This document shows, in pieces, positions 1-64,000 of a stretch of 64,000 nucleotides of DNA (its first letter is position 1; every line of letters begins with the position of its first letter). Location: assembly GCF_932294415.1 (NCBI RefSeq), contig NC_065537.1, forward strand, positions 50,574,302-50,638,301. The letters are read 5' to 3'. Made by a program: the position numbers and the translations under genes. Source of the stretch: Quercus robur. Lineage: Eukaryota > Streptophyta > Magnoliopsida > Fagales > Fagaceae. The notes beneath the pieces are model-generated. The model made no database searches. It saw only the letters and a list, made by a program, of their open reading frames with translations, and was not told the origin of the DNA.

Positions 1-101
1 AACAAAAATTCATATATTACAACTCATAATTAAAACTATTAACCACAACAAGACATGTATACTTTAGGTTCAACATACTGCCTTACAGTAGGTCCAAAAG
101 A

Positions 102-1046
102 CTAAATCATTACCCAATATTGTACTAAATCACGGCTTACAGTAGAACAAGGTAAAGACTTTGAAATACATAGACTTTCCAAGTCAAACACGTAAAGAAG
201 TCTCTGGCAGTTCATCGTAAAGTAGATTGAGTTTGTTTTAATTCCCAACTCTGTTGCCAAAGAATGCATGCAACCAGTGTTATTATGCTGGCATAAGAAA
301 ATAGTTCGATCTCCTATACTTTTCACTTTAACCCACCTCTTCTCTTCAAAATCCATTCGGAAGACAAAGAATCCATAGACCTCTTCCATGCGAAATCCAA
401 AAAACATCATGTGAACTAGAAAGAGTTCACCACAAGATTCAACGATAAAAGCATCAAATCTTGGAAGGTCCAAAGGTGATGGCCAAGGAAGTTCCTCCAT
501 TATAATTCGTGTAAACTGGACTGTTCGACCCACAACTTCAGCTGTATACAAAGTATATCTTGACGCCAAACAATAGATTGTTTTTCCAACCATTGCAACG
601 TTCTTTAAATTAACATCTTCAGCAAATATATCAACTTGTTCGTTAAATTCAAAGTCACCCTTCTGACAAACCAAAAGAGAGTTTTCCAATCTATTGAAGA
701 ACAAGATATGACATTCAGGATCACTTGGAGACGATGATAGAATGCAGCAGCTGTAATTAATGGATTTCAATGATGGGAGCAGAGCCTTTTCTAAAGAGAT
801 GGGATTCCAAAGATAACAATCCATTGAATCAGGATCAACCAAAACCAACCATCCATGAGAACAAGCGTATATTAGTTTGTTGCACATCTCAGGAATATTT
901 TTTGTCTGATAATGATTTTTTGATACGTCGAAGAAAGTTTGCCTCTGTCCTTGCTTAACATCAAGGATTACAAGCCAAGGATACAATCGAGAGGCAATGA
1001 AAGGATAGGAATGCGTATTTTGATTCTCTACTTTTTCTACTTCCAT
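102..1046 (-). CDS. DUF295 (KIB1-4-like) protein without an F-box
   Basis: A single open frame of 314 residues. The open frame extends 10 codons further upstream, but only with a GTG codon; I place the start at the first ATG, 1046, which gives MEVEKVE. The sequence has the beta-propeller-like pattern of plant DUF295 proteins: 'GWLVLVDPDSMDCYLWNP' near residue 70, then 'VAMVGKTIYCLAS' near 155, and a C-terminal 'NSIYFTM' strand near 280. Family members usually begin with an F-box that binds SKP1 in an SCF ubiquitin ligase; none is visible here. The protein is therefore either an F-box-less DUF295 protein or a gene whose first exon is lost or unrecognised. An acceptor-like TTGGTGACAG lies just upstream of the ATG. 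It is divergently paired with the related gene starting at 2309, which suggests local duplication. The substrate is unknown. Confidence 0.75.
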   Translation of the reverse strand: MEVEKVENQNTHSYPFIASRLYPWLVILDVKQGQRQTFFDVSKNHYQTKNIPEMCNKLIYACSHGWLVLVDPDSMDCYLWNPISLEKALLPSLKSINYSCCILSSSPSDPECHILFFNRLENSLLVCQKGDFEFNEQVDIFAEDVNLKNVAMVGKTIYCLASRYTLYTAEVVGRTVQFTRIIMEELPWPSPLDLPRFDAFIVESCGELFLVHMMFFGFRMEEVYGFFVFRMDFEEKRWVKVKSIGDRTIFLCQHNNTGCMHSLATELGIKTNSIYFTMNCQRLLYVFDLESLCISKSLPCSTVSRDLVQYWVMI

Positions 1047-1076
1047 TTTGTTTGCGCTGTCACCAATTAAAATCAC

Positions 1077-2308
1077 AATTAGTATATGGGATACAAAATA
1101 AAATAAACCACATTAATTGAGTACATGGGATACAAAATAAAAACCAACTAAGCTACTACGGTCACATTACAAAGCACAATACTAAAGTTTGGTATCTCGT
1201 AGTTTCTAATAACTTATTTGTTAAATGTGAGACAAATAGATAAAATTTAAAATGAGACCAAAAAAAAAAAAAAAAAAAAAAAAATAGAACTTTGGCCACC
1301 AATGTCGATCAAACCCAAAAATCAGGAGAGTAAGGATCCCAAATAGTTGCAAATATGAAAAAGGAATATGTTAAAGTTAAAGGAGAAAAAAATATAGTAA
1401 AGAGAGCAGGAGCAAGAAAAAGAGAAAAAGATAACAAAAAAAATACATGAGGCCCAACAACCTGGACAGTGTAAAACCCTAAATGGTTATATTGTTTATA
1501 TAATGAAGTACAAAAAACACATAAAAACCTAAGGGTGTTTAAATGGAACAAAGGTTTATTAAAAGCACCGATTATGGAGGCAGAAAGTATTGGAAAGTAA
1601 GATTTGTTCTAGCAAGAACACAAAATCAGTGCACTAGTTATCAATCTTAGGCATGATAAGAATCAGGTATCATAAATCAAATTCAATATAAGCAAAAAGA
1701 GATGATAAGTGTTAAAAGAACATAAATTCATTAGAGTTCAAAGCAAATACAAAAATAGATCAAAACCTGGATCCGAGGGAAGTCCTCGAACGAGGAAGAG
1801 CAAACTCAGGCAGATGCACTACTACTTGAGAGACAAAATATTTGTTTGGCGTTTGCCTTTTGAGGTTTTTCTCTTATTTGGTGGTGGAATAGTTTTAAAT
1901 TGAAGAAACTTTGTATATATAATAAACTTCGTATTCCTAGTCCAAGTGCAATTCGTATTACTATTATTCAAAGGAAAGCCACCGCCTGTTCTAACTTCTA
2001 AGTGCATTATTAGGAGTCTAAACAGAGAACTAATAAGTTTAACTGTTTAAGTGCATTATTAGGAGTCTTATTATTATTCCTTGTTCCACAAGGACAAGGA
2101 AAGCCACCGCCTGAATAGAACTAAGTTCCAAGTGCATTAGGAGTCTAAATAAATAGCTTATAAAAGTCGAATAGTGCATTAGAAGTCTCAGGTTGACGAC
2201 AGAAACAATTCCTTCAATAAGGAAAAGCAATAAAGAGTGATACTGTTTCTCTTTCAGTATATAGCCTTTACGTAAAGAAGGACGAAATCGGCGGGAGTGG
2301 AACTACAC
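1077..2308. other. Intergenic region between divergent DUF295 genes
   Basis: AT-rich shared 5' flank of the two DUF295 genes. It contains a poly(A) run at about 1260-1284 and a set of short direct repeats near 1970-2190. No convincing exon was found. The upstream F-box exon expected for the left-hand gene was looked for and not seen. Confidence 0.6.
1971..2146. repeat. Imperfect ~50-bp direct repeat upstream of the F-box gene
   Basis: The segment at about 1971-2018 (beginning AAAGGAAAGCCACCGCCTG) recurs at about 2096-2146. Both copies end in GTGCATTA(TTA)GGAGTCT. That last motif appears again at about 2050 and, degenerate, at about 2173, so there are four copies within 200 bp of DNA ending about 130 bp upstream of the F-box ATG. 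A role in promoter evolution is only a guess. Confidence 0.6.
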
Positions 2309-3499
2309 ATGGCCAAACAAATTGTTAGATATTCTACCGAAGATCAAGAAAATCAAGAAAATAAAAAGGGATTATATAGATCCTGGTCTCATCTTCCACC
2401 TGAGCTTCTATGTTTAGTTTCCTCATATCTTTTAGCTGGGGACTTTAGAACCTTTCGTGTTATATGCAAATCATGGCGATCAAGCACTTCTCTTCCTCGA
2501 CCAGCGGTCTCAACCTTAACTGATTCTCCATGGTCTCTGTCTCCATGTTTAATGTCCGTTGGCTCGCATAAATGCTCATTCTTTCACCCTGCGTACCAAA
2601 AGCACGATGCATGTGAGATCGACATTCCAGAATTATTGGATGCACGTATTCGCTTCTCAAAGTATGGTTGGTTGCTCTTGACTGGATATGGATATGACAA
2701 TTTTAGTGTCTTTTTCTTCAATCCTTTCACAAAGGAAAAAGTAGAACTCCCTAAATACACAAATAGAGAATCATTCGTTACCATGAGTTTTTCTTCTCCG
2801 CCTACTTCTTCTGACTGTTTTGTTATTGGAATTTGTGGGTGGGATGATTTTGGCTTCATTAAACGTGGAGAAAAACGTTGGACTTCCCATAAAATTATTA
2901 AAAGGCCAGAATTTACGCCATCAACATATTGCAATCCAATCTTACACAAAGGATTGTGCTATTGTTTGGGTGAGAATGGAGGATTAGGAGTATTTGATCC
3001 AAACGACAACCCAAGTAATTGGATTATTTATCATAATGATAAAATTCCCCCTATTCAAGAAAAGCTCGATTCAGTTCATCGAAGTTACTTGGTGGAAAGT
3101 GATGAAGGGAAGCTTTTAGCAATATTCATGGTTGAGGAGGGTGACACTAAGACACCAATTCATGTTTTTGAACTACCTAAGTTACAAGTAAATAAAAACA
3201 TGATGAAACCTCGCAAGATTGTCTGTCGTATTGTGAGAAGTTTGGGAAATAGAATCCTATATATCAGTCTTGGAGGGTCTTTCTTAGAACCTGTTGTGCC
3301 AAGAGGATTGGGCGACAAGATTTACTTGCCAATTATCCAAGACAAGAAAAACATATACTACTCTCTCAGTACTGGCAAGTATCATTTCATATTCGATGAT
3401 TATTCTGCCAAAAACATTCATAGATTACAACTACCGATGAATTGTTGTTGGATTCAGGGCAGGCCAAAACTGACTTTAAACAAAGACTTTGAATGGTGA
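2309..3499 (+). CDS. F-box/DUF295 (KIB1-4-like) protein
   Basis: Single-exon gene of 396 residues. The open frame upstream reaches a GTG at 2297, but the first ATG is at 2309 (MAKQIV), which I take as the start. Residues about 25-62 form an F-box: WSHLPPELL, then VSSYLLAGDF, FRVICKSWRSS. This is the SKP1-binding part of an SCF E3 ubiquitin ligase subunit. The rest is a DUF295/KIB1-4 domain with repeated 'GWLLLTGYG...FFFNPFTKEKVELP' and 'GLCYCLGENGGLGVFDP' blades, expected to hold the substrate. Length is typical of the family (350-420 residues). No frameshift or internal stop. It lies head to head with the F-box-less relative at 102-1046. The substrate cannot be inferred from sequence. Confidence 0.85.
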   Translation: MAKQIVRYSTEDQENQENKKGLYRSWSHLPPELLCLVSSYLLAGDFRTFRVICKSWRSSTSLPRPAVSTLTDSPWSLSPCLMSVGSHKCSFFHPAYQKHDACEIDIPELLDARIRFSKYGWLLLTGYGYDNFSVFFFNPFTKEKVELPKYTNRESFVTMSFSSPPTSSDCFVIGICGWDDFGFIKRGEKRWTSHKIIKRPEFTPSTYCNPILHKGLCYCLGENGGLGVFDPNDNPSNWIIYHNDKIPPIQEKLDSVHRSYLVESDEGKLLAIFMVEEGDTKTPIHVFELPKLQVNKNMMKPRKIVCRIVRSLGNRILYISLGGSFLEPVVPRGLGDKIYLPIIQDKKNIYYSLSTGKYHFIFDDYSAKNIHRLQLPMNCCWIQGRPKLTLNKDFEW

Positions 3500-4124
3500 T
3501 TAAGAGAATTCCTCTCTCTCGCGCTAGAGATTTATAATTGATTATAGAGAATTAATAGACTAAGATGTACTAGTGTTGCTTCTCTTTTTTACTTCCCTAT
3601 TGGTTTTAACCCAAGTTCTTTTAGTTACTGAAATGATTTCTCTTATTTGGAGTTCTGGACAAAATCTATAGTGGTTACTGTTAAGGTGTTAACTTTTGAT
3701 TTTATCAATATATTCTTAAAGTGATATTTCTTGCCTGGATAAAAATGTGTTTTGCATTGACTTTGTACAGATTATTAGACTTTACAGAAAATTCATCATC
3801 GAAAAAAAAAAAAAAAAAAAACATTTGACGGATTAGATTTTGATAACAAAACCAAACTTTTGAATGTTAATTTTAAATAACTGTGCAATAAGCAGTGAAT
3901 TCTTACTTCTTATGACCACAACTCAATTTAACACACACAAACTTCTATATACAAGGACTTGAATTTGTGAAAAAAATTATTGAAAATGAAGATTAAAATA
4001 ATGAGTCGTTTATTGGGTGTTGATCTACAAAGTTGGTAAAAATAAAATACAATGCCAATCATATCTTTTAGCTAGATCAGTTGGTCAGGCAAAATCTTAT
4101 CATTGTCAAAGCTTGAGTCCTTTA
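3500..4124. other. Intergenic, AT-rich, no gene seen
   Basis: 3' flank of the F-box gene and of the convergent ABC transporter pseudogene. It contains a poly(A) run near 3800-3820. No exon or transposon structure was recognised. Confidence 0.5.
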
Positions 4125-7100
4125 TTATCTCCTTTGGAAGTTGAGGAACTTGATGCCATAGACAAAGACAAAGAAGAAAAGGAGGACAAAGCCAATATGG
4201 GCCACAACAACAGCTCCAAGGAAGTCATATTCAAAGCCAAAACGGGACTTTAGGTAATATTTCACTGTCAGATAACCTTATCCAGTACCTCAATTGGAGT
4301 AGTCTGTTCACCCACTTGAGAGGTAACAAGCCCATTGAGTGTCCAAGACACTAGAGAACACCAGTAATACCACCTCCACCATATTGGAATTATCTGCACA
4401 TGTCAATCATTAGAATTTAGAAATTCAATTTTATTTTAATGTAATGGACTTGAAAATTGTATCATAATCTACTTTCTTTTATGCAAATTTGTATTATAAT
4501 CTTGAATGGTGAATTTTGCATTGGGAGAACATCTCTTTCATTTAAATCCTCTCATTCCCTCTAATTTTGTAGTCAGATTTGTGACACATTATTTATTTGA
4601 TTTGTATGGTTTTCTTGGAGATTTTTTAGTCACATATCTCTCAACTAGCTAAAAAATTGAATTTGGGGATTTACATGGGATGGGATCCTTTCCTATATTG
4701 GTAGCACAATCACATAAATATTACCAAACCATACTTTTTCCTACCACGTGGAATGTATGCATAAGACATGATTTCCCATTGCTTTTGAATAAGCTGCTTT
4801 TGTTTATATAAATGTTCAATGCTAAAAACGATTCATAGAAGTATTAAGATCCTCTCCATTTGAAAATGCTTTAGGCAATTTCAATGCATGCTTTATCTTG
4901 ATCAATAATGTATTGTTGAAGCTATTGGAATAATAAAAAAAAAATGTATTCATTTGACTCCGACAAGGTTTCCCAACTCCCTATCAAGATATGCAAATCA
5001 TCATTCAGCCCCTGATGGAAACTTCAGTTCATTAAGGTTTTCTACACTCTATTAATTGTGACATAAGTGAAGCCAGGATTTGACCCCCGAGGGGGCAAAA
5101 TTTATCTGACCGACACTCACATGCACGTTTAAATCACTTTAGAAAATGCTTCTGTGTACTATACTCCTTAGGAGGATATATCATACTATATTCTGTGTTA
5201 TTGTTTAGATATTACTTACCGGCCTTGGGATGAGAAAACCAGAGAAGAGGTTCCAGAAGCTTAGGAAGAAGGACATAACAATGGCAGCAATTTGGGGGCC
5301 AGGAGTCAGAGCTATAACCATCATCCCATACAATGTGAAGTACATAAAGCACATCAAGATAAATATGTAAAACCACAAGAACTTTTCAAGTCGCCAATGG
5401 AATCCAATCATTGAGTAAAGGATAAGAGTGTAGGCAAAAGTTTGGATAGCAACATAAATTATCTCTACAGCCACCTGCAGGGCATAAGATATAAATGCGA
5501 ATTATTTTTGTTGCAAGTCACAGTATTATTCTTTTATTATTTTTTTTTTCTCTCAATTATTTTCTTTACCTGAGAAAGTGCATAAGGCAAGGCTGAATAC
5601 ATTCCCGCTGCTCTTTCGCAGTAGAAAACTGTCCTTTCGATTGCCACAACAGACTGCACTGCAGCAGTGTTGGTGCTTCCAAGGAAAAGAATAGCAACAT
5701 GCATAACCCCCATCAAATTCAGCAGGTCTTGTTCCCTCTGCCTGTTGACATGATAATTTCACCATTAAACAAGCACAGAAATAGTATACTTAATTATAGT
5801 TACATTTGTTTTAAGACTCTAACAGGTCAATGGTATGATTTTCCAACTAAAAAGAAGTATATATATATATTTTTTATTGCTTGTGTAACTATGCAGAATT
5901 CTACAACATGACTAGCTAAGCTCAAGTTAATAACTTTCTTTGACCATAATCTTTCCTAAGTGCATGCTTAAAATTAGATAATATAAATGCGTTGTTTAAC
6001 TGATCATACCCTATGGGTTAATGATCCTGTGCAAGTGGACTACAATTTACTGTAAGAGTCATAACCATACCCTGGTAGTTGAATAAAATTATCTGGATAA
6101 AGATAGGAAAATCAGACTCATAAGACTTACGTCTTATCTCCTTTTTTCCAGAAAATTAGTCCAAATATAACACCAATGACTATTGTCATGAGGAACTGAA
6201 TGGCATTATATCGTGGGTTTCTCCAATAAGACCAATATTGCTTCCAAAAGCAAGCTTTACATTGAATCACAAATGATTGGGAATATTTGGTTGGGAAGTA
6301 AAGTTTGTTTGATCCTGGTGCCGGTGTGCTTAGCTCTTTGATGAGTTCTTGATTCCTCCTGTAGAAGACATCAATGTAGAAAATCTTAGTATAGTTGAAA
6401 AAGAATTTGAAAATTGTAAGAGGAAATAATGGGCTGGAATTTTTTGAGAATATCTTATGTTCTCCTTACTTGAACGGTTCAGAATTGGCATAAATTTCTG
6501 CAAAATCCACATCAAGTTGACCCTCAACTGCTGGAGAACTGATTTCTAGCATCCATGTTGCAGGATTATATCCATCTTTGATCTTAAAAACATTTGGGAT
6601 AGCCTGCAATTGTCATATATTAGTTTGTGACTAAAATACCTAAGAGTTACCGCATTGATATCCTGCAGTGGCCATACACATTAGTTTGTGATAAAAACTT
6701 CAGAGTTACTGCTATAAATTGCTATTGATTCTCCAAGCATTGAGAAAAAAATGTGCTATTCACCTCAAAGTATTCTACGAGCTTGTGAGAATGGCAACCG
6801 AGGGGTCCAGCAAAAATGACTTGTCCACCTCTCTTCATCAGCAGCAGCTGTGGACAATTTGATATATTTAGAAGTGTTATGTGGCTATAGGACAGTCAGA
6901 CACACAGGTCTCAAATGCAAAAATGACGATATTGATCCATCCCATATACCTCATCGAAAGCTTCAAAAATGTCTATGCTTGGCTGGTGAATTGTGCAGAC
7001 AACAGTTCTCCCTGTGTCCACTGTGTTTCTCACTGTACGCATTACAATTGCTGCAGCTCTAGCATCAAGGCCTGATGTCGGCTCATCCATGAATATGATG

Positions 7101-10100
7101 GAGGGATTAGCAACCAATTCTACAGCTATTGTGAGTCTCTTTCTCTGCTCAGTTGACAGGCCATCTACTCCTGGAAGACCAACTATAGAATTCCTCAATG
7201 GATTTAGCTCAACTAAGTCCATGACTTCCTCAACAAACATCTATAGCACAAAAAATGAAACTATGTTCAGTAATACCATTGGAAAAACTTTTAGTTCCTA
7301 GACATATATGATAAATGGAAAATTGGGAGCTACATATTATGAGTTACATATATACTATTAATAGACAGTTATTCATGTCAAGAAACAAAGTTTGGATGGG
7401 TTAAGAAACTCCAATTTTGTTCTTGTCCTGACACCAAAATATTGTAAGCTGAATTTAGAAAAAGAAAGTTGAAATAAATCTAAATGGCAAAAATGAATCA
7501 TGAAAATGGCTCCAAGTTGTACAATTAATGATTTTGTGAAGTTTTTTTCTACCTACATGACCCATAAATATATGGCCTGAGGCACAAGTTTGTCTTTTTT
7601 CTTAGGAAGGATAAATAACCTATTAAATTGAAAGATAAAATAGAATAAGCTCATATAGAAATGACTTGCTTGGAAAATTAAATTAGATTTTGGACAAAAA
7701 AACATGCCTTTCAAGTTTCTTGCTTAACTTCCTTAGCAAGACGCAGCCAGGCAGAGTACACAAGAGATTCATAGATAGTAACATTGGGTGAATGGATATC
7801 ATTCTGTTCACAATAACCGCTAACCCGAGCAAAAGTTGCTTGGTTCTTCAGGTAACCAGATATGCTGATACTTCCTTCAATGTACACGCCAGTTTTTCTT
7901 CCTGCTAGAACATCCATCAATGTGGTCTTTCCAGCACCACTTACATCAACCAATGCTGTTAAAATACCAGGCCTGAAAGCACCACTAACATCTCGTAACA
8001 GTTGGAGACGACTTTCTTCAATTCCTTCGCTCTTCATTTCCTGATGAAGAAACTAGTGTTCAGCATATAGATTTCAAAAACTCAAAGGTTTAAACTTTTG
8101 AATTGGAAATTATTTCAAGATGTTAGCTTCATGTGACACAAAATATTATGAGCCAAATTATTAGGACAACCTCACTATAGAGTCGTTTGATCTTATGTAG
8201 CATTTGAAATATCTTGACAACTTAAGTTGATGAGCACCTTCTAGACATTCAAGATATCACTATCATTCAATTAATAGTCTAGCAGTCCACTTATGATGCA
8301 CTCTACGAAGAATGATTAAAAGGTATAAATGATCAGTCTATTGGGTAAATTAACCTTTTATATTGACTATTTATGGAATCAGTTTCTCTTTTTTTTCATT
8401 TTCTTCCAACTGTAAAGCGATTCTGCAAAATGGAAAGAGATAAATGAGAAATAGGACTTACAGCTGGCATATCAACATAGTAATTTACATGATTAAATAC
8501 AAGTGACAAGGGCTGGAATGACAACACCATTCCTCTTCTAGTAGGTGCATTCTCTGCCGCAGTACGAATTGAGTTGTCTGGAGTGTTCTTCATTGCATCA
8601 ACGCCTGTACTCATTCACATGTTATCACTATTAACAGCAGGCACCATTTATTTCCTTAGAGCAACTATATAGATGATTTCATAAAGAGATAGAACTGCAA
8701 ATTATGGAACCTTGAAATAATGGAGCGGTTAAAGATTTACTCATTTCTATGCCCCTCATCTGAAGCTGTCCATCAGAGGACTGCTTTCCACTCTTTTTAT
8801 CGTCATCCTCCTCAACAATAACGGATTTAGAATCACCTAAAGCTGCGTTTGATTTTCAAAGCAATGTCACCTCAAAAATCTTTTTTTGTAACTGAACTGG
8901 AGATTAGTATGGTAAATGATTGCTTACGATTTAGAAAAGTGAGTGCTATGATAAAACAGATGTTAAAAAGCACAGAAAACCCAAGGAGTGCCCCAACACA
9001 AATCCAGTACCAATGGTCTTCCTTAAACATGCCCCTGTTCCTGAGAAGAGCCTTTCCAACGATGGGTTCAGGAATACTTGGGTCAGGATTGGGCTGTAAA
9101 AAGGCAAAAGTGAAGACAATTAAATGAAAGTATTTTAAAGGAACAAAATGACTGTTTGCAAGTTTGCTTGAAGATCTTACTGCACTCCATCTTTTGTCAA
9201 GAAATTCATTGATGGCTATGGCATTCTGTCCATACATCATGGGAGAAATGTAGTAGCCCCATAATATCCATGGTGCAATGTCATCTAAACAAGGAGAGGG
9301 AATTAGGTGTTTTCACTGTCATTTTAGTTCTTAAGAACACTGTCATGGCAATAATTGACATTATGGTAATCTGGGTTGTCTTGAATATATATATAAAAGA
9401 GTTGCACTTCATCAATAGCCACTCTCTTGCAAAGCATGCCATGAAGAGTTCCCAATTGGAAATTCCATACTTCTCTTTTACTAATGCTGCAGGATGGGCT
9501 TTAGATCTATCATATGGAATTCCAAGCTCTTCAGAAAGTTTCTGGCTAATGTGAAAATTATTGAAGTGACCTACAAATTCAGGAACACTGGTATATCGGT
9601 AAGGTTCATTCTTTTTGCACCAATACTGCTCCTGATCCTTTTTGGAAGTAACCTCTTGCAAAAAGTCTGCAACTCATTTCCTTTCAGGGCACTTGAAGCC
9701 CACATTTTCAAAAAATTCAAGTACATTCTCATGTGGACCTTGGTAGACAATCTGACCCTCTGAAAGTAAAATAATGTCATCAAAAAGATCAAAGGTTTCT
9801 GGCGCAGGTTGCAGAAGAGAAATTATCATTGTCACATCCATTATATGAACCATCTGCCTCATGAACTTGACTATCTGGAAAGTAGTTGAACTGTCCAGAC
9901 CAGTTGATATTTCATCCATGAAAAGAGCTTTTGCTGGTCCAACCAGCATCTCTCCTGGATTCAGTATAATCATTCCTATTAGACTTCAGTAAAGTCCAAA
10001 AATTGTACTAAAAAAAACACCGCCACTGAACTTTTATATGTAGTCCTTTTTTCCTATTTTTACATACCTGTAGTTACACGCTTCTTTTGTCCGCCGGATA

Positions 10101-11854
10101 TGCCTCTTGTCATCTCATCACCCACCATAATGTCAGCACAAATATCCAATCCAAGAGTCTGTTATGCATACTTTGAAAAGTTAGACAAAAAAATTTGCCT
10201 AATAAATACAAGGTCAATTACCATCAAGACATAATGTCAACATACCTTGAGAACATAGTCCGTAACAAGACTTGTTTCTTGGCCTGCCATTGCTGTGGCT
10301 TTCATGAATGCATCCATTTCAGAATCTGGTTTTATTCCTGCTTCTTTTTCTCATCTTGACAATTCTGCCAACAGTTCATAAGCTGCTCCAACTCCCAAAC
10401 AACGTCCTGAAAAGTCCAACGTCTCTCTGACTGTCATTTCCCCATGATGAAGATCATGTTGGCTAATGTATGCACAAGTTCTCTGAGGAACAAATTCTGA
10501 TAATTCATGACCACAGTAACTGACTCTCCCTGATTCCTGTTTCGTAGAAGTTGTTAATGAAAAAGTTAGAATAGCACAACATAAGAGTGGTCATCATTAC
10601 TAGAAGTACCAAGAATTCAGCAATTATTTTTGGAAGTCATTGTGAAATAGCTGGCAAATCTATCATATTTCATATTAAGAAACATTTTAAGGAATACGTC
10701 AAAGAAAGCAGACATAAAGAACAATCAAACAAGACTTCATGAACATTTTATAAACTAAAATTTCCAGCATTACCTGCTCATTGCACTATTCAAACAGAAT
10801 TTAGCAAAACCATAGAATTTTTATTTTATTATTTTTTCTTTCATACAACAAAGCCATAGACATTGTCCTAGTGAGAGAGAGCAGGAAATGACACACACCT
10901 TGAGATCCTTGTCCTTATTCCTAGCAAGTGTCTGCAGCAATGATGTTTTCCCTGATCCCAGAGGTCCCAGAAGCAGTGTCATTCTGGAGAAAAACCACCA
11001 AATTAATCAACAAAACATGTACAAGAAATTCAAAAGGTAAATAATGTATATAAAATAGCCTTGGCACTGCACATGAGAAGGAAAACTAAATAGTTAATTC
11101 TAATTCTCAAAAAAAAAAAAAAAAGGTCTTTCTGTTACATATTGTTTCATCAAATAGGTCAGGGAGACAAACTACACCATAAGTTTTACAACAATCCAAT
11201 ACCTTGATGGCTTCACTATTCCACTCACGTCACATAGAATCTTGACAGCCCTTTTCTTCAATGGCAAAAGCTTGATTAACCCAAGAACCGCCTAAATGAT
11301 CACAACAAAACATTTATCAGTACATATACCAATCTGTAAAACAAATAGAAGTAACATTTCTACTATGATGCTTCGATGACAAAATTTTTTTACTTTCTCA
11401 GTGATGCATTGACAACTTGACTGAATTTATATCTCAGTCTCAGACTATCACTGTCAATATGTACATAAAAAATCTAAAATTAAAATCTACTTGGAATTTT
11501 CATTCTGACATACTTGAAAAAGAAAAAGAAAAAAAAGAGCAGGATTATCTTTTGTCATTTTGCAAACCAGGCTATGAAATCAGTCTTAGAAACCAATTAA
11601 CATGAGAGAGAGAGAGAGGTACTATTTTTTCTTAAAATTCAAGAAACTATTATAAGCCTTTGAAACTTTGACTACCCTACCACATACCAAAATCCCCTGT
11701 GGATTTACACTAGATTTCTAAGCTAAGTTATAAAGAGATGACAGAAGCAGTAAAATTGGACCATGAAAAAATATAAAACTCTGTTATGAAATTCCTGTTG
11801 TGGTAGAAAGCATACATATAATAAAAAATAAAAATAGAAAGCATACATATAATT

Positions 11855-11882
11855 GGAAATATATATATATATATATATATAT
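11855..11882. repeat. (TA)n microsatellite
   Basis: About ten TA dinucleotides in the intron following exon 2 of the ABCG pseudogene. Confidence 0.8.
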
Positions 11883-12254
11883 GTAGAGACAAATACCTCG
11901 ATTGAATTCAAAGTTGAATTCAGCAGAGTTGGGAGAGCCCTCGTTCCAACATATGCATCTCCTTCAATTGATAAATGCTCAAACCGGACTTCAATCTAAT
12001 GTCAATTCTCACCCTGAAAGTAAACAATGATATAAAATCAAAATTAATAATAGAACTTGGATAAAACCAATTAAGAAAGGTACATACTAAAACAATACCA
12101 TACACTAAAATGAATCTTACCTGTCAGTCCTGTCCCTTAGCCTACGAAGGAGCTTCTCGTTATCTTCTTCAGCAACCTTAAGTACACTCTCAATGAGATG
12201 TTTCTTATCCTGCACTCCAAGATTGGTAACATCAATCTCTTCATAACCAACCAG

Positions 12255-12554
12255 TGGCGGAGCCAGAAATTTATCTTTGGAGGGCCATATATATATATAT
12301 TTTTTTTTTTGTATGAAATGTAAAATAGTAATATACAATACTTCATAACTAAATTTTTATTTAAATGAAAATTATATTTACTTTTAGACTTTCTTAAATA
12401 CGTATGTATATTATTAGGTATGAGGAGCCAAAATAATAAGGTTATTTGAAAATTATCAAATTATTTAAGATATTTTCAAATAAATTAATCAATTTTTTCA
12501 AAAATTTTGGGGGGGGCCCAGGCCCCCCTTGGTCATCAAGTGGCTCCGCCACTG
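12255..12554. mobile_element. hAT-type MITE inserted in exon 1 of the ABCG pseudogene
   Basis: Exactly 300 bp bounded by the 14-bp terminal inverted repeat CAGTGGCGGAGCCA / TGGCTCCGCCACTG. It is flanked by an 8-bp target duplication with one mismatch: TAACCAAC at 12247-12254 and TAAGCAAC at 12555-12562. An 8-bp duplication is the hallmark of hAT transposition. The interior is AT-rich with a G8/C6 stretch near the right end and has no coding capacity. Removing the element and one duplication copy restores the exon reading frame, so the insertion boundary is exact. The element introduces a stop codon into the host exon. Confidence 0.88.
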
Positions 12555-13048
12555 TAAGCAACCCTCCCATTATCCAAAACTTGCTTCAACATTCCCTTCC
12601 TCAACCTATCATACGTTGGAAGCCGCTCTAATGCCGCCCACATCAGCTCCTCTTCATCATCTTCCCTCCCACTCTTCTGAAACACATCACCTTGCACTGT
12701 CCAAGCCTCACGCATGCTTGACGAGGCCCAGCTTCTCTTGCTGCTAGATGACCGGAAACTCATCCTCTTGCTGCTCATGGACCTTACAAGTTCATCTCTA
12801 GCCATGGCAGCCCCATATATGTGTAATACTATACTTAGTACTTATTTAATGCACTACAAAACTTATGTTGCCATAAAAATTCAAAATAGAACTAAAAAAT
12901 AGTGTATGAAAAGTTCAAAGAAGTTTGAATAAGCTTATGGACATGTAAATCTTGAATAACAACGTGGAAAGTTTGAGCTAAATTTGGAGAGACAGGTGTG
13001 AAAGAATGTGAGGCTTGGTGAATTTGGAGGTGGTTTGGACTTGTTTTA

Positions 13049-13653
13049 TGATGTGGAAGAAAATAGAAGGTACTCACAGTAAGAACAAGCCGACGGTTTA
13101 TGGCGACGACGTGTGCTAACGGCCTCTTTTGCACCCGTCAGCTTTCATTAATACTCATCAACGAAGAGGAAGTTAAGAAACACTTTACAAGGCACTCAAA
13201 GGCTGACGCTTCCATGAAGCTGATGGCGTTAAGGCTGAAGGGGCAGTGTAAGTTGATGACCCTGATAAAGGGTTGCTTGCCACCCGCATATCGTGTATAT
13301 AAGGAAATAACTTGCTCTCCACGCTTGCTAATACCCAAAGGGATTCCTATAAGGAAAAGATCCCATAAAATATGCCCAAAGAGACTCCTAAAAGGAAAAG
13401 ACTTCTAATCCAATATGGAGAAGTCAACACTCTACTACTATAAAAACCTCAATACCCTCACCAACCAAGGTACGCATAATTTACCCCTCTCTAACACTCT
13501 AGAGTTGTGAGAAGTTCTAACTTGACGTTCAGCGGGTATTAGGCCGGCACCACACTGGTGCTCTCTGTTAGGTCCTCTCTTTTTGTGTTGTGCAGGTGTC
13601 ATTGCGAGCACGTGTTGACCGTGTAGCTTACTGTTGATTTTCTAGCATCATCA
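13049..13653 (+). repeat. Element 1 5' LTR
   Basis: 605 bp, TGATGTGGAAG at the left and GCATCATCA at the right. It matches 23276-23879 almost throughout. From the TATA box at 13439 onward it is also recognisably related to the LTR of element 2, while the U3 part upstream is not. Confidence 0.92.
13439..13446 (+). promoter_or_regulatory. Probable TATA box of element 1 LTR
   Basis: TATAAAAA preceded by CTACTAC; the same context (CTACTATAAAAG) is found in the element 2 LTR on its own coding strand. A second TATATAAGG lies at 13296. Choice between them is inference from conservation. Confidence 0.5.
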
Positions 13654-13655
13654 GT

Positions 13656-13673
13656 TGGCGCCGTCTGTGGGAA
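13656..13673 (+). other. Element 1 primer binding site
   Basis: TGGCGCCGTCTGTGGGAA starts two bases after the LTR. The first nine bases fit the 3' end of plant tRNA-Asp as I remember it; the rest fits less well. Element 2 has the identical 18 bases. Confidence 0.65.
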
Positions 13674-13740
13674 ATCTGTAAGTAGTGTTGTAAGTCACAG
13701 CTAACGCTTCCCTGACAAAGAGTTGCATGGTACTTGATCA

Positions 13741-16700
13741 ATGGCGACCACTAACAACGTTCAGGAAGACGAGCCGCGACCGATTGCTCTCGAGAAACAA
13801 GTGCAGATTCTAACAGCGGCCGTTGAACGCCTCACTAAGCAAAACTAGGTTTTGGAAAAGCAACTACGTCGGAAGACAGGACATGATATTCTAGAAGAAG
13901 ACCTGGAAGATACCAGTGCTGAGCGACGAGACCGAGAAGGACCGGAGGGCAGTAACGCCCTGAGCAGACTGGAGCGGCAAAATGTAAGCCTCCCATCCCT
14001 CACGGATGCAACTCCACCCCTTGTTGTCGCAAAGATACAGGTGATAAAGGAACAGATGGAGGTAATGATGAACGCTCTCAAGGGACGAGTGTCCAACGAT
14101 CTTGACAATCTTGTTAACCATACTGATTCCCCGTTCACTGCCTCCATCAACTCCTTCCCCCTATTGCACAAGTTTCACATGCCGCAGATAGATAGCTACG
14201 ACGGGGTCAAGGACCCTCTAGATCACCTGGAGACCTTCAAGACCTTGATGCACCTTCAAGGAGTTGTAGATGAAATCATGTGTAAGGTCTTTCCTACGAT
14301 GCTGAAGGGTGCAGTAAGAATCTGGTTCAGCCGATTAACGCCCAACTCCATCAGCACTTTTAAGGAGTTAAGCGCTTAATTTACCACGTACTTCATTGGG
14401 GGACATAGGTATAAGAAGTCTACGGCTTGCTTGATGAGCATCAAACAGCGAGAGGACGAGACGTTAAGATCCTACATATCTCGCTTCAATAAGGAAGCGC
14501 TCTCGATCGATGAAGCCGACTATAAGATACTTGTAGCGGCCTTCACAAACGGGCTGCGGAAGGGTAAGTTTTTGTTCTCCCTATACAAGAATGACCCGAA
14601 GACCATGTCAGAAGTACTTTACAGGGCCACCAAATACATGAATGTTGGAGACGCGTTGTTGGCCCGGGAGGAAAACCCCAAGAAAAGGGAAAGGCAGGAA
14701 GACACATGACAAGACCAAGGGCGCAAGAAGGCAAGAACAGGAGATCGAAGTGATGAAAGGCGCCCCAAGCCCCAAGGGGGAAGGTTCACGAGCTTCACCC
14801 CGTTAACTACCCTGATAAATCAAGTTTTGATGCAAATCAAAGACGAAGAGGCCTTCACTTTCCCCGGAAAGCTGAAAGGCGCTCGAGGGACAAGTATTGT
14901 CGATTTCACTAAGACCACGGTCATGACACGGCCGATTGTTACGACTTGAAATAGCAGATTGAAGCCCTTATTAAACAAGGGAAGTTGCAGAAATTCGTCA
15001 GGAAGGAGAGAGTGAATCTACCCCCTCAAGAGCAGAACCTGGGATAATGAATGACCAAGACTCCCCATAAGGGACATGAGAATGATCGTAGAGGGAACGG
15101 CAACCACTAGGTCATCCAAAAAGGCCTGTAAAACTTACCTTAGGATGGTCCAGAATGTTCAGTTGACAGGCTCTGTACTGAAGATAGCACGGAGAGAAAG
15201 CCCCATAATCGGATTCTCGGAGGAAGATGCACGACGTCTTTACCACCCACACGACGACGCGCTGGTCGTCAGCATACAAGTAGGGGATTACAACATGCAC
15301 AGGGTGTTGGTCGACAATGGTAGCTTGGCAGATATCCTATATTATCCAGCGTTCCAGCAAATGGGGATCAGCAGAGAACGATTGATCCCGATGAACGCTC
15401 CACTCGTCGATTTTGGAGGCACGAGGGTGCTCCCCTTAGGCACAGTCACATTATTCGTAGTGGTAGGTGACTACCCAGAGCAGATTACCAAGGATGTGAC
15501 ATTCCTAGTGGTCGACTGCTCATCCGCCTACAATGCTATCCTCGGACGACCCACCCTCAATTCGTGGAAGGCTGTAACCTCAACCTACCACCTAATGATT
15601 AAGTTTCCTACCGATTACGGAATGGGAGAGCTAGGGGGAATTAAGTGGCTGCACGCGAATGCTACGTGGCCATGATGGAAATGGATGACCACCTCCAAGC
15701 CATGAGCATAGAAGAACACCGAATGACAATGGAGCCCGTAGAAAAACTTAAAGAGGTGTTTCTTGACGACTCGAACCTTGAACAGACAACCAAGTTTCGA
15801 ACCCTTACCAGTCCCGCAGTCCGCCAAGCACTCACGACTTTTCTCAGAAGCATTCGAGACGTATTTGCCTGGAGCCACGAGGACATGCCTGGGATAGATT
15901 CTTCAGTCATGGTACATAGGCTAAATGTGTCACCTTCCTTTCCGCCCATCCGACAGAAGAAGCGAATGTTCGCCCCGTAGCGAGACTGAGCCATAGCAAA
16001 AAAGGTCCGTAAACTACAAGAAGCGAGCTTCATCAGGGAGGTTTACTACCCCGACTGGCTGGCGAACGTAGTAATGGTCAAGAAAGCTAGCGGAAAGTGG
16101 AGGATGTGTGTGGACTTCACCGACCTTAACAAAGCCTACCCCAAGGACAACTACCCCCTCCCACGGGTCGACGTACTAGTAGACTCTACAGCCAGGCATC
16201 AGTTGTTAAGTTTTATGGACGCTTTCTCGGGTTACAACTAAATCTAAATGCATGAAGCCGATCAGGAGAAAACTTCATTTGTAACTAGTCAAGGCCTCTT
16301 CTGCTATAAAGTGATGCCCTTTGGCCTGAAGAATGCGGGCGCGACATACCAGAGGCTCATAAACAAAATGTTCGCGCAACAAATTGGGAGAAATGACCAA
16401 GTGTACGTGGATGACATGTTGGTGAAAAGTCGAAGGGAAGAAGATCACTTGGAAGACCTCAGAGAGACATTCGACACCCTTCGTGCTTACAATATGAAGC
16501 TCAACCCAGTAAAATGCGCCTTCGGAGTGACGGCGGGAAAATTCCTAGGGTTCATGGTGTCTCAAAGGGGCATTAAAGCTAACCTGGATAAGATTCGGGC
16601 CATAATGGAGATGGCACCCCTAAGAAATGTGAAGGAAGTGCAAAGCCTCAATGGAAAAATAGCGGCGTTGAATAGGTTCGTGTCGAGGGCAACGGACAAG

Positions 16701-18935
16701 TGTTTACCCTTCTTCCGCACGCTTAAGAAGTCTTTCGAGTGGACTGCCGAGTGTCAGCAGACATTTGAGGAGTTGAAAGCCTACCTCTCCGCCCCGCCAC
16801 TACTAAGCCCATCACAACCGGGTGAAGAGCTTTTCCTCTATCTAGCCGTCTCCCCTGCCGTTGTCAACGCAGCCTTGATCAGGGAGGAAGAAAGAGTGCA
16901 GAAACCTGTGTATTACGCCAACTGTGTGCTTTGCGGAGCCGAAGAAAGATACTTGCCCATGGAGAAACTCGCCTTTGCGTTAGTTACGACAGCTCGCAAA
17001 CTCAAGCCATACTTTCAAGCCCATACGGTAGTCGTCCTGACCGACAAGCCCCTACGGCAAGCAATGAGCAACCCTGACGCTACTGGACGGTTAGCACTTT
17101 GGGCCATAGAATTAAGCGAGTTAGACATCTAATACCGCCCGCGAACCGCCATCAAAGGGCAGGTCGTCGCAGACTTCATAGCAGAATTCACTTATGACAA
17201 GGACAAGGGGGCAGAAGAATCTCCTCAATGGAGTGTACATACAGATGGATCATCTAATAGGCAGGCTGTAGGGGCCGGCGTCGTACTATTGTCACCTGAA
17301 GGAGATACGGTTGAATGCATGGTCCGTCTCGACTTCCCCACCACTAATAATGAAGTGGAATACGAAGCACTAGTAGTGGGTCTCGACCTCGCCAAAGCAG
17401 CAGAAGCCACGAGCGTAGTCATTTACTGTGACTCTCAGGTCGTTACTAACCAAGTAAATGGGGACTACGAGTGCAAGGGCGAAAGGATGAAAAGATACCT
17501 GGATCAAGTAAAAAGAAGAGTAGACGACCTAAAGGCCAAAATCATCCAAATCCCTAAAGGAGAAAATGAGTAAGCCGACCGCCTTACCAAGGCCGCTTCA
17601 GCAGAACACATGATCACCCATGGTAATGTACTCTCTTTCGTTCAACTTTCTCCACTAATAGATTCCGACGACGTACAGGAGATAGGTTGTGAAAGCAACT
17701 GGACAACACCAATAGCTTCATACTTGAAGAATGGCGTTTTGCCAGACGAGAAAGAGGCTGCAAGAAAGTTGAAGGTCCAGGCAGCAAGGTTCGTCTTGAT
17801 AAAAGATGTCCTGTATAAAAGAGGCTTCTCCTATCCATATCTAAGGTGCTTAGGCAATGAAGAGGCGGACTACGTCATGAGAGAGGTACACGAAGGGATT
17901 TGCGGAAACCATTCGGGGTCAAGATCACTAGTACACAAGCTTGTGCAAGCAGGATACTATTGGCCTATCATGCAGAAGGACACCGAGGCTTATGTCAAGA
18001 CATGCGACAAATGCCAGAGGTTCAGCAATATTATTAGACAACCAACCAAAGAACTGACTCCGATGACGGCCCCATGGCCGTTTGCTCAGTGGGGGTTAGA
18101 CATTATGGAACCATTCCCTACAGCAGTACGACAGCTGAAGTTCCTAGTAGTAGGCATTGACTACTTTACAAAGTGGGTGGAAGCTGAAGCTTTAGCCACC
18201 ATTATAGAGAAGAACATACAGGGTTTCGTCTGGAGATGCATCATATGCATATTTGGCATTCCTAGGGTCTTAGTCTCGGATAATGGGAAGCAATTCGACA
18301 ACGACTCCTTCCGAGACTTTTGCTCGCAGTTAGGGATAAGGAACCACTACTTCTCCCTCGCCCACCCCCAAGCTAATGGACAGGTCGAAGTTACGAACCG
18401 ATCCTTGCTTAAGATTATCAAGACTCGGCTCGAGGGGGCAAAGGGCATATGGCTTGAAGAATTGCCGAGCATACTATGGGCATACAGAACGACGGCGAGA
18501 ACACCCACAGGAGAGACACCATTCCGACTAACGTACAGAAATGAGGTAGTCATCCCAGCCAAGGTCGGACTTACAAGCTACAGGGTACACAACCATGATG
18601 CAAGCAGGAACGACGAGGCCATACGTCTACAGCTCGATCTGGTAGACGAAGTCAGGGCGACAGCAGAACAAAGGCTCGTACGGTACCAGGATCGCATGGC
18701 GAAGCACTACAATTCCCGGGTCCGACATAGAGACTTCAAGGTTGGAGATCTCGTCCTAAGGAAAGTCATGGGCGTTACTAGAGACCCCACCCAAGGGAAA
18801 CTCGGCCCCAACTGGGAAGGACCTTTCCGAATCACGTCATGGCAGAGGAAGGACACTTACCACCTGGAGACGATAGACGGACAGAAGCTACCACACCCAT
18901 GGAATATCAAGCACTTGTAGAAGTACTACCAGTAA
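13741..18935 (+). pseudogene. Element 1 gag-pol, decayed
   Basis: Starts MATTNNVQEDEP at 13741. Gag capsid region about 14140-14600; aspartic protease around 15300 with the DNGS form common in this lineage; RT about 16020-16560 with YVDD at 16404-16415; first RNase H about 16830-17130; second, RVT_3-like RNase H about 17220-17600 (TDGSSNRQ, CDSQVV); integrase about 17870-18600 with H2C2 zinc finger (HEGICGNH...CDKCQ) and DDE residues in GLDIM, SDNGKQF and NGQVEVTN. No chromodomain seen. In-frame stops at 13846, 14377, 14707, 16239, 16245, 17130, 17571 and 18918, plus frame changes near 14900-15070 and 15650. Several stops correspond to Gln or Arg codons in the sister copy, suggesting C-to-T decay. 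Confidence 0.9.
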
Positions 18936-19185
18936 AAAGGATGACATGAAGAACAACACCCCTTTATTTCTAGTTTAATTTTAGCTATACTCCTCAGTTT
19001 CTCTATTTACTTTAAATTTTGCTACAATAACTTTTTCAAAGCCCAAAGTGCAGGTTTTTGTTTTCTTTTTAAAGAACTACTTTTTTCTACAAATGCATGG
19101 CAATAAGAGGAGTTTATTCAAAAATAGCTGAAGTTTTTATTCACAAATTCATAGTACACAAAAAGTGGACGACTTAAAGTCCATA

Positions 19186-19900
19186 GTATAAACAAGGCTA
19201 TAAAGCTGATGACCTCATCAAATGAATGAGATCATAAAAGGTGACAAAGTTCACTAAGTTTATAACAGGGACAAGGCTATAAAACCGATGATCCTACAAA
19301 AAAGTGACAAGTTCACTAAGTCTATAACAGGGACGAGGCTATAAAGCCGACGGTCCTACAAAAAGTGACAAGTTCACTAAGTCTATAACAGGGACAAGGC
19401 TATAAAGTTGACGGTCCTACAAAAAAGTGACAAGTTCACTAAGTCTATAACAGGGACGAGGCTATAAAGCCGACGGTCCTACAAAAAAGTGACAAGTTCA
19501 TTAAGTCTATAACATGGACGAGGCTATGAAGCCGACGGTCCTACAAAAAAGTGACGGGTTCGTGAAGTCCATAAATGGGCAAGGCTATAAAGCTGACGGA
19601 CCTACCAAAAAGGGACGGGTTCGTGAAGTCCATAAATGGACAGGGCTATAAAGTCGACAGCCTTACAAAAAAGTGACGGGTTCGTGAAGTCCATAAATGG
19701 GCAAGGCTATAAAGCTGACGGCCCTACTAAAAAGTGACGAGTTCGTGAAGTCCATAAATGGACAGGGCTATAAAGCCGACGGCCTTACAAAAATGATAGG
19801 ATGACTCCATAAATGGACGAGGGTATAAAGCCGACAGAGGGAACAAACTCGTTAAGTCCATAACACGGCCAAAGCAGTAAAGCTGACGGCTCCACAAATA
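19186..19900. repeat. Element 1 minisatellite, ~61-62 bp unit
   Basis: About 11-12 tandem copies of a unit beginning ACGAGGCTATAAAGCCGACG and ending CACTAAGTCTATAACAGGG. Starts of successive units at 19271, 19333, 19394 and 19456 give the period. Later copies switch to a variant containing GACGGGTTCGTGAAGTCCAT. It lies between the end of pol and the antisense gene, the same place as the different minisatellite of element 2. Confidence 0.92.
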
Positions 19901-19943
19901 AACAGAAATAAAAACGGGTCATTATCCATTGCCAACAGACTTG

Positions 19944-20522
19944 TAGGTGGCGTGTTTATCAGGCCTATAAAAGTCAGGAAACCGATGAGTTTTTCATAAA
20001 TAAGATACAACGAGTAAGCAGATAAACCCGTAAAGTTGACGGATACTACAGGCCGACGTAATTATTCTCGGCCCCTAACATACAACATACCAACAAGTCA
20101 AAAGCAGGAAGAAACAGAAATAACATACCATACACAAAATAAGTTGTCTACAAACAAAGGCCCAAAAGCAAAGGGGCACTTAAACATTGTTCTCAAAATA
20201 AATGGAATATACATAAAACAAAATCATGCGTTAGGTGGCGTGTTCATCAGGCCTATAAAAGTCAAGAAACCGACGAGTTTTTCATAAATAAGATACAACG
20301 ACTAAGCAAATAAACCCGTAAAGCTGACGGATACTACATGCCGACGTAATTATTCTCAGCCCCCAACATACAACATACCAACAAGTCAAAAGCAGGAAGA
20401 AACAGAAATAACATACCATACACAAAATAATTTGTTTACAAACAAAGGCCCAAAAGCAAAGGGGCACTTAAACATTGTTCTCAAAATAAATGGAATATAC
20501 ATAAAACAAAATCATGTGTTAG
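19944..20522. repeat. ~287-bp direct duplication in element 1
   Basis: A block beginning GTAGGTGGCGTGTTTATCAG at 19944 is repeated at about 20230, with the second copy running to the antisense gene stop at about 20512. Identity is high by eye. Confidence 0.85.
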
Positions 20523-22803
20523 GGGCGTCAACAAGGTTTCCATCGTCTTTTTGGGGTTGAGGGTCGTCAACGTCTACGGCTACCACTAGAATCTTGGAAA
20601 TGGGAGCAGGAGGAGGATTGACAGCAGGTTGGGCTAGAACGACGCCGCCGTCATCCTTGGGAGGAAGCTGCAACTTAGGGGTACCGTCATCATCGTCAGT
20701 GACAAAATTCCCAACAAGCGTCATTGGCTCAGGCGCATCCATTGTAATCTCCGACAAGTCCAGCTCTGGGAAAGTTGACCCGACCTGTTTAAGGCAATCG
20801 TCAAACCTAGTGCCGTAGTAGTCAGCACAAGAGTCAATGAACAATTGCGACGTCTTAAACTTCTGGACAATGTCAGTCCCAGCCGTCTCCACCTTTTCGC
20901 GCAAGGCTGTCACCTCCTCTTGAAGTTTCTGCTTCTGACGGTCTGCCTCCTCCAATTTCCCCTTCAACTCCTTCACCTCCTGATTGAACGTGCGGATGGC
21001 CTCCTTGTATTGCCCTTGTTCGTTCATCAAAGTGGCATTGTGCTTCCTAACACGGTCGACGACCCCCTCCTTTACAACATAACGATCCTAAAGGGCCTTG
21101 ACGCAAATCAAGGCCTGAAAAAAGCACAAGCGTCAGTCAAATGAATCAGAAAGAAATAAAACCAACTTAACCTGAGAGAGCGAACATACCCTAGTAAGGT
21201 CAAAAAGAGCTGACGCCCCCAAATCCTCTGTCCCTAACAAATCACAAGGCCCTATATCCGTCGGCTTTACAAAGGACCCCACTTCCTCGACGACATAGTC
21301 TTTGTGGGTCAGGAGGCAACATGGGCCCTCGATGACGGGACCAGAGGAAGTCATTACCCCTTTGCCCGCGCCATGGCTTGGCTTAAGGGGTGACTTCCTC
21401 TTCGGAGAGGTGTCACCGGGAATGACGGCAGTCCTTTTTGACGGACGGTCATCATCTCCGTCAGGTTTCCTTTTTGAAACCTTACTGTCGGCCTTGGGGG
21501 CTGACGAGGTTCCCTCCCCTGTCCCTTTTGCCAATTTCACCTCCTCTTTCTTACGGGCTACAGCCGCCCTTATTCTTTGCTTAGCAACATCCATTTCTAC
21601 AAAAATGATAGACGTGCGTTAGGAAAAGCAGACGGTAAAATTAGACTGACGAGTTATGTGAAAGGTTTACTTACGGCGACGGGAGTATTCGCCTAATTTC
21701 TGAGCTTCTGGCGTCGGCTCAGGACCCCCGCAATACAAATGGAGAGTGTCAAGGGTGATTAAGTCCTTGCACTTTCTCTGTTCTAGGGGAATTTCGAGGA
21801 CCTGTTGGATGAACTCCTCTTGCTCGTTAGATATATGGGGACGCGCACTAGTTGAAATCAAGAAAAATGGACGATATTAGAAGCGCTACAATAAAACAAA
21901 GAAAAGAGCAGCTGGCGGGTTCAACTTGAATCTCTAACAAAAGCCCACATGTTGTCGAAGTAACCACGAGGCATCGTCACCCATTCTTCCTGACGGTACA
22001 CCCAATCTGTCCCTTCAACAAAAAAAATACCTATTTTTCCAGGTTCTATTGGAATCTGGCGTATCAAACACTAATTTTAAGTCCTTTTCCCTGACGGTAA
22101 AGTGATACGTCCCTTTGGAAGAAGCAATATGGTGGGGTTTGTAGTAGTAAAAGAACTCGTCCAATGTAAGCTGATGGTTTCCCCCACTCAGACATCCCCA
22201 TAATATTTCAGCACCTATAAAAGTCCTCCAAGCATTTGGAGCAATCTGGCTGACGGATAGACCCAAAAAGTCGGCCAGTTGACGGTGCAATGCCGTCAGC
22301 GGCAATCTAAGCCCCGCGCCAAACATGGCGTCATACATGCCGACGTCAGCTGTCCTCCTCGAGTAGCATCTTTCACTCTCCCTAGGGAGACGGATCGGGA
22401 TATGTTCTGGGATTTGGTACTGGGTATGCAACTCCTTAAAAACTTTGTCACTCATCAAAGGTAAAAACTTGTTGACGGCCCATTCCTTGGGGAGAATGAA
22501 GGGACGGTTATCTCCAGGATCTACTGAGGTCCCTTCACAAGACTCCTCATCACCGTCACCATCCTCCTTGTCACCATCATCATCACCGTCACTCCCACTT
22601 CCCACTTTTCCTACTTTGTCAACTCTTTCTATCTTCTCACTCCCCTCAGCATAACTCTCATCCTCGCCGTCGGGAGATTGGGCCGACGTCTTTCTCTCTG
22701 ACGAAGGTGAGGAGTCCTCGGACTCATCACCCGAACCAAAGGTCTCATCGTAGCCCGTTCCTTCGCGGACTTACGACTCCTCACTCGACGCGACATTTGA
22801 CAT
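20512..22803 (-). pseudogene. Element 1 antisense gene: Transposase_28-like domain plus coiled coil
   Basis: Reads opposite to gag-pol, ATG at 22803. The acidic Ser/Glu/Asp-rich N-terminus is followed (about 22490-22040) by a domain with 'AGLRLPLTALHRQLADFLGLSVSQIAPNAWRTFIG', the pattern of the Pfam family called putative gypsy type transposon (Transposase_28). Further exons at about 21861-21670 (ends before GTAAGT), 21594-21190 (Lys-rich, nuclear-signal-like; ends before GTATGT) and 21120-20512. The last has a heptad-rich coiled coil at about 21000-20880 and a Pro/Asp-rich tail. Exon order and sequence match the antisense gene of element 2. Lesions: TAA at codon 11 (22771), a poly-T frameshift near 22020, and a TAG near 21090. 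Function unknown; such antisense reading frames have been described in Tat elements. Confidence 0.75.
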
Positions 22804-23255
22804 CTGACTACCTGCAAGTGACGGATCCAATCTAAGTACCTAAGTTGACGTCCTCACTAGGGAATTATTCAGCTATAAGTAAATAACGTGAAAAAGAAGG
22901 AAATAGAAACTTACTGGTAAGTTAACTTTCTAAAGAAAGGCCTTAAGACTGACGACGGATAAAGTGATGGAAGTAAAGGATGAATTGATGAAATCAAAAG
23001 CGACGGGCTTTCTCTCTCGAAAATCAGCAAAGATGAAATGGAGAGAATGAGGAGGATGCGCTATATATATAGAGAGAAAAATGCGTGGGAGACGAAGCGA
23101 CGCCTTCGTAAAAAACGGGGCCAACGGAAGCGCGACACATGTCTAGGGCATTAAATGTATCCGGCTCGAGGAATTCTCCAAATAATCTTCCCGCTTCTCT
23201 GGACCCAAAAAAGTAATTAACCAAACTCCACAACCCGTTAGTCTAAAACAACGAG

Positions 23256-23275
23256 ATTATGGAGTAGGGGGCAAC
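23256..23275 (+). other. Element 1 polypurine tract
   Basis: GGAGTAGGGGGCAAC immediately precedes the 3' LTR. Element 2 has the corresponding GGTGAAGGGGGCAAC on its coding strand. Confidence 0.75.
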
Positions 23276-23879
23276 TGATGTGGAAGAAAATAGAAGGTAC
23301 TCACAGTAAGAACAAGCCGACGGTTTATGGCAACGACGTGTGCTGACGACCTCTTTTGCACCCGTCAACTTTCATTAATACTCATTGACGAAGAGGAAGT
23401 TAAGAAACACTTTACAAGGCACTCAAAGGCTGACGCCTCCATGAAGCTGACGGCATTAAGGCTGAAGGGGCAGTGTAAGCTGACGACCCTGATAAAGGGT
23501 TGCTTGCCACCCACGTATCATGTATATAAGGAAATAACTTGCTCTCCACGCTTGGTAATACCCAAAGGGATTCCTATAAGAAAGGATCCCATAAAATACG
23601 CCCAAAGAGACTCCTAAAAGGAAAAGACTTCTAATCCAATAAGGAGAAGTCAACACTCTACTACTATAAAAACCCCAATACCATCACCAACCAAAGTACG
23701 CATAATTTACCCCTCTCTAACACTCTAGAGTTATGAGAAGTTCTAACTTAACCTTCGGAGGGTATTAGGCCGACACCACACCAGTGCTCTCTGTTAGGTC
23801 CTCTCTTTTTGTGTTGTGCAGGTGTCATTGTGAGCACGTGTTGACCGTGTAGCTCACTGTTGATTTTCTAGCATCATCA
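23276..23879 (+). repeat. Element 1 3' LTR
   Basis: 604 bp, same ends as the 5' LTR (TGATG...CATCA). Roughly 35 differences from the 5' copy by eye, mostly transitions. Confidence 0.92.
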
Positions 23880-23942
23880 GTTTATGTAGGAGAGGATGGT
23901 GAGTTGGAAGAGCATGGTACTGACAGAAATGGGTATTAAAGA

Positions 23943-24915
23943 TGTTAGGACATATGTGTTTCTCATGTTATAGAACATATGTCATGATTTTATGTAATTG
24001 GCTTATCCTTTGACAAAACGCACTTTACTTGTATTTGGGTAGACTTAGGATGTATTAAACTACTTCAAGAAACCACGTTTCAAGATCTAGTGTTGAAGCC
24101 TTTAAGTCTATTCAAGAAATCAAGCAAGGAGTGCAAAATCATTAAAGCTCGACAGCTGGTTGATACCTTCTCAACACCTCCTATCTGTCAAGGTTTACGA
24201 ATTTCAAATTTCAACTTTGATTTTCTTGGGATCCGTGAATCTGTCTATGGGCCTTCTTTTCTCTTAACCCTAGACATATAAAAGGATTGTTTTAAGAGCC
24301 GTCAAACGGTACACAAGTTGCACAAGTATTGAGCAAACTTTGTTCAAACAAATTGTAACCGGAGACAAAGTTCTTGACCTAGTTCATCTCTTTCTTGGAG
24401 AAGTTGCTGTGTATTTGCACCATAGGGTTTTGTGACCAAGCATCTTCCTGATCTTCATCGTATGGATGAACTGAAGAACTTTGCAGCCAACAATCTTTTC
24501 AGATTGGTGATTAAAGTCGCGTACTGGGATCCACGCAATTGGTTAGTCATGTACTTGGGAGCCATGCATCAGAAAGGGGAACTGTCACTACAGAACAAGT
24601 CTGATTGGGTATTGGGGTAAGGGTTCAACTGTAGGTTGGTAAGGTACTTGGGATTCCTTGCTTGTAACCACTTGTTGTGATAATAGTGGAGTTTCAGGAG
24701 TGGTGACCTGAAAATCACCTAGTGGGGTTTTTGCCGTCAGGTTTTTCCCCATTCGTAAACAAATCACTGTGTCTTTTAATTTCTGCTGCAATTTTAGTTT
24801 ATTGGTGATTTGTTTGTACTACCACGCGTTTGCATGATAAATTGATTAATTAATAACTTGACTAATTAATTAATTAATTTCTATCACAATGGGTCATTCA
24901 GTTTGTGGCCTATCA
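23943..24915 (+). mobile_element. Solo LTR, 973 bp, perfect AAAGA target duplication
   Basis: Starts TGTTAGGACATATG and ends GTGGCCTATCA, and is flanked by AAAGA at 23938-23942 and 24916-24920. It contains a TATA-like ACATATAAAAGG near 24275. The downstream half, ending 'TTTTTCCCCATTCGTAAAC', resembles Ty1/copia LTRs of woody plants. No internal domain remains, so it arose by recombination between two LTRs. Copia affiliation is inference from style of sequence. Confidence 0.85.
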
Positions 24916-24920
24916 AAAGA

Positions 24921-25718
24921 GTTTGCATGACATTATCCTAAGTTTTGTCTAGGTTTTGGTCCGAGGCTGAGTATTTAACTTTTCCAAGACCAAAGAGAAG
25001 TAAGACAAGAATCCAAATACTACCGCGTATCCCAAATGTAATTTTGAGAATATCTAAAATTGGTCACCAGTGACCAAACAACTTTTAATATATACTTTCT
25101 CAAAAAAAAAAAAAAAACCTTTTAATATATATATATATATATATAAAAGGAGTTATTTAATATCAAAATATACATCACCTTTTTCACAATATACATCTCC
25201 TCAAATGTTGTAATTATGTAGTTTGAGAAGGCATGATGGCGCAATTCCCACCAAGAAGGAGCTTCTGTTCACACACATATACGCGCTTAAATTAAAATAG
25301 AATAAAATTTCTATTTTGTAAAAAACAAATATATATATATATATATATATACATAAATAAAAAATAAATAAAAAAGACAAGAATTCGAATATTTCCGATT
25401 TGAGTCGTCGTTTCCTAGGAATCGTTGTCGGATTAAATAGTACAGAATATATATAGATTCTCTTAGGAAAATATTCCATTATACTTATTTTACCGCCGCT
25501 ATATCATACATCAATTGATGGCTTGATATACACTCTTTAAAAGGCGAAAATGAAATCTCTATATTTAAAAATAAAAGTGAAAGTGAAATTATTATTACCC
25601 ATAATTAAAGGATGAAAAATTAAAAGGACAAAAAATGTAGTATTTGTGTTTTTTACAATGTGTATTGGGTTGAAATGACAAAAAAAGTAGAATTATTATG
25701 TCCTTAATTTTTTATTTA
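24921..25718. other. AT-rich spacer with (TA)n tracts, no gene seen
   Basis: Host-like DNA between the solo LTR and element 2. TA microsatellites at about 25122-25146 and 25329-25351, poly(A) near 25103-25117. No reading frame with recognisable content. Confidence 0.5.
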
Positions 25719-26224
25719 TGATGATGCCGTAAAATCACCAATGAGCTACACGATCTATGCTCGCTTAAATTAACAACCTGCAAGAAGAAAGAAGTGATCT
25801 CGCAGAGGGCACCGGTGTGGTGTCGGCCAAATACCCTCCGAAGGTCAAGTTAGAATTATTCTCAACTCTAGAGTGCTAGAGAAAGGGAAATTATGCGTAC
25901 CTTGATTTGTGAGGGTATTGGGGCTTTTATAGTAGTAGGTTGGCTTCTCCTCCTTGATGTAGAAGTCTTTTCCTTATAAGAATCCTCTTGAGTAATCACA
26001 AACGTGATGGACAAGACATTTCCTTGTAGAGAGGATTTTCCATTAACGCGCGTATCTTCCGGAATGCTCTTTGCACTAGGTTTCTGATTTCCTTTGAGAC
26101 TCTACGTGGGTAACAAGTATCTGGAATCATTCTAGGCCCTGGGCTCACCTATTGCCGGCCCATGGGCTTGGATCCGTTAGGCCCAATGTGGTCAAGGTTC
26201 GTCATGCTAATTTTTGCCCCTTCA
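25719..26224 (-). repeat. Element 2 3' LTR
   Basis: On the coding strand it begins TGAAGGGGCAAAAATTAGCA, directly after the polypurine tract GGTGAAGGGGGCAAC (26225-26239), and ends GGCATCATCA. The alternative start TGACGAACC at 26204 fits the matching length with the other LTR better but leaves the tract 20 bp away. Confidence 0.82.
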
Positions 26225-26757
26225 GTTGCCCCCTTCACCTTATAGGTCTGTCATGACTTAGATGGATGGACCCTTAGGGCGACAGTTTGATGTTATTTGG
26301 GGTTGACGGTCCAAGAATATTTAGGACGCCGGCTTAAGATCCCTGAAGTTGACGGTTCTCTAGGAGGACACGAATTGCGACTATTTGATGACAGGTTGTC
26401 AAGTATTTATGAGCATGCCACGTGTCGCTTTTCGATTGGATTTTGTATCGGATCGAAGCGTCGCTTCGTCTTCCATGCACTTTAGGTATGTATATAACAC
26501 TCTTCTCGATCCTCATTTCTAAACTTTACAGCTAAAACACATTGTCAGAACGCCACCATCAACCTTGTCAGAGCACTCCTGTCATACGTCCATACCCGTC
26601 GACTACACAACCGTCGACCTTCAGTTACTTCAGAGAACGGTGAGTATCACTATTTTTACTTACAAGTCTTGCGTTTGTAATTATATTTAGCTAGAGCTAC
26701 ACACCCATCAATACTCTTAGATCCGTCAGTCTTAGGTTTTATCGTCAATTGTAGGCA

Positions 26758-28888
26758 ATGTCTAGTGCGTCAAGTAATCAGTCAGTGGTTCGTGACGGGA
26801 CAGAATACGAGGAAGTATACCCGTCCGGTCATAGAGACCCAGACAGTCCCGGCGAAGAGAGGAGTCCGTCTGCCTCTTCCTCGTCCTCAACAAATGAGGA
26901 TACAGAGATGGTTGAGCCAGAAGATGCTTCTGATGACGGCAAGGATCAAGCATTGGGATCCGTCATCGATGTTGATGGACTTAGAGAGTTCATCATGCTA
27001 CCAGAGTGGACAGTGCATAAATTCACTTCCGTCATTAAGGAGAAACACTTCAGCACATTTAGGGCTAACTTCCAAATTCCGAACTACATTCCAATCTGTC
27101 TACCCTATGTATCGGAGAAATGTTATTACGACGGGGTAGAAGGTGTTGGAGTGTACGAGCAGATGCTGAAGGCAGGACTTCGGTTTCTGCTAAGTACCCT
27201 ACATAGAGAACTTTTAAAATATTTGGGTCTGTCCGTCACCCAGATATCCCCAAACACCTGGAGGGTCTTCATAGCAATGGAGATTCTCTATGGTGCTATG
27301 ACAGACGACGTTAGGAGGTTGACGGTGCGTGAATTCCTTCAGTGCTACCGTCCAGATGAAATAGATAGATCAAGAGGAATGTATAGTTTTGCCAGTAGGA
27401 GCCCCTTGTTGAAGGTCATTTTTGAAACTCCTGACTCAAATAGAGATTGGAAGAGTCGTTACTTCTTCCTAGAGGGTAACGAATGGATGAGCCGTCCAAG
27501 GAAGACAGAGTATATGCCCGTCGACACAACTTAGGGAGTGTTACATTCATCTCGTATGCACCCGTCCTAATTTGTAATTCTTTTCATAGCCGTCAGTTAT
27601 AATTCTTCTTCTAACCGTCCATTTTCTCTGCAAGTAGACAACACCCACAAGTTAGTATTGAGGAGTTTAGCTTTCTCGAGAGGATTTTTCAAAAGACCAA
27701 GTCGGAAGAAAGGACTTGGGCGAAGTTGGTAAATCCGAACACTATCCATTGGTATTATGACGGTCCTAAACCTACCCCTGAAGCCGTCAGATACGACGAA
27801 AGAATTCACAGACGTAAGTCCGTCAACCTTTACTTCGAATAAATGGCTCCAACTATATGTAAATAACTTCATCCGTCCTGTTTTACAGAGATGGACGATG
27901 CTAAGAGGAGGGCGCTGATAAAATCTCAGGCCATCAAGAAAAAGGAGTCCGGCGAGGTGGTTCCTAAGGGGACGGCTCCGTCGACAAAGAGGAAACCGTT
28001 GTCCAAATCTCACCGTCCACATAAGCAGCCAAAGGTCTCTCTGGAACCCGTCGTAGGGTTGATGGCTGAGGGTGTGAAGACCGTCACCCTAGTAAAGCAC
28101 AAGTTCGGCAAGGGCCTAATGAAGGCTCCATCCACAAACCAAGAGAAACCTCCTCCTCTCCTCCGTGACGACTCCAAATTTGCCTTGGAGAAGCTTTCAT
28201 CTATTATCTCATTGGAGGACTACAAGGATCTGGGCAATCACTCGACGGAGGCAATGGGGGAGATGGGTCTCTTTGCTGTTGCTCAGGTAATCTTTTTCCG
28301 TACTTAAGTCCGTCTACTTAGTTTTTTGTTTAACACTTTTTAACTTTCTTGTTCCAGTCCTTGGTCATGATGAAGGGCTTAATGGATCGGTGTCTTAACC
28401 GTGAAGTGGCTGTAGAACGTGTGCGAGCAAAGGCAGAGCAAACGGAGGATGAGCTTGGTCAACTTCACAAGTGGAAGTCCACTATGGAGAAGAAGTTTGA
28501 CCTTTTAGAGCAGGCAAGGAAAGAACTTGAGCAGAAGACGGATGAGGCAGGGAAGGCCCTGAAGATCAAAGAAAAGGAAATCCAAGACTTGAAGGAAACG
28601 CTCCGTCAGGCTAAGGAGGTAGCGCTCCGAGAATACCGTGATTCCGACGCCTTATTAGGCGAGCTGGGGGGCTCGTTCCTTCAAGGTTTTGATGACGCGC
28701 TCCGTCAAGTTCAAAGAGCCTACCCTGAACTAGACGTGTCAATGATAAATGTCAACAACCAAGATCAAACGTCTGCTTTGCCAGTCGCTTCAGAGAACAC
28801 AGACGACCTCTTTGGTGAGGATGTAGTTCAGGGTGACGGAGAATCAGTTCCAGCAAAAAATGTCCAAAATGCCGATCCAAAAATGTAG
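26758..28888 (+). CDS. Element 2 antisense gene: Transposase_28-like domain plus coiled coil
   Basis: Opposite to gag-pol of element 2. First exon from ATG 26758: acidic N-terminus (MSSASSNQSVVRDGTEY), then a domain at about residues 85-200 with 'GLRFLLSTLHRELLKYLGLSVTQISPNTWRVFIA', aligned with the element 1 protein. A second coding block at about 27625-27840 contains WYYDGPKPTPEA, matching LYCGGPEPTPEA of element 1. A third at about 27891-28286 is Lys-rich; it is followed by GTAATC and, after an intron ending in TTGTTCCAG, by a last exon at 28358-28888. That exon has a long coiled coil (about residues 20-100 of the exon) and a 'SFLQGFDDALRQVQRAYPELDVS' tail, again matching element 1. No stop was noted in the main exons, but joins between blocks one, two and three are uncertain. 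Function unknown. Confidence 0.7.
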
Positions 28889-29344
28889 ATTATTATTATT
28901 ATTATTATTTTATTTGAGAACGATCCGTCCTTTATTTTGTGTATTAAACAATTACCCTCTAAGGGTTTTATCCGTCATTATTGCTTTATCTTAAAATTTT
29001 ATGCTTGCTATATATCAATCTTTATTATTTTTTGAACGATGCATAAATATCTGTCCTCTCCAAGTTGTTCATTATAGAACTGGCCATTTTTATGGACTTG
29101 TGTAGTTCTTGTTTCAGGACGATCCGTCCTACTTGAATGGTTTAGGTAATCTTATCCCGTCCTTTATTGTGGACTTGGAAATTTTCACCTAACGGGGCAA
29201 TCCGAGTAGTTGACGGGCTGGTGTCCGTCCAATTCGAATTTATTGCATTTTAAACACCATTTGTCTGGGACTACCCGTCAGTTTGGTGGATTTTGTTTTT
29301 ACCGTCCATTTTTTCAAACTTGTAAATATTTCCAACCCACGTGT

Positions 29345-29915
29345 GATCCGTCCACTTTTGTGGTCTTGGCAGGTATTTCTACCTACTGTGTGATCCATCC
29401 ACTTTGTGGATTAACTATTTTCATATTATCAGTGATCCGTCCACTTTGTGGTCTTTGTAAATATTTTCACCACATGGGTGATCCGTCCACTTTGTGGACT
29501 ACTATAAGTATTTTCACCATATGGGTGATCCGTCCACTTTATGGACTTTGTAGATGTTTTCACCCTATGGGTGATCCGTCCACTTTGTGGACTTCTATAA
29601 ATATTTTCACCATATTGATGATCCGTCCACTTTGTGGACTAAACATTTTCACCATATGGGTGATCCGTCCACTTTGTGGAATTTTTAAATAATTCACCCT
29701 ATGGGTGATCCGTCCACTTTGTGGTCTTTTTAAATTACTCACCCTTTGGGTGATCCGTCCACTTTGTGGACATTGTAAATTATTTTCGCCCTTTGGGTGA
29801 TCCGTCCACTTTGTGGGTTTGTCCATGTCGGACTTCAAAATTCTCATTCTCTTTGGATGATCAGTCCACTCTGTGGACTTGTTATATATCCGTCTACTTT
29901 GTGGACATTGTGTAG
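29345..29915. repeat. Element 2 minisatellite, ~46-48 bp unit
   Basis: About twelve copies of a unit with core GTGATCCGTCCACTTTGTGG followed by a T/A-rich spacer and CACCATATGGG. Unit starts near 29432, 29478, 29526, 29571, 29619, 29660, 29707, 29751 and 29798. Degenerate copies flank the array (29386, 29853, 29890). The unit is unrelated to that of element 1 except for a shared CCGTC core. Confidence 0.92.
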
Positions 29916-30126
29916 CCTATCTATTCATAATAAAAATCCATGTGGAAAATCAAAGCTGTATCTGAATATTCTTCTTTAAAGAAAATGCGTTTGTAGAAAA
30001 AAGTACCTGCCCCATTGGGCTTAAAAAGGTACAAAAAGATTGTAGCAAGAATAGTTAAAGAAAAACTAGTAAATTGTAGCTAAAGATTAAATAAACTGGG
30101 AAATTGGGGATTTGTTCATATTCTCT

Positions 30127-33100
30127 TTACTGGTAGTATTTCCGTAGATGCTCCGTGTTCCGAGGGTGCTGCAGCTTTTGTCCGTCCATTGTCTCGAGGT
30201 GGTAGGTCCCCTTCCTTTGCCATGATGCGATCCTGTAGGGTCCTTCCTAGTTGGGGCCGAGTTTTCCTTGTGAAGGATCTCTAGCGGCACCCATTACTTT
30301 CCGTAGTACAAGATGACCGACCTAGAAGTCCCTATGCCTCACTTTGGTGTTGTAGTATTTTGCCATGAGATTCTGATAACGCGCCAACCTTTACTCTGTT
30401 GCCGCTCTAACTTTGTCTACTAGGTCGAGCTGGAGGCGTATGGCCTCTTTGTTCTTATCTTCGTCGTAGCTCTCCACCCGGTAGCTCGTGAGCCCCACTT
30501 CTACGGGAATGACAACTTTGGTTCCATATGCAAGTCGAAATGGTGTTTCTCCAGTGGGTGTTCTTGCCGTGGTCCGGTATGCCCATAGGACGCTTGGTAG
30601 TTCGTCCGGCCAGATACCCTTTACCCCCTCAAGCTGGGTCTTGATTATCTTGAGCAAAGACCAATTAGTGACTTTGGCTTGCCCGTTTGCCTGTAGGTGT
30701 GCAGGTGACGAGTAGTGATTCTTGATCCCTAGCTCCGAGCAGAAGTCTCTGAATGCGCTGTTGTCGAATTGCTTACCGTTGTCAGAGACCAGTACTCTGG
30801 GTATCCCGTACTTGCATATGATATTCCTCCAGACAAAACTTCAGATGTTCTTCTCCGTGATGGAGGCTAAGGCTTCTGCCTCTACCCACTTAGTGAAGTA
30901 GTCTATGCCAACTATCAGGAATTTTAGCTGTCGAATCGCCGTCGGGAATGGGCCCATGATATCAAGTCCCCATTGTGCAAACGGCCAGGGTGCCGTCATA
31001 GGTGTCAGTTCTTCGAACGACTGCCTGATGAAATTGTTGAATCTCTGGCATTTGTCGCAGGACTGGACATAAGCTTGCGCATCCTTCATCATTGTAGAAC
31101 AATAGTATCCTGCTCGGATCAACTTGTGTACTAGTGATCGCGCACCCGAGTGGTTTCCGCAAATACCCTCGTGTACTTCTCTTATCACGTAATCTGCTTC
31201 CTCTTGGCCTAAACACCTCAGGTACGGTCGAGAGAAATCTCTTTTATATAAGACGTCCTTTATCAGTACGAACCGTGATGCTTGGACCTTTAACTTTCTT
31301 GCGGCGCCCTTCTCGTCTGGTAACACCCCAGTTTTTAGATAGGATATCAATGGCATAGTCCAGTTGCATTCAAAGTTTACTACCTGCATATTTGTTCCGT
31401 CATCGATAAGTGAGGAGATTTGAATGAATGATAATACCTGTTCGGGAACCAGCATAAATTCGGCTGACGCAGCTTTTGCTAGATGGTCGGCGTATTTGTT
31501 TTCTTCCCTTGGGATTTGAATGAATTTGGCTTTGAGGTCGCTGATTCGGTATTTTACTTCTTCTAAATACCTCTTCATTCTATCGTTCTTGCACTCGTAA
31601 CCGCCATTGATCTAACTCATTACCACCTGTGAATCGCAGTGTACGACTATGTTTTCTGCTCCCGCGGCCTTTGCAAGATCTAGCCCTGCCACCAAGGCTT
31701 CATACTCTGCCTCGTTGTTGGTTGTGGGGAAATCCAGTCGGATCATACATTGGATCTTGTCCCCCTGTGGAGTTTGGATCACTATGCCGGCTCCCCCGGC
31801 TTGTCTATTTGAAGATTCTTCTGTATAGATATTCCATTGTTCTTTCTCTTCCTCCACCTGGCCTTCCCCGAGAGTGAACTCGTCGATGAAGTCAGCTACT
31901 ACCTGTCCTTTTATGGCTGTCCGCGGGCGGTATTGGATGTCAAACTCGCTCAGCTCTACTACCCACAAAGCCATTCTTCCTGCTGCTTCTGGGCTACTCA
32001 TGGCTTTTCTCAATGGCTTGTCCATTAAGATAACGATTGTATGCGCTTCGAAGTATGGCTTAAGTCTTCGCGCGGTGATTACCAACGCGAAAGCCAACTT
32101 CTCCATCTAAGGGTACCTCTCTTCTGCTCCTCAGAGTGCTCGGTTGGTAAAGTAGACTGGTTTCTAGGATCCATCCTTCTCTCTCACCAAAGCTGCGCTT
32201 ACTGCAGCTTGTTAAACGACTAAATATAAGTAGAGTTCTTCGCCCAGCATGGATGGACTGAGCAACGGTGGAGATGAGAGATATGCCTTCAAGTCGTTGA
32301 ATGCCGTCTGGCATTCATCCGTCCACTCAAATGATTTCCTTAGAATGCGGAAGAATGGTAAACACCTATTCGTCGCCCTTGAGACGAACCTGTTTAGGGC
32401 TGCGATCTTCCCGTTCAAACTTTGGACCTTCTTAACCGTCCTTGGTGGTTCCAACTCCATTATGGCCCGCACCTTCTCTGGATTGACCTCTATTCCTCTT
32501 TGGGACACCATGAAACCCAAGAACTTCCCAGCTGTCACTCTGAATGCGCACTTGTTTGGATTCAGCTTCATGTTGAATGATCGAAGCGTATCAAATGTCT
32601 CCCTGAGGTCGTCTAAGTGATCAACTTCATGCAGGCTTTTTACCAACATGTCATCAACATAAACCTGTATGTTCCTGCCGATCTAATATGCAAACATCTT
32701 GTTCATTAGCCTTTGGTATGTTGCCCCAGCATTTTTGAGTTCGAAAGGCATCACCTTGTAGTAGAATAATCCCTGGCTTGTGACGAAGGAGGTCTTCTCT
32801 TGATCAGATTCGTCCATCCTGATCTGGTTGTAGCCGGAGAAAGCGTCCATAAAGCTTGGGAGCTGGTGTCTTGCAGTTGAATCCACCAAGGTATCTATCC
32901 GTGGGAGCGGGTAGCTGTCTTTAGGGCAAACCTTGTTGAGGTCCGTGAAATCTATGCACATCCTTCAGTTTCCGTTGGCCTTTTTAACCATAACAACGTT
33001 TGCCAACCAGTCGGGGTAGTATACTTCCCGGACGAAACCTGCCTCTAGTAATTTTCGAACCTCCTCGGCTATGGCCTTGTCCCGCTCCTAGGCGAAGACT

Positions 33101-35346
33101 CGTTTCTTTTGCCGAATTGGAGGGAATGAGGGCGACACATTTAACTTATGGACCATGACTGAAGGGTCGATTCCTGGCATGTCTTCATAACTCCAGGTGA
33201 ACACGTCTTGGTTATCTCTGAGGAAAGTCGTGATCGTTTGGGGCACTGGCCAACTGGCTAGTGTGCCAATTTTAGTCATCCGTTCAGGCCGCATGTCATC
33301 AAGTCTCACCTCTTCTAGCTTTTCAATTGGCTCTGCTAATGCTCGCTGCTTTCCGATACACATTTTTTGTTGTTGATCCTCTATTTCTAACATGGCCATA
33401 TAGCATTCCCGCGTTGCTATTTGATTTCCCCACAGTTCTCCCACCCCATACTCCGTCGGGAATTTAATCATTAGGTGGTATGTTGAAGTTACCGCCTTCC
33501 AGGAATTGAGAGTGGGTCACCTGAGGATGGCATTGTAGGCGGACGAGTAGTTGACCACGAGAAAAGTTACCTCCTTAGTGATCTGCTGAGGATAGTCACC
33601 TGCCGTCACAGCTAGTGTTATTGCGCCCAAAGGGAACACCTTCGTTCTCCAAAATCCCACGAGTGGGGCATTCGTTGGGGTTAACCGTTCCTTGTCAATT
33701 CTCATTTGCTGGAATGCTGGATAGTACAAGATGTCTACTGAGTTACTGTTGTCGACGAGGACCCGATGCATGTTATAATCCCCAATTTGCAAGCTGACCA
33801 CAAGTGCGTCATCATGAGGATGGTGAAGTCTCTGAGCGTCATCCTCTGAAAATCCGATAACAGGGTTATCTATTCGCGCCATCTTGGGTATGGATCCTGT
33901 AAGTTGGACGCTATGGACCATCCTGAGGTAGGTTTTGTGGGCTTTTTTGGAAGATCTGGCTGTGGTTGTGCCCCTTACGATCATTCTTATGTCCCCTATA
34001 GGTGGTCTAGGGCGCTCGTTCTCCCGTCGTGGGGCCTGTTCCTGCGGCGGATCGGTTCTTTCCCTGCTGACGAACCTCAGTAGCTTCCCTTGTCTGATAA
34101 GGGCCTTAATCTGCTGTTTTAGGTCGTAGCAGTTGGCTGTGTCGTGCCCGTGGTCTCGGTAAAAGCGACAATACTTGTCCCTTAGCCTTTTGTTGGGATC
34201 TCCCTTTAATTTACCAGGGAACGTCAGTGCTCCTTCATCTTTGATTTGCATCAAGACTTTATCGACCGGGGTGGTTAATGGGGGTGAAATTGGTGAACCT
34301 TCCAATGGGGGGTCTAGGGCGCTTTTCATCTCGTTGATCTCCGGTTCTAGCAACCTTTCGCCCCCTGTCTTGTCGCGTGTCCTCCTGTCTCTCCCTCTTC
34401 TTAGGCTTCTCTTCGCGGGCTAGCAATGCATCTTCTGCATTCATGTATTTGGTAGCTCTATAGAGCACGTCCGTCATGGTCTTCGGGTCATTCTTGTATA
34501 AAGAAAACAAAAACTTACCCTTCCGTAGCCCGCTAGAAAATGCAGCTACGAGTATCTTATCATCAGCTTCGTCAATTGAAAGGGCTTCCTTGTTGAAACG
34601 AGTTATGTAGGCCCGCAGCGTCTCGTTTTCTCGCTGCTTGATGCTCATTAAGCACGCAGTGGACCTTTTGTACCGATGTCCGCCTATGAAGTGCGAGGTG
34701 AACTGGGCGCTCAACTCCTTGAAAGTATTGATGGAGCTTGGTGTCAATCTATTAAACCAAACCCTCGCAGGGCCCTTCAATGTCATCAAGAATGCCCTAC
34801 ACATGATCTCGTCTGGTACCCTTGAAGGTGCATTAGGATCTTGAAAGTCTTTAGATGATTGAGGGGGTCCTTGACCCCGTCGTAGCTTTCGATCTAGGGC
34901 ATGCGAAATTTCGGTGGCAGGGGGAATGAGTTGACGGACGTAGTGAATGGTGAGTCAGTTCTGTTTACTAAGTCATCAAGATCAGTGGATACTTGTCCCT
35001 TTAGGGCATTCATCATGACCTCTATCTGCTCCTTCATCGCCTGCATCTCTGCGATAATAGACGGAGGGGCAAAATTCATGAGAGATGGAAGGCTTATGTT
35101 TTGCTGCTCTGGTCTGCTTGGGGCGTTGCTGCCCTCTGGCTTCTCTTGGTCCCTTCGTTCGGCACTGTTACCTTCTTGGTTTTCCTCCTGAACGTTAGGT
35201 CCTGCATCCCTTTGGCGTAGCTGCTCCTCCAGATCATGGTTCTGCTTTGTGAGTCGTTCTACTGCTGCCATGAGAGTCTGGACCTGTCTCTCTAATGCAG
35301 TAGATCTTGGCGGCTCGTCTTCTTGAACGTTGTTGGTGGTAGCCAT
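30127..35346 (-). pseudogene. Element 2 gag-pol, decayed
   Basis: Starts MATTNNVQEDEPP at 35346. Gag capsid about 34950-34400; a CCHC-like zinc-knuckle region was not confirmed; protease near 33740 (VLVDNSNS, one residue off the usual DNGS); RT about 32961-32400 with YVDD at 32650-32661; first RNase H about 32200-31900; second RNase H about 31840-31480 (NNEAEYEALVAGLD, CDSQVV); integrase with H2C2 (HEGICGNH...CDKCQ, about 31170-31060) and catalytic core to about 30600; stop at 30127. Premature stops include sites near 32682, 32220, 31620, 30840 and a Trp-to-stop near 30255. The catalytic Glu of integrase is Lys (30673-30675). Not autonomous. Confidence 0.9.
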
Positions 35347-35410
35347 CGAGCAAGTGAGTACCATGCAACTCTTATGTCCGGGAGGCGATAGTCTGGCTAA
35401 ACTCTTCGCG

Positions 35411-35428
35411 TTCCCACAGACGGCGCCA
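35411..35428 (-). other. Element 2 primer binding site
   Basis: Reverse complement reads TGGCGCCGTCTGTGGGAA, identical to element 1, two bases inside the 5' LTR. Confidence 0.65.
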
Positions 35429-35430
35429 AT

Positions 35431-35916
35431 TGATGATGTCGTAAAATCACTAGTGAGCTACACGATCCACGCTTGCTTAAACTAACAACCTGCAAGAAGA
35501 AAGAAGTGATCTCGCAGAGGGCACAGGTGTGGTGTCGGCCATACCCTCCGAAGGTCAAGTTAGAATTATTCTCAACTCTAGAGTGCTAGAGAAGGGGAAA
35601 TTATGCGTACCTTGATTTGTGAGGGTATTGGGGCTTTTATAGTAGTAGGTTGGCCTCTCCTCCTTGATGTAGAAGTCTTTTCCTTATAGGAATCCTCTTG
35701 AGTAATCCCAAACGTGATGGACAAGACATTTCCTTGTAGAGAGGATTTTCCATTGACGCGCATATCTTCTGGAATGCTCTTTGCACTAGGTTTCTGATTT
35801 CCTTTGAGACTCTACGTGGGTAACAAGTATCTGGAATCATTCTAGGCCCTGGGCTCACCTATTGTCGGCCCATGGGCTTGGGTTGATCAGGCCCAATGTG
35901 GTCAAGGTTCGTGTCA
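35431..35916 (-). repeat. Element 2 5' LTR (outer edge truncated or diverged)
   Basis: Matches 25719-26204 from TGATGATG to GGTTCGT; beyond about 35912 similarity stops. About 25 differences from the other copy by eye. Confidence 0.85.
35634..35641 (-). promoter_or_regulatory. Probable TATA box of element 2 5' LTR
   Basis: TATAAAAG on the minus strand in the context CTACTATAAAAG, shared with element 1. Confidence 0.45.
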
Positions 35917-37357
35917 GATATGCAATTTGTTGTTGATCATCATTTCAATGTAGGACTTGATGATTTTACCCTAGTTAAGCAAGTAATTAGGTGTAATATC
36001 ATTAATTTTTATTACTTATAAAAAAAAATTATTTTATTTTTCTGTAAAGATTCTAAAAATCTTGAGTAAAAACTTTTTGCTCAAAATTGTGTGTTTTCCC
36101 TAAGACTTCATTGTTTTTTTCCAAGGATCAAGACGAGGAACTCTTATTCATTTGGTGATCAAGATGTGCACCTCAATGTCAGCATTCCATCGTAGGTTTC
36201 CTTGTTCTTAGCATTGTTATTGCAGGGTTTTTCACCCTCCAGACGTATTTTTATGGTTCAGTTCAATCGAGTGTGTGGACTACAAAATGTGTTTGCAACC
36301 TCTCATTTTCATAGTAGATTAAATGCTTGATTAGTGTAGGAATTTGACCCCTAGGTGATGTGAATTGATTGAAGAGGTTGCCAAAGAAGAGCAAGGGGAA
36401 TATGAAAAGCGTGCTACTGCTGAAGCATCTAGGTAAATGTATACAAAAAAAACACTTTATTTCTTTGCTAATTCATAGAAAGTCAAGCTTAGCAAAAAAG
36501 GATAAAGGCAACTGAAGGAAAAGCATCAATTGTTTAAAGACCCACCCACTCTATATGTTTTGTAGGTGACTCTGGGTAGTTTTTGTCCGAGTCTTTTTCT
36601 TTTTTTTGGAGAGCGTGGGGTGCTTTTTTAAGCTAGGGTATGTAATTTTTTCCTTATAAATCACAATGGTAGGTATTATTTGGGGTGACCAAATTTGATC
36701 ACTTGCATCCAACATATCGAAGTTGTTATTGTACATATTATTTATTTTTCTTTAATATTTTCCATTGCCAAGAACATCAAGTCAGTTTATCTATCATTTT
36801 GGTATTATGTTATGACTAACGTCACGTGGAATAAATTTTAGAGTTGGCTATATAGATGGTTATATAAGCTTTTAGAAAGTTAAACATTATTCAATTGGTT
36901 TTTTCTCACGCTATCAGGTTTGACAGGTGCTTGTTTATGCAATAGGATTGGATGTGCCCTTATTCTGCTTTTGAATATTGTGAATTCATGAGCATGTTAA
37001 ATGCAATTTGGTAGAGTTCATGGCAACAAGGTTTGAATCCAAACATGTTTGGATGTAACGGCTACAACACCTACTAAAAAAATTAACATGATTACATATT
37101 TTAAAAATATAATCGTTGAATTGTATGTTTTTTATATTCTTAAAACACGTCCAATTTTATGCCAATTGAATGTTATTTATTATTTGATCCATAAACTTAT
37201 ATTTTATACATAATTTTATATTACAAAAACTTGAAATTTAATTATTCATTAATAATATAGCTATTGATTTTTAATTTTCTGAAAATTTTGCAAGAATGAA
37301 GGATATAGAAAGAAAATGTAATCTATCGTAGGATTTTTCAAAGACTCAATATTCACA
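35917..37357. other. Intergenic, AT-rich; possible short exon remnant near 36370
   Basis: No complete gene. At about 36360-36433 the plus strand reads ELIEEVAKEEQGEYEKRA, followed by GTAAAT, which looks like a coding exon end with a donor site, but a stop lies just upstream and no other exon was found. It could be a gene relic. I do not recognise it. Confidence 0.35.
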
Positions 37358-37785
37358 TCTATATATAATAATACTAAGTAAAATTGAGAGAAAATCCAAT
37401 TAGATTTCAAATTGAAATTCAATTAGAGTCTAATTTTGCGCAATGTGTCTCATCTAATCTAAGTTTTTAAATTTTTGTACCAAGTGAGTTAATTAAATGT
37501 AAAAATTGGGTTTCAATTAGAATTTAATTTTGCAACATGTGTTCCATCTAATCTAAGTTTTTTTAATTTTTGTACCAAATAAGTTAATTTAGTGTAAAAA
37601 ACGAGGAGTCCAATATAAGTAAATTATAAAAACATAATTTTTTAATGATTTTATATTTATGACCCCCCCTTATATATATATATATATATAAGTAAAACTG
37701 AAAAAAAAAAAAATCCAATTAGAGTTTAATTTTGCATCACGTGTCTCATCTAATCAAAATTTTAAATTTTTTTTGAACCAAGTGA
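37358..37785 (+). repeat. Helitron-like 5' end and ~200-bp repeat units, left of element 3
   Basis: Begins TCTATATATAATAATACTAAG after an A, a typical Helitron 5' end. It is followed by repeated blocks of 'AGAAAATCCAATTAGATTTC' and 'GTGTTCCATCTAATCTAAG'. The same blocks continue on the right of element 3 at 51596-52200, so element 3 split this repeat. Confidence 0.55.
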
Positions 37786-37790
37786 GTTAG

Positions 37791-39039
37791 TGTGAGAGTG
37801 CCTTTTTCGTGACACTCAGGCCCAAGGATCCCGGGCCTAAATGAAAAGGAGGATTTGGTGGACCGGGCCTTGACTCACCGCAGCTAACGAGCTGTTTAAG
37901 AATCAAGTGGATGCAGAGAATACTCCTGACAATATAAAGAAAATGACAAACAAGGATATCGAAGAGTGCCAAAAATTAACAAGGTAAATTCAGAAGGAAA
38001 GAAACAGGATTAGCAAAGCGATAAAAATTAGTGCTGTGGGGATCTTGGGAAATATGAAGCAATGTTTCATTAATACATTATCTGTTTGATTACAGAAAGC
38101 TCATTAGGACGTGATACAAAGTTCAATCAAGCTCAAAAATTGCAGTCTTGAATGACTATTTCAGCCTTCAAAACTTGCAAAGTTTGATTCTCGTTGAATC
38201 CGAGTATGTGCAATAGTGGCTTTTACAGGATACCAGGAAGCAATACTTGTTTTTCCCTTAGTATTTTCCTTTCTGCACAGATTTTCTGATAGTTTTTCCT
38301 GGAGAATTTCTTCTTTCTTGTGTTTCTTTCTTTTTTTTTCGCTGCTTTCTTCACAACCCATCCCCTCCTTTTATAATGGAGTTTTTTGGGCTTCCCGGGG
38401 AACCGTTGGTTCCCCTGTTTTGCTCTTTTGCAAACAGAGCATGTCCTGTTCCCATCGTCTTGGTAAGTCCCTTTTCCGTTTTTTCTCATTCTTTCCTTCT
38501 TTCAGCTCTGATTCTTTTGAAAGCTTCTGGTTGGCCATCTTTTTTGGGACGTGCTGAGGTATGCCCTTCTCGGCATCCCCATTTCTAGCATCTTCCACTT
38601 TTCCCTTTTCTTTCCTATTTGGGCAGAATCCTGTTCTGCCATTTTTGAAAGTCGTTTGTTATCATTCTTCTTCCTTGTCCTGGTTCCCCGAGGCCTTTTC
38701 TGTCTGTGCCATGAGAGGTCGCTCACGTTTTGCTTTTATTTCTTGTTTTCTTCTTCTGTCTTCTTTCTATCGATTTGTCCCATTCTTCCTTTTTCTTTGT
38801 GCCTAAAGGGCTCCGCGCTTATTGATGGTTCCTGAGGATCCTTGCTTCTTATACTTTGCCGTGGTCCTCTTTTTTTGGATGCTTCTTTTTTTTTGGGCTT
38901 CAGGATCCTCTGGGCCTTTCTTTTATTCCCTCATGGGTCTCCTGTATCTATTACTTTAGGCTTAGCTTGAATTTTCCTTTTGGGCTTGACTTGTTCTTTT
39001 TGGGCTTATTTCATTATGACCCTTTTTTAGACCTCAACA
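37791..39039 (-). repeat. Element 3 3' LTR
   Basis: 1249 bp, ends TGTGAGAG and CCTCAACA on the plus strand (TGTTGAGG...CTCTCACA on the coding strand). Confidence 0.95.
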
Positions 39040-39057
39040 TTTAGCCCCCCGAGCTCG
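39040..39057 (-). other. Element 3 polypurine tract
   Basis: On the minus strand GAGCTCGGGGGGCTAAA abuts the 3' LTR start TGTTGAGG. Confidence 0.7.
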
Positions 39058-39563
39058 TGGGTTGCCTGAAGCCCACGCGTGAGTGATTTAGGTTTCCTAA
39101 GATTTTCATGGGATCCCCTTTTTCTCAACTTCTACTGGGTTCCTTTCCTTTTTACTTGGGATCCCGACCCTTTTCTGCTGCTTTTGGTCACCTCCTTTTT
39201 GCGTGTCGCGTTCCCTTATAATTATTACTTTTTGCAGCTTCCTCTTTACACGGGACGTGGCAGTTGAGTATTTGAGGTAAAACTCCTCTACCCACTTTTC
39301 TCGTTTCTCGTTACTTCTCATTAATAACCGCTGATTAATCCCTTCTTCAAATTAAATTTTTTGCAACTGGCGCGTCTTTCCATAAACTGTTTTCCCCAAC
39401 TACTATTTGCGCCTTTATTGTAGCCGTTTCATCTTATCACTTTGCTTCTCTGAGTCTTTCACTCTTTGAGTTTCTCTTTCCTTTTCTCTTCTTCTCTGTT
39501 ACTCTGGTCTTCCCCCTTTTCACACTTTCAATCTCCTTTCTTCTCATAGTACGTGTTGTTCCG

Positions 39564-42500
39564 ATGGCTTCTTCTTTTTCCCGAAAGAGGAGAGAGTGTA
39601 CTCCCAGTCCTTCTGAGGGTGAAGGTTCTTCTGGTTCTGCTCCGAGTGATTCTCACGAGGTTACCGAACGTCCGGCCTTCCCTTTACGGGATCCTTGGTA
39701 TTCTCCCAGTTTATTTTTCCCTCATATATCTCATGGTGAGACTCCTCCATCCCCTCATGTTTGGATGTTTTCTGGCCAAGCGGGTTTCGCTGGTTCCGCC
39801 CAGGTTCCTGACCCTAGAGAGATTTTTGATCTTCAGATTAGGCAAGGAATTCGAGAGGCGGTTCCTATTTTCTTTGATTTTGTTCCGGGAAAGATTCAGG
39901 GCTAGCCTATATGGGTAGACAAGGAACTGTCTGATGCTGAGTTTGTGGGTCGCTTGGAGCGTGCCGGTATCCTAAAGGCAGTGGCTATTTCCAGAAACCT
40001 TGAGGGCTTTAGAGACGCCAAAGGGCTCAGGCATCTGGTACGTTGTTGGTGCCCTTCCCTTCATACTTTTTTTTTTCTGCTGGTGAATTGACGATCACCT
40101 TGGAAGATGTGGTTAATAACTTCCTCCTCCCGGTGTTTGGTGAAGATAGCCCCTTTGATATTAATCTTTCTGGTGAGGATCTCGTGGTAGAAGACAAATT
40201 GTTTGGTCATTTTGGTGGTCACGCTGCCTCTTCTGGTTGTAAGCCGGCTAGGATGGGGAGATGGGTGATGACCCTCTCTCATGAGAAGGATAAGGAAGTG
40301 AGGTGGGCCGGTTTTCTGGCTTTTTGGCTTAGTAAGTTCTTGTTTAGTGAGTGCCCTGGGTACGGAGTTAAGTCTTCCTTTTTTCCGTTGGCAATCAAGT
40401 TGGCTCGAGGTACCCAGTATCCTTTGGCCCCTCTGTTTTTGTGTCATGTTTACTCTCAATTGGACCAACTTCATGGAGATGAGACTGAGGGTGATTCTTG
40501 TTATGTGATCACTTCATCTCTTCACTGTGCTATTCTTCAGATTTTCATGTGGGACCGTTCTGCAGCTACTTTGGCCAAGTGCAGGAATTTGAAATTTGTG
40601 AAGGACAAGTTCCAAGGATCCCCCGACATAGTGAAGGGTCTTTGTGGCAATTCTACCGATGCCTTTCCCATCATCTTTCGTTGGATTAGCTTGAAAGGTG
40701 GTGGCCTTAATCTTGTGGAGTTATTTGACCAAGCAGGGAGCTTACATTGGAGATCCCCTCGTGAGTTTGGCCCTGGCTTTGCGTGTGATTCTGTGTTGTC
40801 TTCTTTTTTATCTTCTACAGGTAATACCTTTAACTTGCGCCGTGGTGATGAGGGCAGTCTGGCTTATCTTACCTGCATTAGCCCCTCCTGGCTTCCTGTG
40901 CCTTCTTCAAGTGGCCCAAAATATACTCATTATTCAGCACACCAGATGCTCCGACAATTTGGTTTTGACCAAGACATTCCTCTAGTCTTTAAGGACGTGG
41001 TGCCATCCCTTCCTTCCTTGGATCCTTTCCTGAGGCTGCAGGCCTTTTCTTATTGGTCACGAAGGAGCCCCCAATTTGCAGTGCCTAACTCCCAGAGAGG
41101 AGTCTTTGCTTCTAGTGGCTACACCAGTTATTGGAGAAGAATACAAAAGTCTTTTGTTGACTATGTTGGCTCTGGTACAGTTCGGGAAGCCCCGAATCTT
41201 AGCGTTGTTTCTGCTTCGACATCCAATAGGCGTTTATCCCTTCCTACTGCTGGGATTGTTTCTGCTGCTGCAAGTAGCAAGACTGGGTTACCAGAGTGGC
41301 ATGCCTCCAGGGGAGGTTGGGTGACTTATGGACAGGATTTTCCTGAGACTTGGCTGGGTGATAGTCTTATCATTGGCGCTTCCTTTGGAGTGCCCATCAA
41401 GAAAGGTGCAGTGGAGACGATAAGTGCTGCCACTGCTCCGAGTAAAGGTAAGGATGTCAGGCCGAAGAAAATGAAAGCTGTTGATGTTGATGAAAGTACA
41501 GGGGGTGTGGAGATAGGTTCTGAGATGAAAAGAAGAAAAACTAGGAAATCTCAAGCACACTTGGCATCTCAGGAAGGCAAGGATGTCAGGGAACCTTTGG
41601 TTTCAAGGACTCGGAAGAAGACCAAGGTAGAGTCTTCTTTTTCCTAGGTTCCTGTGACTGCTTCAGTCCATGGTTCTTTAGGATCCTCTGGTTTGGTATC
41701 CCAGCCTCCTTTAGGACCCTCTGGGCATACTCGTAGTAAGCAAAAGACTTCCAGAGAATCTGTAGAGAGAGAGAGAAGGGCAAGACTTCTTTCCTTCTTC
41801 TCTCTTTTTTTTTTTTCACCTGTTCACTTTGTTGCACTTATTTCTATTTCGCTGACGAGTGATGATTTCCTTTGCAGTCCAAGCGCAAGTCCGATCACAA
41901 GAAGGGTAAAAGCCAATCTTCTGGTGACGACGTGGTATGTGTGTTCCCCTTTTTTTTGTTCTCTCCCTTTTGTTCTGACATTGTGTTGTTAGCATTTCCC
42001 GTTGTTGTTTTTTTTTTTTTACTTGGCGCTGCCTTTTCCTCTTCTTCTTCCTTTAGGTGGAGGTATCCCCTCCTATGACTGGCAAGGCTCTGGGAGAGGA
42101 AACTGTCACAGCTCTTTCTGTTGTTTTTCCTGCTGTGGGGGAGGAGCCCCCTACTGGTGGTCTAGCTGAGGAAACTGGGCAACCGATGCAAGGTTCCCAG
42201 GATTCTCAGGATCCCAAAGCCTCTAGGATCCCTTTATCTCAAAGTCCCCATCTTGAACGTACTCCTAGTCCTATCAGGACTGTGTTTCCTCAATCCTTGT
42301 CAAATAAAGGCACTTTAGGAGACACTCCTTTATCCAAACAAACAGGTAAGCCTTGTTTCCTTGAAACAGCATTATATCTTTATTTTCTTTTCCAGTTTTT
42401 TTTTTTTTTGAGTTCCTCCTTTTCTTTCTCCTTTTAGGTCAAACCAGTGAGAAATCCGCTCCCAGTGTTGCCTCTTCTCTAGAATCAGAAAGCTCAGAAG

Positions 42501-43455
42501 GTGAGTGCGAGCTGCTCCCATTGTGTTTCTTTTTCTTCTATTTTCTTCCCTTCGCCCTTCTCTTTCCCCTTTTTATTTTTTATGGCGAAGCCCCCTGCAT
42601 CTATTCCTTCCTTTAGCCACTTTGCCATTGGTCCTTCACCTTTTCTTCAACTTGCTTTATGTTCTTTCTCAGAATCCTCGGGGAAGTCAGGGGATCAGGA
42701 AGAAGAGGCTCTGCCCCAAGAAGCCGGAATTGGTTTGTCCTCCTTTTTTCCCTTTTTTTTTTTTTTTTAAGAATAAATCTGTTCTTCCTTTTCTTTTCTT
42801 TTTGAATATTGATGCAGGCTTTGCAGGTTCTGAGCCTGTTATCCCTGAAGGAATCATGAGACCTGTTCAAGTTGCTGACCTTCATCTAGAGCGAAAGGCT
42901 ACAAGTCCTCCTGTCTCTACAAGTGGTGACACGGTGATGGGGGACGCCTCGAAAGTGGCTGCCTCAGATCTTGATTCAAGGCTTTCCTCCTTCTTGGCTC
43001 GCTTTGATCTCTTGGAATTTAACAGTCTTCCTGCCAGCCATTTCCATGTTTTTGGGTCTTCTTATGGCAGTTTCCTGCGCTTCTCTGTTCCTATGAAAGG
43101 CCTGCCGCTGCTAGAGAGTCTACTCAAGAGTCATGGGGATTTCACCAGTGGCTTCAGGGGAGGCGTTGTTCTGGGCAATATTTTGATGGAGTTGTTGTGT
43201 GCTGTGCTGGTTTCCCTAAGGAATTCCTCTGTAGATTCTTTGTCTGAAGAAAAGCTTCTGGAGTGGAGAGGGGTGGTGCAAGACCTTCTGGAGGCCAAGT
43301 TCAATTTGTCTTTTCTGCTGGATCACTTGCGTCTGCTAGCTCATATGCTGTTTGTGAGGCAATCATTCAAGAGCATAGACACTGAGATAGCTGCTGCTAA
43401 GGAAGCTTTGGCTCATGCTCACAAGGTTTTACAAGACTTGAAGGTCAAGCGGTAG
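39564..43455 (+). pseudogene. Element 3 antisense gene: aminotransferase-like plant mobile domain (PMD) protein
   Basis: Opposite to gag-pol. First exon from ATG 39564: Ser-rich head, then a PMD-type domain from about 39990 to 41150 with 'GELTITLEDVVNNFLLPVFG', ARGTQYPLAPLFL and 'VITSSLHCAILQIFMWDR'. These are hallmarks of the family that includes MAIN/MAIL1 and phosphatase 7 long-form homologues. Downstream are a Lys-rich linker (about 41450-41640) and short exons with canonical borders at about 41878-41933, 42056-42347, 42438-42500 and 42671-42732. The last exon, about 42818-43455, has a Leu-rich helical end. Lesions: TAG at 39903 and a one-base poly-T frameshift near 40070; a further TAG at 41645 may be bypassed by splicing. 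PMD proteins are nuclear and some act in silencing and genome stability; the role inside a transposon is unknown. Confidence 0.75.
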
Positions 43456-44324
43456 AGGATCCTTTCTATTTTGACTATGCCTGTTATTTCTCTGGATGCC
43501 TCCCTGTTGGCCGGCCTCATTCCTTAGCTTATTTTAAATTTACATAAACAATTTGGGGTTGTATAAGTTTTTTTTTTTTTTGAACATTGCTTTCCTCTTT
43601 GTTTCTTTTTTTTAAAAAAAAAAAAAACTGCTTCTCATTTCTTAGCATGTGAATCTGCCTTTTTCTTTGATATATTGTCTTTTCTTTCCTATGACTTTTT
43701 TTTTTCTTTTCCTAAGTCCTGGACCATGATTTCCACAAGCTTCACTGTAAGTTCTGGTCCAGGTACCCGGTAATCTATTATGCAAGTATTGAACTGGGTA
43801 CACTGGTATCTTTTCCTATACATATTTTTGAGATACGGTCCCAGTTCATGAACTTTGACAGGTTCCCCTTTTGCCAAGTGCTAGGCTAGGTATCCTAGAT
43901 ACTTTACTTTTATCTGTGATCCTAGACTTATGCACTTGGAACTGTCTGTGGGATATCTGAAGTTATTTGTGAGGTGGATCCTAGGCCATATGTAAAAGGG
44001 TATTACATACCTTTTTTTTTTATTTGACTCAGGTATCCTTCCTTAAATCTATCCAAACTTGGTCTTTGCAGTATTTAAAGAAAGACTTAAATGTTGAAGA
44101 AAACAGGAACTTCATTAAAACATGGTCATTTTAAAGGAACAAAGAAAAATCATTTAGTGCAGTATTGACCACAAAGTATCAATCTATCACATGTTCCTGA
44201 ACAAAATCATCTTAGACCAGAATTCATGATAAAGGCTGAAAAATAAAAAAGATAAAAATAAAAAAGAACTTAGCAGATAGTGAAGCTGGTAAAAGGACCC
44301 TGAGGTACCGGGATCCCCTTGTCC
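43456..44324. other. Element 3 spacer between antisense gene and pol
   Basis: About 870 bp separating the convergent 3' ends of the antisense gene and pol. It has T-rich runs near 43568 and A/T homopolymers near 43610. No minisatellite is present, unlike elements 1 and 2. Confidence 0.6.
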
Positions 44325-47300
44325 TTATGCATAGTATTGCTTCAGCCATTTCCCGTTTATGGGTTCTGTCAGGACTGTCCCATCTTCTTTGGCAAGGTAA
44401 TAATACCCACTCTCATGAGCTGCATTGATGATGTAGGGTCTTTCCCATTTTGTGGTGAACTTGGAAGGCCCTGGCAGGTTCCTCCTCACGTGCTTCGCCA
44501 TCCTTAGTACTAATTGCCCTTCAGTGAACACTCTTGGGCGTACTGCTTGTGCATATGCTCTGGTCATTCTTTGCTGGTATCTCTGGCTCCTTTTCTTGGC
44601 CAGCTCTCTTTCTTCTTCTACCCCTTCCAGATTTGCTAGCCTCTTTTCATTGTTTGCGTCCTCACTTTCTCCTTGATTTTCCTCCAGAACTACCCTTGGT
44701 GTAGGAATGGCTAACTCCACGGGGCTGATGGCTTCTGTTCCATAGACCAGGGAGAATGGGGAGAATCCTATGGCTGTCTTTATAGAGCTTCTACATGCCC
44801 AAAGCACATCTGCCAGATGGTCACTCCATTTCCCTCCATACTCATGTTTCATTTTCTTAAGGATCTTCAACATTACCCTATTAGTAGCTTCAGCTTGGCC
44901 GTTTCCTTGTGGGTAGTATGGGGTAGATCTTCCATGCTTGATGTGGTATGCTTCAGTTAACCCCTTCATATCTTTGTTTATGAATGGGGTTCCATTGTCA
45001 CTGATCAATCTTCTGGGGATCCCGAACCTTGTAATGATGTGGTCTCGAATGAAATTTGCTATAGCTGCTCCAATAGCTTTTTTCAAAGGGATGGCCTCTA
45101 CCCATTTTGTAAAGTACTCCGTGGCTGCCAGGATCCATATATAACCATTGGATGAAGGGTTTATAGGCCCTATGAGATCAAGCCCCCAAGTATGAAAAGG
45201 CCATGGCGTCGTCATATCCTGTAGGACATTTGGGTGAGTGTGAATTGCATCTCCCAGGACTTGGCAAGCATGACATGTTTTGACCAGCTCCTCAAAGTCT
45301 CTTTTCATCGTTGGCCAGTAATATCCCAACAACAGTAACTGCTTGTACAGCCTTCTCTTCCTTGGGTGACTTCCACAATCTCCAGAGTGTACCTCTTTGA
45401 CTACTTCTCTAGCTTCCTTTGGTCCCAGGCACCTGAGGGGATCCCCATGGTATCCCTTTTTGAATAAAATGTCATTCTGCAGGAAATACCTGCACGCTAG
45501 CTTTTTGAGCTTGTGGGCCAGTTTCCTATCGGTTGGCAGGATCCCCTGAGCCAGGTATCCTATGAAAGGAACCCGCCAATCTTCTGCAATAAACACCGCG
45601 TAACTTTCTTCTTTATCAATTGCCAAACGACATTCCTGGCATTTCCCCTGTATGATTGCTGCTTCCTTGTCCATATCTGGCCAGTAATATCCCATGCGTT
45701 GCATCCTTCTGTATAGGCTGACCTTTTCTGCAACTCCACATGCTTGGGCGTGTAATTCTTCTAGTTTCGACTTTCCTTCCTTCTCGGTGATACATCTGGA
45801 CAGTATTCCTCCTGGCAGCCTTCTATACAATTCTCCTTCTATCTGAGTGTAATCCATTAGTTCTTTGATGTTCCCTCTAGGACCTACCTCTTTCATCTTT
45901 TCTTTGACTTCGTCCCTCCAATCCCACTGTTTAGACTCTCCGGGGTACGTCCCTTAGAGGATCCTTACAATAGAATGTTCCTGCCTTCCTATTTTTATCA
46001 GCGTATCCCTCCCATTAAATGGTATTTGGGATCCCAGGGTGGCGAGCGCATCAGCAAACCTGTTTTCACTTCTTTGAGTGTACTCTATGTTGAAGGTCTG
46101 AAATTCCATCTCCAGCCTTTGTGCCCAAGTCCTGTAGGCTGCTAAGCTTTGTTTCCGTAATGCAAAGTCACCTTTCACTTGGGAGACTACAAGATTGGAA
46201 TCTCCCAACACTCTCATATGTTTCACTCCTATGCTGAGTGCTATAGTCAACCCAGTTAAGTATGCCTCATATTCAGCTGCATTATTAGAGCATGAGAAAC
46301 CAAGCTTGAAAGACAGGGGCATGATATCCCCATTTTCACAGCTTAGTACAATTCCTACCCCATTTGAAGTTGCTGTAGCCGACCCGTCAAACCTCACGGT
46401 CCATTTCTTCCCCGAGATCTCCATCACTGCTACCTCACCAGGGATTTCTTCGCTCAGTGGGCCTTCCTCCTTTCCTGGGAATTGAGCTAGCAAATCTGCT
46501 ATGGCCTGGCTTTTGACACCCTTGGGAGTTCTTATACCTATATCATATTGTGAGAGCAACACTAGCCATTGTGCTATCCTTCCCGTGAGAAGGGGCTGGT
46601 GTAGGAGTGCTTTTATGGGGTGGGACTTGGTTACCAAGAGGATTTGGTGAGCTGAAAAGTACCTCTTCAACCTTTGGGATGCATAAATGATCACTAGGCA
46701 GGCTTTCTCTATTCTGGGGTACCTGGTCTCGATATCCTTGAGTGTTCTGCTTACATAATATACAGGCTGCTCATTTCCTTGGTCATCTTCTTGTGCCAGC
46801 AAAGCTCCTATTGCCTGAGAGTTTGATGCTAAGTATAGCAACAGAAGTCGCCCACGTACTGGTGCCTGGAGGGTGGGCAGATGACTCATGATGCCCTGAA
46901 TTCTTTGAAAAGCTTCCTGCTGCTCTGTCCCCCAGGTAAATTCATTCCCCTTTTTCAACAGTTTGGATAGGCCTGCCGTGGTTGAGGCTAAACCAAGCAC
47001 AAATCTCCTAATATAGGAGACCCTTCCCAGGAAGCTTTTGAGTTCCCTAACAGTAGTTGGTCTTCTCATTGTGGCGATAGCTGTGACCTTGGCTGGATCC
47101 ACGCTTATGCCTTTGTGATGTACCAGGAACCCAAGGAACTTTCCAGCAGACACTCCAAAGGCACACTTCATGGGGTTCATTTGTAACTTGTACTTCCTGC
47201 ATCTTTCAAAGACTTGCTCAAGTACTTGGAAATGTCCTGTTCTGGTTTTTGACTTGACCACAATATCATCTACATAATCTTCCATCTCCTCATGCATCAT

Positions 47301-50281
47301 GTCATGGAAAATGGCTGTCATGGTTCGCTGATACGTAGCCCCCGCATTTTTGAGGCCAAAGGGCATTACAGTGTAGTAAAAGTTCCCAATTGGAGTTCTG
47401 AATGCCGTCTTCTCTGCATCTTTGGCTGCCATGCGGATTTGGTTGTACCCACTGTACCCATCCATAAATGAGAACATTGAGTTTCCTGCAGCTGAATCTA
47501 CAAGGAGGTCGATATTGGGCAAGGGGAATTCATCTTTAGGACATGCCTTGTTCAAGTTGCGAAAGTCTACACAACAACGGATTTGACCATTTTTCTTCTT
47601 CACAGGTACAATGTTGGAAAGCCATTTTGGGTGTTGGATGGGTTTGATAAAACCAGCTGTTAGCAATTTTTTGACCTCTTGAACTATTTGAGCTTTTACC
47701 TCAATGTGGAAGACCCTAGCTGGTTGGACTACTGGCCTCATCCCTGGGTCCACATTAAGAGAATGGACTACCAACTCTGGGTCTAGACTAGGCATCTCAT
47801 CATAGGTCCATGCAAACACATCTCTATTTTTTGAAGCAAGGTTACCAGTTGTTCTCTTTCTTGCGCCACCAATTGACTGCTAATGAAGACGGGCTTTCGA
47901 GATCCTGGTTCTGTCCCCAAATCTATTTCCTTTAATTCTTCCTCAGGCTGAATCTGGGCCTCCTTAACTGGTTCTTCTGGGATTTCTTCTTGGGCCATCA
48001 TGCAGCTTGGTGGTCCGGGACCTTCCTGCACAATGCATTCGGGTCCCGCGCACCTTCACAAACGATAGATTAGCCTTCCCCCAGGTTCCCGCACCACCAC
48101 ACATTCTCGAGATCCTGAAGAGCTGGGCTCCCTCTTTTGTCTTTTTCTTTCTAGAAGGTTCCTCAGGTCACGGGTGCCCCTCCCTCCTTCTTCTTCTTCT
48201 AGGATAGGTGCCCCTGGGGTCCCCGGGGCGGGGTTCTCATCATCTGGCTCCAACTCATCATAAAACATCGTTTCTGCAAAGTTCACTTCTCCCTGACTGA
48301 AAGGATTATGGTTGGCAGGGATCCTTATGGGCCTCCCATTCAGTCTCCCTTTAATGCATTGATGGAACGTGGATGGAATAAGGCGATGTTTATGAAGCCA
48401 CGGGCGTCCCAGCAACACATGATAAGAAACTTCTGCATTAATCACATGAAACCTTGTCAGAGCTACTATTGGCCCTACCCTTAAGGCTAGCTGCACGTAT
48501 CCTTCTGTTGATTCCATCGATCCTCCAAATCCTGTTATTTCCATGGGAGCCCCCAGGATCCTTCTGTCAACCAAGCCAACAACTTCCAGGGTACTCAAGG
48601 CTATGAGATTGAGTGATGCCCCCGTATCCACCAGTGCTCTTCTGACTTGAACGCCGTTTATGGTGGCCATTAGATAAAGGGGTCTACGATGGTCTGGGTG
48701 CTCAATCTCCATGTCTTTATCAGTGAAGGTTATTGCATTGGTTGTCTCCAGGAAAGCTCGACTAGCATGTGACTCAGCTGTAATGCATTCCATCCCTGAA
48801 TCTGCTGCTATGCTCATGAGAGACTCTGTGGCCACTCTTCTTGCTTCTGGTCCGAATCCTAATTGATTGAATAGTGACCTGAACTTAGGATTCTTCTGAA
48901 GGGTCCTGACTGTGCTCGGGTGGAAGGATCCTTCAGATTCTCCTACTTCTGCCGGGTTCCCATGTATTACTACTGCTACCACCCATTTTCCTTTGTGGTT
49001 AGGCAAGGGGTTCCTCTGCACCTCTGGCTCCTTCTGAGTGAGCTCCAGGGTTCCTTCTCTCAACTTTTTGTGGAAGAGTTTGCGAAGGGTCCAGCAATCC
49101 TTGGTGGAGTGCTTGACATAATTATGGATTCTGCAAAATAAAGGGTTCTTCCTTTCTTCTTCAGTTGGTGGCCTAGACACAGTGAATGGCCTAACAACCC
49201 CATCTCCAATCCATTTGTCTAGGACATGGCTTAACTCCTCAGTTGTACATGGGATCACTGGTGGTTTCTCGAACACCTTCCCATCTGGTCTCTTCCTTTT
49301 CTCTCCTACTGATGCTGTCATAGCTTGGGATACGGGCAACCTTTTTGTCCTCATGGTTTGTGCCGTCCTTCTGGTTCTCTGTAGCAAGTCAGCAAACTGC
49401 GTGATACATAGATTTTCAAGGTTGAGCCTATAATCAAAAAGCATGTTGGCTATACAGGCTTCCACGAGCTCCTTTTCTTCATGGTCCCCATAGCAGTCTA
49501 GGGACACATCTTCAAATCTTTTAATGAATTGAACAGGATCTTCTCCAGGTCTTTGCCTCACCATTTGCAGATTCTGGAAAGTGATTTTGTCTTCACCATG
49601 GTAATATTTGGCGCAGAATTTTTCCATCATCTCATCCCAGGTTTTGATGGACCCGGGTCTCAGCGTGGTGTACCAAGTGTATGCCCTATCCACTAAGGAT
49701 TTGGCGAATTCCCTCAGACATAATTCTCTGTCTCCTGCATAGGGGCCCATAGTGTGAACAAACCTACTCACATGTTCCACGGCACTTCCGTTCCTCCCAT
49801 CGAAAGGATGGAACTTTGGGGGTTCGTACCCCTTAGGGTATGATTTGCCAAGAAGTTCTGGAGGGAACGGGGGATCCCGAGAGAATTGCTTGGGGATCCC
49901 TGAGAGTTTTTCCCTTTCTTACTCCAGGAGGGCATTGACATCTGCCAGTGTCAAGTACTGAGGGTTGGCTCTTCCTCCCACTGCTGACCCTCCTTCTGGC
50001 TGCGTCCCATCTTGGTGGCCAGTAGGGGGAACATTGTTTCTGATTTCCTGTGTCCTGCCCTCTTTGAGAAGACGAACTTCTTGCTCCAGATCCTTTAACA
50101 TTGCTATCATCCTGGCCATAAGGTCTGGTTCCTGCCTTGCGTGTCTTTGTTCTGACACAACCTCCTGTTCTACCAAGGGTATCCCACCTCCTTGCCTGGA
50201 AGCTACCTCGTTTTCTCCTAAGGGTTCAGAGGCCGTAGGTGGCACATTAGTTCCTTTGCTGTTTCTTTGTCTTGGAGGCAT
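44325..50281 (-). pseudogene. Element 3 gag-pol, nearly intact
   Basis: Gag starts MPPRQRNSKGTN at 50281. Capsid region about 49740-49380 (REFAKSLVDRAYTWYTTL); protease about 48660-48400 with the active DTGAS and LLGRPWL; RT about 47650-47130 with YVDD at 47265-47276; first RNase H about 46880-46520; second RNase H about 46400-45990 (RFDGSATATSNG, GDSNLVVSQVKG); integrase 45896-44325 with all three DDE residues visible (GLDLIGP, SDNGTPF, NGQAEATN). Visible lesions are few: TAG after gag codon 'NALLE' near 49919, a one-base deletion in a poly-A near 47830, and TAA at 45954. The gag-protease block ends at 48056 in a different frame from the RT block; Ogre elements have an intron about here, which I could not confirm. 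Confidence 0.9.
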
Positions 50282-50321
50282 TCTCTGTGAAGGGGTTGCT
50301 TCTTCCTTCTTCTTTGCCCAG

Positions 50322-50339
50322 TCCCCAGTGAAGTCGCCA
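50322..50339 (-). other. Element 3 primer binding site (tRNA-Arg type)
   Basis: Minus strand reads TGGCGACTTCACTGGGGA, three bases inside the 5' LTR. It fits the 3' end of plant tRNA-Arg(ACG) as I remember it with two mismatches. Ogre-like elements are known to use tRNA-Arg. Confidence 0.7.
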
Positions 50340-50342
50340 AAA

Positions 50343-51590
50343 TGTGAGAGTGCCTTTTTCGTGACACTCAGGCCCAAGGATCCCGGGCCTAAATGAAAAG
50401 GAGGATTTGGTGGACCGGGCCTTGACTCACCGCAGCTAACGAGCTGTTTAAGAATCAAGTGGATGCAGAGAATACTCCTGACAATATAAAGAAAATGACA
50501 AACAAGGATATCGAAGAGTGCCAAAAATTAACAAGGTAAATTCAGAAGGAAAGAAACAGGATTAGCAAAGCGATAAAAATTAGTGTTGTGGGGATCCTGG
50601 GAAATATGAAGCAATGTTTCATTAATACATTATCTGTTTGATTACAGAAAGCTCACTAGGACGTGATACAAGATTCAATCAAGCTCAAAAATTGCAGTCT
50701 TGAATGACTATTTCAGCCTTCAAAACTTGCAAAGTTTGATTCTCGTTGAACCCGAGTATGTGCAATAGTGGCTTTTACAGGATACCGGAAAGCAATACTT
50801 GTTTTTCCCTTAATATTTTCCTTTCTGCACAGATTTTCTGATAGTTTTTCCTAGAGAATTTCTTCTTTCTTGTGTTTCTTTCTTTTTTTTCGTTGCTTTC
50901 TTCACAACCCATCCCCTCCTTTTATAATGGAGTTTTTTGGGCTTCCCGGGGAACCGTTGGTTCCCCTGTTTTGCTCTTTTGCAAACAGAGCATGTCCTGT
51001 TCCCATCGTCTTGGTAAGTCCCTTTTCCGTTTTTTCTCATTCTTTCCTTCTTTCAGCTCTGATTCTTTTGAAAGCTTCTGGTTGGCCATCTTCTTTGGGA
51101 CGTGCTGAGGTATGCCCTTCTCGGCATCCCCATTTCTGGCATCTTCCACTTTTCCCTTTTCTTTCCTATTTGGGCGGAATCCTGTTCTGCCATTTTTGAA
51201 AGTCGTTTGTTATCATTCTTCTTCCCTGTCCTGGTTCCCCGAGGCCTTTTCTGTCTGTGCCATGAGAGGTCGCTCGCGTTTTGCTTTTATTTCTTGTTTT
51301 CTTCTTCTGTCTTCTCTCTATCGATTTGTCCCATTCTTCCTTTTTCTTTGTGCCTGAAGGGCTCCGCGCTTATTGATGGTTCCTGAGGATCCTTGCTTCT
51401 TATACTTTGCCGTGGTCCTCTTTTTTTGGATGCTTCTTTTTTTCTGGGCTTCAGGATCCTCTGGGCCTTTCTTTTATTCCCTCATGGGTCTCTTGTATCT
51501 ATTACTTTGGGCTTAGCTTGAATTTTCCTTTTGGGTTTGACTTGTTCTTTTTGGGCTTATTTCACTATGACCCTTTTTTAGACCTCAACA
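50343..51590 (-). repeat. Element 3 5' LTR
   Basis: 1248 bp copy of 37791-39039. Confidence 0.95.
50918..50927 (-). promoter_or_regulatory. Probable TATA box of element 3 5' LTR
   Basis: TTATAAAAGG on the minus strand, conserved at 38367-38376 in the other LTR. Confidence 0.5.
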
Positions 51591-51595
51591 GTTAG

Positions 51596-52208
51596 TTTAG
51601 TGTAAAAATTGGATTTCAATTAGAGTTTTATATATATATATATATATATATAATAATAGGTAAAGGTGAGAGAAAATCCAATTAGATTTCAAAGTGAAAT
51701 TCAATCAAAGTCTAATTTTGCGCCACGTATCTCATCTAATCTAAATTTTTAAATTTTTGTGCCAAGTGAGTTAATTCAATGTAAAAATTAGATTTCAATT
51801 AGAGTTTAATTTTGTGACATGTGTTCCATCTAATTTAAGTTTTTAAATTTTTGTAACAAATGAGTTAATTTAGTATAAAAAACGAGGAGTCCAATATAAG
51901 TAAATCATAAAAACATATAGGTAAAACTGAGAAAAAATTCAATTAGATTTCAAATTGGAATTCAATTAGAGTATAATTTTGCACCACGTGTCCCATCTAA
52001 TTAAAATTTTAAATTTTTTTTGAACCAAGTTAGTTAGTTTAGTGTAAAAATTGGGTTTTAATTAGAGTTTTATTTTACGGCACATGTCCCATCTAATTGA
52101 AGTTTCTTAATTTTTGTGCCAAATGAGTTAATTTAGAGTAGAAAATGAGGAGTCTAATATAAATAAATCATAAAAAACATAATCATATATCTAACACTAT
52201 ATATAAAA
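51596..52208. repeat. Helitron-like ~200-bp repeat units, right of element 3
   Basis: Three to four diverged copies of the blocks found at 37358-37785 (AGAAAATCCAATTAGATTTC, then CACGTGTCCCATCTAATT and CAAGTGAGTTAATT). Each is introduced by a TATATA/ATAATAATAGGT stretch resembling a Helitron 5' end. Confidence 0.6.
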
Positions 52209-53722
52209 CTAGTATGTAGCCCCGTGCTACCGCACGGAAATGGATATATTATTAATCATGAGTTTATTCATGTTTAAAAGGCTCAGTTAAGTCTAAATTC
52301 ATATTACTAACCAGAAAATTTCATTAACAAAATTTAGCAGTATATATATTTTACACAGAAAGATGAACCTTGGTGACAATGTTTATCCAAAAGATCCATT
52401 CACACTTTTGAATCTTCAATCTCTATTGGTGATTGAAATTTTCTCAGCTTAAAAAATTTAAAATTAAAAAAAAAAAAAAAAACCCCTCAGAGTTGTACTC
52501 ATTTTGTAGTTTTACGATGGGTCATTTTGTAACATGATGGGCATTTGTGTGAGGAAAAAACCTCTGAAGTTCCATGGCTGATAAAAGAAATTCTCTCCAA
52601 TCTCTTTTTATAGAGAGAGGGGTTTGTGCGTGTTTTTATACATCCTTCATAATTGTATTATCACGAAGCAGGTCCAATAGATTTAGATTGGTATTACCGA
52701 TTCCCAAAGCATGAGTGTTTAATGTGTTATTAATTTCATCTCATTGGCTTCTGCACATGACAGCAAAATTAAAAATAATTAGATTGTACATGTGTATAGT
52801 AAAATTGGACTCCAATTTCAGATTCTAATTGAACAATTGGAATGATAATATATAATAGTAACAACAATAGGAAAATTCAAATTAAATTTCAAATTAAATT
52901 GTAACAATCTGAATAAAAAATCCAGTAGAAAGACAGGGTAGAGTGATCCACTTCAAGAAGGCGACCAAACTTGCGTAAATATAGAATAATAAATCTCTCT
53001 CCGAAAAATTTACATTGTTCATAACCTTTACCTTCATTGAACATTTTAAAAACATAGTGACTCACATCTGCCATCCAGACATCTAAAGTCGGGTCCTCTC
53101 CAATTCGCATGAGATTCCATTGATCACTAAGTTCCTTTGCAGCCTGCAAAAAGTATCATCCATCGGTCCACAGCAGTGTTTTCTTCATTTTATAGGTGCC
53201 AAACCTAAACAAAAAGCCAAATATAAGGATAGTGAATTTTAGGCATAATGTGCATCTAATCACATATTAGCAATTTATAACAAATGTAAAGATGCAAACT
53301 TTGTAAGTGAATAATAAACAAAACTCAATGTCAGAACCAAGAAGAAAGCACTTTAATCCGAAACTCAATGCAAATTTAAAGATGCAAACTTTGTAAGCAA
53401 TTTATAACAAAGATGCAAACTCTGGCTTTGCTATCTTTTTGGAAATTATGCAATGTACCCAAACCAAGTTCTTATCACCGATATTAATCTCTTTGGTTTT
53501 TGCGTTTGACTACAAAATCAAGAAAAAACTTAATTAGCACAATAACTCACTTAACCCGATACATAGAAGTGGTTTTAATGAGAATGAGCCCACATACATT
53601 TAGCCACATGATGCAAAATTCAACTTCAATTTCAGATTCTAGACACATGGCACAAAATTAGAGTTCTAATTTGGAATTCAATTTTACACTCTCTCTGTTT
53701 CACCTATTATTTTATATATAGA
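52209..53722 (-). mobile_element. Non-autonomous Helitron, ~1.5 kb
   Basis: On the minus strand it starts TCTATATATAAAATAATAGG after a host A (53723). It ends with the hairpin CCGTGCGGTAGCACGG, 12 bases and CTAG at 52209, followed by host T. TC start, 3' hairpin, CTRR end and insertion between A and T are the Helitron signature. No Rep/helicase gene is inside. It carries a possible captured exon at 52889-53149. Confidence 0.72.
52889..53149 (-). pseudogene. Possible captured exon fragment inside the Helitron
   Basis: Open for 86 residues (MQAAKELSDQWNLMRIGEDP at the start), preceded on the minus strand by a good acceptor TTTTTGCAG just before GCTGCAAAGG. The residues DPTLDVWMADVSHYVFKMF look like real protein, but I do not recognise the family. 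Helitrons often pick up exon fragments, so capture is a reasonable inference. Confidence 0.4.
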
Positions 53723-53814
53723 TTAGAGGAAGAAAGAGTTTGAATGATTTTATATTTGTGAGACTTTTGTTTTTTTTTTTTTTATAACTAAAAACAATTC
53801 AAATTTATAAGTCA

Positions 53815-54225
53815 TCTATATATATATATAAAGGTAAAGTTTAGAGAAAATCTAATTAGATTCTTCAATTGAAGTCCAATTTTGCGTCATGCGTTCTATA
53901 TTATTTATTTTTCGAGAGAGTTTTATTTCTTAATTTTGGAATCAAATGTGGGACCATATCATAAATATCCATTCAAGTGAGTTATTGTGTACAAAAACCA
54001 AAAAGTCTAGAATTAATAAACATAAAAATATTTTTAAAAAAATGAACAATTTACATTTTCTACCTAATAATATTCTTAAAAGACTTTTTTAAGAGTTAAA
54101 TATATATATATATATATATAAATGACTATCAATAATATTTAAATTATATATGTAAAAATTATACTATACACCTTAATGTGTATCTTTTAAGTATATCCAT
54201 ATATATGCATGGGGTTAGAGGCTAG
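53815..54225 (+). mobile_element. Possible short Helitron relic
   Basis: Starts TCTATATATATATATAAAGG after an A and ends GGTTAGAGGCTAG before a T. Its left part shares the AGAAAATCTAATTAGATT block with the other Helitron-like repeats. The 3' hairpin (CCAT...ATGG) is weak. Confidence 0.35.
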
Positions 54226-54643
54226 TTTAATAAAAAGAAATTGAGTGGAATTGTTTCCATTTGTTTGGAGCCAAAATTTTTCCAAGAAAAAGAGAGTTAA
54301 CAAATTTTTTTGAAAGAATTCGCAAGATTTACGATTTCCTTGCCATTACCTACCACTTCATGGCTAGTCTCCTAGCCCCTCGGGGAAGGTTCATTTCTCT
54401 ATTTTTGCACAACTCACTTATTCAACTAAAGCAAACAATAAAAAAACACAATCTTAATCCATTAAAATTACACATCAAATACAAATTTTGCACACCATAA
54501 TATTAATTAAGATTCAATCTTTGGAATCAAAATCCAGCAAGAAGAGGCACACATACATATAATCATTAAAATGCAAGGCTATGCAAGCATAAAATTGAAC
54601 AACTTATGGTGATGAAACACCACAAAACAGTAGCAATGCAAGG

Positions 54644-56855
54644 CTATGCACTCTTGAAATTGAACAACTTACGGTAATGAATCACAACAAAACAATAGCA
54701 AGTGTCAATACACACTTCAATGAGGTTAAACCACGCCCTACGCCAATATGGATTTATGTAGAGTACTGCAACAATTCCCAACAAGACTGTTATGTAAATC
54801 ACCGCAAAGCTTATGTAGAAGACACCCATGTCCATCAAACTATCACCTTCTTCCCCCTCATTATCCACTGGAGTTGTAAACGGTGGTCTGATTCTGGTGC
54901 AACCATTCTTTAATGGAGGTCCACACAAGAGAGGGTTCCCCTCATAACTGTTTTCATCAAAAGTAATGAATTGATTTTTTCTGTCGGGTGTTGCACCTGA
55001 TAAGTTGTTGTGTGCCACACTAAAGACTGCTAGAGAGGTCATTTCAGTCAATTGAGGTGGAATTTTACCCTTCAAATTGTTGTAGGAAAGATCCAGACTT
55101 TCTATTTGCTTTAGATTTGAGAATGTTACAGGGATTGATCCAGATAGATTGTTGTGTGACAAGTTCAATGCACGAATGCTGCTGTTTATCCTACCGAGTT
55201 CCGGTGGGATATTACCTTCTAGATTGTTGCACGAGAGGTCAATTCCAAACATGTACTCGAGGATGTAACCCTTGTAGGTGTAAGTTCTACTTTTTGTTGC
55301 AAACTGTACTTCTTCTTCAGCATTCACAGATGGATCAAGCATAAATATGCCATAGTATAGAGCTTCAATAATTGTTGAATATAGTGACAAACTACTTGAA
55401 TAAGTTTCCCTTGAATACAAACCTCCGAAGGAATTATCCTGGGTGGATGCATCAAAAGTAATGTTACTCAAGCAATGAGGTATAGGACCTGAAAATTTAT
55501 TGTAGGAAAGATCCAAAATGTTTAAGTGTTGCAAAAGGCATAATTGAACTGGAATTTGATCTCCTAAATGATTTCCTTTCAAGAGGAGAATTCTCAATGA
55601 TGAGAGGCTGCCAATCCAATTGGGAATGTTGCCAGTTAGAAGGTTATCTCGAAGATTCAGTGCAAATAGATTGGAGTTGTTCTGGAAAGCACTTGGAATT
55701 GGACCACTCAAGAAATTTTTATTTAATTGAAAAAAGTTGATACTTGAGGAATTGAAGCAAGATGGAATAAAGCCAAACAGATTGTTGTCAGAAAGGTCAA
55801 GAAATGTGAGATGAACGAGTTTGCATAACTCGATTGGAATAGGACCTTCAAGATGATTTTTTGCCATGAAAATGTCCTCTAAAGATGAAATGTTCCCAAT
55901 CCATGTTGGAAGTATGCCTGAGAAATGATTGTTGTCCAAATATAAATAATGTAGATTAGTCAAATTAAAATTGGTAGGAAATATTTGGCCATTGAAGCTA
56001 TTGTTTGATAATATGAGAAATTCTAGTCGGTAGCAACCCATTATGAAATGCATTGGTATTGTTCCTGAAAAATGATTCTCAGACAAGTCTAGACTGGTTA
56101 AGAAAACCAAATTCCCAAAAGTAGGAATATTGCCTTCAAATTCATTTCTAGACATATTTAAAAATTTCAAATTTGGAAAAATTAAACCAAGGTTTGTGGG
56201 AATTGGACCATGTAAGTAATTATCTGAAATATCTATGATAAAAATGTTGGGATGAATATCATATGGTACTATGAAAGGCCCTCTGAAAGAGTTATTTTTT
56301 AGATCAAAAGCCTCCAATCTTGTATTGTTCTCTAATAACCAGTTAGGGAACTGCCCAACCAACTTGTTGTGAGAGAGATTAATTACTCGCAAATCATATT
56401 GGTATTGAAGAAATCTGGGAGGTGTGCTATTGTGAATGTTAAATGAACATTTAGACAAACTGAAAACCTTTAATTGAAAGGTTGGAATCCAAGTAAGAGA
56501 ATCAGTTTCCAAAGCTAATATATTGTTATCACCGACTAGGATCTTAAGATTTGAGAGGTTGAAAAGGAAGGAAAATGTGGACGGGATCAAGAACTTGTTA
56601 TCTGAGAAAGAAAGATACACAGGTGACGAAAAACTTGATAGTGGAGACTGGGCAATGTTCCCATTGAAGTGATTATAAGAGAGATCCAATACTTGGAGTG
56701 ATGTCAAGTTTGCCATACATGAAGGTAGTCTCCCTTCAAAATTATTGCCGCTGAGGTATATCTCTTGGATTTTCTTAAGTTCACACCAACCTGTATAATG
56801 TGATAATTAGTTATTATGTTCTACCATTGTAATTATTCAAAGCAATATCATTGTG

Positions 56856-56895
<40 letters not shown>

Positions 56896-59713
56896 ACCTA
56901 GGTCAGGTAGGTTGCCATTCAATCCACAGTCTTTCACTGTCAATACCTTAAGAGAAGTCATAACTCCAATTTTTTGAAGAAGACTTTTATCAATCGATGA
57001 ATTATCCAACTTCAACTGCTCAAGGTTGTTTAGTTTGCTTAACTCTAAAACAAAAGCAAAAATCTTAAATTAGTACTAATTGCTCAAAATTATTAGGATA
57101 CCACACAAAAGTGTTAAAGTAGCGAAGACCACTTCCACAACTAAGATTCTTTGAAAGAAAGTAATTTTATTTTATCTAATAATAATTTTATAGACTACCA
57201 TGTAATGTGGCAGTCTATATACTTTCATATTTTAGAATTTAATTCAAATTATGAAATTAATTTATTTCAACTAGAGATAATGCTTTTTCTTGAAGATCTC
57301 AGTCTTATTTTAAGATTAGTGTCGTTAAACCTTTTTTCCCCTTTTTGTCTAAATCATTTCTTTTTTGTTGTTGCTACAATTATTTCCGATTTAGGTAAAT
57401 TCCTTTTTACACAAATCATATCAAAGCCATTTTTTTTATTTGATAAGAAATTATTTTTATGATCAATTTATAATACTAATTAAGTATTATAATTTTTTAC
57501 GAATGAACTTCAATTATTTACAAGCCATTAGAATAATAGAAAATGTATTTTTTTAGATTAATATAGTTTAGAATATGAATCTATTGTAATATTGTTGTGA
57601 GGCTCTTAAAGTTTGGATTTTGTTTGCATTACTCTAGTCCTGTGCAATACCGCTGGAGAAAAACTTTATTCGTGGTTACTAAAGTTGAAATATAGAACAA
57701 GTTTGAATTGCTAGCTTTGGACAATGTAGAACAACCTTGAAGCTCCTATGTGATTATTGGTTTAGGCCAAGAAAAGTATTCTAAAAAAACTGATATTAAA
57801 ATCTCCACTGTGTAGTCTTTGTTTTTAACATTTTGAATACAAAATTTAACAAGATGAAAATAAATTATGATACTTGTGAAAGACAATAAGTTTAGTCTCA
57901 TTGAATTTCAAGAAATTTGATTATCAATATTTAGAATAAGGTTTTTATAGAGCTTTTTTACTATTATGCCAGTGATGAAAATAAAAACGCAAAACAACAT
58001 CACATTGATGTCAATGGCATAACTTACCTTTAGTAGTAAATGATCCCACCATATTGTTATATGAGAGATCTAATATCTTCAATGATGGGAAGGCAGTTAA
58101 TGACTCAAGAACTCGGGCACTGAAATCATTCAGACTCAAGTCTAGGTGTTGCAGCTTAGTTAAGATGTTTGAATCTATAGGGCAAAATAAAATATCTCAA
58201 AAACATCGACATGATAATTTCATTTGACATACCATACAAAAGAAGTATTTAATTTTAATCCATGAACATATATTTGTACAAACTATTATACCTCTTGTTG
58301 TCACGAAGTCAGTGATCTTGTTATTAGACAAGTAGAGCTCCTCCAAGTTGCTAAATGCTTTAAATTCTATAATAATAAAAATTACATAAAAAATTATGAG
58401 GAAAAAAGGAACTTCAGTTGCATAAATAATTTTCATTTAAAATAGAAAAAGGGTGAAATTTAGTTGCATAAATATCAATGATTGATAGGTGGGAAATAAG
58501 AAATGTTACATGCTCAATAATCTTCCTTTGCAAATTAATGAGAGTTTTACCTTTGATATGAATTGTTCCATTCAAATTGTTGTTACTCAAATCTAGTTCC
58601 TTGAGCGACATAATACCACTTAAGGATTGCAGAATGCTGTGATTGAAATTATTAATATCCAAGTGAAGCACCTCCAACTTGCTCAACAAAGAGAATCTAT
58701 CAAAACCTGCAATTTAGATTATTCAATTTGCATGTCTGTGACTTTATATTCCCACAAAACAGTACAAAATGAATCTTAACATGCAACTAATTTGTGGTCT
58801 ACATTTATTTTTAAAGAAAAGGTAAAAAGAAAAAATAATTCCAAACAATTTACTTTGGTCAAATAGATTAATTGGAGGGAAACCAAAATGTTTACACACT
58901 CAAGAATTAAGCACTCATTCATCTTACATTGGATGAGAATTTTACCCGAAAGGCTTACCTTGGATGGGGATTGGTCCAAAATGTTTACACACTCAAGAAT
59001 TAAGCACTCTTCCTTTGCAAATTAATGAGAATTTTACCCGAAAGGCTTACCTTCACCATTCAAATTGTTGTCCCCCAAATGTAGTTCCTTGAGGGAAGCA
59101 ATTCCACTCAAGGATGAAAGAATACTGTTATTGAAATAATTACCATCCAAGTAAAGCACCTTCAACTTGCTCAACGAAGAGAATCTTTGAAAACCTGTGA
59201 TTTAGATTTATATGCTTCAATTTGTGTGTCCACAACTATATATTCCCACAAAAAAATATAAAATGATTCCTAACTCAAATGATGTAATAGAAAAAAAAAA
59301 TTAGCATATCAACAAATTATAAACTTGGTACCTTCATTTGGGACCCATCCAGAAATGTAATTATAACTCAAATCGAGGTGCTGGAGCTCTTCAAAGGGAA
59401 GAAATAGAGAGGCATTGAAGTACCAACCTCCCCCACTTTCTCCATTCCAATAAATCGTATTATTAAGAGCAAGTTTGATTACACGGCCAGTAGTGATGTC
59501 ACACTTGACTTTTTCCCACTCACAGCAATCACTCTCTTTGTCAGCTAAGTCCCAAGGTGTAAAATGATATTCAAAAGTGTAGTTGATGGTGGAAGCTTTG
59601 TATTGCAAGAGAGCAATTCTCTCTTCCTCCCAGCAACCAAAGCACCCATTCATACCAAAATGAACCAAAACTAACACCACAAGCCACCAACAAAAATGTC
59701 CCAGCAACTCCAT
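54644..59713 (-). CDS. LRR receptor-like protein (RLP1/9/13-15-type), seven exons
   Basis: Joined exons 59713-59332, 59194-59051, 58706-58551, 58366-58292, 58174-58028, 57044-56898 and 56790-54644 all keep frame (every intron in phase 1, GT-AG) and give 1,065 residues. Order: signal peptide (about 1-27), Cys-rich LRR N-cap (ERIALLQYKAS, DCCEWEKVKCD), many 24-residue LRRs of the LxxLxxLxLSxNxFxGxIP type, a non-LRR island near residue 790-850 (ending TKSRTYTYKGYILEYM), further LRRs, an acidic stretch (NEGEEGDSLMD), one membrane helix (YISFAVIYITVLLGIVAVLY) and a short tail without kinase. Such proteins sit in the plasma membrane and detect ligands in defence or development, signalling through SOBIR1/BAK1-type partners. 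The exon-per-LRR layout matches the Arabidopsis RLP1/9/13/14/15/56 group and CuRe1-like genes. Ligand unknown. No lesion seen. Confidence 0.9.
56858..56892. repeat. 35-bp homopolymer in RLP intron 6
   Basis: Uninterrupted A run on the plus strand, that is poly-T directly after the 5' splice site GTAGG of the 107-bp intron 6. Confidence 0.9.
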
Positions 59714-59932
59714 TACTTTTTCTTTTTCTGATTTTCAATCACAATAAGTCTGACAAAGTTTTTGTCCAACTCTCAGTTATTATGATTCCAAATGATCTTG
59801 AGTATAAATAAGCCACCAGCACCTTACATATATAGTGTTACCAAAGAGCATCAAATTGACTTTGCTAGCTATTAATGATGTTTTTCCTATTTCGTATCTA
59901 ATACGTTCCTATGAAATATTTCTTTATTTCAT

Positions 59933-60540
59933 AGTGATGACTAGTTCATACTTCATACCATAAATATTAGGGCCATAATATTATATGCTTTGCATTATTT
60001 GAGGAGACCTAGAGCCAATAAAAGGCCAAAGACTCCCTATCAAAAAAATAAAATAAAATATAAGGCCAAAGACTTGGCGTCAATTGTCCTTTCTTAACTT
60101 GAATCATGTGCCTTTTGAAAAATGTTTCACACTAAATACTAATCTATGTTTAAAATATTTTCACAATAAATCTTAAATATTGGATAGTTTAAGAATGTAA
60201 TTTTAGTAGTGAGTTCAAATTAGAATCAGCTGTCACAACTTACTATCTAGAATTTGTTATAATTTGTTGTGAAAATGTTGCAGATGTAGCACTTATCATA
60301 TCACTAGTATTATAAATTTTGCATTATTTTTTATTTTTTATTTATTTTGAAGAACAAATTGTGCATTATTTGAGATAAGATAGATTGTGATAGTTGAAGA
60401 CTTGGTGTCAATTGCCCTTTCTTAACTCATATCCAATACCTTCTTAAAAAAGTGTTTCATTGTAAATACTAATCTATATCACTAATATTATAAACTTTGC
60501 AATATTTGAGAGATAGCCTAGACCATGACAGTTGAACACT
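59933..60540. repeat. Degenerate copies of the RLP-upstream repeat
   Basis: Two diverged copies (about 59935-60130 and 60363-60520) of the unit described at 61230-61860, with the shared words GGCGTCAATTG and GCATTATTTGAG. Confidence 0.55.
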
Positions 60541-60889
60541 TCGCGCTACCGTATCTTTCCACCCACCACCATGAGAAGTTTTTTTTTTTTTTTTTGTTCA
60601 AAATGTTGTTAAATAATTATAATTCAAATTGAGAGAATAAAATATGAAAAAATTATTTTATATGACAGTCTCAAGGAACACTCCTCTCATATTTGATGGT
60701 CCCACCTAAAAGACCCATATTCTATAAGAGCAACGCACCATAACACATTCTCAATTTCTCATAACATAATTTTTTCCATGCATGGGTCACTCACATTGTG
60801 CATCTCCCTCAAAAGTAAATAAAACGTAGATTTTCAACATTTAAAATGGCTAGCAAACCAGCCTAGCCTAATATGAATATATGGTTATG

Positions 60890-61190
60890 TGACTATGTTT
60901 ATGTGTGTGAGAAAGAGTGGTGCTGCAAGCTCTAGTGCAAATAAAATATGGCGTTCTTTATTCTTTGTGAGAGAGAACTAAGGGTGTATTTGGGGTTTTG
61001 GAATTGTGAGAGTGCATGCATACTACTATTGTAATCTCCTTATTTTATAGTGGGAATTTTCTCTATTGTGGTCTATTCATGTAGGCAAATTGTCAAACCA
61101 CATAATTCTTTGTCTAATTTTTTTCTCCTTTCTTTAATCTTGTGTAAACGATTTATTTTCACAGCACTTTTCTTTCTATTATAATTTGGG
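60890..61190 (+). repeat. Possible relic of a Ty1/copia LTR
   Basis: The run TTATTTTATAGTGGGAATTT ... CATGTAGGCAAATTGTCAAA resembles the R-U5 part of plant copia LTRs (usual form GTAGGCA..TTGCCGAACCACG). Ends and target duplication were not found. Confidence 0.35.
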
Positions 61191-61229
61191 AATTTGGACC
61201 TACACAAAAAGACCTAAACTTAACACAAA

Positions 61230-61860
61230 GCCAAAGACTTTGCCGTCAATGGTGCATTCTAAATTTTTAATCTAGTACTTTCTTAGAAAATATTATTTTG
61301 ATGACTAACCCATTCCTCTTGTATTATTCTGTTTACATTATTTGAATAGACCTAAAATCAAGAAGAGGCCAAAGATTTAGGCCTTAATGGTACTTTCCCA
61401 ATTCATCTTTGGCAGATTCTTGGAAAATGTTTGGTAGGGATGCCTAGCCATACCATTTTATGAGTTTTGCTGCATTTGCATTATCAGAGATGATTTAGAC
61501 TCAACAAAAGGCCTAAGATTTGGCATCAATTGTGCTTCACCAAGTCAACTCGAATTTAGTGCCTTCTTAAAAAGTATTTTAAAATGAACACTAGTTAATA
61601 ACACTGATATTATGAGATTTGATTCAAGAAGACAACATACTCAAAGAAGAGGCTAGAGACTTTGGCATCAATAGTGCTTACGTAGAAAATATTTTGTAAT
61701 AATGACTAGCTCATAATATTGGTATTATGAGCTTTGCATTATTTGAGAATACCTAAAGTCCTAAACTCAAGAGGATGCCAAAAACTTTGGTGTCAATGGT
61801 GTTTTCGTAATATGAATGTAATACGTTCTTTGCAAAATGCTTCGTAGTGATTGGCGTCAA
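61230..61860. repeat. Degenerate ~140-bp tandem repeat upstream of the RLP
   Basis: About five copies of a unit reading roughly: AAAGACTTTGGCRTCAAT, a 40-50 bp stretch with CTTCTTAGAAAAT, GATGACTAGCTCATA, GGTATTATGAGCTTTGCA, TTATTTGAGAATACC. A further copy lies at about 63690-63830. Copies are 60-80% alike by eye. Confidence 0.65.
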
Positions 61861-61955
61861 TCGATTACACAGCCAGTAGTGATATTGCACTTGACACCTT
61901 CCCATTCACAGCAATCACTCTCTTTGTTTGTTGAGTCCCAAGGTGTAAAATAATG
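61858..61955 (-). pseudogene. RLP exon 1 fragment (LRR N-cap part)
   Basis: Closely matches 59470-59570, covering the DCCEWE..VKCDITTG segment. It begins immediately after a repeat-unit word GGCGTCAATCG. Isolated, so non-functional. Confidence 0.8.
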
Positions 61956-62334
61956 TTCATCCATTATTTGAGATGACCTGGACTAAGACTTCGCTATGAT
62001 GACAATGTTTTCTAGATGAAAAAGGTGCAAGAAGATAATTTATTTTCTTTTGATGAGTAAATACTTTGATTGAGGTAAGTAAACCTTACTGATATAGTTT
62101 CACACGATGAAATTTGACTTTTGTTTCATCTCGTAATATTGTTGCACTCTTTTACAAAAATTTACCAAATTCCTAGATTCGTGAGAGAAAAAAAAAATAG
62201 AAGAAAAATAAGACACTTATTTATTTATTTATTTTTGTTTTCATCTAATTCATTCACATTTTCCTCTCTATCTTAGCTTTTGTCTAATCCATTCAACAAG
62301 CATAAAAGCCGCATCCACTACTAATACAAAGGTA

Positions 62335-62660
62335 GGCAAGGATAGAGCTAGAATTTTGAGTTAGGAAGGCAAAGTGTAAGAAAAGAAAATTATAAAATTC
62401 CAATTAATCAAATATCTATTTCCTTTTAACAAACTAATAACAAAGACAAACACACAACAATATTGTTATGTATGTAATACACTACAAGGCACAAAATGCC
62501 GTTGTTTCTTACTACATTATTATAATGAAATAAATGTAAAATTATAAGAAAAAGAGGCCAATATTTTTGTAAAAGGGGGCCAAATATAAAATTGTGGAGA
62601 ATATACTTTTTCTCTTTCTGTCTGGCCCCTTTGGACCCCACCTAGCTTCATCCCTATACA
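62335..62660. mobile_element. Possible degenerate hAT-type MITE
   Basis: Left end GGATAGAGCTAGAATTTTG and right end, read on the other strand, GGGATGAAGCTAGGTGGGGT are imperfect inverted repeats of the 'GGCGGAGCTAGGA' style. The interior has GGGGGCC and GGCCCC near the right end, like the element in the ABCG exon. No clear duplication. Confidence 0.4.
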
Positions 62661-63189
62661 AAGGAGCTTTCTCATATCATATTTGTGATGACCAAGACTT
62701 TCTTTTTCCTTTTTTCTTTCTTTTTTATGTGAGAAACATGATGACCAAGACTAAGTGTCCGTTTGGGAACAATTTATCCAATTTTTTGTTGAAAATTTTT
62801 TGTTGAAAGTGTGTTAAAATATACTTGTACCTTAAATTTTTTTGAAACAGTGAGAAAAAAAATGAGATTTTAAAAAGTTGTACATAAAATCTAAAAATTA
62901 AAAACTAATACAAAAAGTTGATGTCAAACAAACTCTAAAACTCTGCACCGTGGTATCTTTCCACCCACTACAATGGCAAACTTTTCTACTAAATAGAGAA
63001 GATGCAAGAAGATATTTTCTTTTCTTTTAATGAATGAATACTTTCATTGAGGGAATAAAAAACAACCAATGGCCTTGTGGATACACTTTTATGAAAGAGA
63101 TTTGACTTTAGGTTGATTTCAATATCATTTCATAGTGTTTTTGCTTGTGTTTCAAGATGTAAAATTATTATCATCTATGTATTTGATCA

Positions 63190-63330
63190 TGAAAGCTTTG
63201 AGTTGTAAAAGAGCTATTCTATCTGCTCCCATCAACCAAAGCACCCATTAAAATTTAATTGAACAAAAATTAACACCACTAAAAAGCCAAAACATCTCAA
63301 CTCATCTAATTTTTCTTTTCTTGAATTTCC
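63190..63330 (-). pseudogene. RLP exon 1 fragment (signal peptide part)
   Basis: Matches 59594-59725: CAACCAAAGCACCCATT, then AATTAACACCACTAAAAAGCC, covering the start and signal peptide. Frame is disrupted. Together with 61858-61955 it indicates an older broken RLP copy scattered in this region. Confidence 0.75.
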
Positions 63331-63821
63331 GTGACAAAAATAAGACAAAGTTTTCTCCAAACGAAGTGGTCTTTAGTTAAAACAGCCACAAGCATGTTAC
63401 ATATATACTTGTATTAAACGGTCCACGTTATAGTATTGCAGTTAGCCTAAGAATTAATGCAAAGCATGTTCTTTGTAGTGATCATTATTCACTTACTTCC
63501 GTTATTTGTTTCTGTTGGGAAGATAATATCATGAAAAGCCATTAATTGAGCATTTAATATAACATATAGAGACATTACCAGATGATGTCATATTTGCATA
63601 AATAATAACATTTTATCAGTTGAGAGGTCAGGGAGAACTATGTCAGTAGCCCTCCTAATAGACCTAATAATTTCTCCTCAATAAGAAGCTAAAGACTTTG
63701 TCAATGTATTCAATACTTTCTTCATAGATAATGTTTAGTGATGACTAACCTATGCCTTGGTATTATGAGCATTGCATTATATGAGAATACCTAAAATCAA
63801 GAAGATGCTAGAGATTTATGG

Positions 63822-63966
63822 TGTGTTTGGATTGAGGGTGATGGTGAGGGAGAGGGAATGGAGGAGAGTAGAGTAGAGTTAACAAAAAATTAGGCTAATT
63901 TCTTGCTAACCCTATTCTACTCCCTTCTACTCCCCCTCTCTCATCTTCAATCCAAACGGGCTCTTA
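63822..63966. mobile_element. Small palindromic MITE-like element
   Basis: Left GGTGTGTTTGGATTGAGG pairs with right, read on the other strand, GAGCCCGTTTGGATTGAAG. Only about 145 bp, no coding. Superfamily uncertain because no clean target duplication was seen. Confidence 0.5.
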
Positions 63967-64000
63967 AGCATAAATAGTGCTAATATATTGTAATAATAAT

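Follow-up and report, generated by a model that had tools for sequence, protein, structure and literature searches.

Antisense genes of Retand elements and comparable systems

Published work describes antisense open reading frames (ORFs) encoding a TRP28 domain (Transposase_28, PF04195) as a hallmark of Retand elements, in which they lie between pol and the 3' LTR in 97% of clusters and are predicted to encode DNA-binding proteins (PMC11963269). The antisense genes of RIRE2, Grande (GENE23) and Silene Retand have also been covered, with GENE23 being nuclear and having its own promoter (PMC7264820). The function of the antisense gene and the role of the variable tandem repeats in Retand elements are both stated to be unknown (PMC7264820, PMC11963269). 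Given that antisense TRP28 ORFs have already been published (PMC11963269), the antisense gene analyzed here is not in itself new. The locus resembles those described in the orientation of the gene, its location between pol and the 3' LTR, its TRP28 domain, the long post-pol region and the tandem arrays. It differs in that the published ORFs are listed singly, with no occurrence of the word "intron" in PMC11963269, whereas here they form one four-exon gene. With respect to that literature, the present analysis adds a measure of selection and the finding of CGTC in the arrays, the exons and the introns.

The HBZ gene of HTLV is spliced and encodes a regulatory protein with a bZIP coiled coil, and we know of no self-motif arrays for HBZ/APH. 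These antisense genes are named in PMC11963269, the likeness being that of a nuclear product encoded by an antisense gene of a retroelement; the HTLV antisense promoter, in contrast, resides in the 3' LTR (PMC7264820). A further point of reference is the VANC/VANDAL system of MULE DNA transposons, in which the sites of VANC21 consist of short motifs that share one orientation and occur in tandem repeats (PMC5735166).

Two Tat elements in a Quercus robur window

The window analyzed here is a 64,000-nucleotide stretch of the Quercus robur genome (GCF_932294415.1, NC_065537.1:50,574,302-50,638,301, forward strand), and all coordinates refer to it; two old elements lie within it. Element 1 carries gag-pol on the plus strand and the antisense gene on the minus strand (22803-20512). 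Its 5' LTR (13049-13656, plus strand) shows 94.7% identity to the 3' LTR (23276-23882, plus strand), and between them lie a gag-pol remnant delineated by ORFs and Pfam (13849-18920, plus strand) and a post-pol region (18921-23275). The remnant encompasses reverse transcriptase, RNase H, a second RNase H and integrase (RVT_1, RT_RNaseH, RVT_3, Integrase_H2C2 and rve), and two upstream pieces of it had no match in Pfam. Element 2 presents the opposite arrangement, with gag-pol on the minus strand and the antisense gene on the plus strand (26758-28888). It comprises, on the minus strand, a 5' LTR (35431-35912), a gag-pol remnant in several frames (30391-34419; ORFs and Pfam), a post-pol region (26203-30390) and a 3' LTR (25719-26202), with 95.2% identity between LTRs. 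This remnant matches RVT_1, RVT_3 and Integrase_H2C2, with rve and RT_RNaseH just under the cut-off, and its upstream piece had no match in Pfam.

A second RNase H domain in a Gypsy pol marks Tat elements, and in both elements RT_RNaseH (just under the cut-off in element 2) is followed by RVT_3/RNase_H. In both, an antisense ORF lies between pol and the 3' LTR, as in Retand elements, with a TRP28 domain that is weak in the window copies and above the cut-off in relatives. The post-pol regions are long (4355 and 4188 bp in elements 1 and 2) and contain tandem arrays, as in Tat/Retand elements. TRF identified 9.1 copies of a 61-bp unit in element 1 (19236-19793) and 10.4 copies of a 47-bp unit in element 2 (29343-29816). 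A 288-bp duplication is also present besides these arrays.

A four-exon antisense gene

An earlier note on this DNA had claimed that both elements carry, in the same place and opposite to gag-pol, a gene with the same block order, and this is borne out by ORFs, LTR positions and alignments. In element 1 (minus strand), exon 1 (21926-22803) encodes the acidic head and a Transposase_28-like domain (core 22219-22329), exon 2 (21675-21851) a GPEPTPEA motif (21703-21726), exon 3 (21190-21596) a Lys-rich block and exon 4 (20512-21114) a coiled coil and FPELDLS. In element 2 (plus strand), exon 1 (26758-27553) accounts for the acidic head and for the domain resembling Transposase_28 (core 27154-27267), exon 2 (27634-27813) for GPKPTPEA (27762-27785), exon 3 (27889-28286) for the Lys-rich block and exon 4 (28358-28888) for the coiled coil and YPELDVS. 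The acidic head, Lys-rich exon and coiled-coil exon are thus as the note described them, and so is GP(E/K)PTPEA, but the residue preceding this motif is not G/P: element 1 has G there, and element 2 has D.

The proposed assignment to Transposase_28 held only in part, as the window copies score 20.1 bits (E 7.7e-4; element 1) and 18.8 bits (E 1.9e-3; element 2) against PF04195, below its cut-off of 26.2, whereas four homologues from the same genome (L002, L003, L004 and L047) exceed it with 39.9-47.1 bits. Structure prediction for the antisense protein was unsuccessful, with a mean pLDDT of 36.9, and no solved structural relative was found, so a DNA-binding fold is unsupported.

Donors and acceptors are aligned between the two elements, with intron phases 1, 1 and 0 in both. 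Among 30 copies of the element 1 family, the donor GT and acceptor AG are kept in 29 and 23 copies for intron 1 (21852-21925), 27 and 29 for intron 2 (21597-21674) and 30 and 29 for intron 3 (21115-21189), against a median conservation of 67% for intron-interior dinucleotides. In the nine copies of the element 2 family the corresponding figures are 8 and 7 (27554-27633), 9 and 8 (27814-27888), and 9 and 9 (28287-28357), and the contrast with a median of 78% is weaker. The conserved GT/AG and phases support the spliced gene model, the splicing itself being predicted from sequence. Both window copies are degraded: exon 1 of element 1 contains a stop and a frameshift, exon 4 of the same element contains a stop near its start, exon 1 of element 2 contains a stop codon, and both copies have lost the intron 1 acceptor AG, with another AG a few bases further. 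By our own criteria, none of the 39 copies (30 and 9, both window copies included) is open in all exons.

Purifying selection and intron retention

Protein identity between elements 1 and 2 is 42, 35, 27 and 28% for exons 1 to 4 (pairwise E values from 5e-64 to 4e-8), and on these alignments the blocks of the two proteins are homologous. This 27-42% compares with 68-79% for four pol pieces. Median dN/dS in the element 1 family is 0.19 (435 pairs, 30 copies), with divergence of 0.141/0.122/0.308 at the three codon positions, and the element 2 family likewise shows a dN/dS of 0.19 and 0.109/0.094/0.251 (36 pairs, 9 copies). Wrong forward frames yield a dN/dS of 1.1-1.2 and introns of 0.6-0.8. 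The selection on the protein suggested in the earlier note is hence corroborated in both families, and both dN/dS and codon-position divergence argue that the blocks are not chance open frames. A proposal made for these genes is that the transcript, and not the protein, matters, with antisense RNA forming dsRNA that limits the element (PMC7264820). We consider this very improbable for the elements studied here, because it is hard to square with protein-level selection as reflected in a dN/dS of 0.19 and in the preservation of frame and splice sites.

A third, younger-looking family, with 27-29% identity in the exon 1 domain, has three introns with identical phases. In the genome, 79 sites match its exon 2-intron 2 junction with at most 3 mismatches, and none match the joined exons 2 and 3 at the same threshold, this being the one junction searched. 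This fits the idea, advanced in the note, that antisense introns survive retrotransposition, and is what a genomic RNA with the introns in reverse would lead one to expect; it indicates how a retroelement can retain a multi-exon gene. Taken from sequence comparison, the data identify a real four-exon accessory gene of Tat/Retand elements, antisense to gag-pol and held by purifying selection during element activity.

A CGTC motif in the post-pol regions

The new observation of this analysis, absent from the earlier note, is a CGTC word in the post-pol regions, where it fills the arrays and most of the introns and is also in excess in exons. In both elements, none of the other 256 tetramers is as over-represented in the post-pol region as CGTC, which lies mostly on the antisense-gene strand (minus in element 1, plus in element 2). 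It occurs 58 times in element 1 (10.3 expected) and 50 times in element 2 (11.6 expected), whereas GACG ranks 9th (26 against 12.3) and 6th (24 against 10.2), respectively; CCGTC reaches 43 instances in the post-pol region of element 2, with 3.1 expected. CGTC ranked first in six of eight post-pol stretches and in all four loci subsequently fetched as a test, all of them F5-like, and in three further stretches of the window it ranked 133rd, 123rd and 144th. The survey sampled gene-bearing families only, and the motif was present in every one of them, weakly in F4; in L007 the excess was also weak (13 against 4.4).

The arrays contain 10 instances of CCGTC in each element (0.5 and 0.3 expected in elements 1 and 2), on the minus and plus strand respectively, and none of GACGG. 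No clear resemblance links the array units of families F1, F2 and F3, yet CCGTC is present in each, on the same strand, with chance values of 0.019, 0.0165 and 0.06. In exons, CCGTC exceeds synonymous-codon shuffles (349 against 79.9 in 30 copies; 121 against 21.3 in 9 copies) and the excess extends over the three codon phases; elements 1 and 2 have just 2 sites in common among their 11 and 12 exon sites. Exons 2 to 4 of L047 show no CCGTC excess. The post-pol region of each sampled family is filled with a CGTC-core motif, beyond what codon choice accounts for and at sites that differ between families.

It is extremely improbable that base composition, codon usage or CpG-rich DNA generates this enrichment as a side effect. 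Pooled counts do overstate significance, since the copies are related, but single copies also exceed dinucleotide and synonymous-codon shuffles: CCGTC counts in exon 1 are 6 against 0.9 in element 1, 8 against 1.0 in element 2 and 6 against 1.7 in L047, with 0 of 200 shuffles in each case. In gag-pol, CCGTC amounts to 6 against 5.5 in element 1 and 11 against 5.0 in element 2, where 6 of 200 shuffles reach the count. The motif-masked CpG ratio is not consistently raised in post-pol relative to gag-pol, being lower in three of five pairs and higher in two. Retention of CpG beyond the motif itself hence gives no clear sign that the region was hypomethylated.

The orientation of CCGTC is strong in F1-F3 and weak in F4, and F5 has the motif on both strands. 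Introns of the element 2 family contain 14-23 CCGTC per kb and no GACGG; intron 3 of F1 contains no CCGTC. This strand bias would suit a motif working in RNA, as GACG(G) in genomic or CCGUC in antisense RNA, with a role in export, packaging or splicing akin to that of Rev and its response element, and with the antisense protein, Gag or a host protein as the binder. In the array units the motif is flanked by inverted repeats, and on the genomic-RNA strand four of seven units had at most 8 of 300 shuffles as stable (z from -2.2 to -3.6), compared to one of seven on the other strand, these z values being uncorrected over 14 tests and two of the four stable units being F2-type variants. We nonetheless regard the RNA explanation as unlikely, given that both strands bear the motif in F5 and that a fixed orientation has likewise been reported for VANC21, whose sites are in dsDNA.

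The flanks of the core are specific to families, with F2 preferring TCCGTCC and F5 TCGTC. CGTCA stands out in F1 and F3, and its complement, TGACG, forms the half-site recognized by the TGA-type bZIP factors of plants. CCGTCC figures among listed plant promoter elements, and host-factor sites are common in retroelements. A host DNA-binding factor, rather than a protein of the element, could hence read the motif, and the CGTC excess in the LTRs of element 1 (5 against 1.2 and 7 against 1.3) would agree with this. The variation of flanks by family, the lack of CGTC in the LTRs of element 2 and the abundance of sites in exons, introns and arrays, which lie far from the LTR promoter and are unusual places for host enhancers, render this possibility rather improbable.

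Putative self-recognition by the antisense protein

The sharing of a CGTC-peppered stretch with the antisense gene suggests that its protein may recognize its own element. The protein, with its Transposase_28 domain, basic exon and coiled coil, would be made from its own antisense promoter, enter the nucleus and bind the CGTC arrays of its own element family. Once bound, it would open chromatin or counter silencing, allowing gag-pol RNA to be made, and the joint change of protein and site would result in fast divergence of the protein, flanks and array units. For the narrower proposition that the antisense protein is an anti-silencing or activating factor on its own CGTC arrays, a retrotransposon counterpart of VANC whose binding we infer, the odds appear to be even. 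To the full reading, in which the fast-evolving product of a spliced antisense gene binds family-specific CGTC arrays and frees its Retand family from silencing, convergently with and independently of VANC, we assign a probability of about 0.4. Several observations weigh against self-recognition: the CpG content bears no clear mark of hypomethylation, sites occur in exons, CCGTC is missing from intron 3 of F1 and not in excess in L047 exons 2 to 4, CGTC is also in excess in places beyond the post-pol region, the excess in L007 is weak, and orientation is weak in F4 and lacking in F5.

The antisense gene could instead encode an accessory protein for another step, such as nuclear import or integration, with the motif being unrelated to it. 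Regulatory or pre-integration roles have been suggested (PMC7264820, PMC11963269), and a common region does not by itself tie gene to motif in a sample made up of gene-bearing elements. The presence of the motif in all families sampled, even if weak in F4, together with a protein that diverges much faster than pol and flanks and array units that differ between families, makes such independence distinctly unlikely.

The parallel with VANC underlying the self-recognition reading encompasses short and dense family-specific motifs, tandem arrays and a fast-evolving accessory protein (PMC5735166, PMC10398659); the single orientation of VANC sites has its equivalent in F1-F3, weakly in F4 and not in F5. 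The carrier here is an LTR retrotransposon instead of a MULE DNA transposon; binding and local loss of CG methylation, shown for VANC, are conjectural here, and the VANC sites are non-coding, unlike the CGTC sites, some of which occupy exons. If true, self-recognition would account for the antisense gene as well as for the tandem repeats that make Retand elements puzzling, and would mean that an activator, or a sequence-specific means of countering silencing, arose within plant LTR retrotransposons themselves. It would also help explain bursts of some families while their relatives stay silent. A word common to the arrays, exons and introns of the sampled gene-bearing families offers one testable answer as to the roles of both the antisense gene and the tandem repeats.

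The motif is not confined to the post-pol region: besides the LTRs of element 1, a mild CGTC excess was observed in the gag-pol of element 2 (29 against 18.2; 1 of 200 shuffles), and the pol of L047 exceeds expectation on its own strand (18 against 7.1).

A four-exon gene antisense to gag-pol in Retand elements

The two Tat/Retand retrotransposons of the window, elements 1 and 2, are delimited by LTRs at 13049-13656 and 23276-23882 (94.7% identity, gag-pol on the + strand) and at 25719-26202 and 35431-35912 (95.2% identity, gag-pol on the - strand), respectively. In both, pol encodes a gypsy RNase H and, after it, a further RNase H of RVT_3 type, a hallmark of Tat, and an antisense gene sits between pol and the 3' LTR. 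The exons of this gene lie at 22803-21926, 21851-21675, 21596-21190 and 21114-20512 (- strand) in element 1, and at 26758-27553, 27634-27813, 27889-28286 and 28358-28888 (+ strand) in element 2. The introns occupy homologous positions, with phases 1, 1 and 0 in each element, and this match of exons, intron places and phases confirms the proposal of an earlier note that one and the same spliced gene runs opposite to gag-pol in the two Tat elements.

Copies of both families were collected from the 785.7 Mb genome (42 contigs), the matches listed sitting on 12 large contigs. Among 30 copies of the element 1 family (F1, element 1 included), the donors of introns 1 to 3 were GT in 29, 27 and 30 copies and the acceptors AG in 23, 29 and 29, against a median conservation of 67% for intron-interior dinucleotides, 12% of which reach 90% or more. 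In the element 2 family (F2, nine copies, element 2 included), donors were GT in 8, 9 and 9 copies and acceptors AG in 7, 8 and 9; since the F2 intron median is already 78%, this family alone provides weaker splice-site evidence than F1. A third family (F3), represented by locus L047, presents the same four exons and phases, with 27-29% identity in the exon-1 domain. All L047 exons are open, totaling 643 codons including the stop, and its three predicted introns measure 88, 107 and 78 bases. Neither copy in the window is intact: each contains stops and has lost the AG of the first acceptor, element 1 is also frameshifted, and none of the 39 F1 and F2 copies has all exons open. F3, at L047 4659-5501 and related places, looks like a younger Retand family of at least 79 copies, as judged from a 41-base junction that is identical in 25 of 79 sites.

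The F3 exon 2-intron 2 junction was found at 79 sites with at most three mismatches, 25 of them exact and identical across 41 bases, and a search for joined exons 2-3, the single junction searched, returned no sites at the same threshold. This fits the suggestion that antisense introns survive retrotransposition. The lack of intron-less exon 2-3 copies neither proves nor disproves antisense transcription, and splicing of the antisense RNA is a prediction that retained genomic introns do not by themselves establish.

Antisense genes of this kind are already known. In a 2019 survey, 23% of Retand elements contained Transposase_28 (PMC6317226). Across the 617 assemblies of a 2025 survey, 97% of the Retand clusters with recent activity had antisense Transposase_28 (TRP28) ORFs, their function being unknown according to its authors and DNA binding predicted (PMC11963269). 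Published Retand clusters span 34 species, and the families Helianthus 4 and 5 are without TRP28. A 2020 review describes GENE23 of Grande as nuclear and under its own promoter, and urges the study of antisense and spliced transcripts (PMC7264820). Neither conserved introns nor a shared motif are mentioned in the portions of these three sources covered here. Titles and abstracts from searches mostly aimed at other topics yielded no introns in antisense TRP28 genes, and no literature pairing CCGTC with retrotransposon, as whole words, was found. New here is chiefly the CGTC word that the families share, described below, and also the introns, whose novelty is uncertain because older work (Steinbauerova 2011, Gomez-Orte 2013, Kejnovsky 2006) lies outside this comparison.

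Selection on the antisense protein

The suggestion that the diverged antisense proteins are under selection is supported by dN/dS across family copies, with non-independent pairs yielding a median of 0.19 in F1 (435 pairs, 30 copies) and 0.19 in F2 (36 pairs, nine copies). In F1, exons 1 to 4 gave 0.17, 0.17, 0.24 and 0.20, with exon 4 limited to its first 330 bases. The wrong forward frames gave 1.18 and 1.19 in F1 and 1.12 and 1.23 in F2, and introns read as codons 0.60-0.68 and 0.59-0.83, respectively. Divergence at codon positions 1, 2 and 3 was 0.141, 0.122 and 0.308 in F1, and 0.109, 0.094 and 0.251 in F2. Reverse frames, analyzed in F1 only, yielded 1.09, 1.27 and 0.29, all above the in-frame value; the 0.29 comes from the frame expected to align degenerate positions. 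Chance open frames are ruled out by the contrast of 0.19 in frame with 1.1-1.2 in wrong forward frames and 0.6-0.8 in introns. Because decay after insertion raises dN/dS, 0.19 understates the constraint.

Identity between the antisense proteins of elements 1 and 2 is 42, 35, 27 and 28% in exons 1 to 4, against 68-79% for four pieces of pol. The antisense gene is constrained, yet far faster-evolving than pol.

A CGTC motif, mostly on the strand of the antisense gene

The gene and the selection acting on it, as put forward in the earlier note, both stand; a repeated CGTC motif, absent from that account, has to be added. Word counts in elements 1 and 2 place CCGTC far above expectation on the antisense-gene strand. 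With exon and intron bounds up to about 20 bases off the final gene model, element 1 holds 10 instances in its tandem array (0.5 expected), 7 in exon 1 (0.5), 4 in exon 3 (0.4) and 3 upstream (0.6), and element 2 holds 10 in its array (0.3), 8 in exon 1 (0.6), 3 in intron 1 (0.2) and 7 downstream (0.3). The gag-pol counts were 6 against 5.5 in element 1, reached in 86 of 200 shuffles, and 11 against 5.0 in element 2, reached in 6 of 200. The LTRs of element 1 are enriched in CGTC (5 against 1.2 and 7 against 1.3; 0/200 shuffles), and those of element 2 contain none.

Among the 256 tetramers, CGTC ranked first in six of eight stretches between pol and the 3' LTR (post-pol regions), whose bounds are approximate for genome loci other than L001. 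At L003 it ranked third and its complement GACG first, and at L001, ranked as a 3.2-kb piece rather than a whole post-pol region, the two words ranked 26 and 4. CGTC also ranked first in all four later test loci, which are all F5-like and hence not four new families, and in two more loci picked by the motif itself, a circular result. It ranked 133, 123 and 144 in three other window stretches and, within gag-pol, 26 in element 1 and 6 in element 2. The motif signal is weak at L007.

Codon usage can be ruled out as the cause of the motif in F1 and F2 exons and in L047 exon 1. Pooled exons contain 349 CCGTC in F1 and 121 in F2, where synonymous-codon shuffles average 79.9 and 21.3 and never reach the observed counts (0/200), and the words start in the three codon phases (34/120/195 in F1, 23/58/40 in F2). 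Single-copy exon 1 counts are 6 against 0.9 in element 1, 8 against 1.0 in element 2 and 6 against 1.7 in L047, with no clear excess of the reverse complement GACGG in these three; L047 exons 2-4 show no CCGTC excess over the same shuffles. In pooled exons GACGG is raised about twofold (190 against 90.7 and 100 against 51.5), and it outnumbers CCGTC in F1 exon 4 and F2 exon 2. Introns carry CCGTC at 14-23 per kb and no GACGG in F2, and at 8.6 and 13.2 per kb in F1 introns 1 and 2, with none in intron 3. A CpG-rich region as the cause is unsupported: in three of five pairs motif-masked CpG was lower in the post-pol region than in gag-pol, and in the other two (L047 and L004) it was higher.

Only two homologous exon sites are common to elements 1 and 2, out of 11 and 12, and none is shared among the L047 sites that align with those of elements 1 and 2 (two and three), so that most sites arose or disappeared independently. 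The motif lies on both strands in F5 and nearly so in F4 (13 CGTC, 10 GACG). In the L047 pol ORF (gene-strand 4492-6999), the pol-coding strand shows a CGTC excess beyond codon choice (18 against 7.1; 0/200), and CGTC ranks first in pol of L047 and third in that of L004. The CGTC excess on this strand is unlike what the pol pieces of elements 1 and 2 show. Some of those pieces have a mild GACGG excess (e.g. 3 against 1.2; 7/200).

Genome-wide, clusters of three TCCGTC gave 3981 matches, which overlap inside arrays and are not independent clusters, against 186 for the reversed pattern, an imperfect control in which CpG becomes GpC. Among the three distinct clusters listed with a locus, two are post-pol regions in which integrase and antisense exons 3-4 were identified; the third (L055, G000:C1:670523-670585) did not match the antisense exon or pol queries and by these is not a Retand element. 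The families were sampled via the antisense gene and all carry it, so gene-less elements provide no control. A host factor may be the reader of the motif, an alternative that we consider unlikely.

Tandem arrays and a putative role for the antisense protein

In each family, a tandem array with the motif inside its units lies on the pol side of the antisense gene. The units are 61 bp in F1 (GACCGTCGG), 47 bp in F2 (GATCCGTCCA), 66-79 bp in F3 (ACATCCGTCAAGG and TCGTCAG), 48 bp in F4 (ACATCCGTCATG) and 45-49 bp in F5 (ATCGTC and GACGAT); the array consensus of the F5-like locus L058 has ATCGCC in place of ATCGTC and retains GACGAT. Likeness among the F1, F2 and F3 units does not clearly exceed that of shuffles, which reached the observed values in 22/200 cases for F1-F2, 13/200 and 20/200 for F2-F3, and 192/200 and 9/200 for F1-F3. 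F3 and F4 units are mutually homologous, and the score of the F1 unit against one F5 unit beats 200/200 shuffles. The chance of CCGTC on the right strand of a shuffled unit is 0.019, 0.0165 and about 0.06 for F1, F2 and F3. Retand tandem repeats have been described as family-specific and of unknown function (PMC11963269).

The array units of F1-F5 contain inverted repeats that border or encompass the motif, such as GTCCAC-TTT-GTGGAC in F2 and ATCGTC...GACGAT in F5. They could possibly represent dyad DNA sites or RNA hairpins, the latter being suggestive only, and a motif read at the RNA level seems unlikely to us.

The interpretation we favor, by analogy, is that the antisense protein binds the CGTC arrays of its own family. 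Arabidopsis VANC21 binds a 9-base motif that is densely packed, with a fixed orientation, in tandem repeats within its own transposon; this strips local CG methylation and frees the element, and the related VANC6 uses different motifs (PMC5735166, PMC10398659). A comparable picture is seen in the Retand elements, with a short word specific to the family, arrays, one orientation of the word, though only in F1-F3, and an accessory protein that evolves fast and comprises a coiled coil and a basic exon. They differ in the carrier and in exon motif sites that misfit the VANC pattern, and the likeness would concern mechanism, not descent. From this pattern we infer that the array-bound protein would counter silencing or activate transcription, a reading to which we assign a probability of about one half. 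Local dips in CG methylation have been reported in sunflower for Retand but also for several other lineages (PMC12844716), so such dips are not specific as yet. AlphaFold2 on the exon-1 domain, with the two window sequences as input, gave a pLDDT of 36.9; profile searches returned no PDB relative at E <= 1, and no relative was found among viral contigs.

Genomic surroundings

Both antisense genes recur in the same order about 171 kb away (G000:C4:50765659-50774629, against window 20470-28930), at 94% and 96% identity, indicating that a local segmental duplication probably copied elements 1 and 2 as a pair. A 288-bp tandem duplication (19944-20528) overlaps the end of antisense exon 4 of element 1. 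Besides the LTRs of elements 1 and 2, the window contains one more pair of long direct repeats (37791-51182; 99% identity, 12.55 kb spacing), which looks like a younger LTR element and in which CCGTC is almost absent. Open frames at 8872-9673 (- strand) presumably resemble a plant PDR-type ABC transporter.
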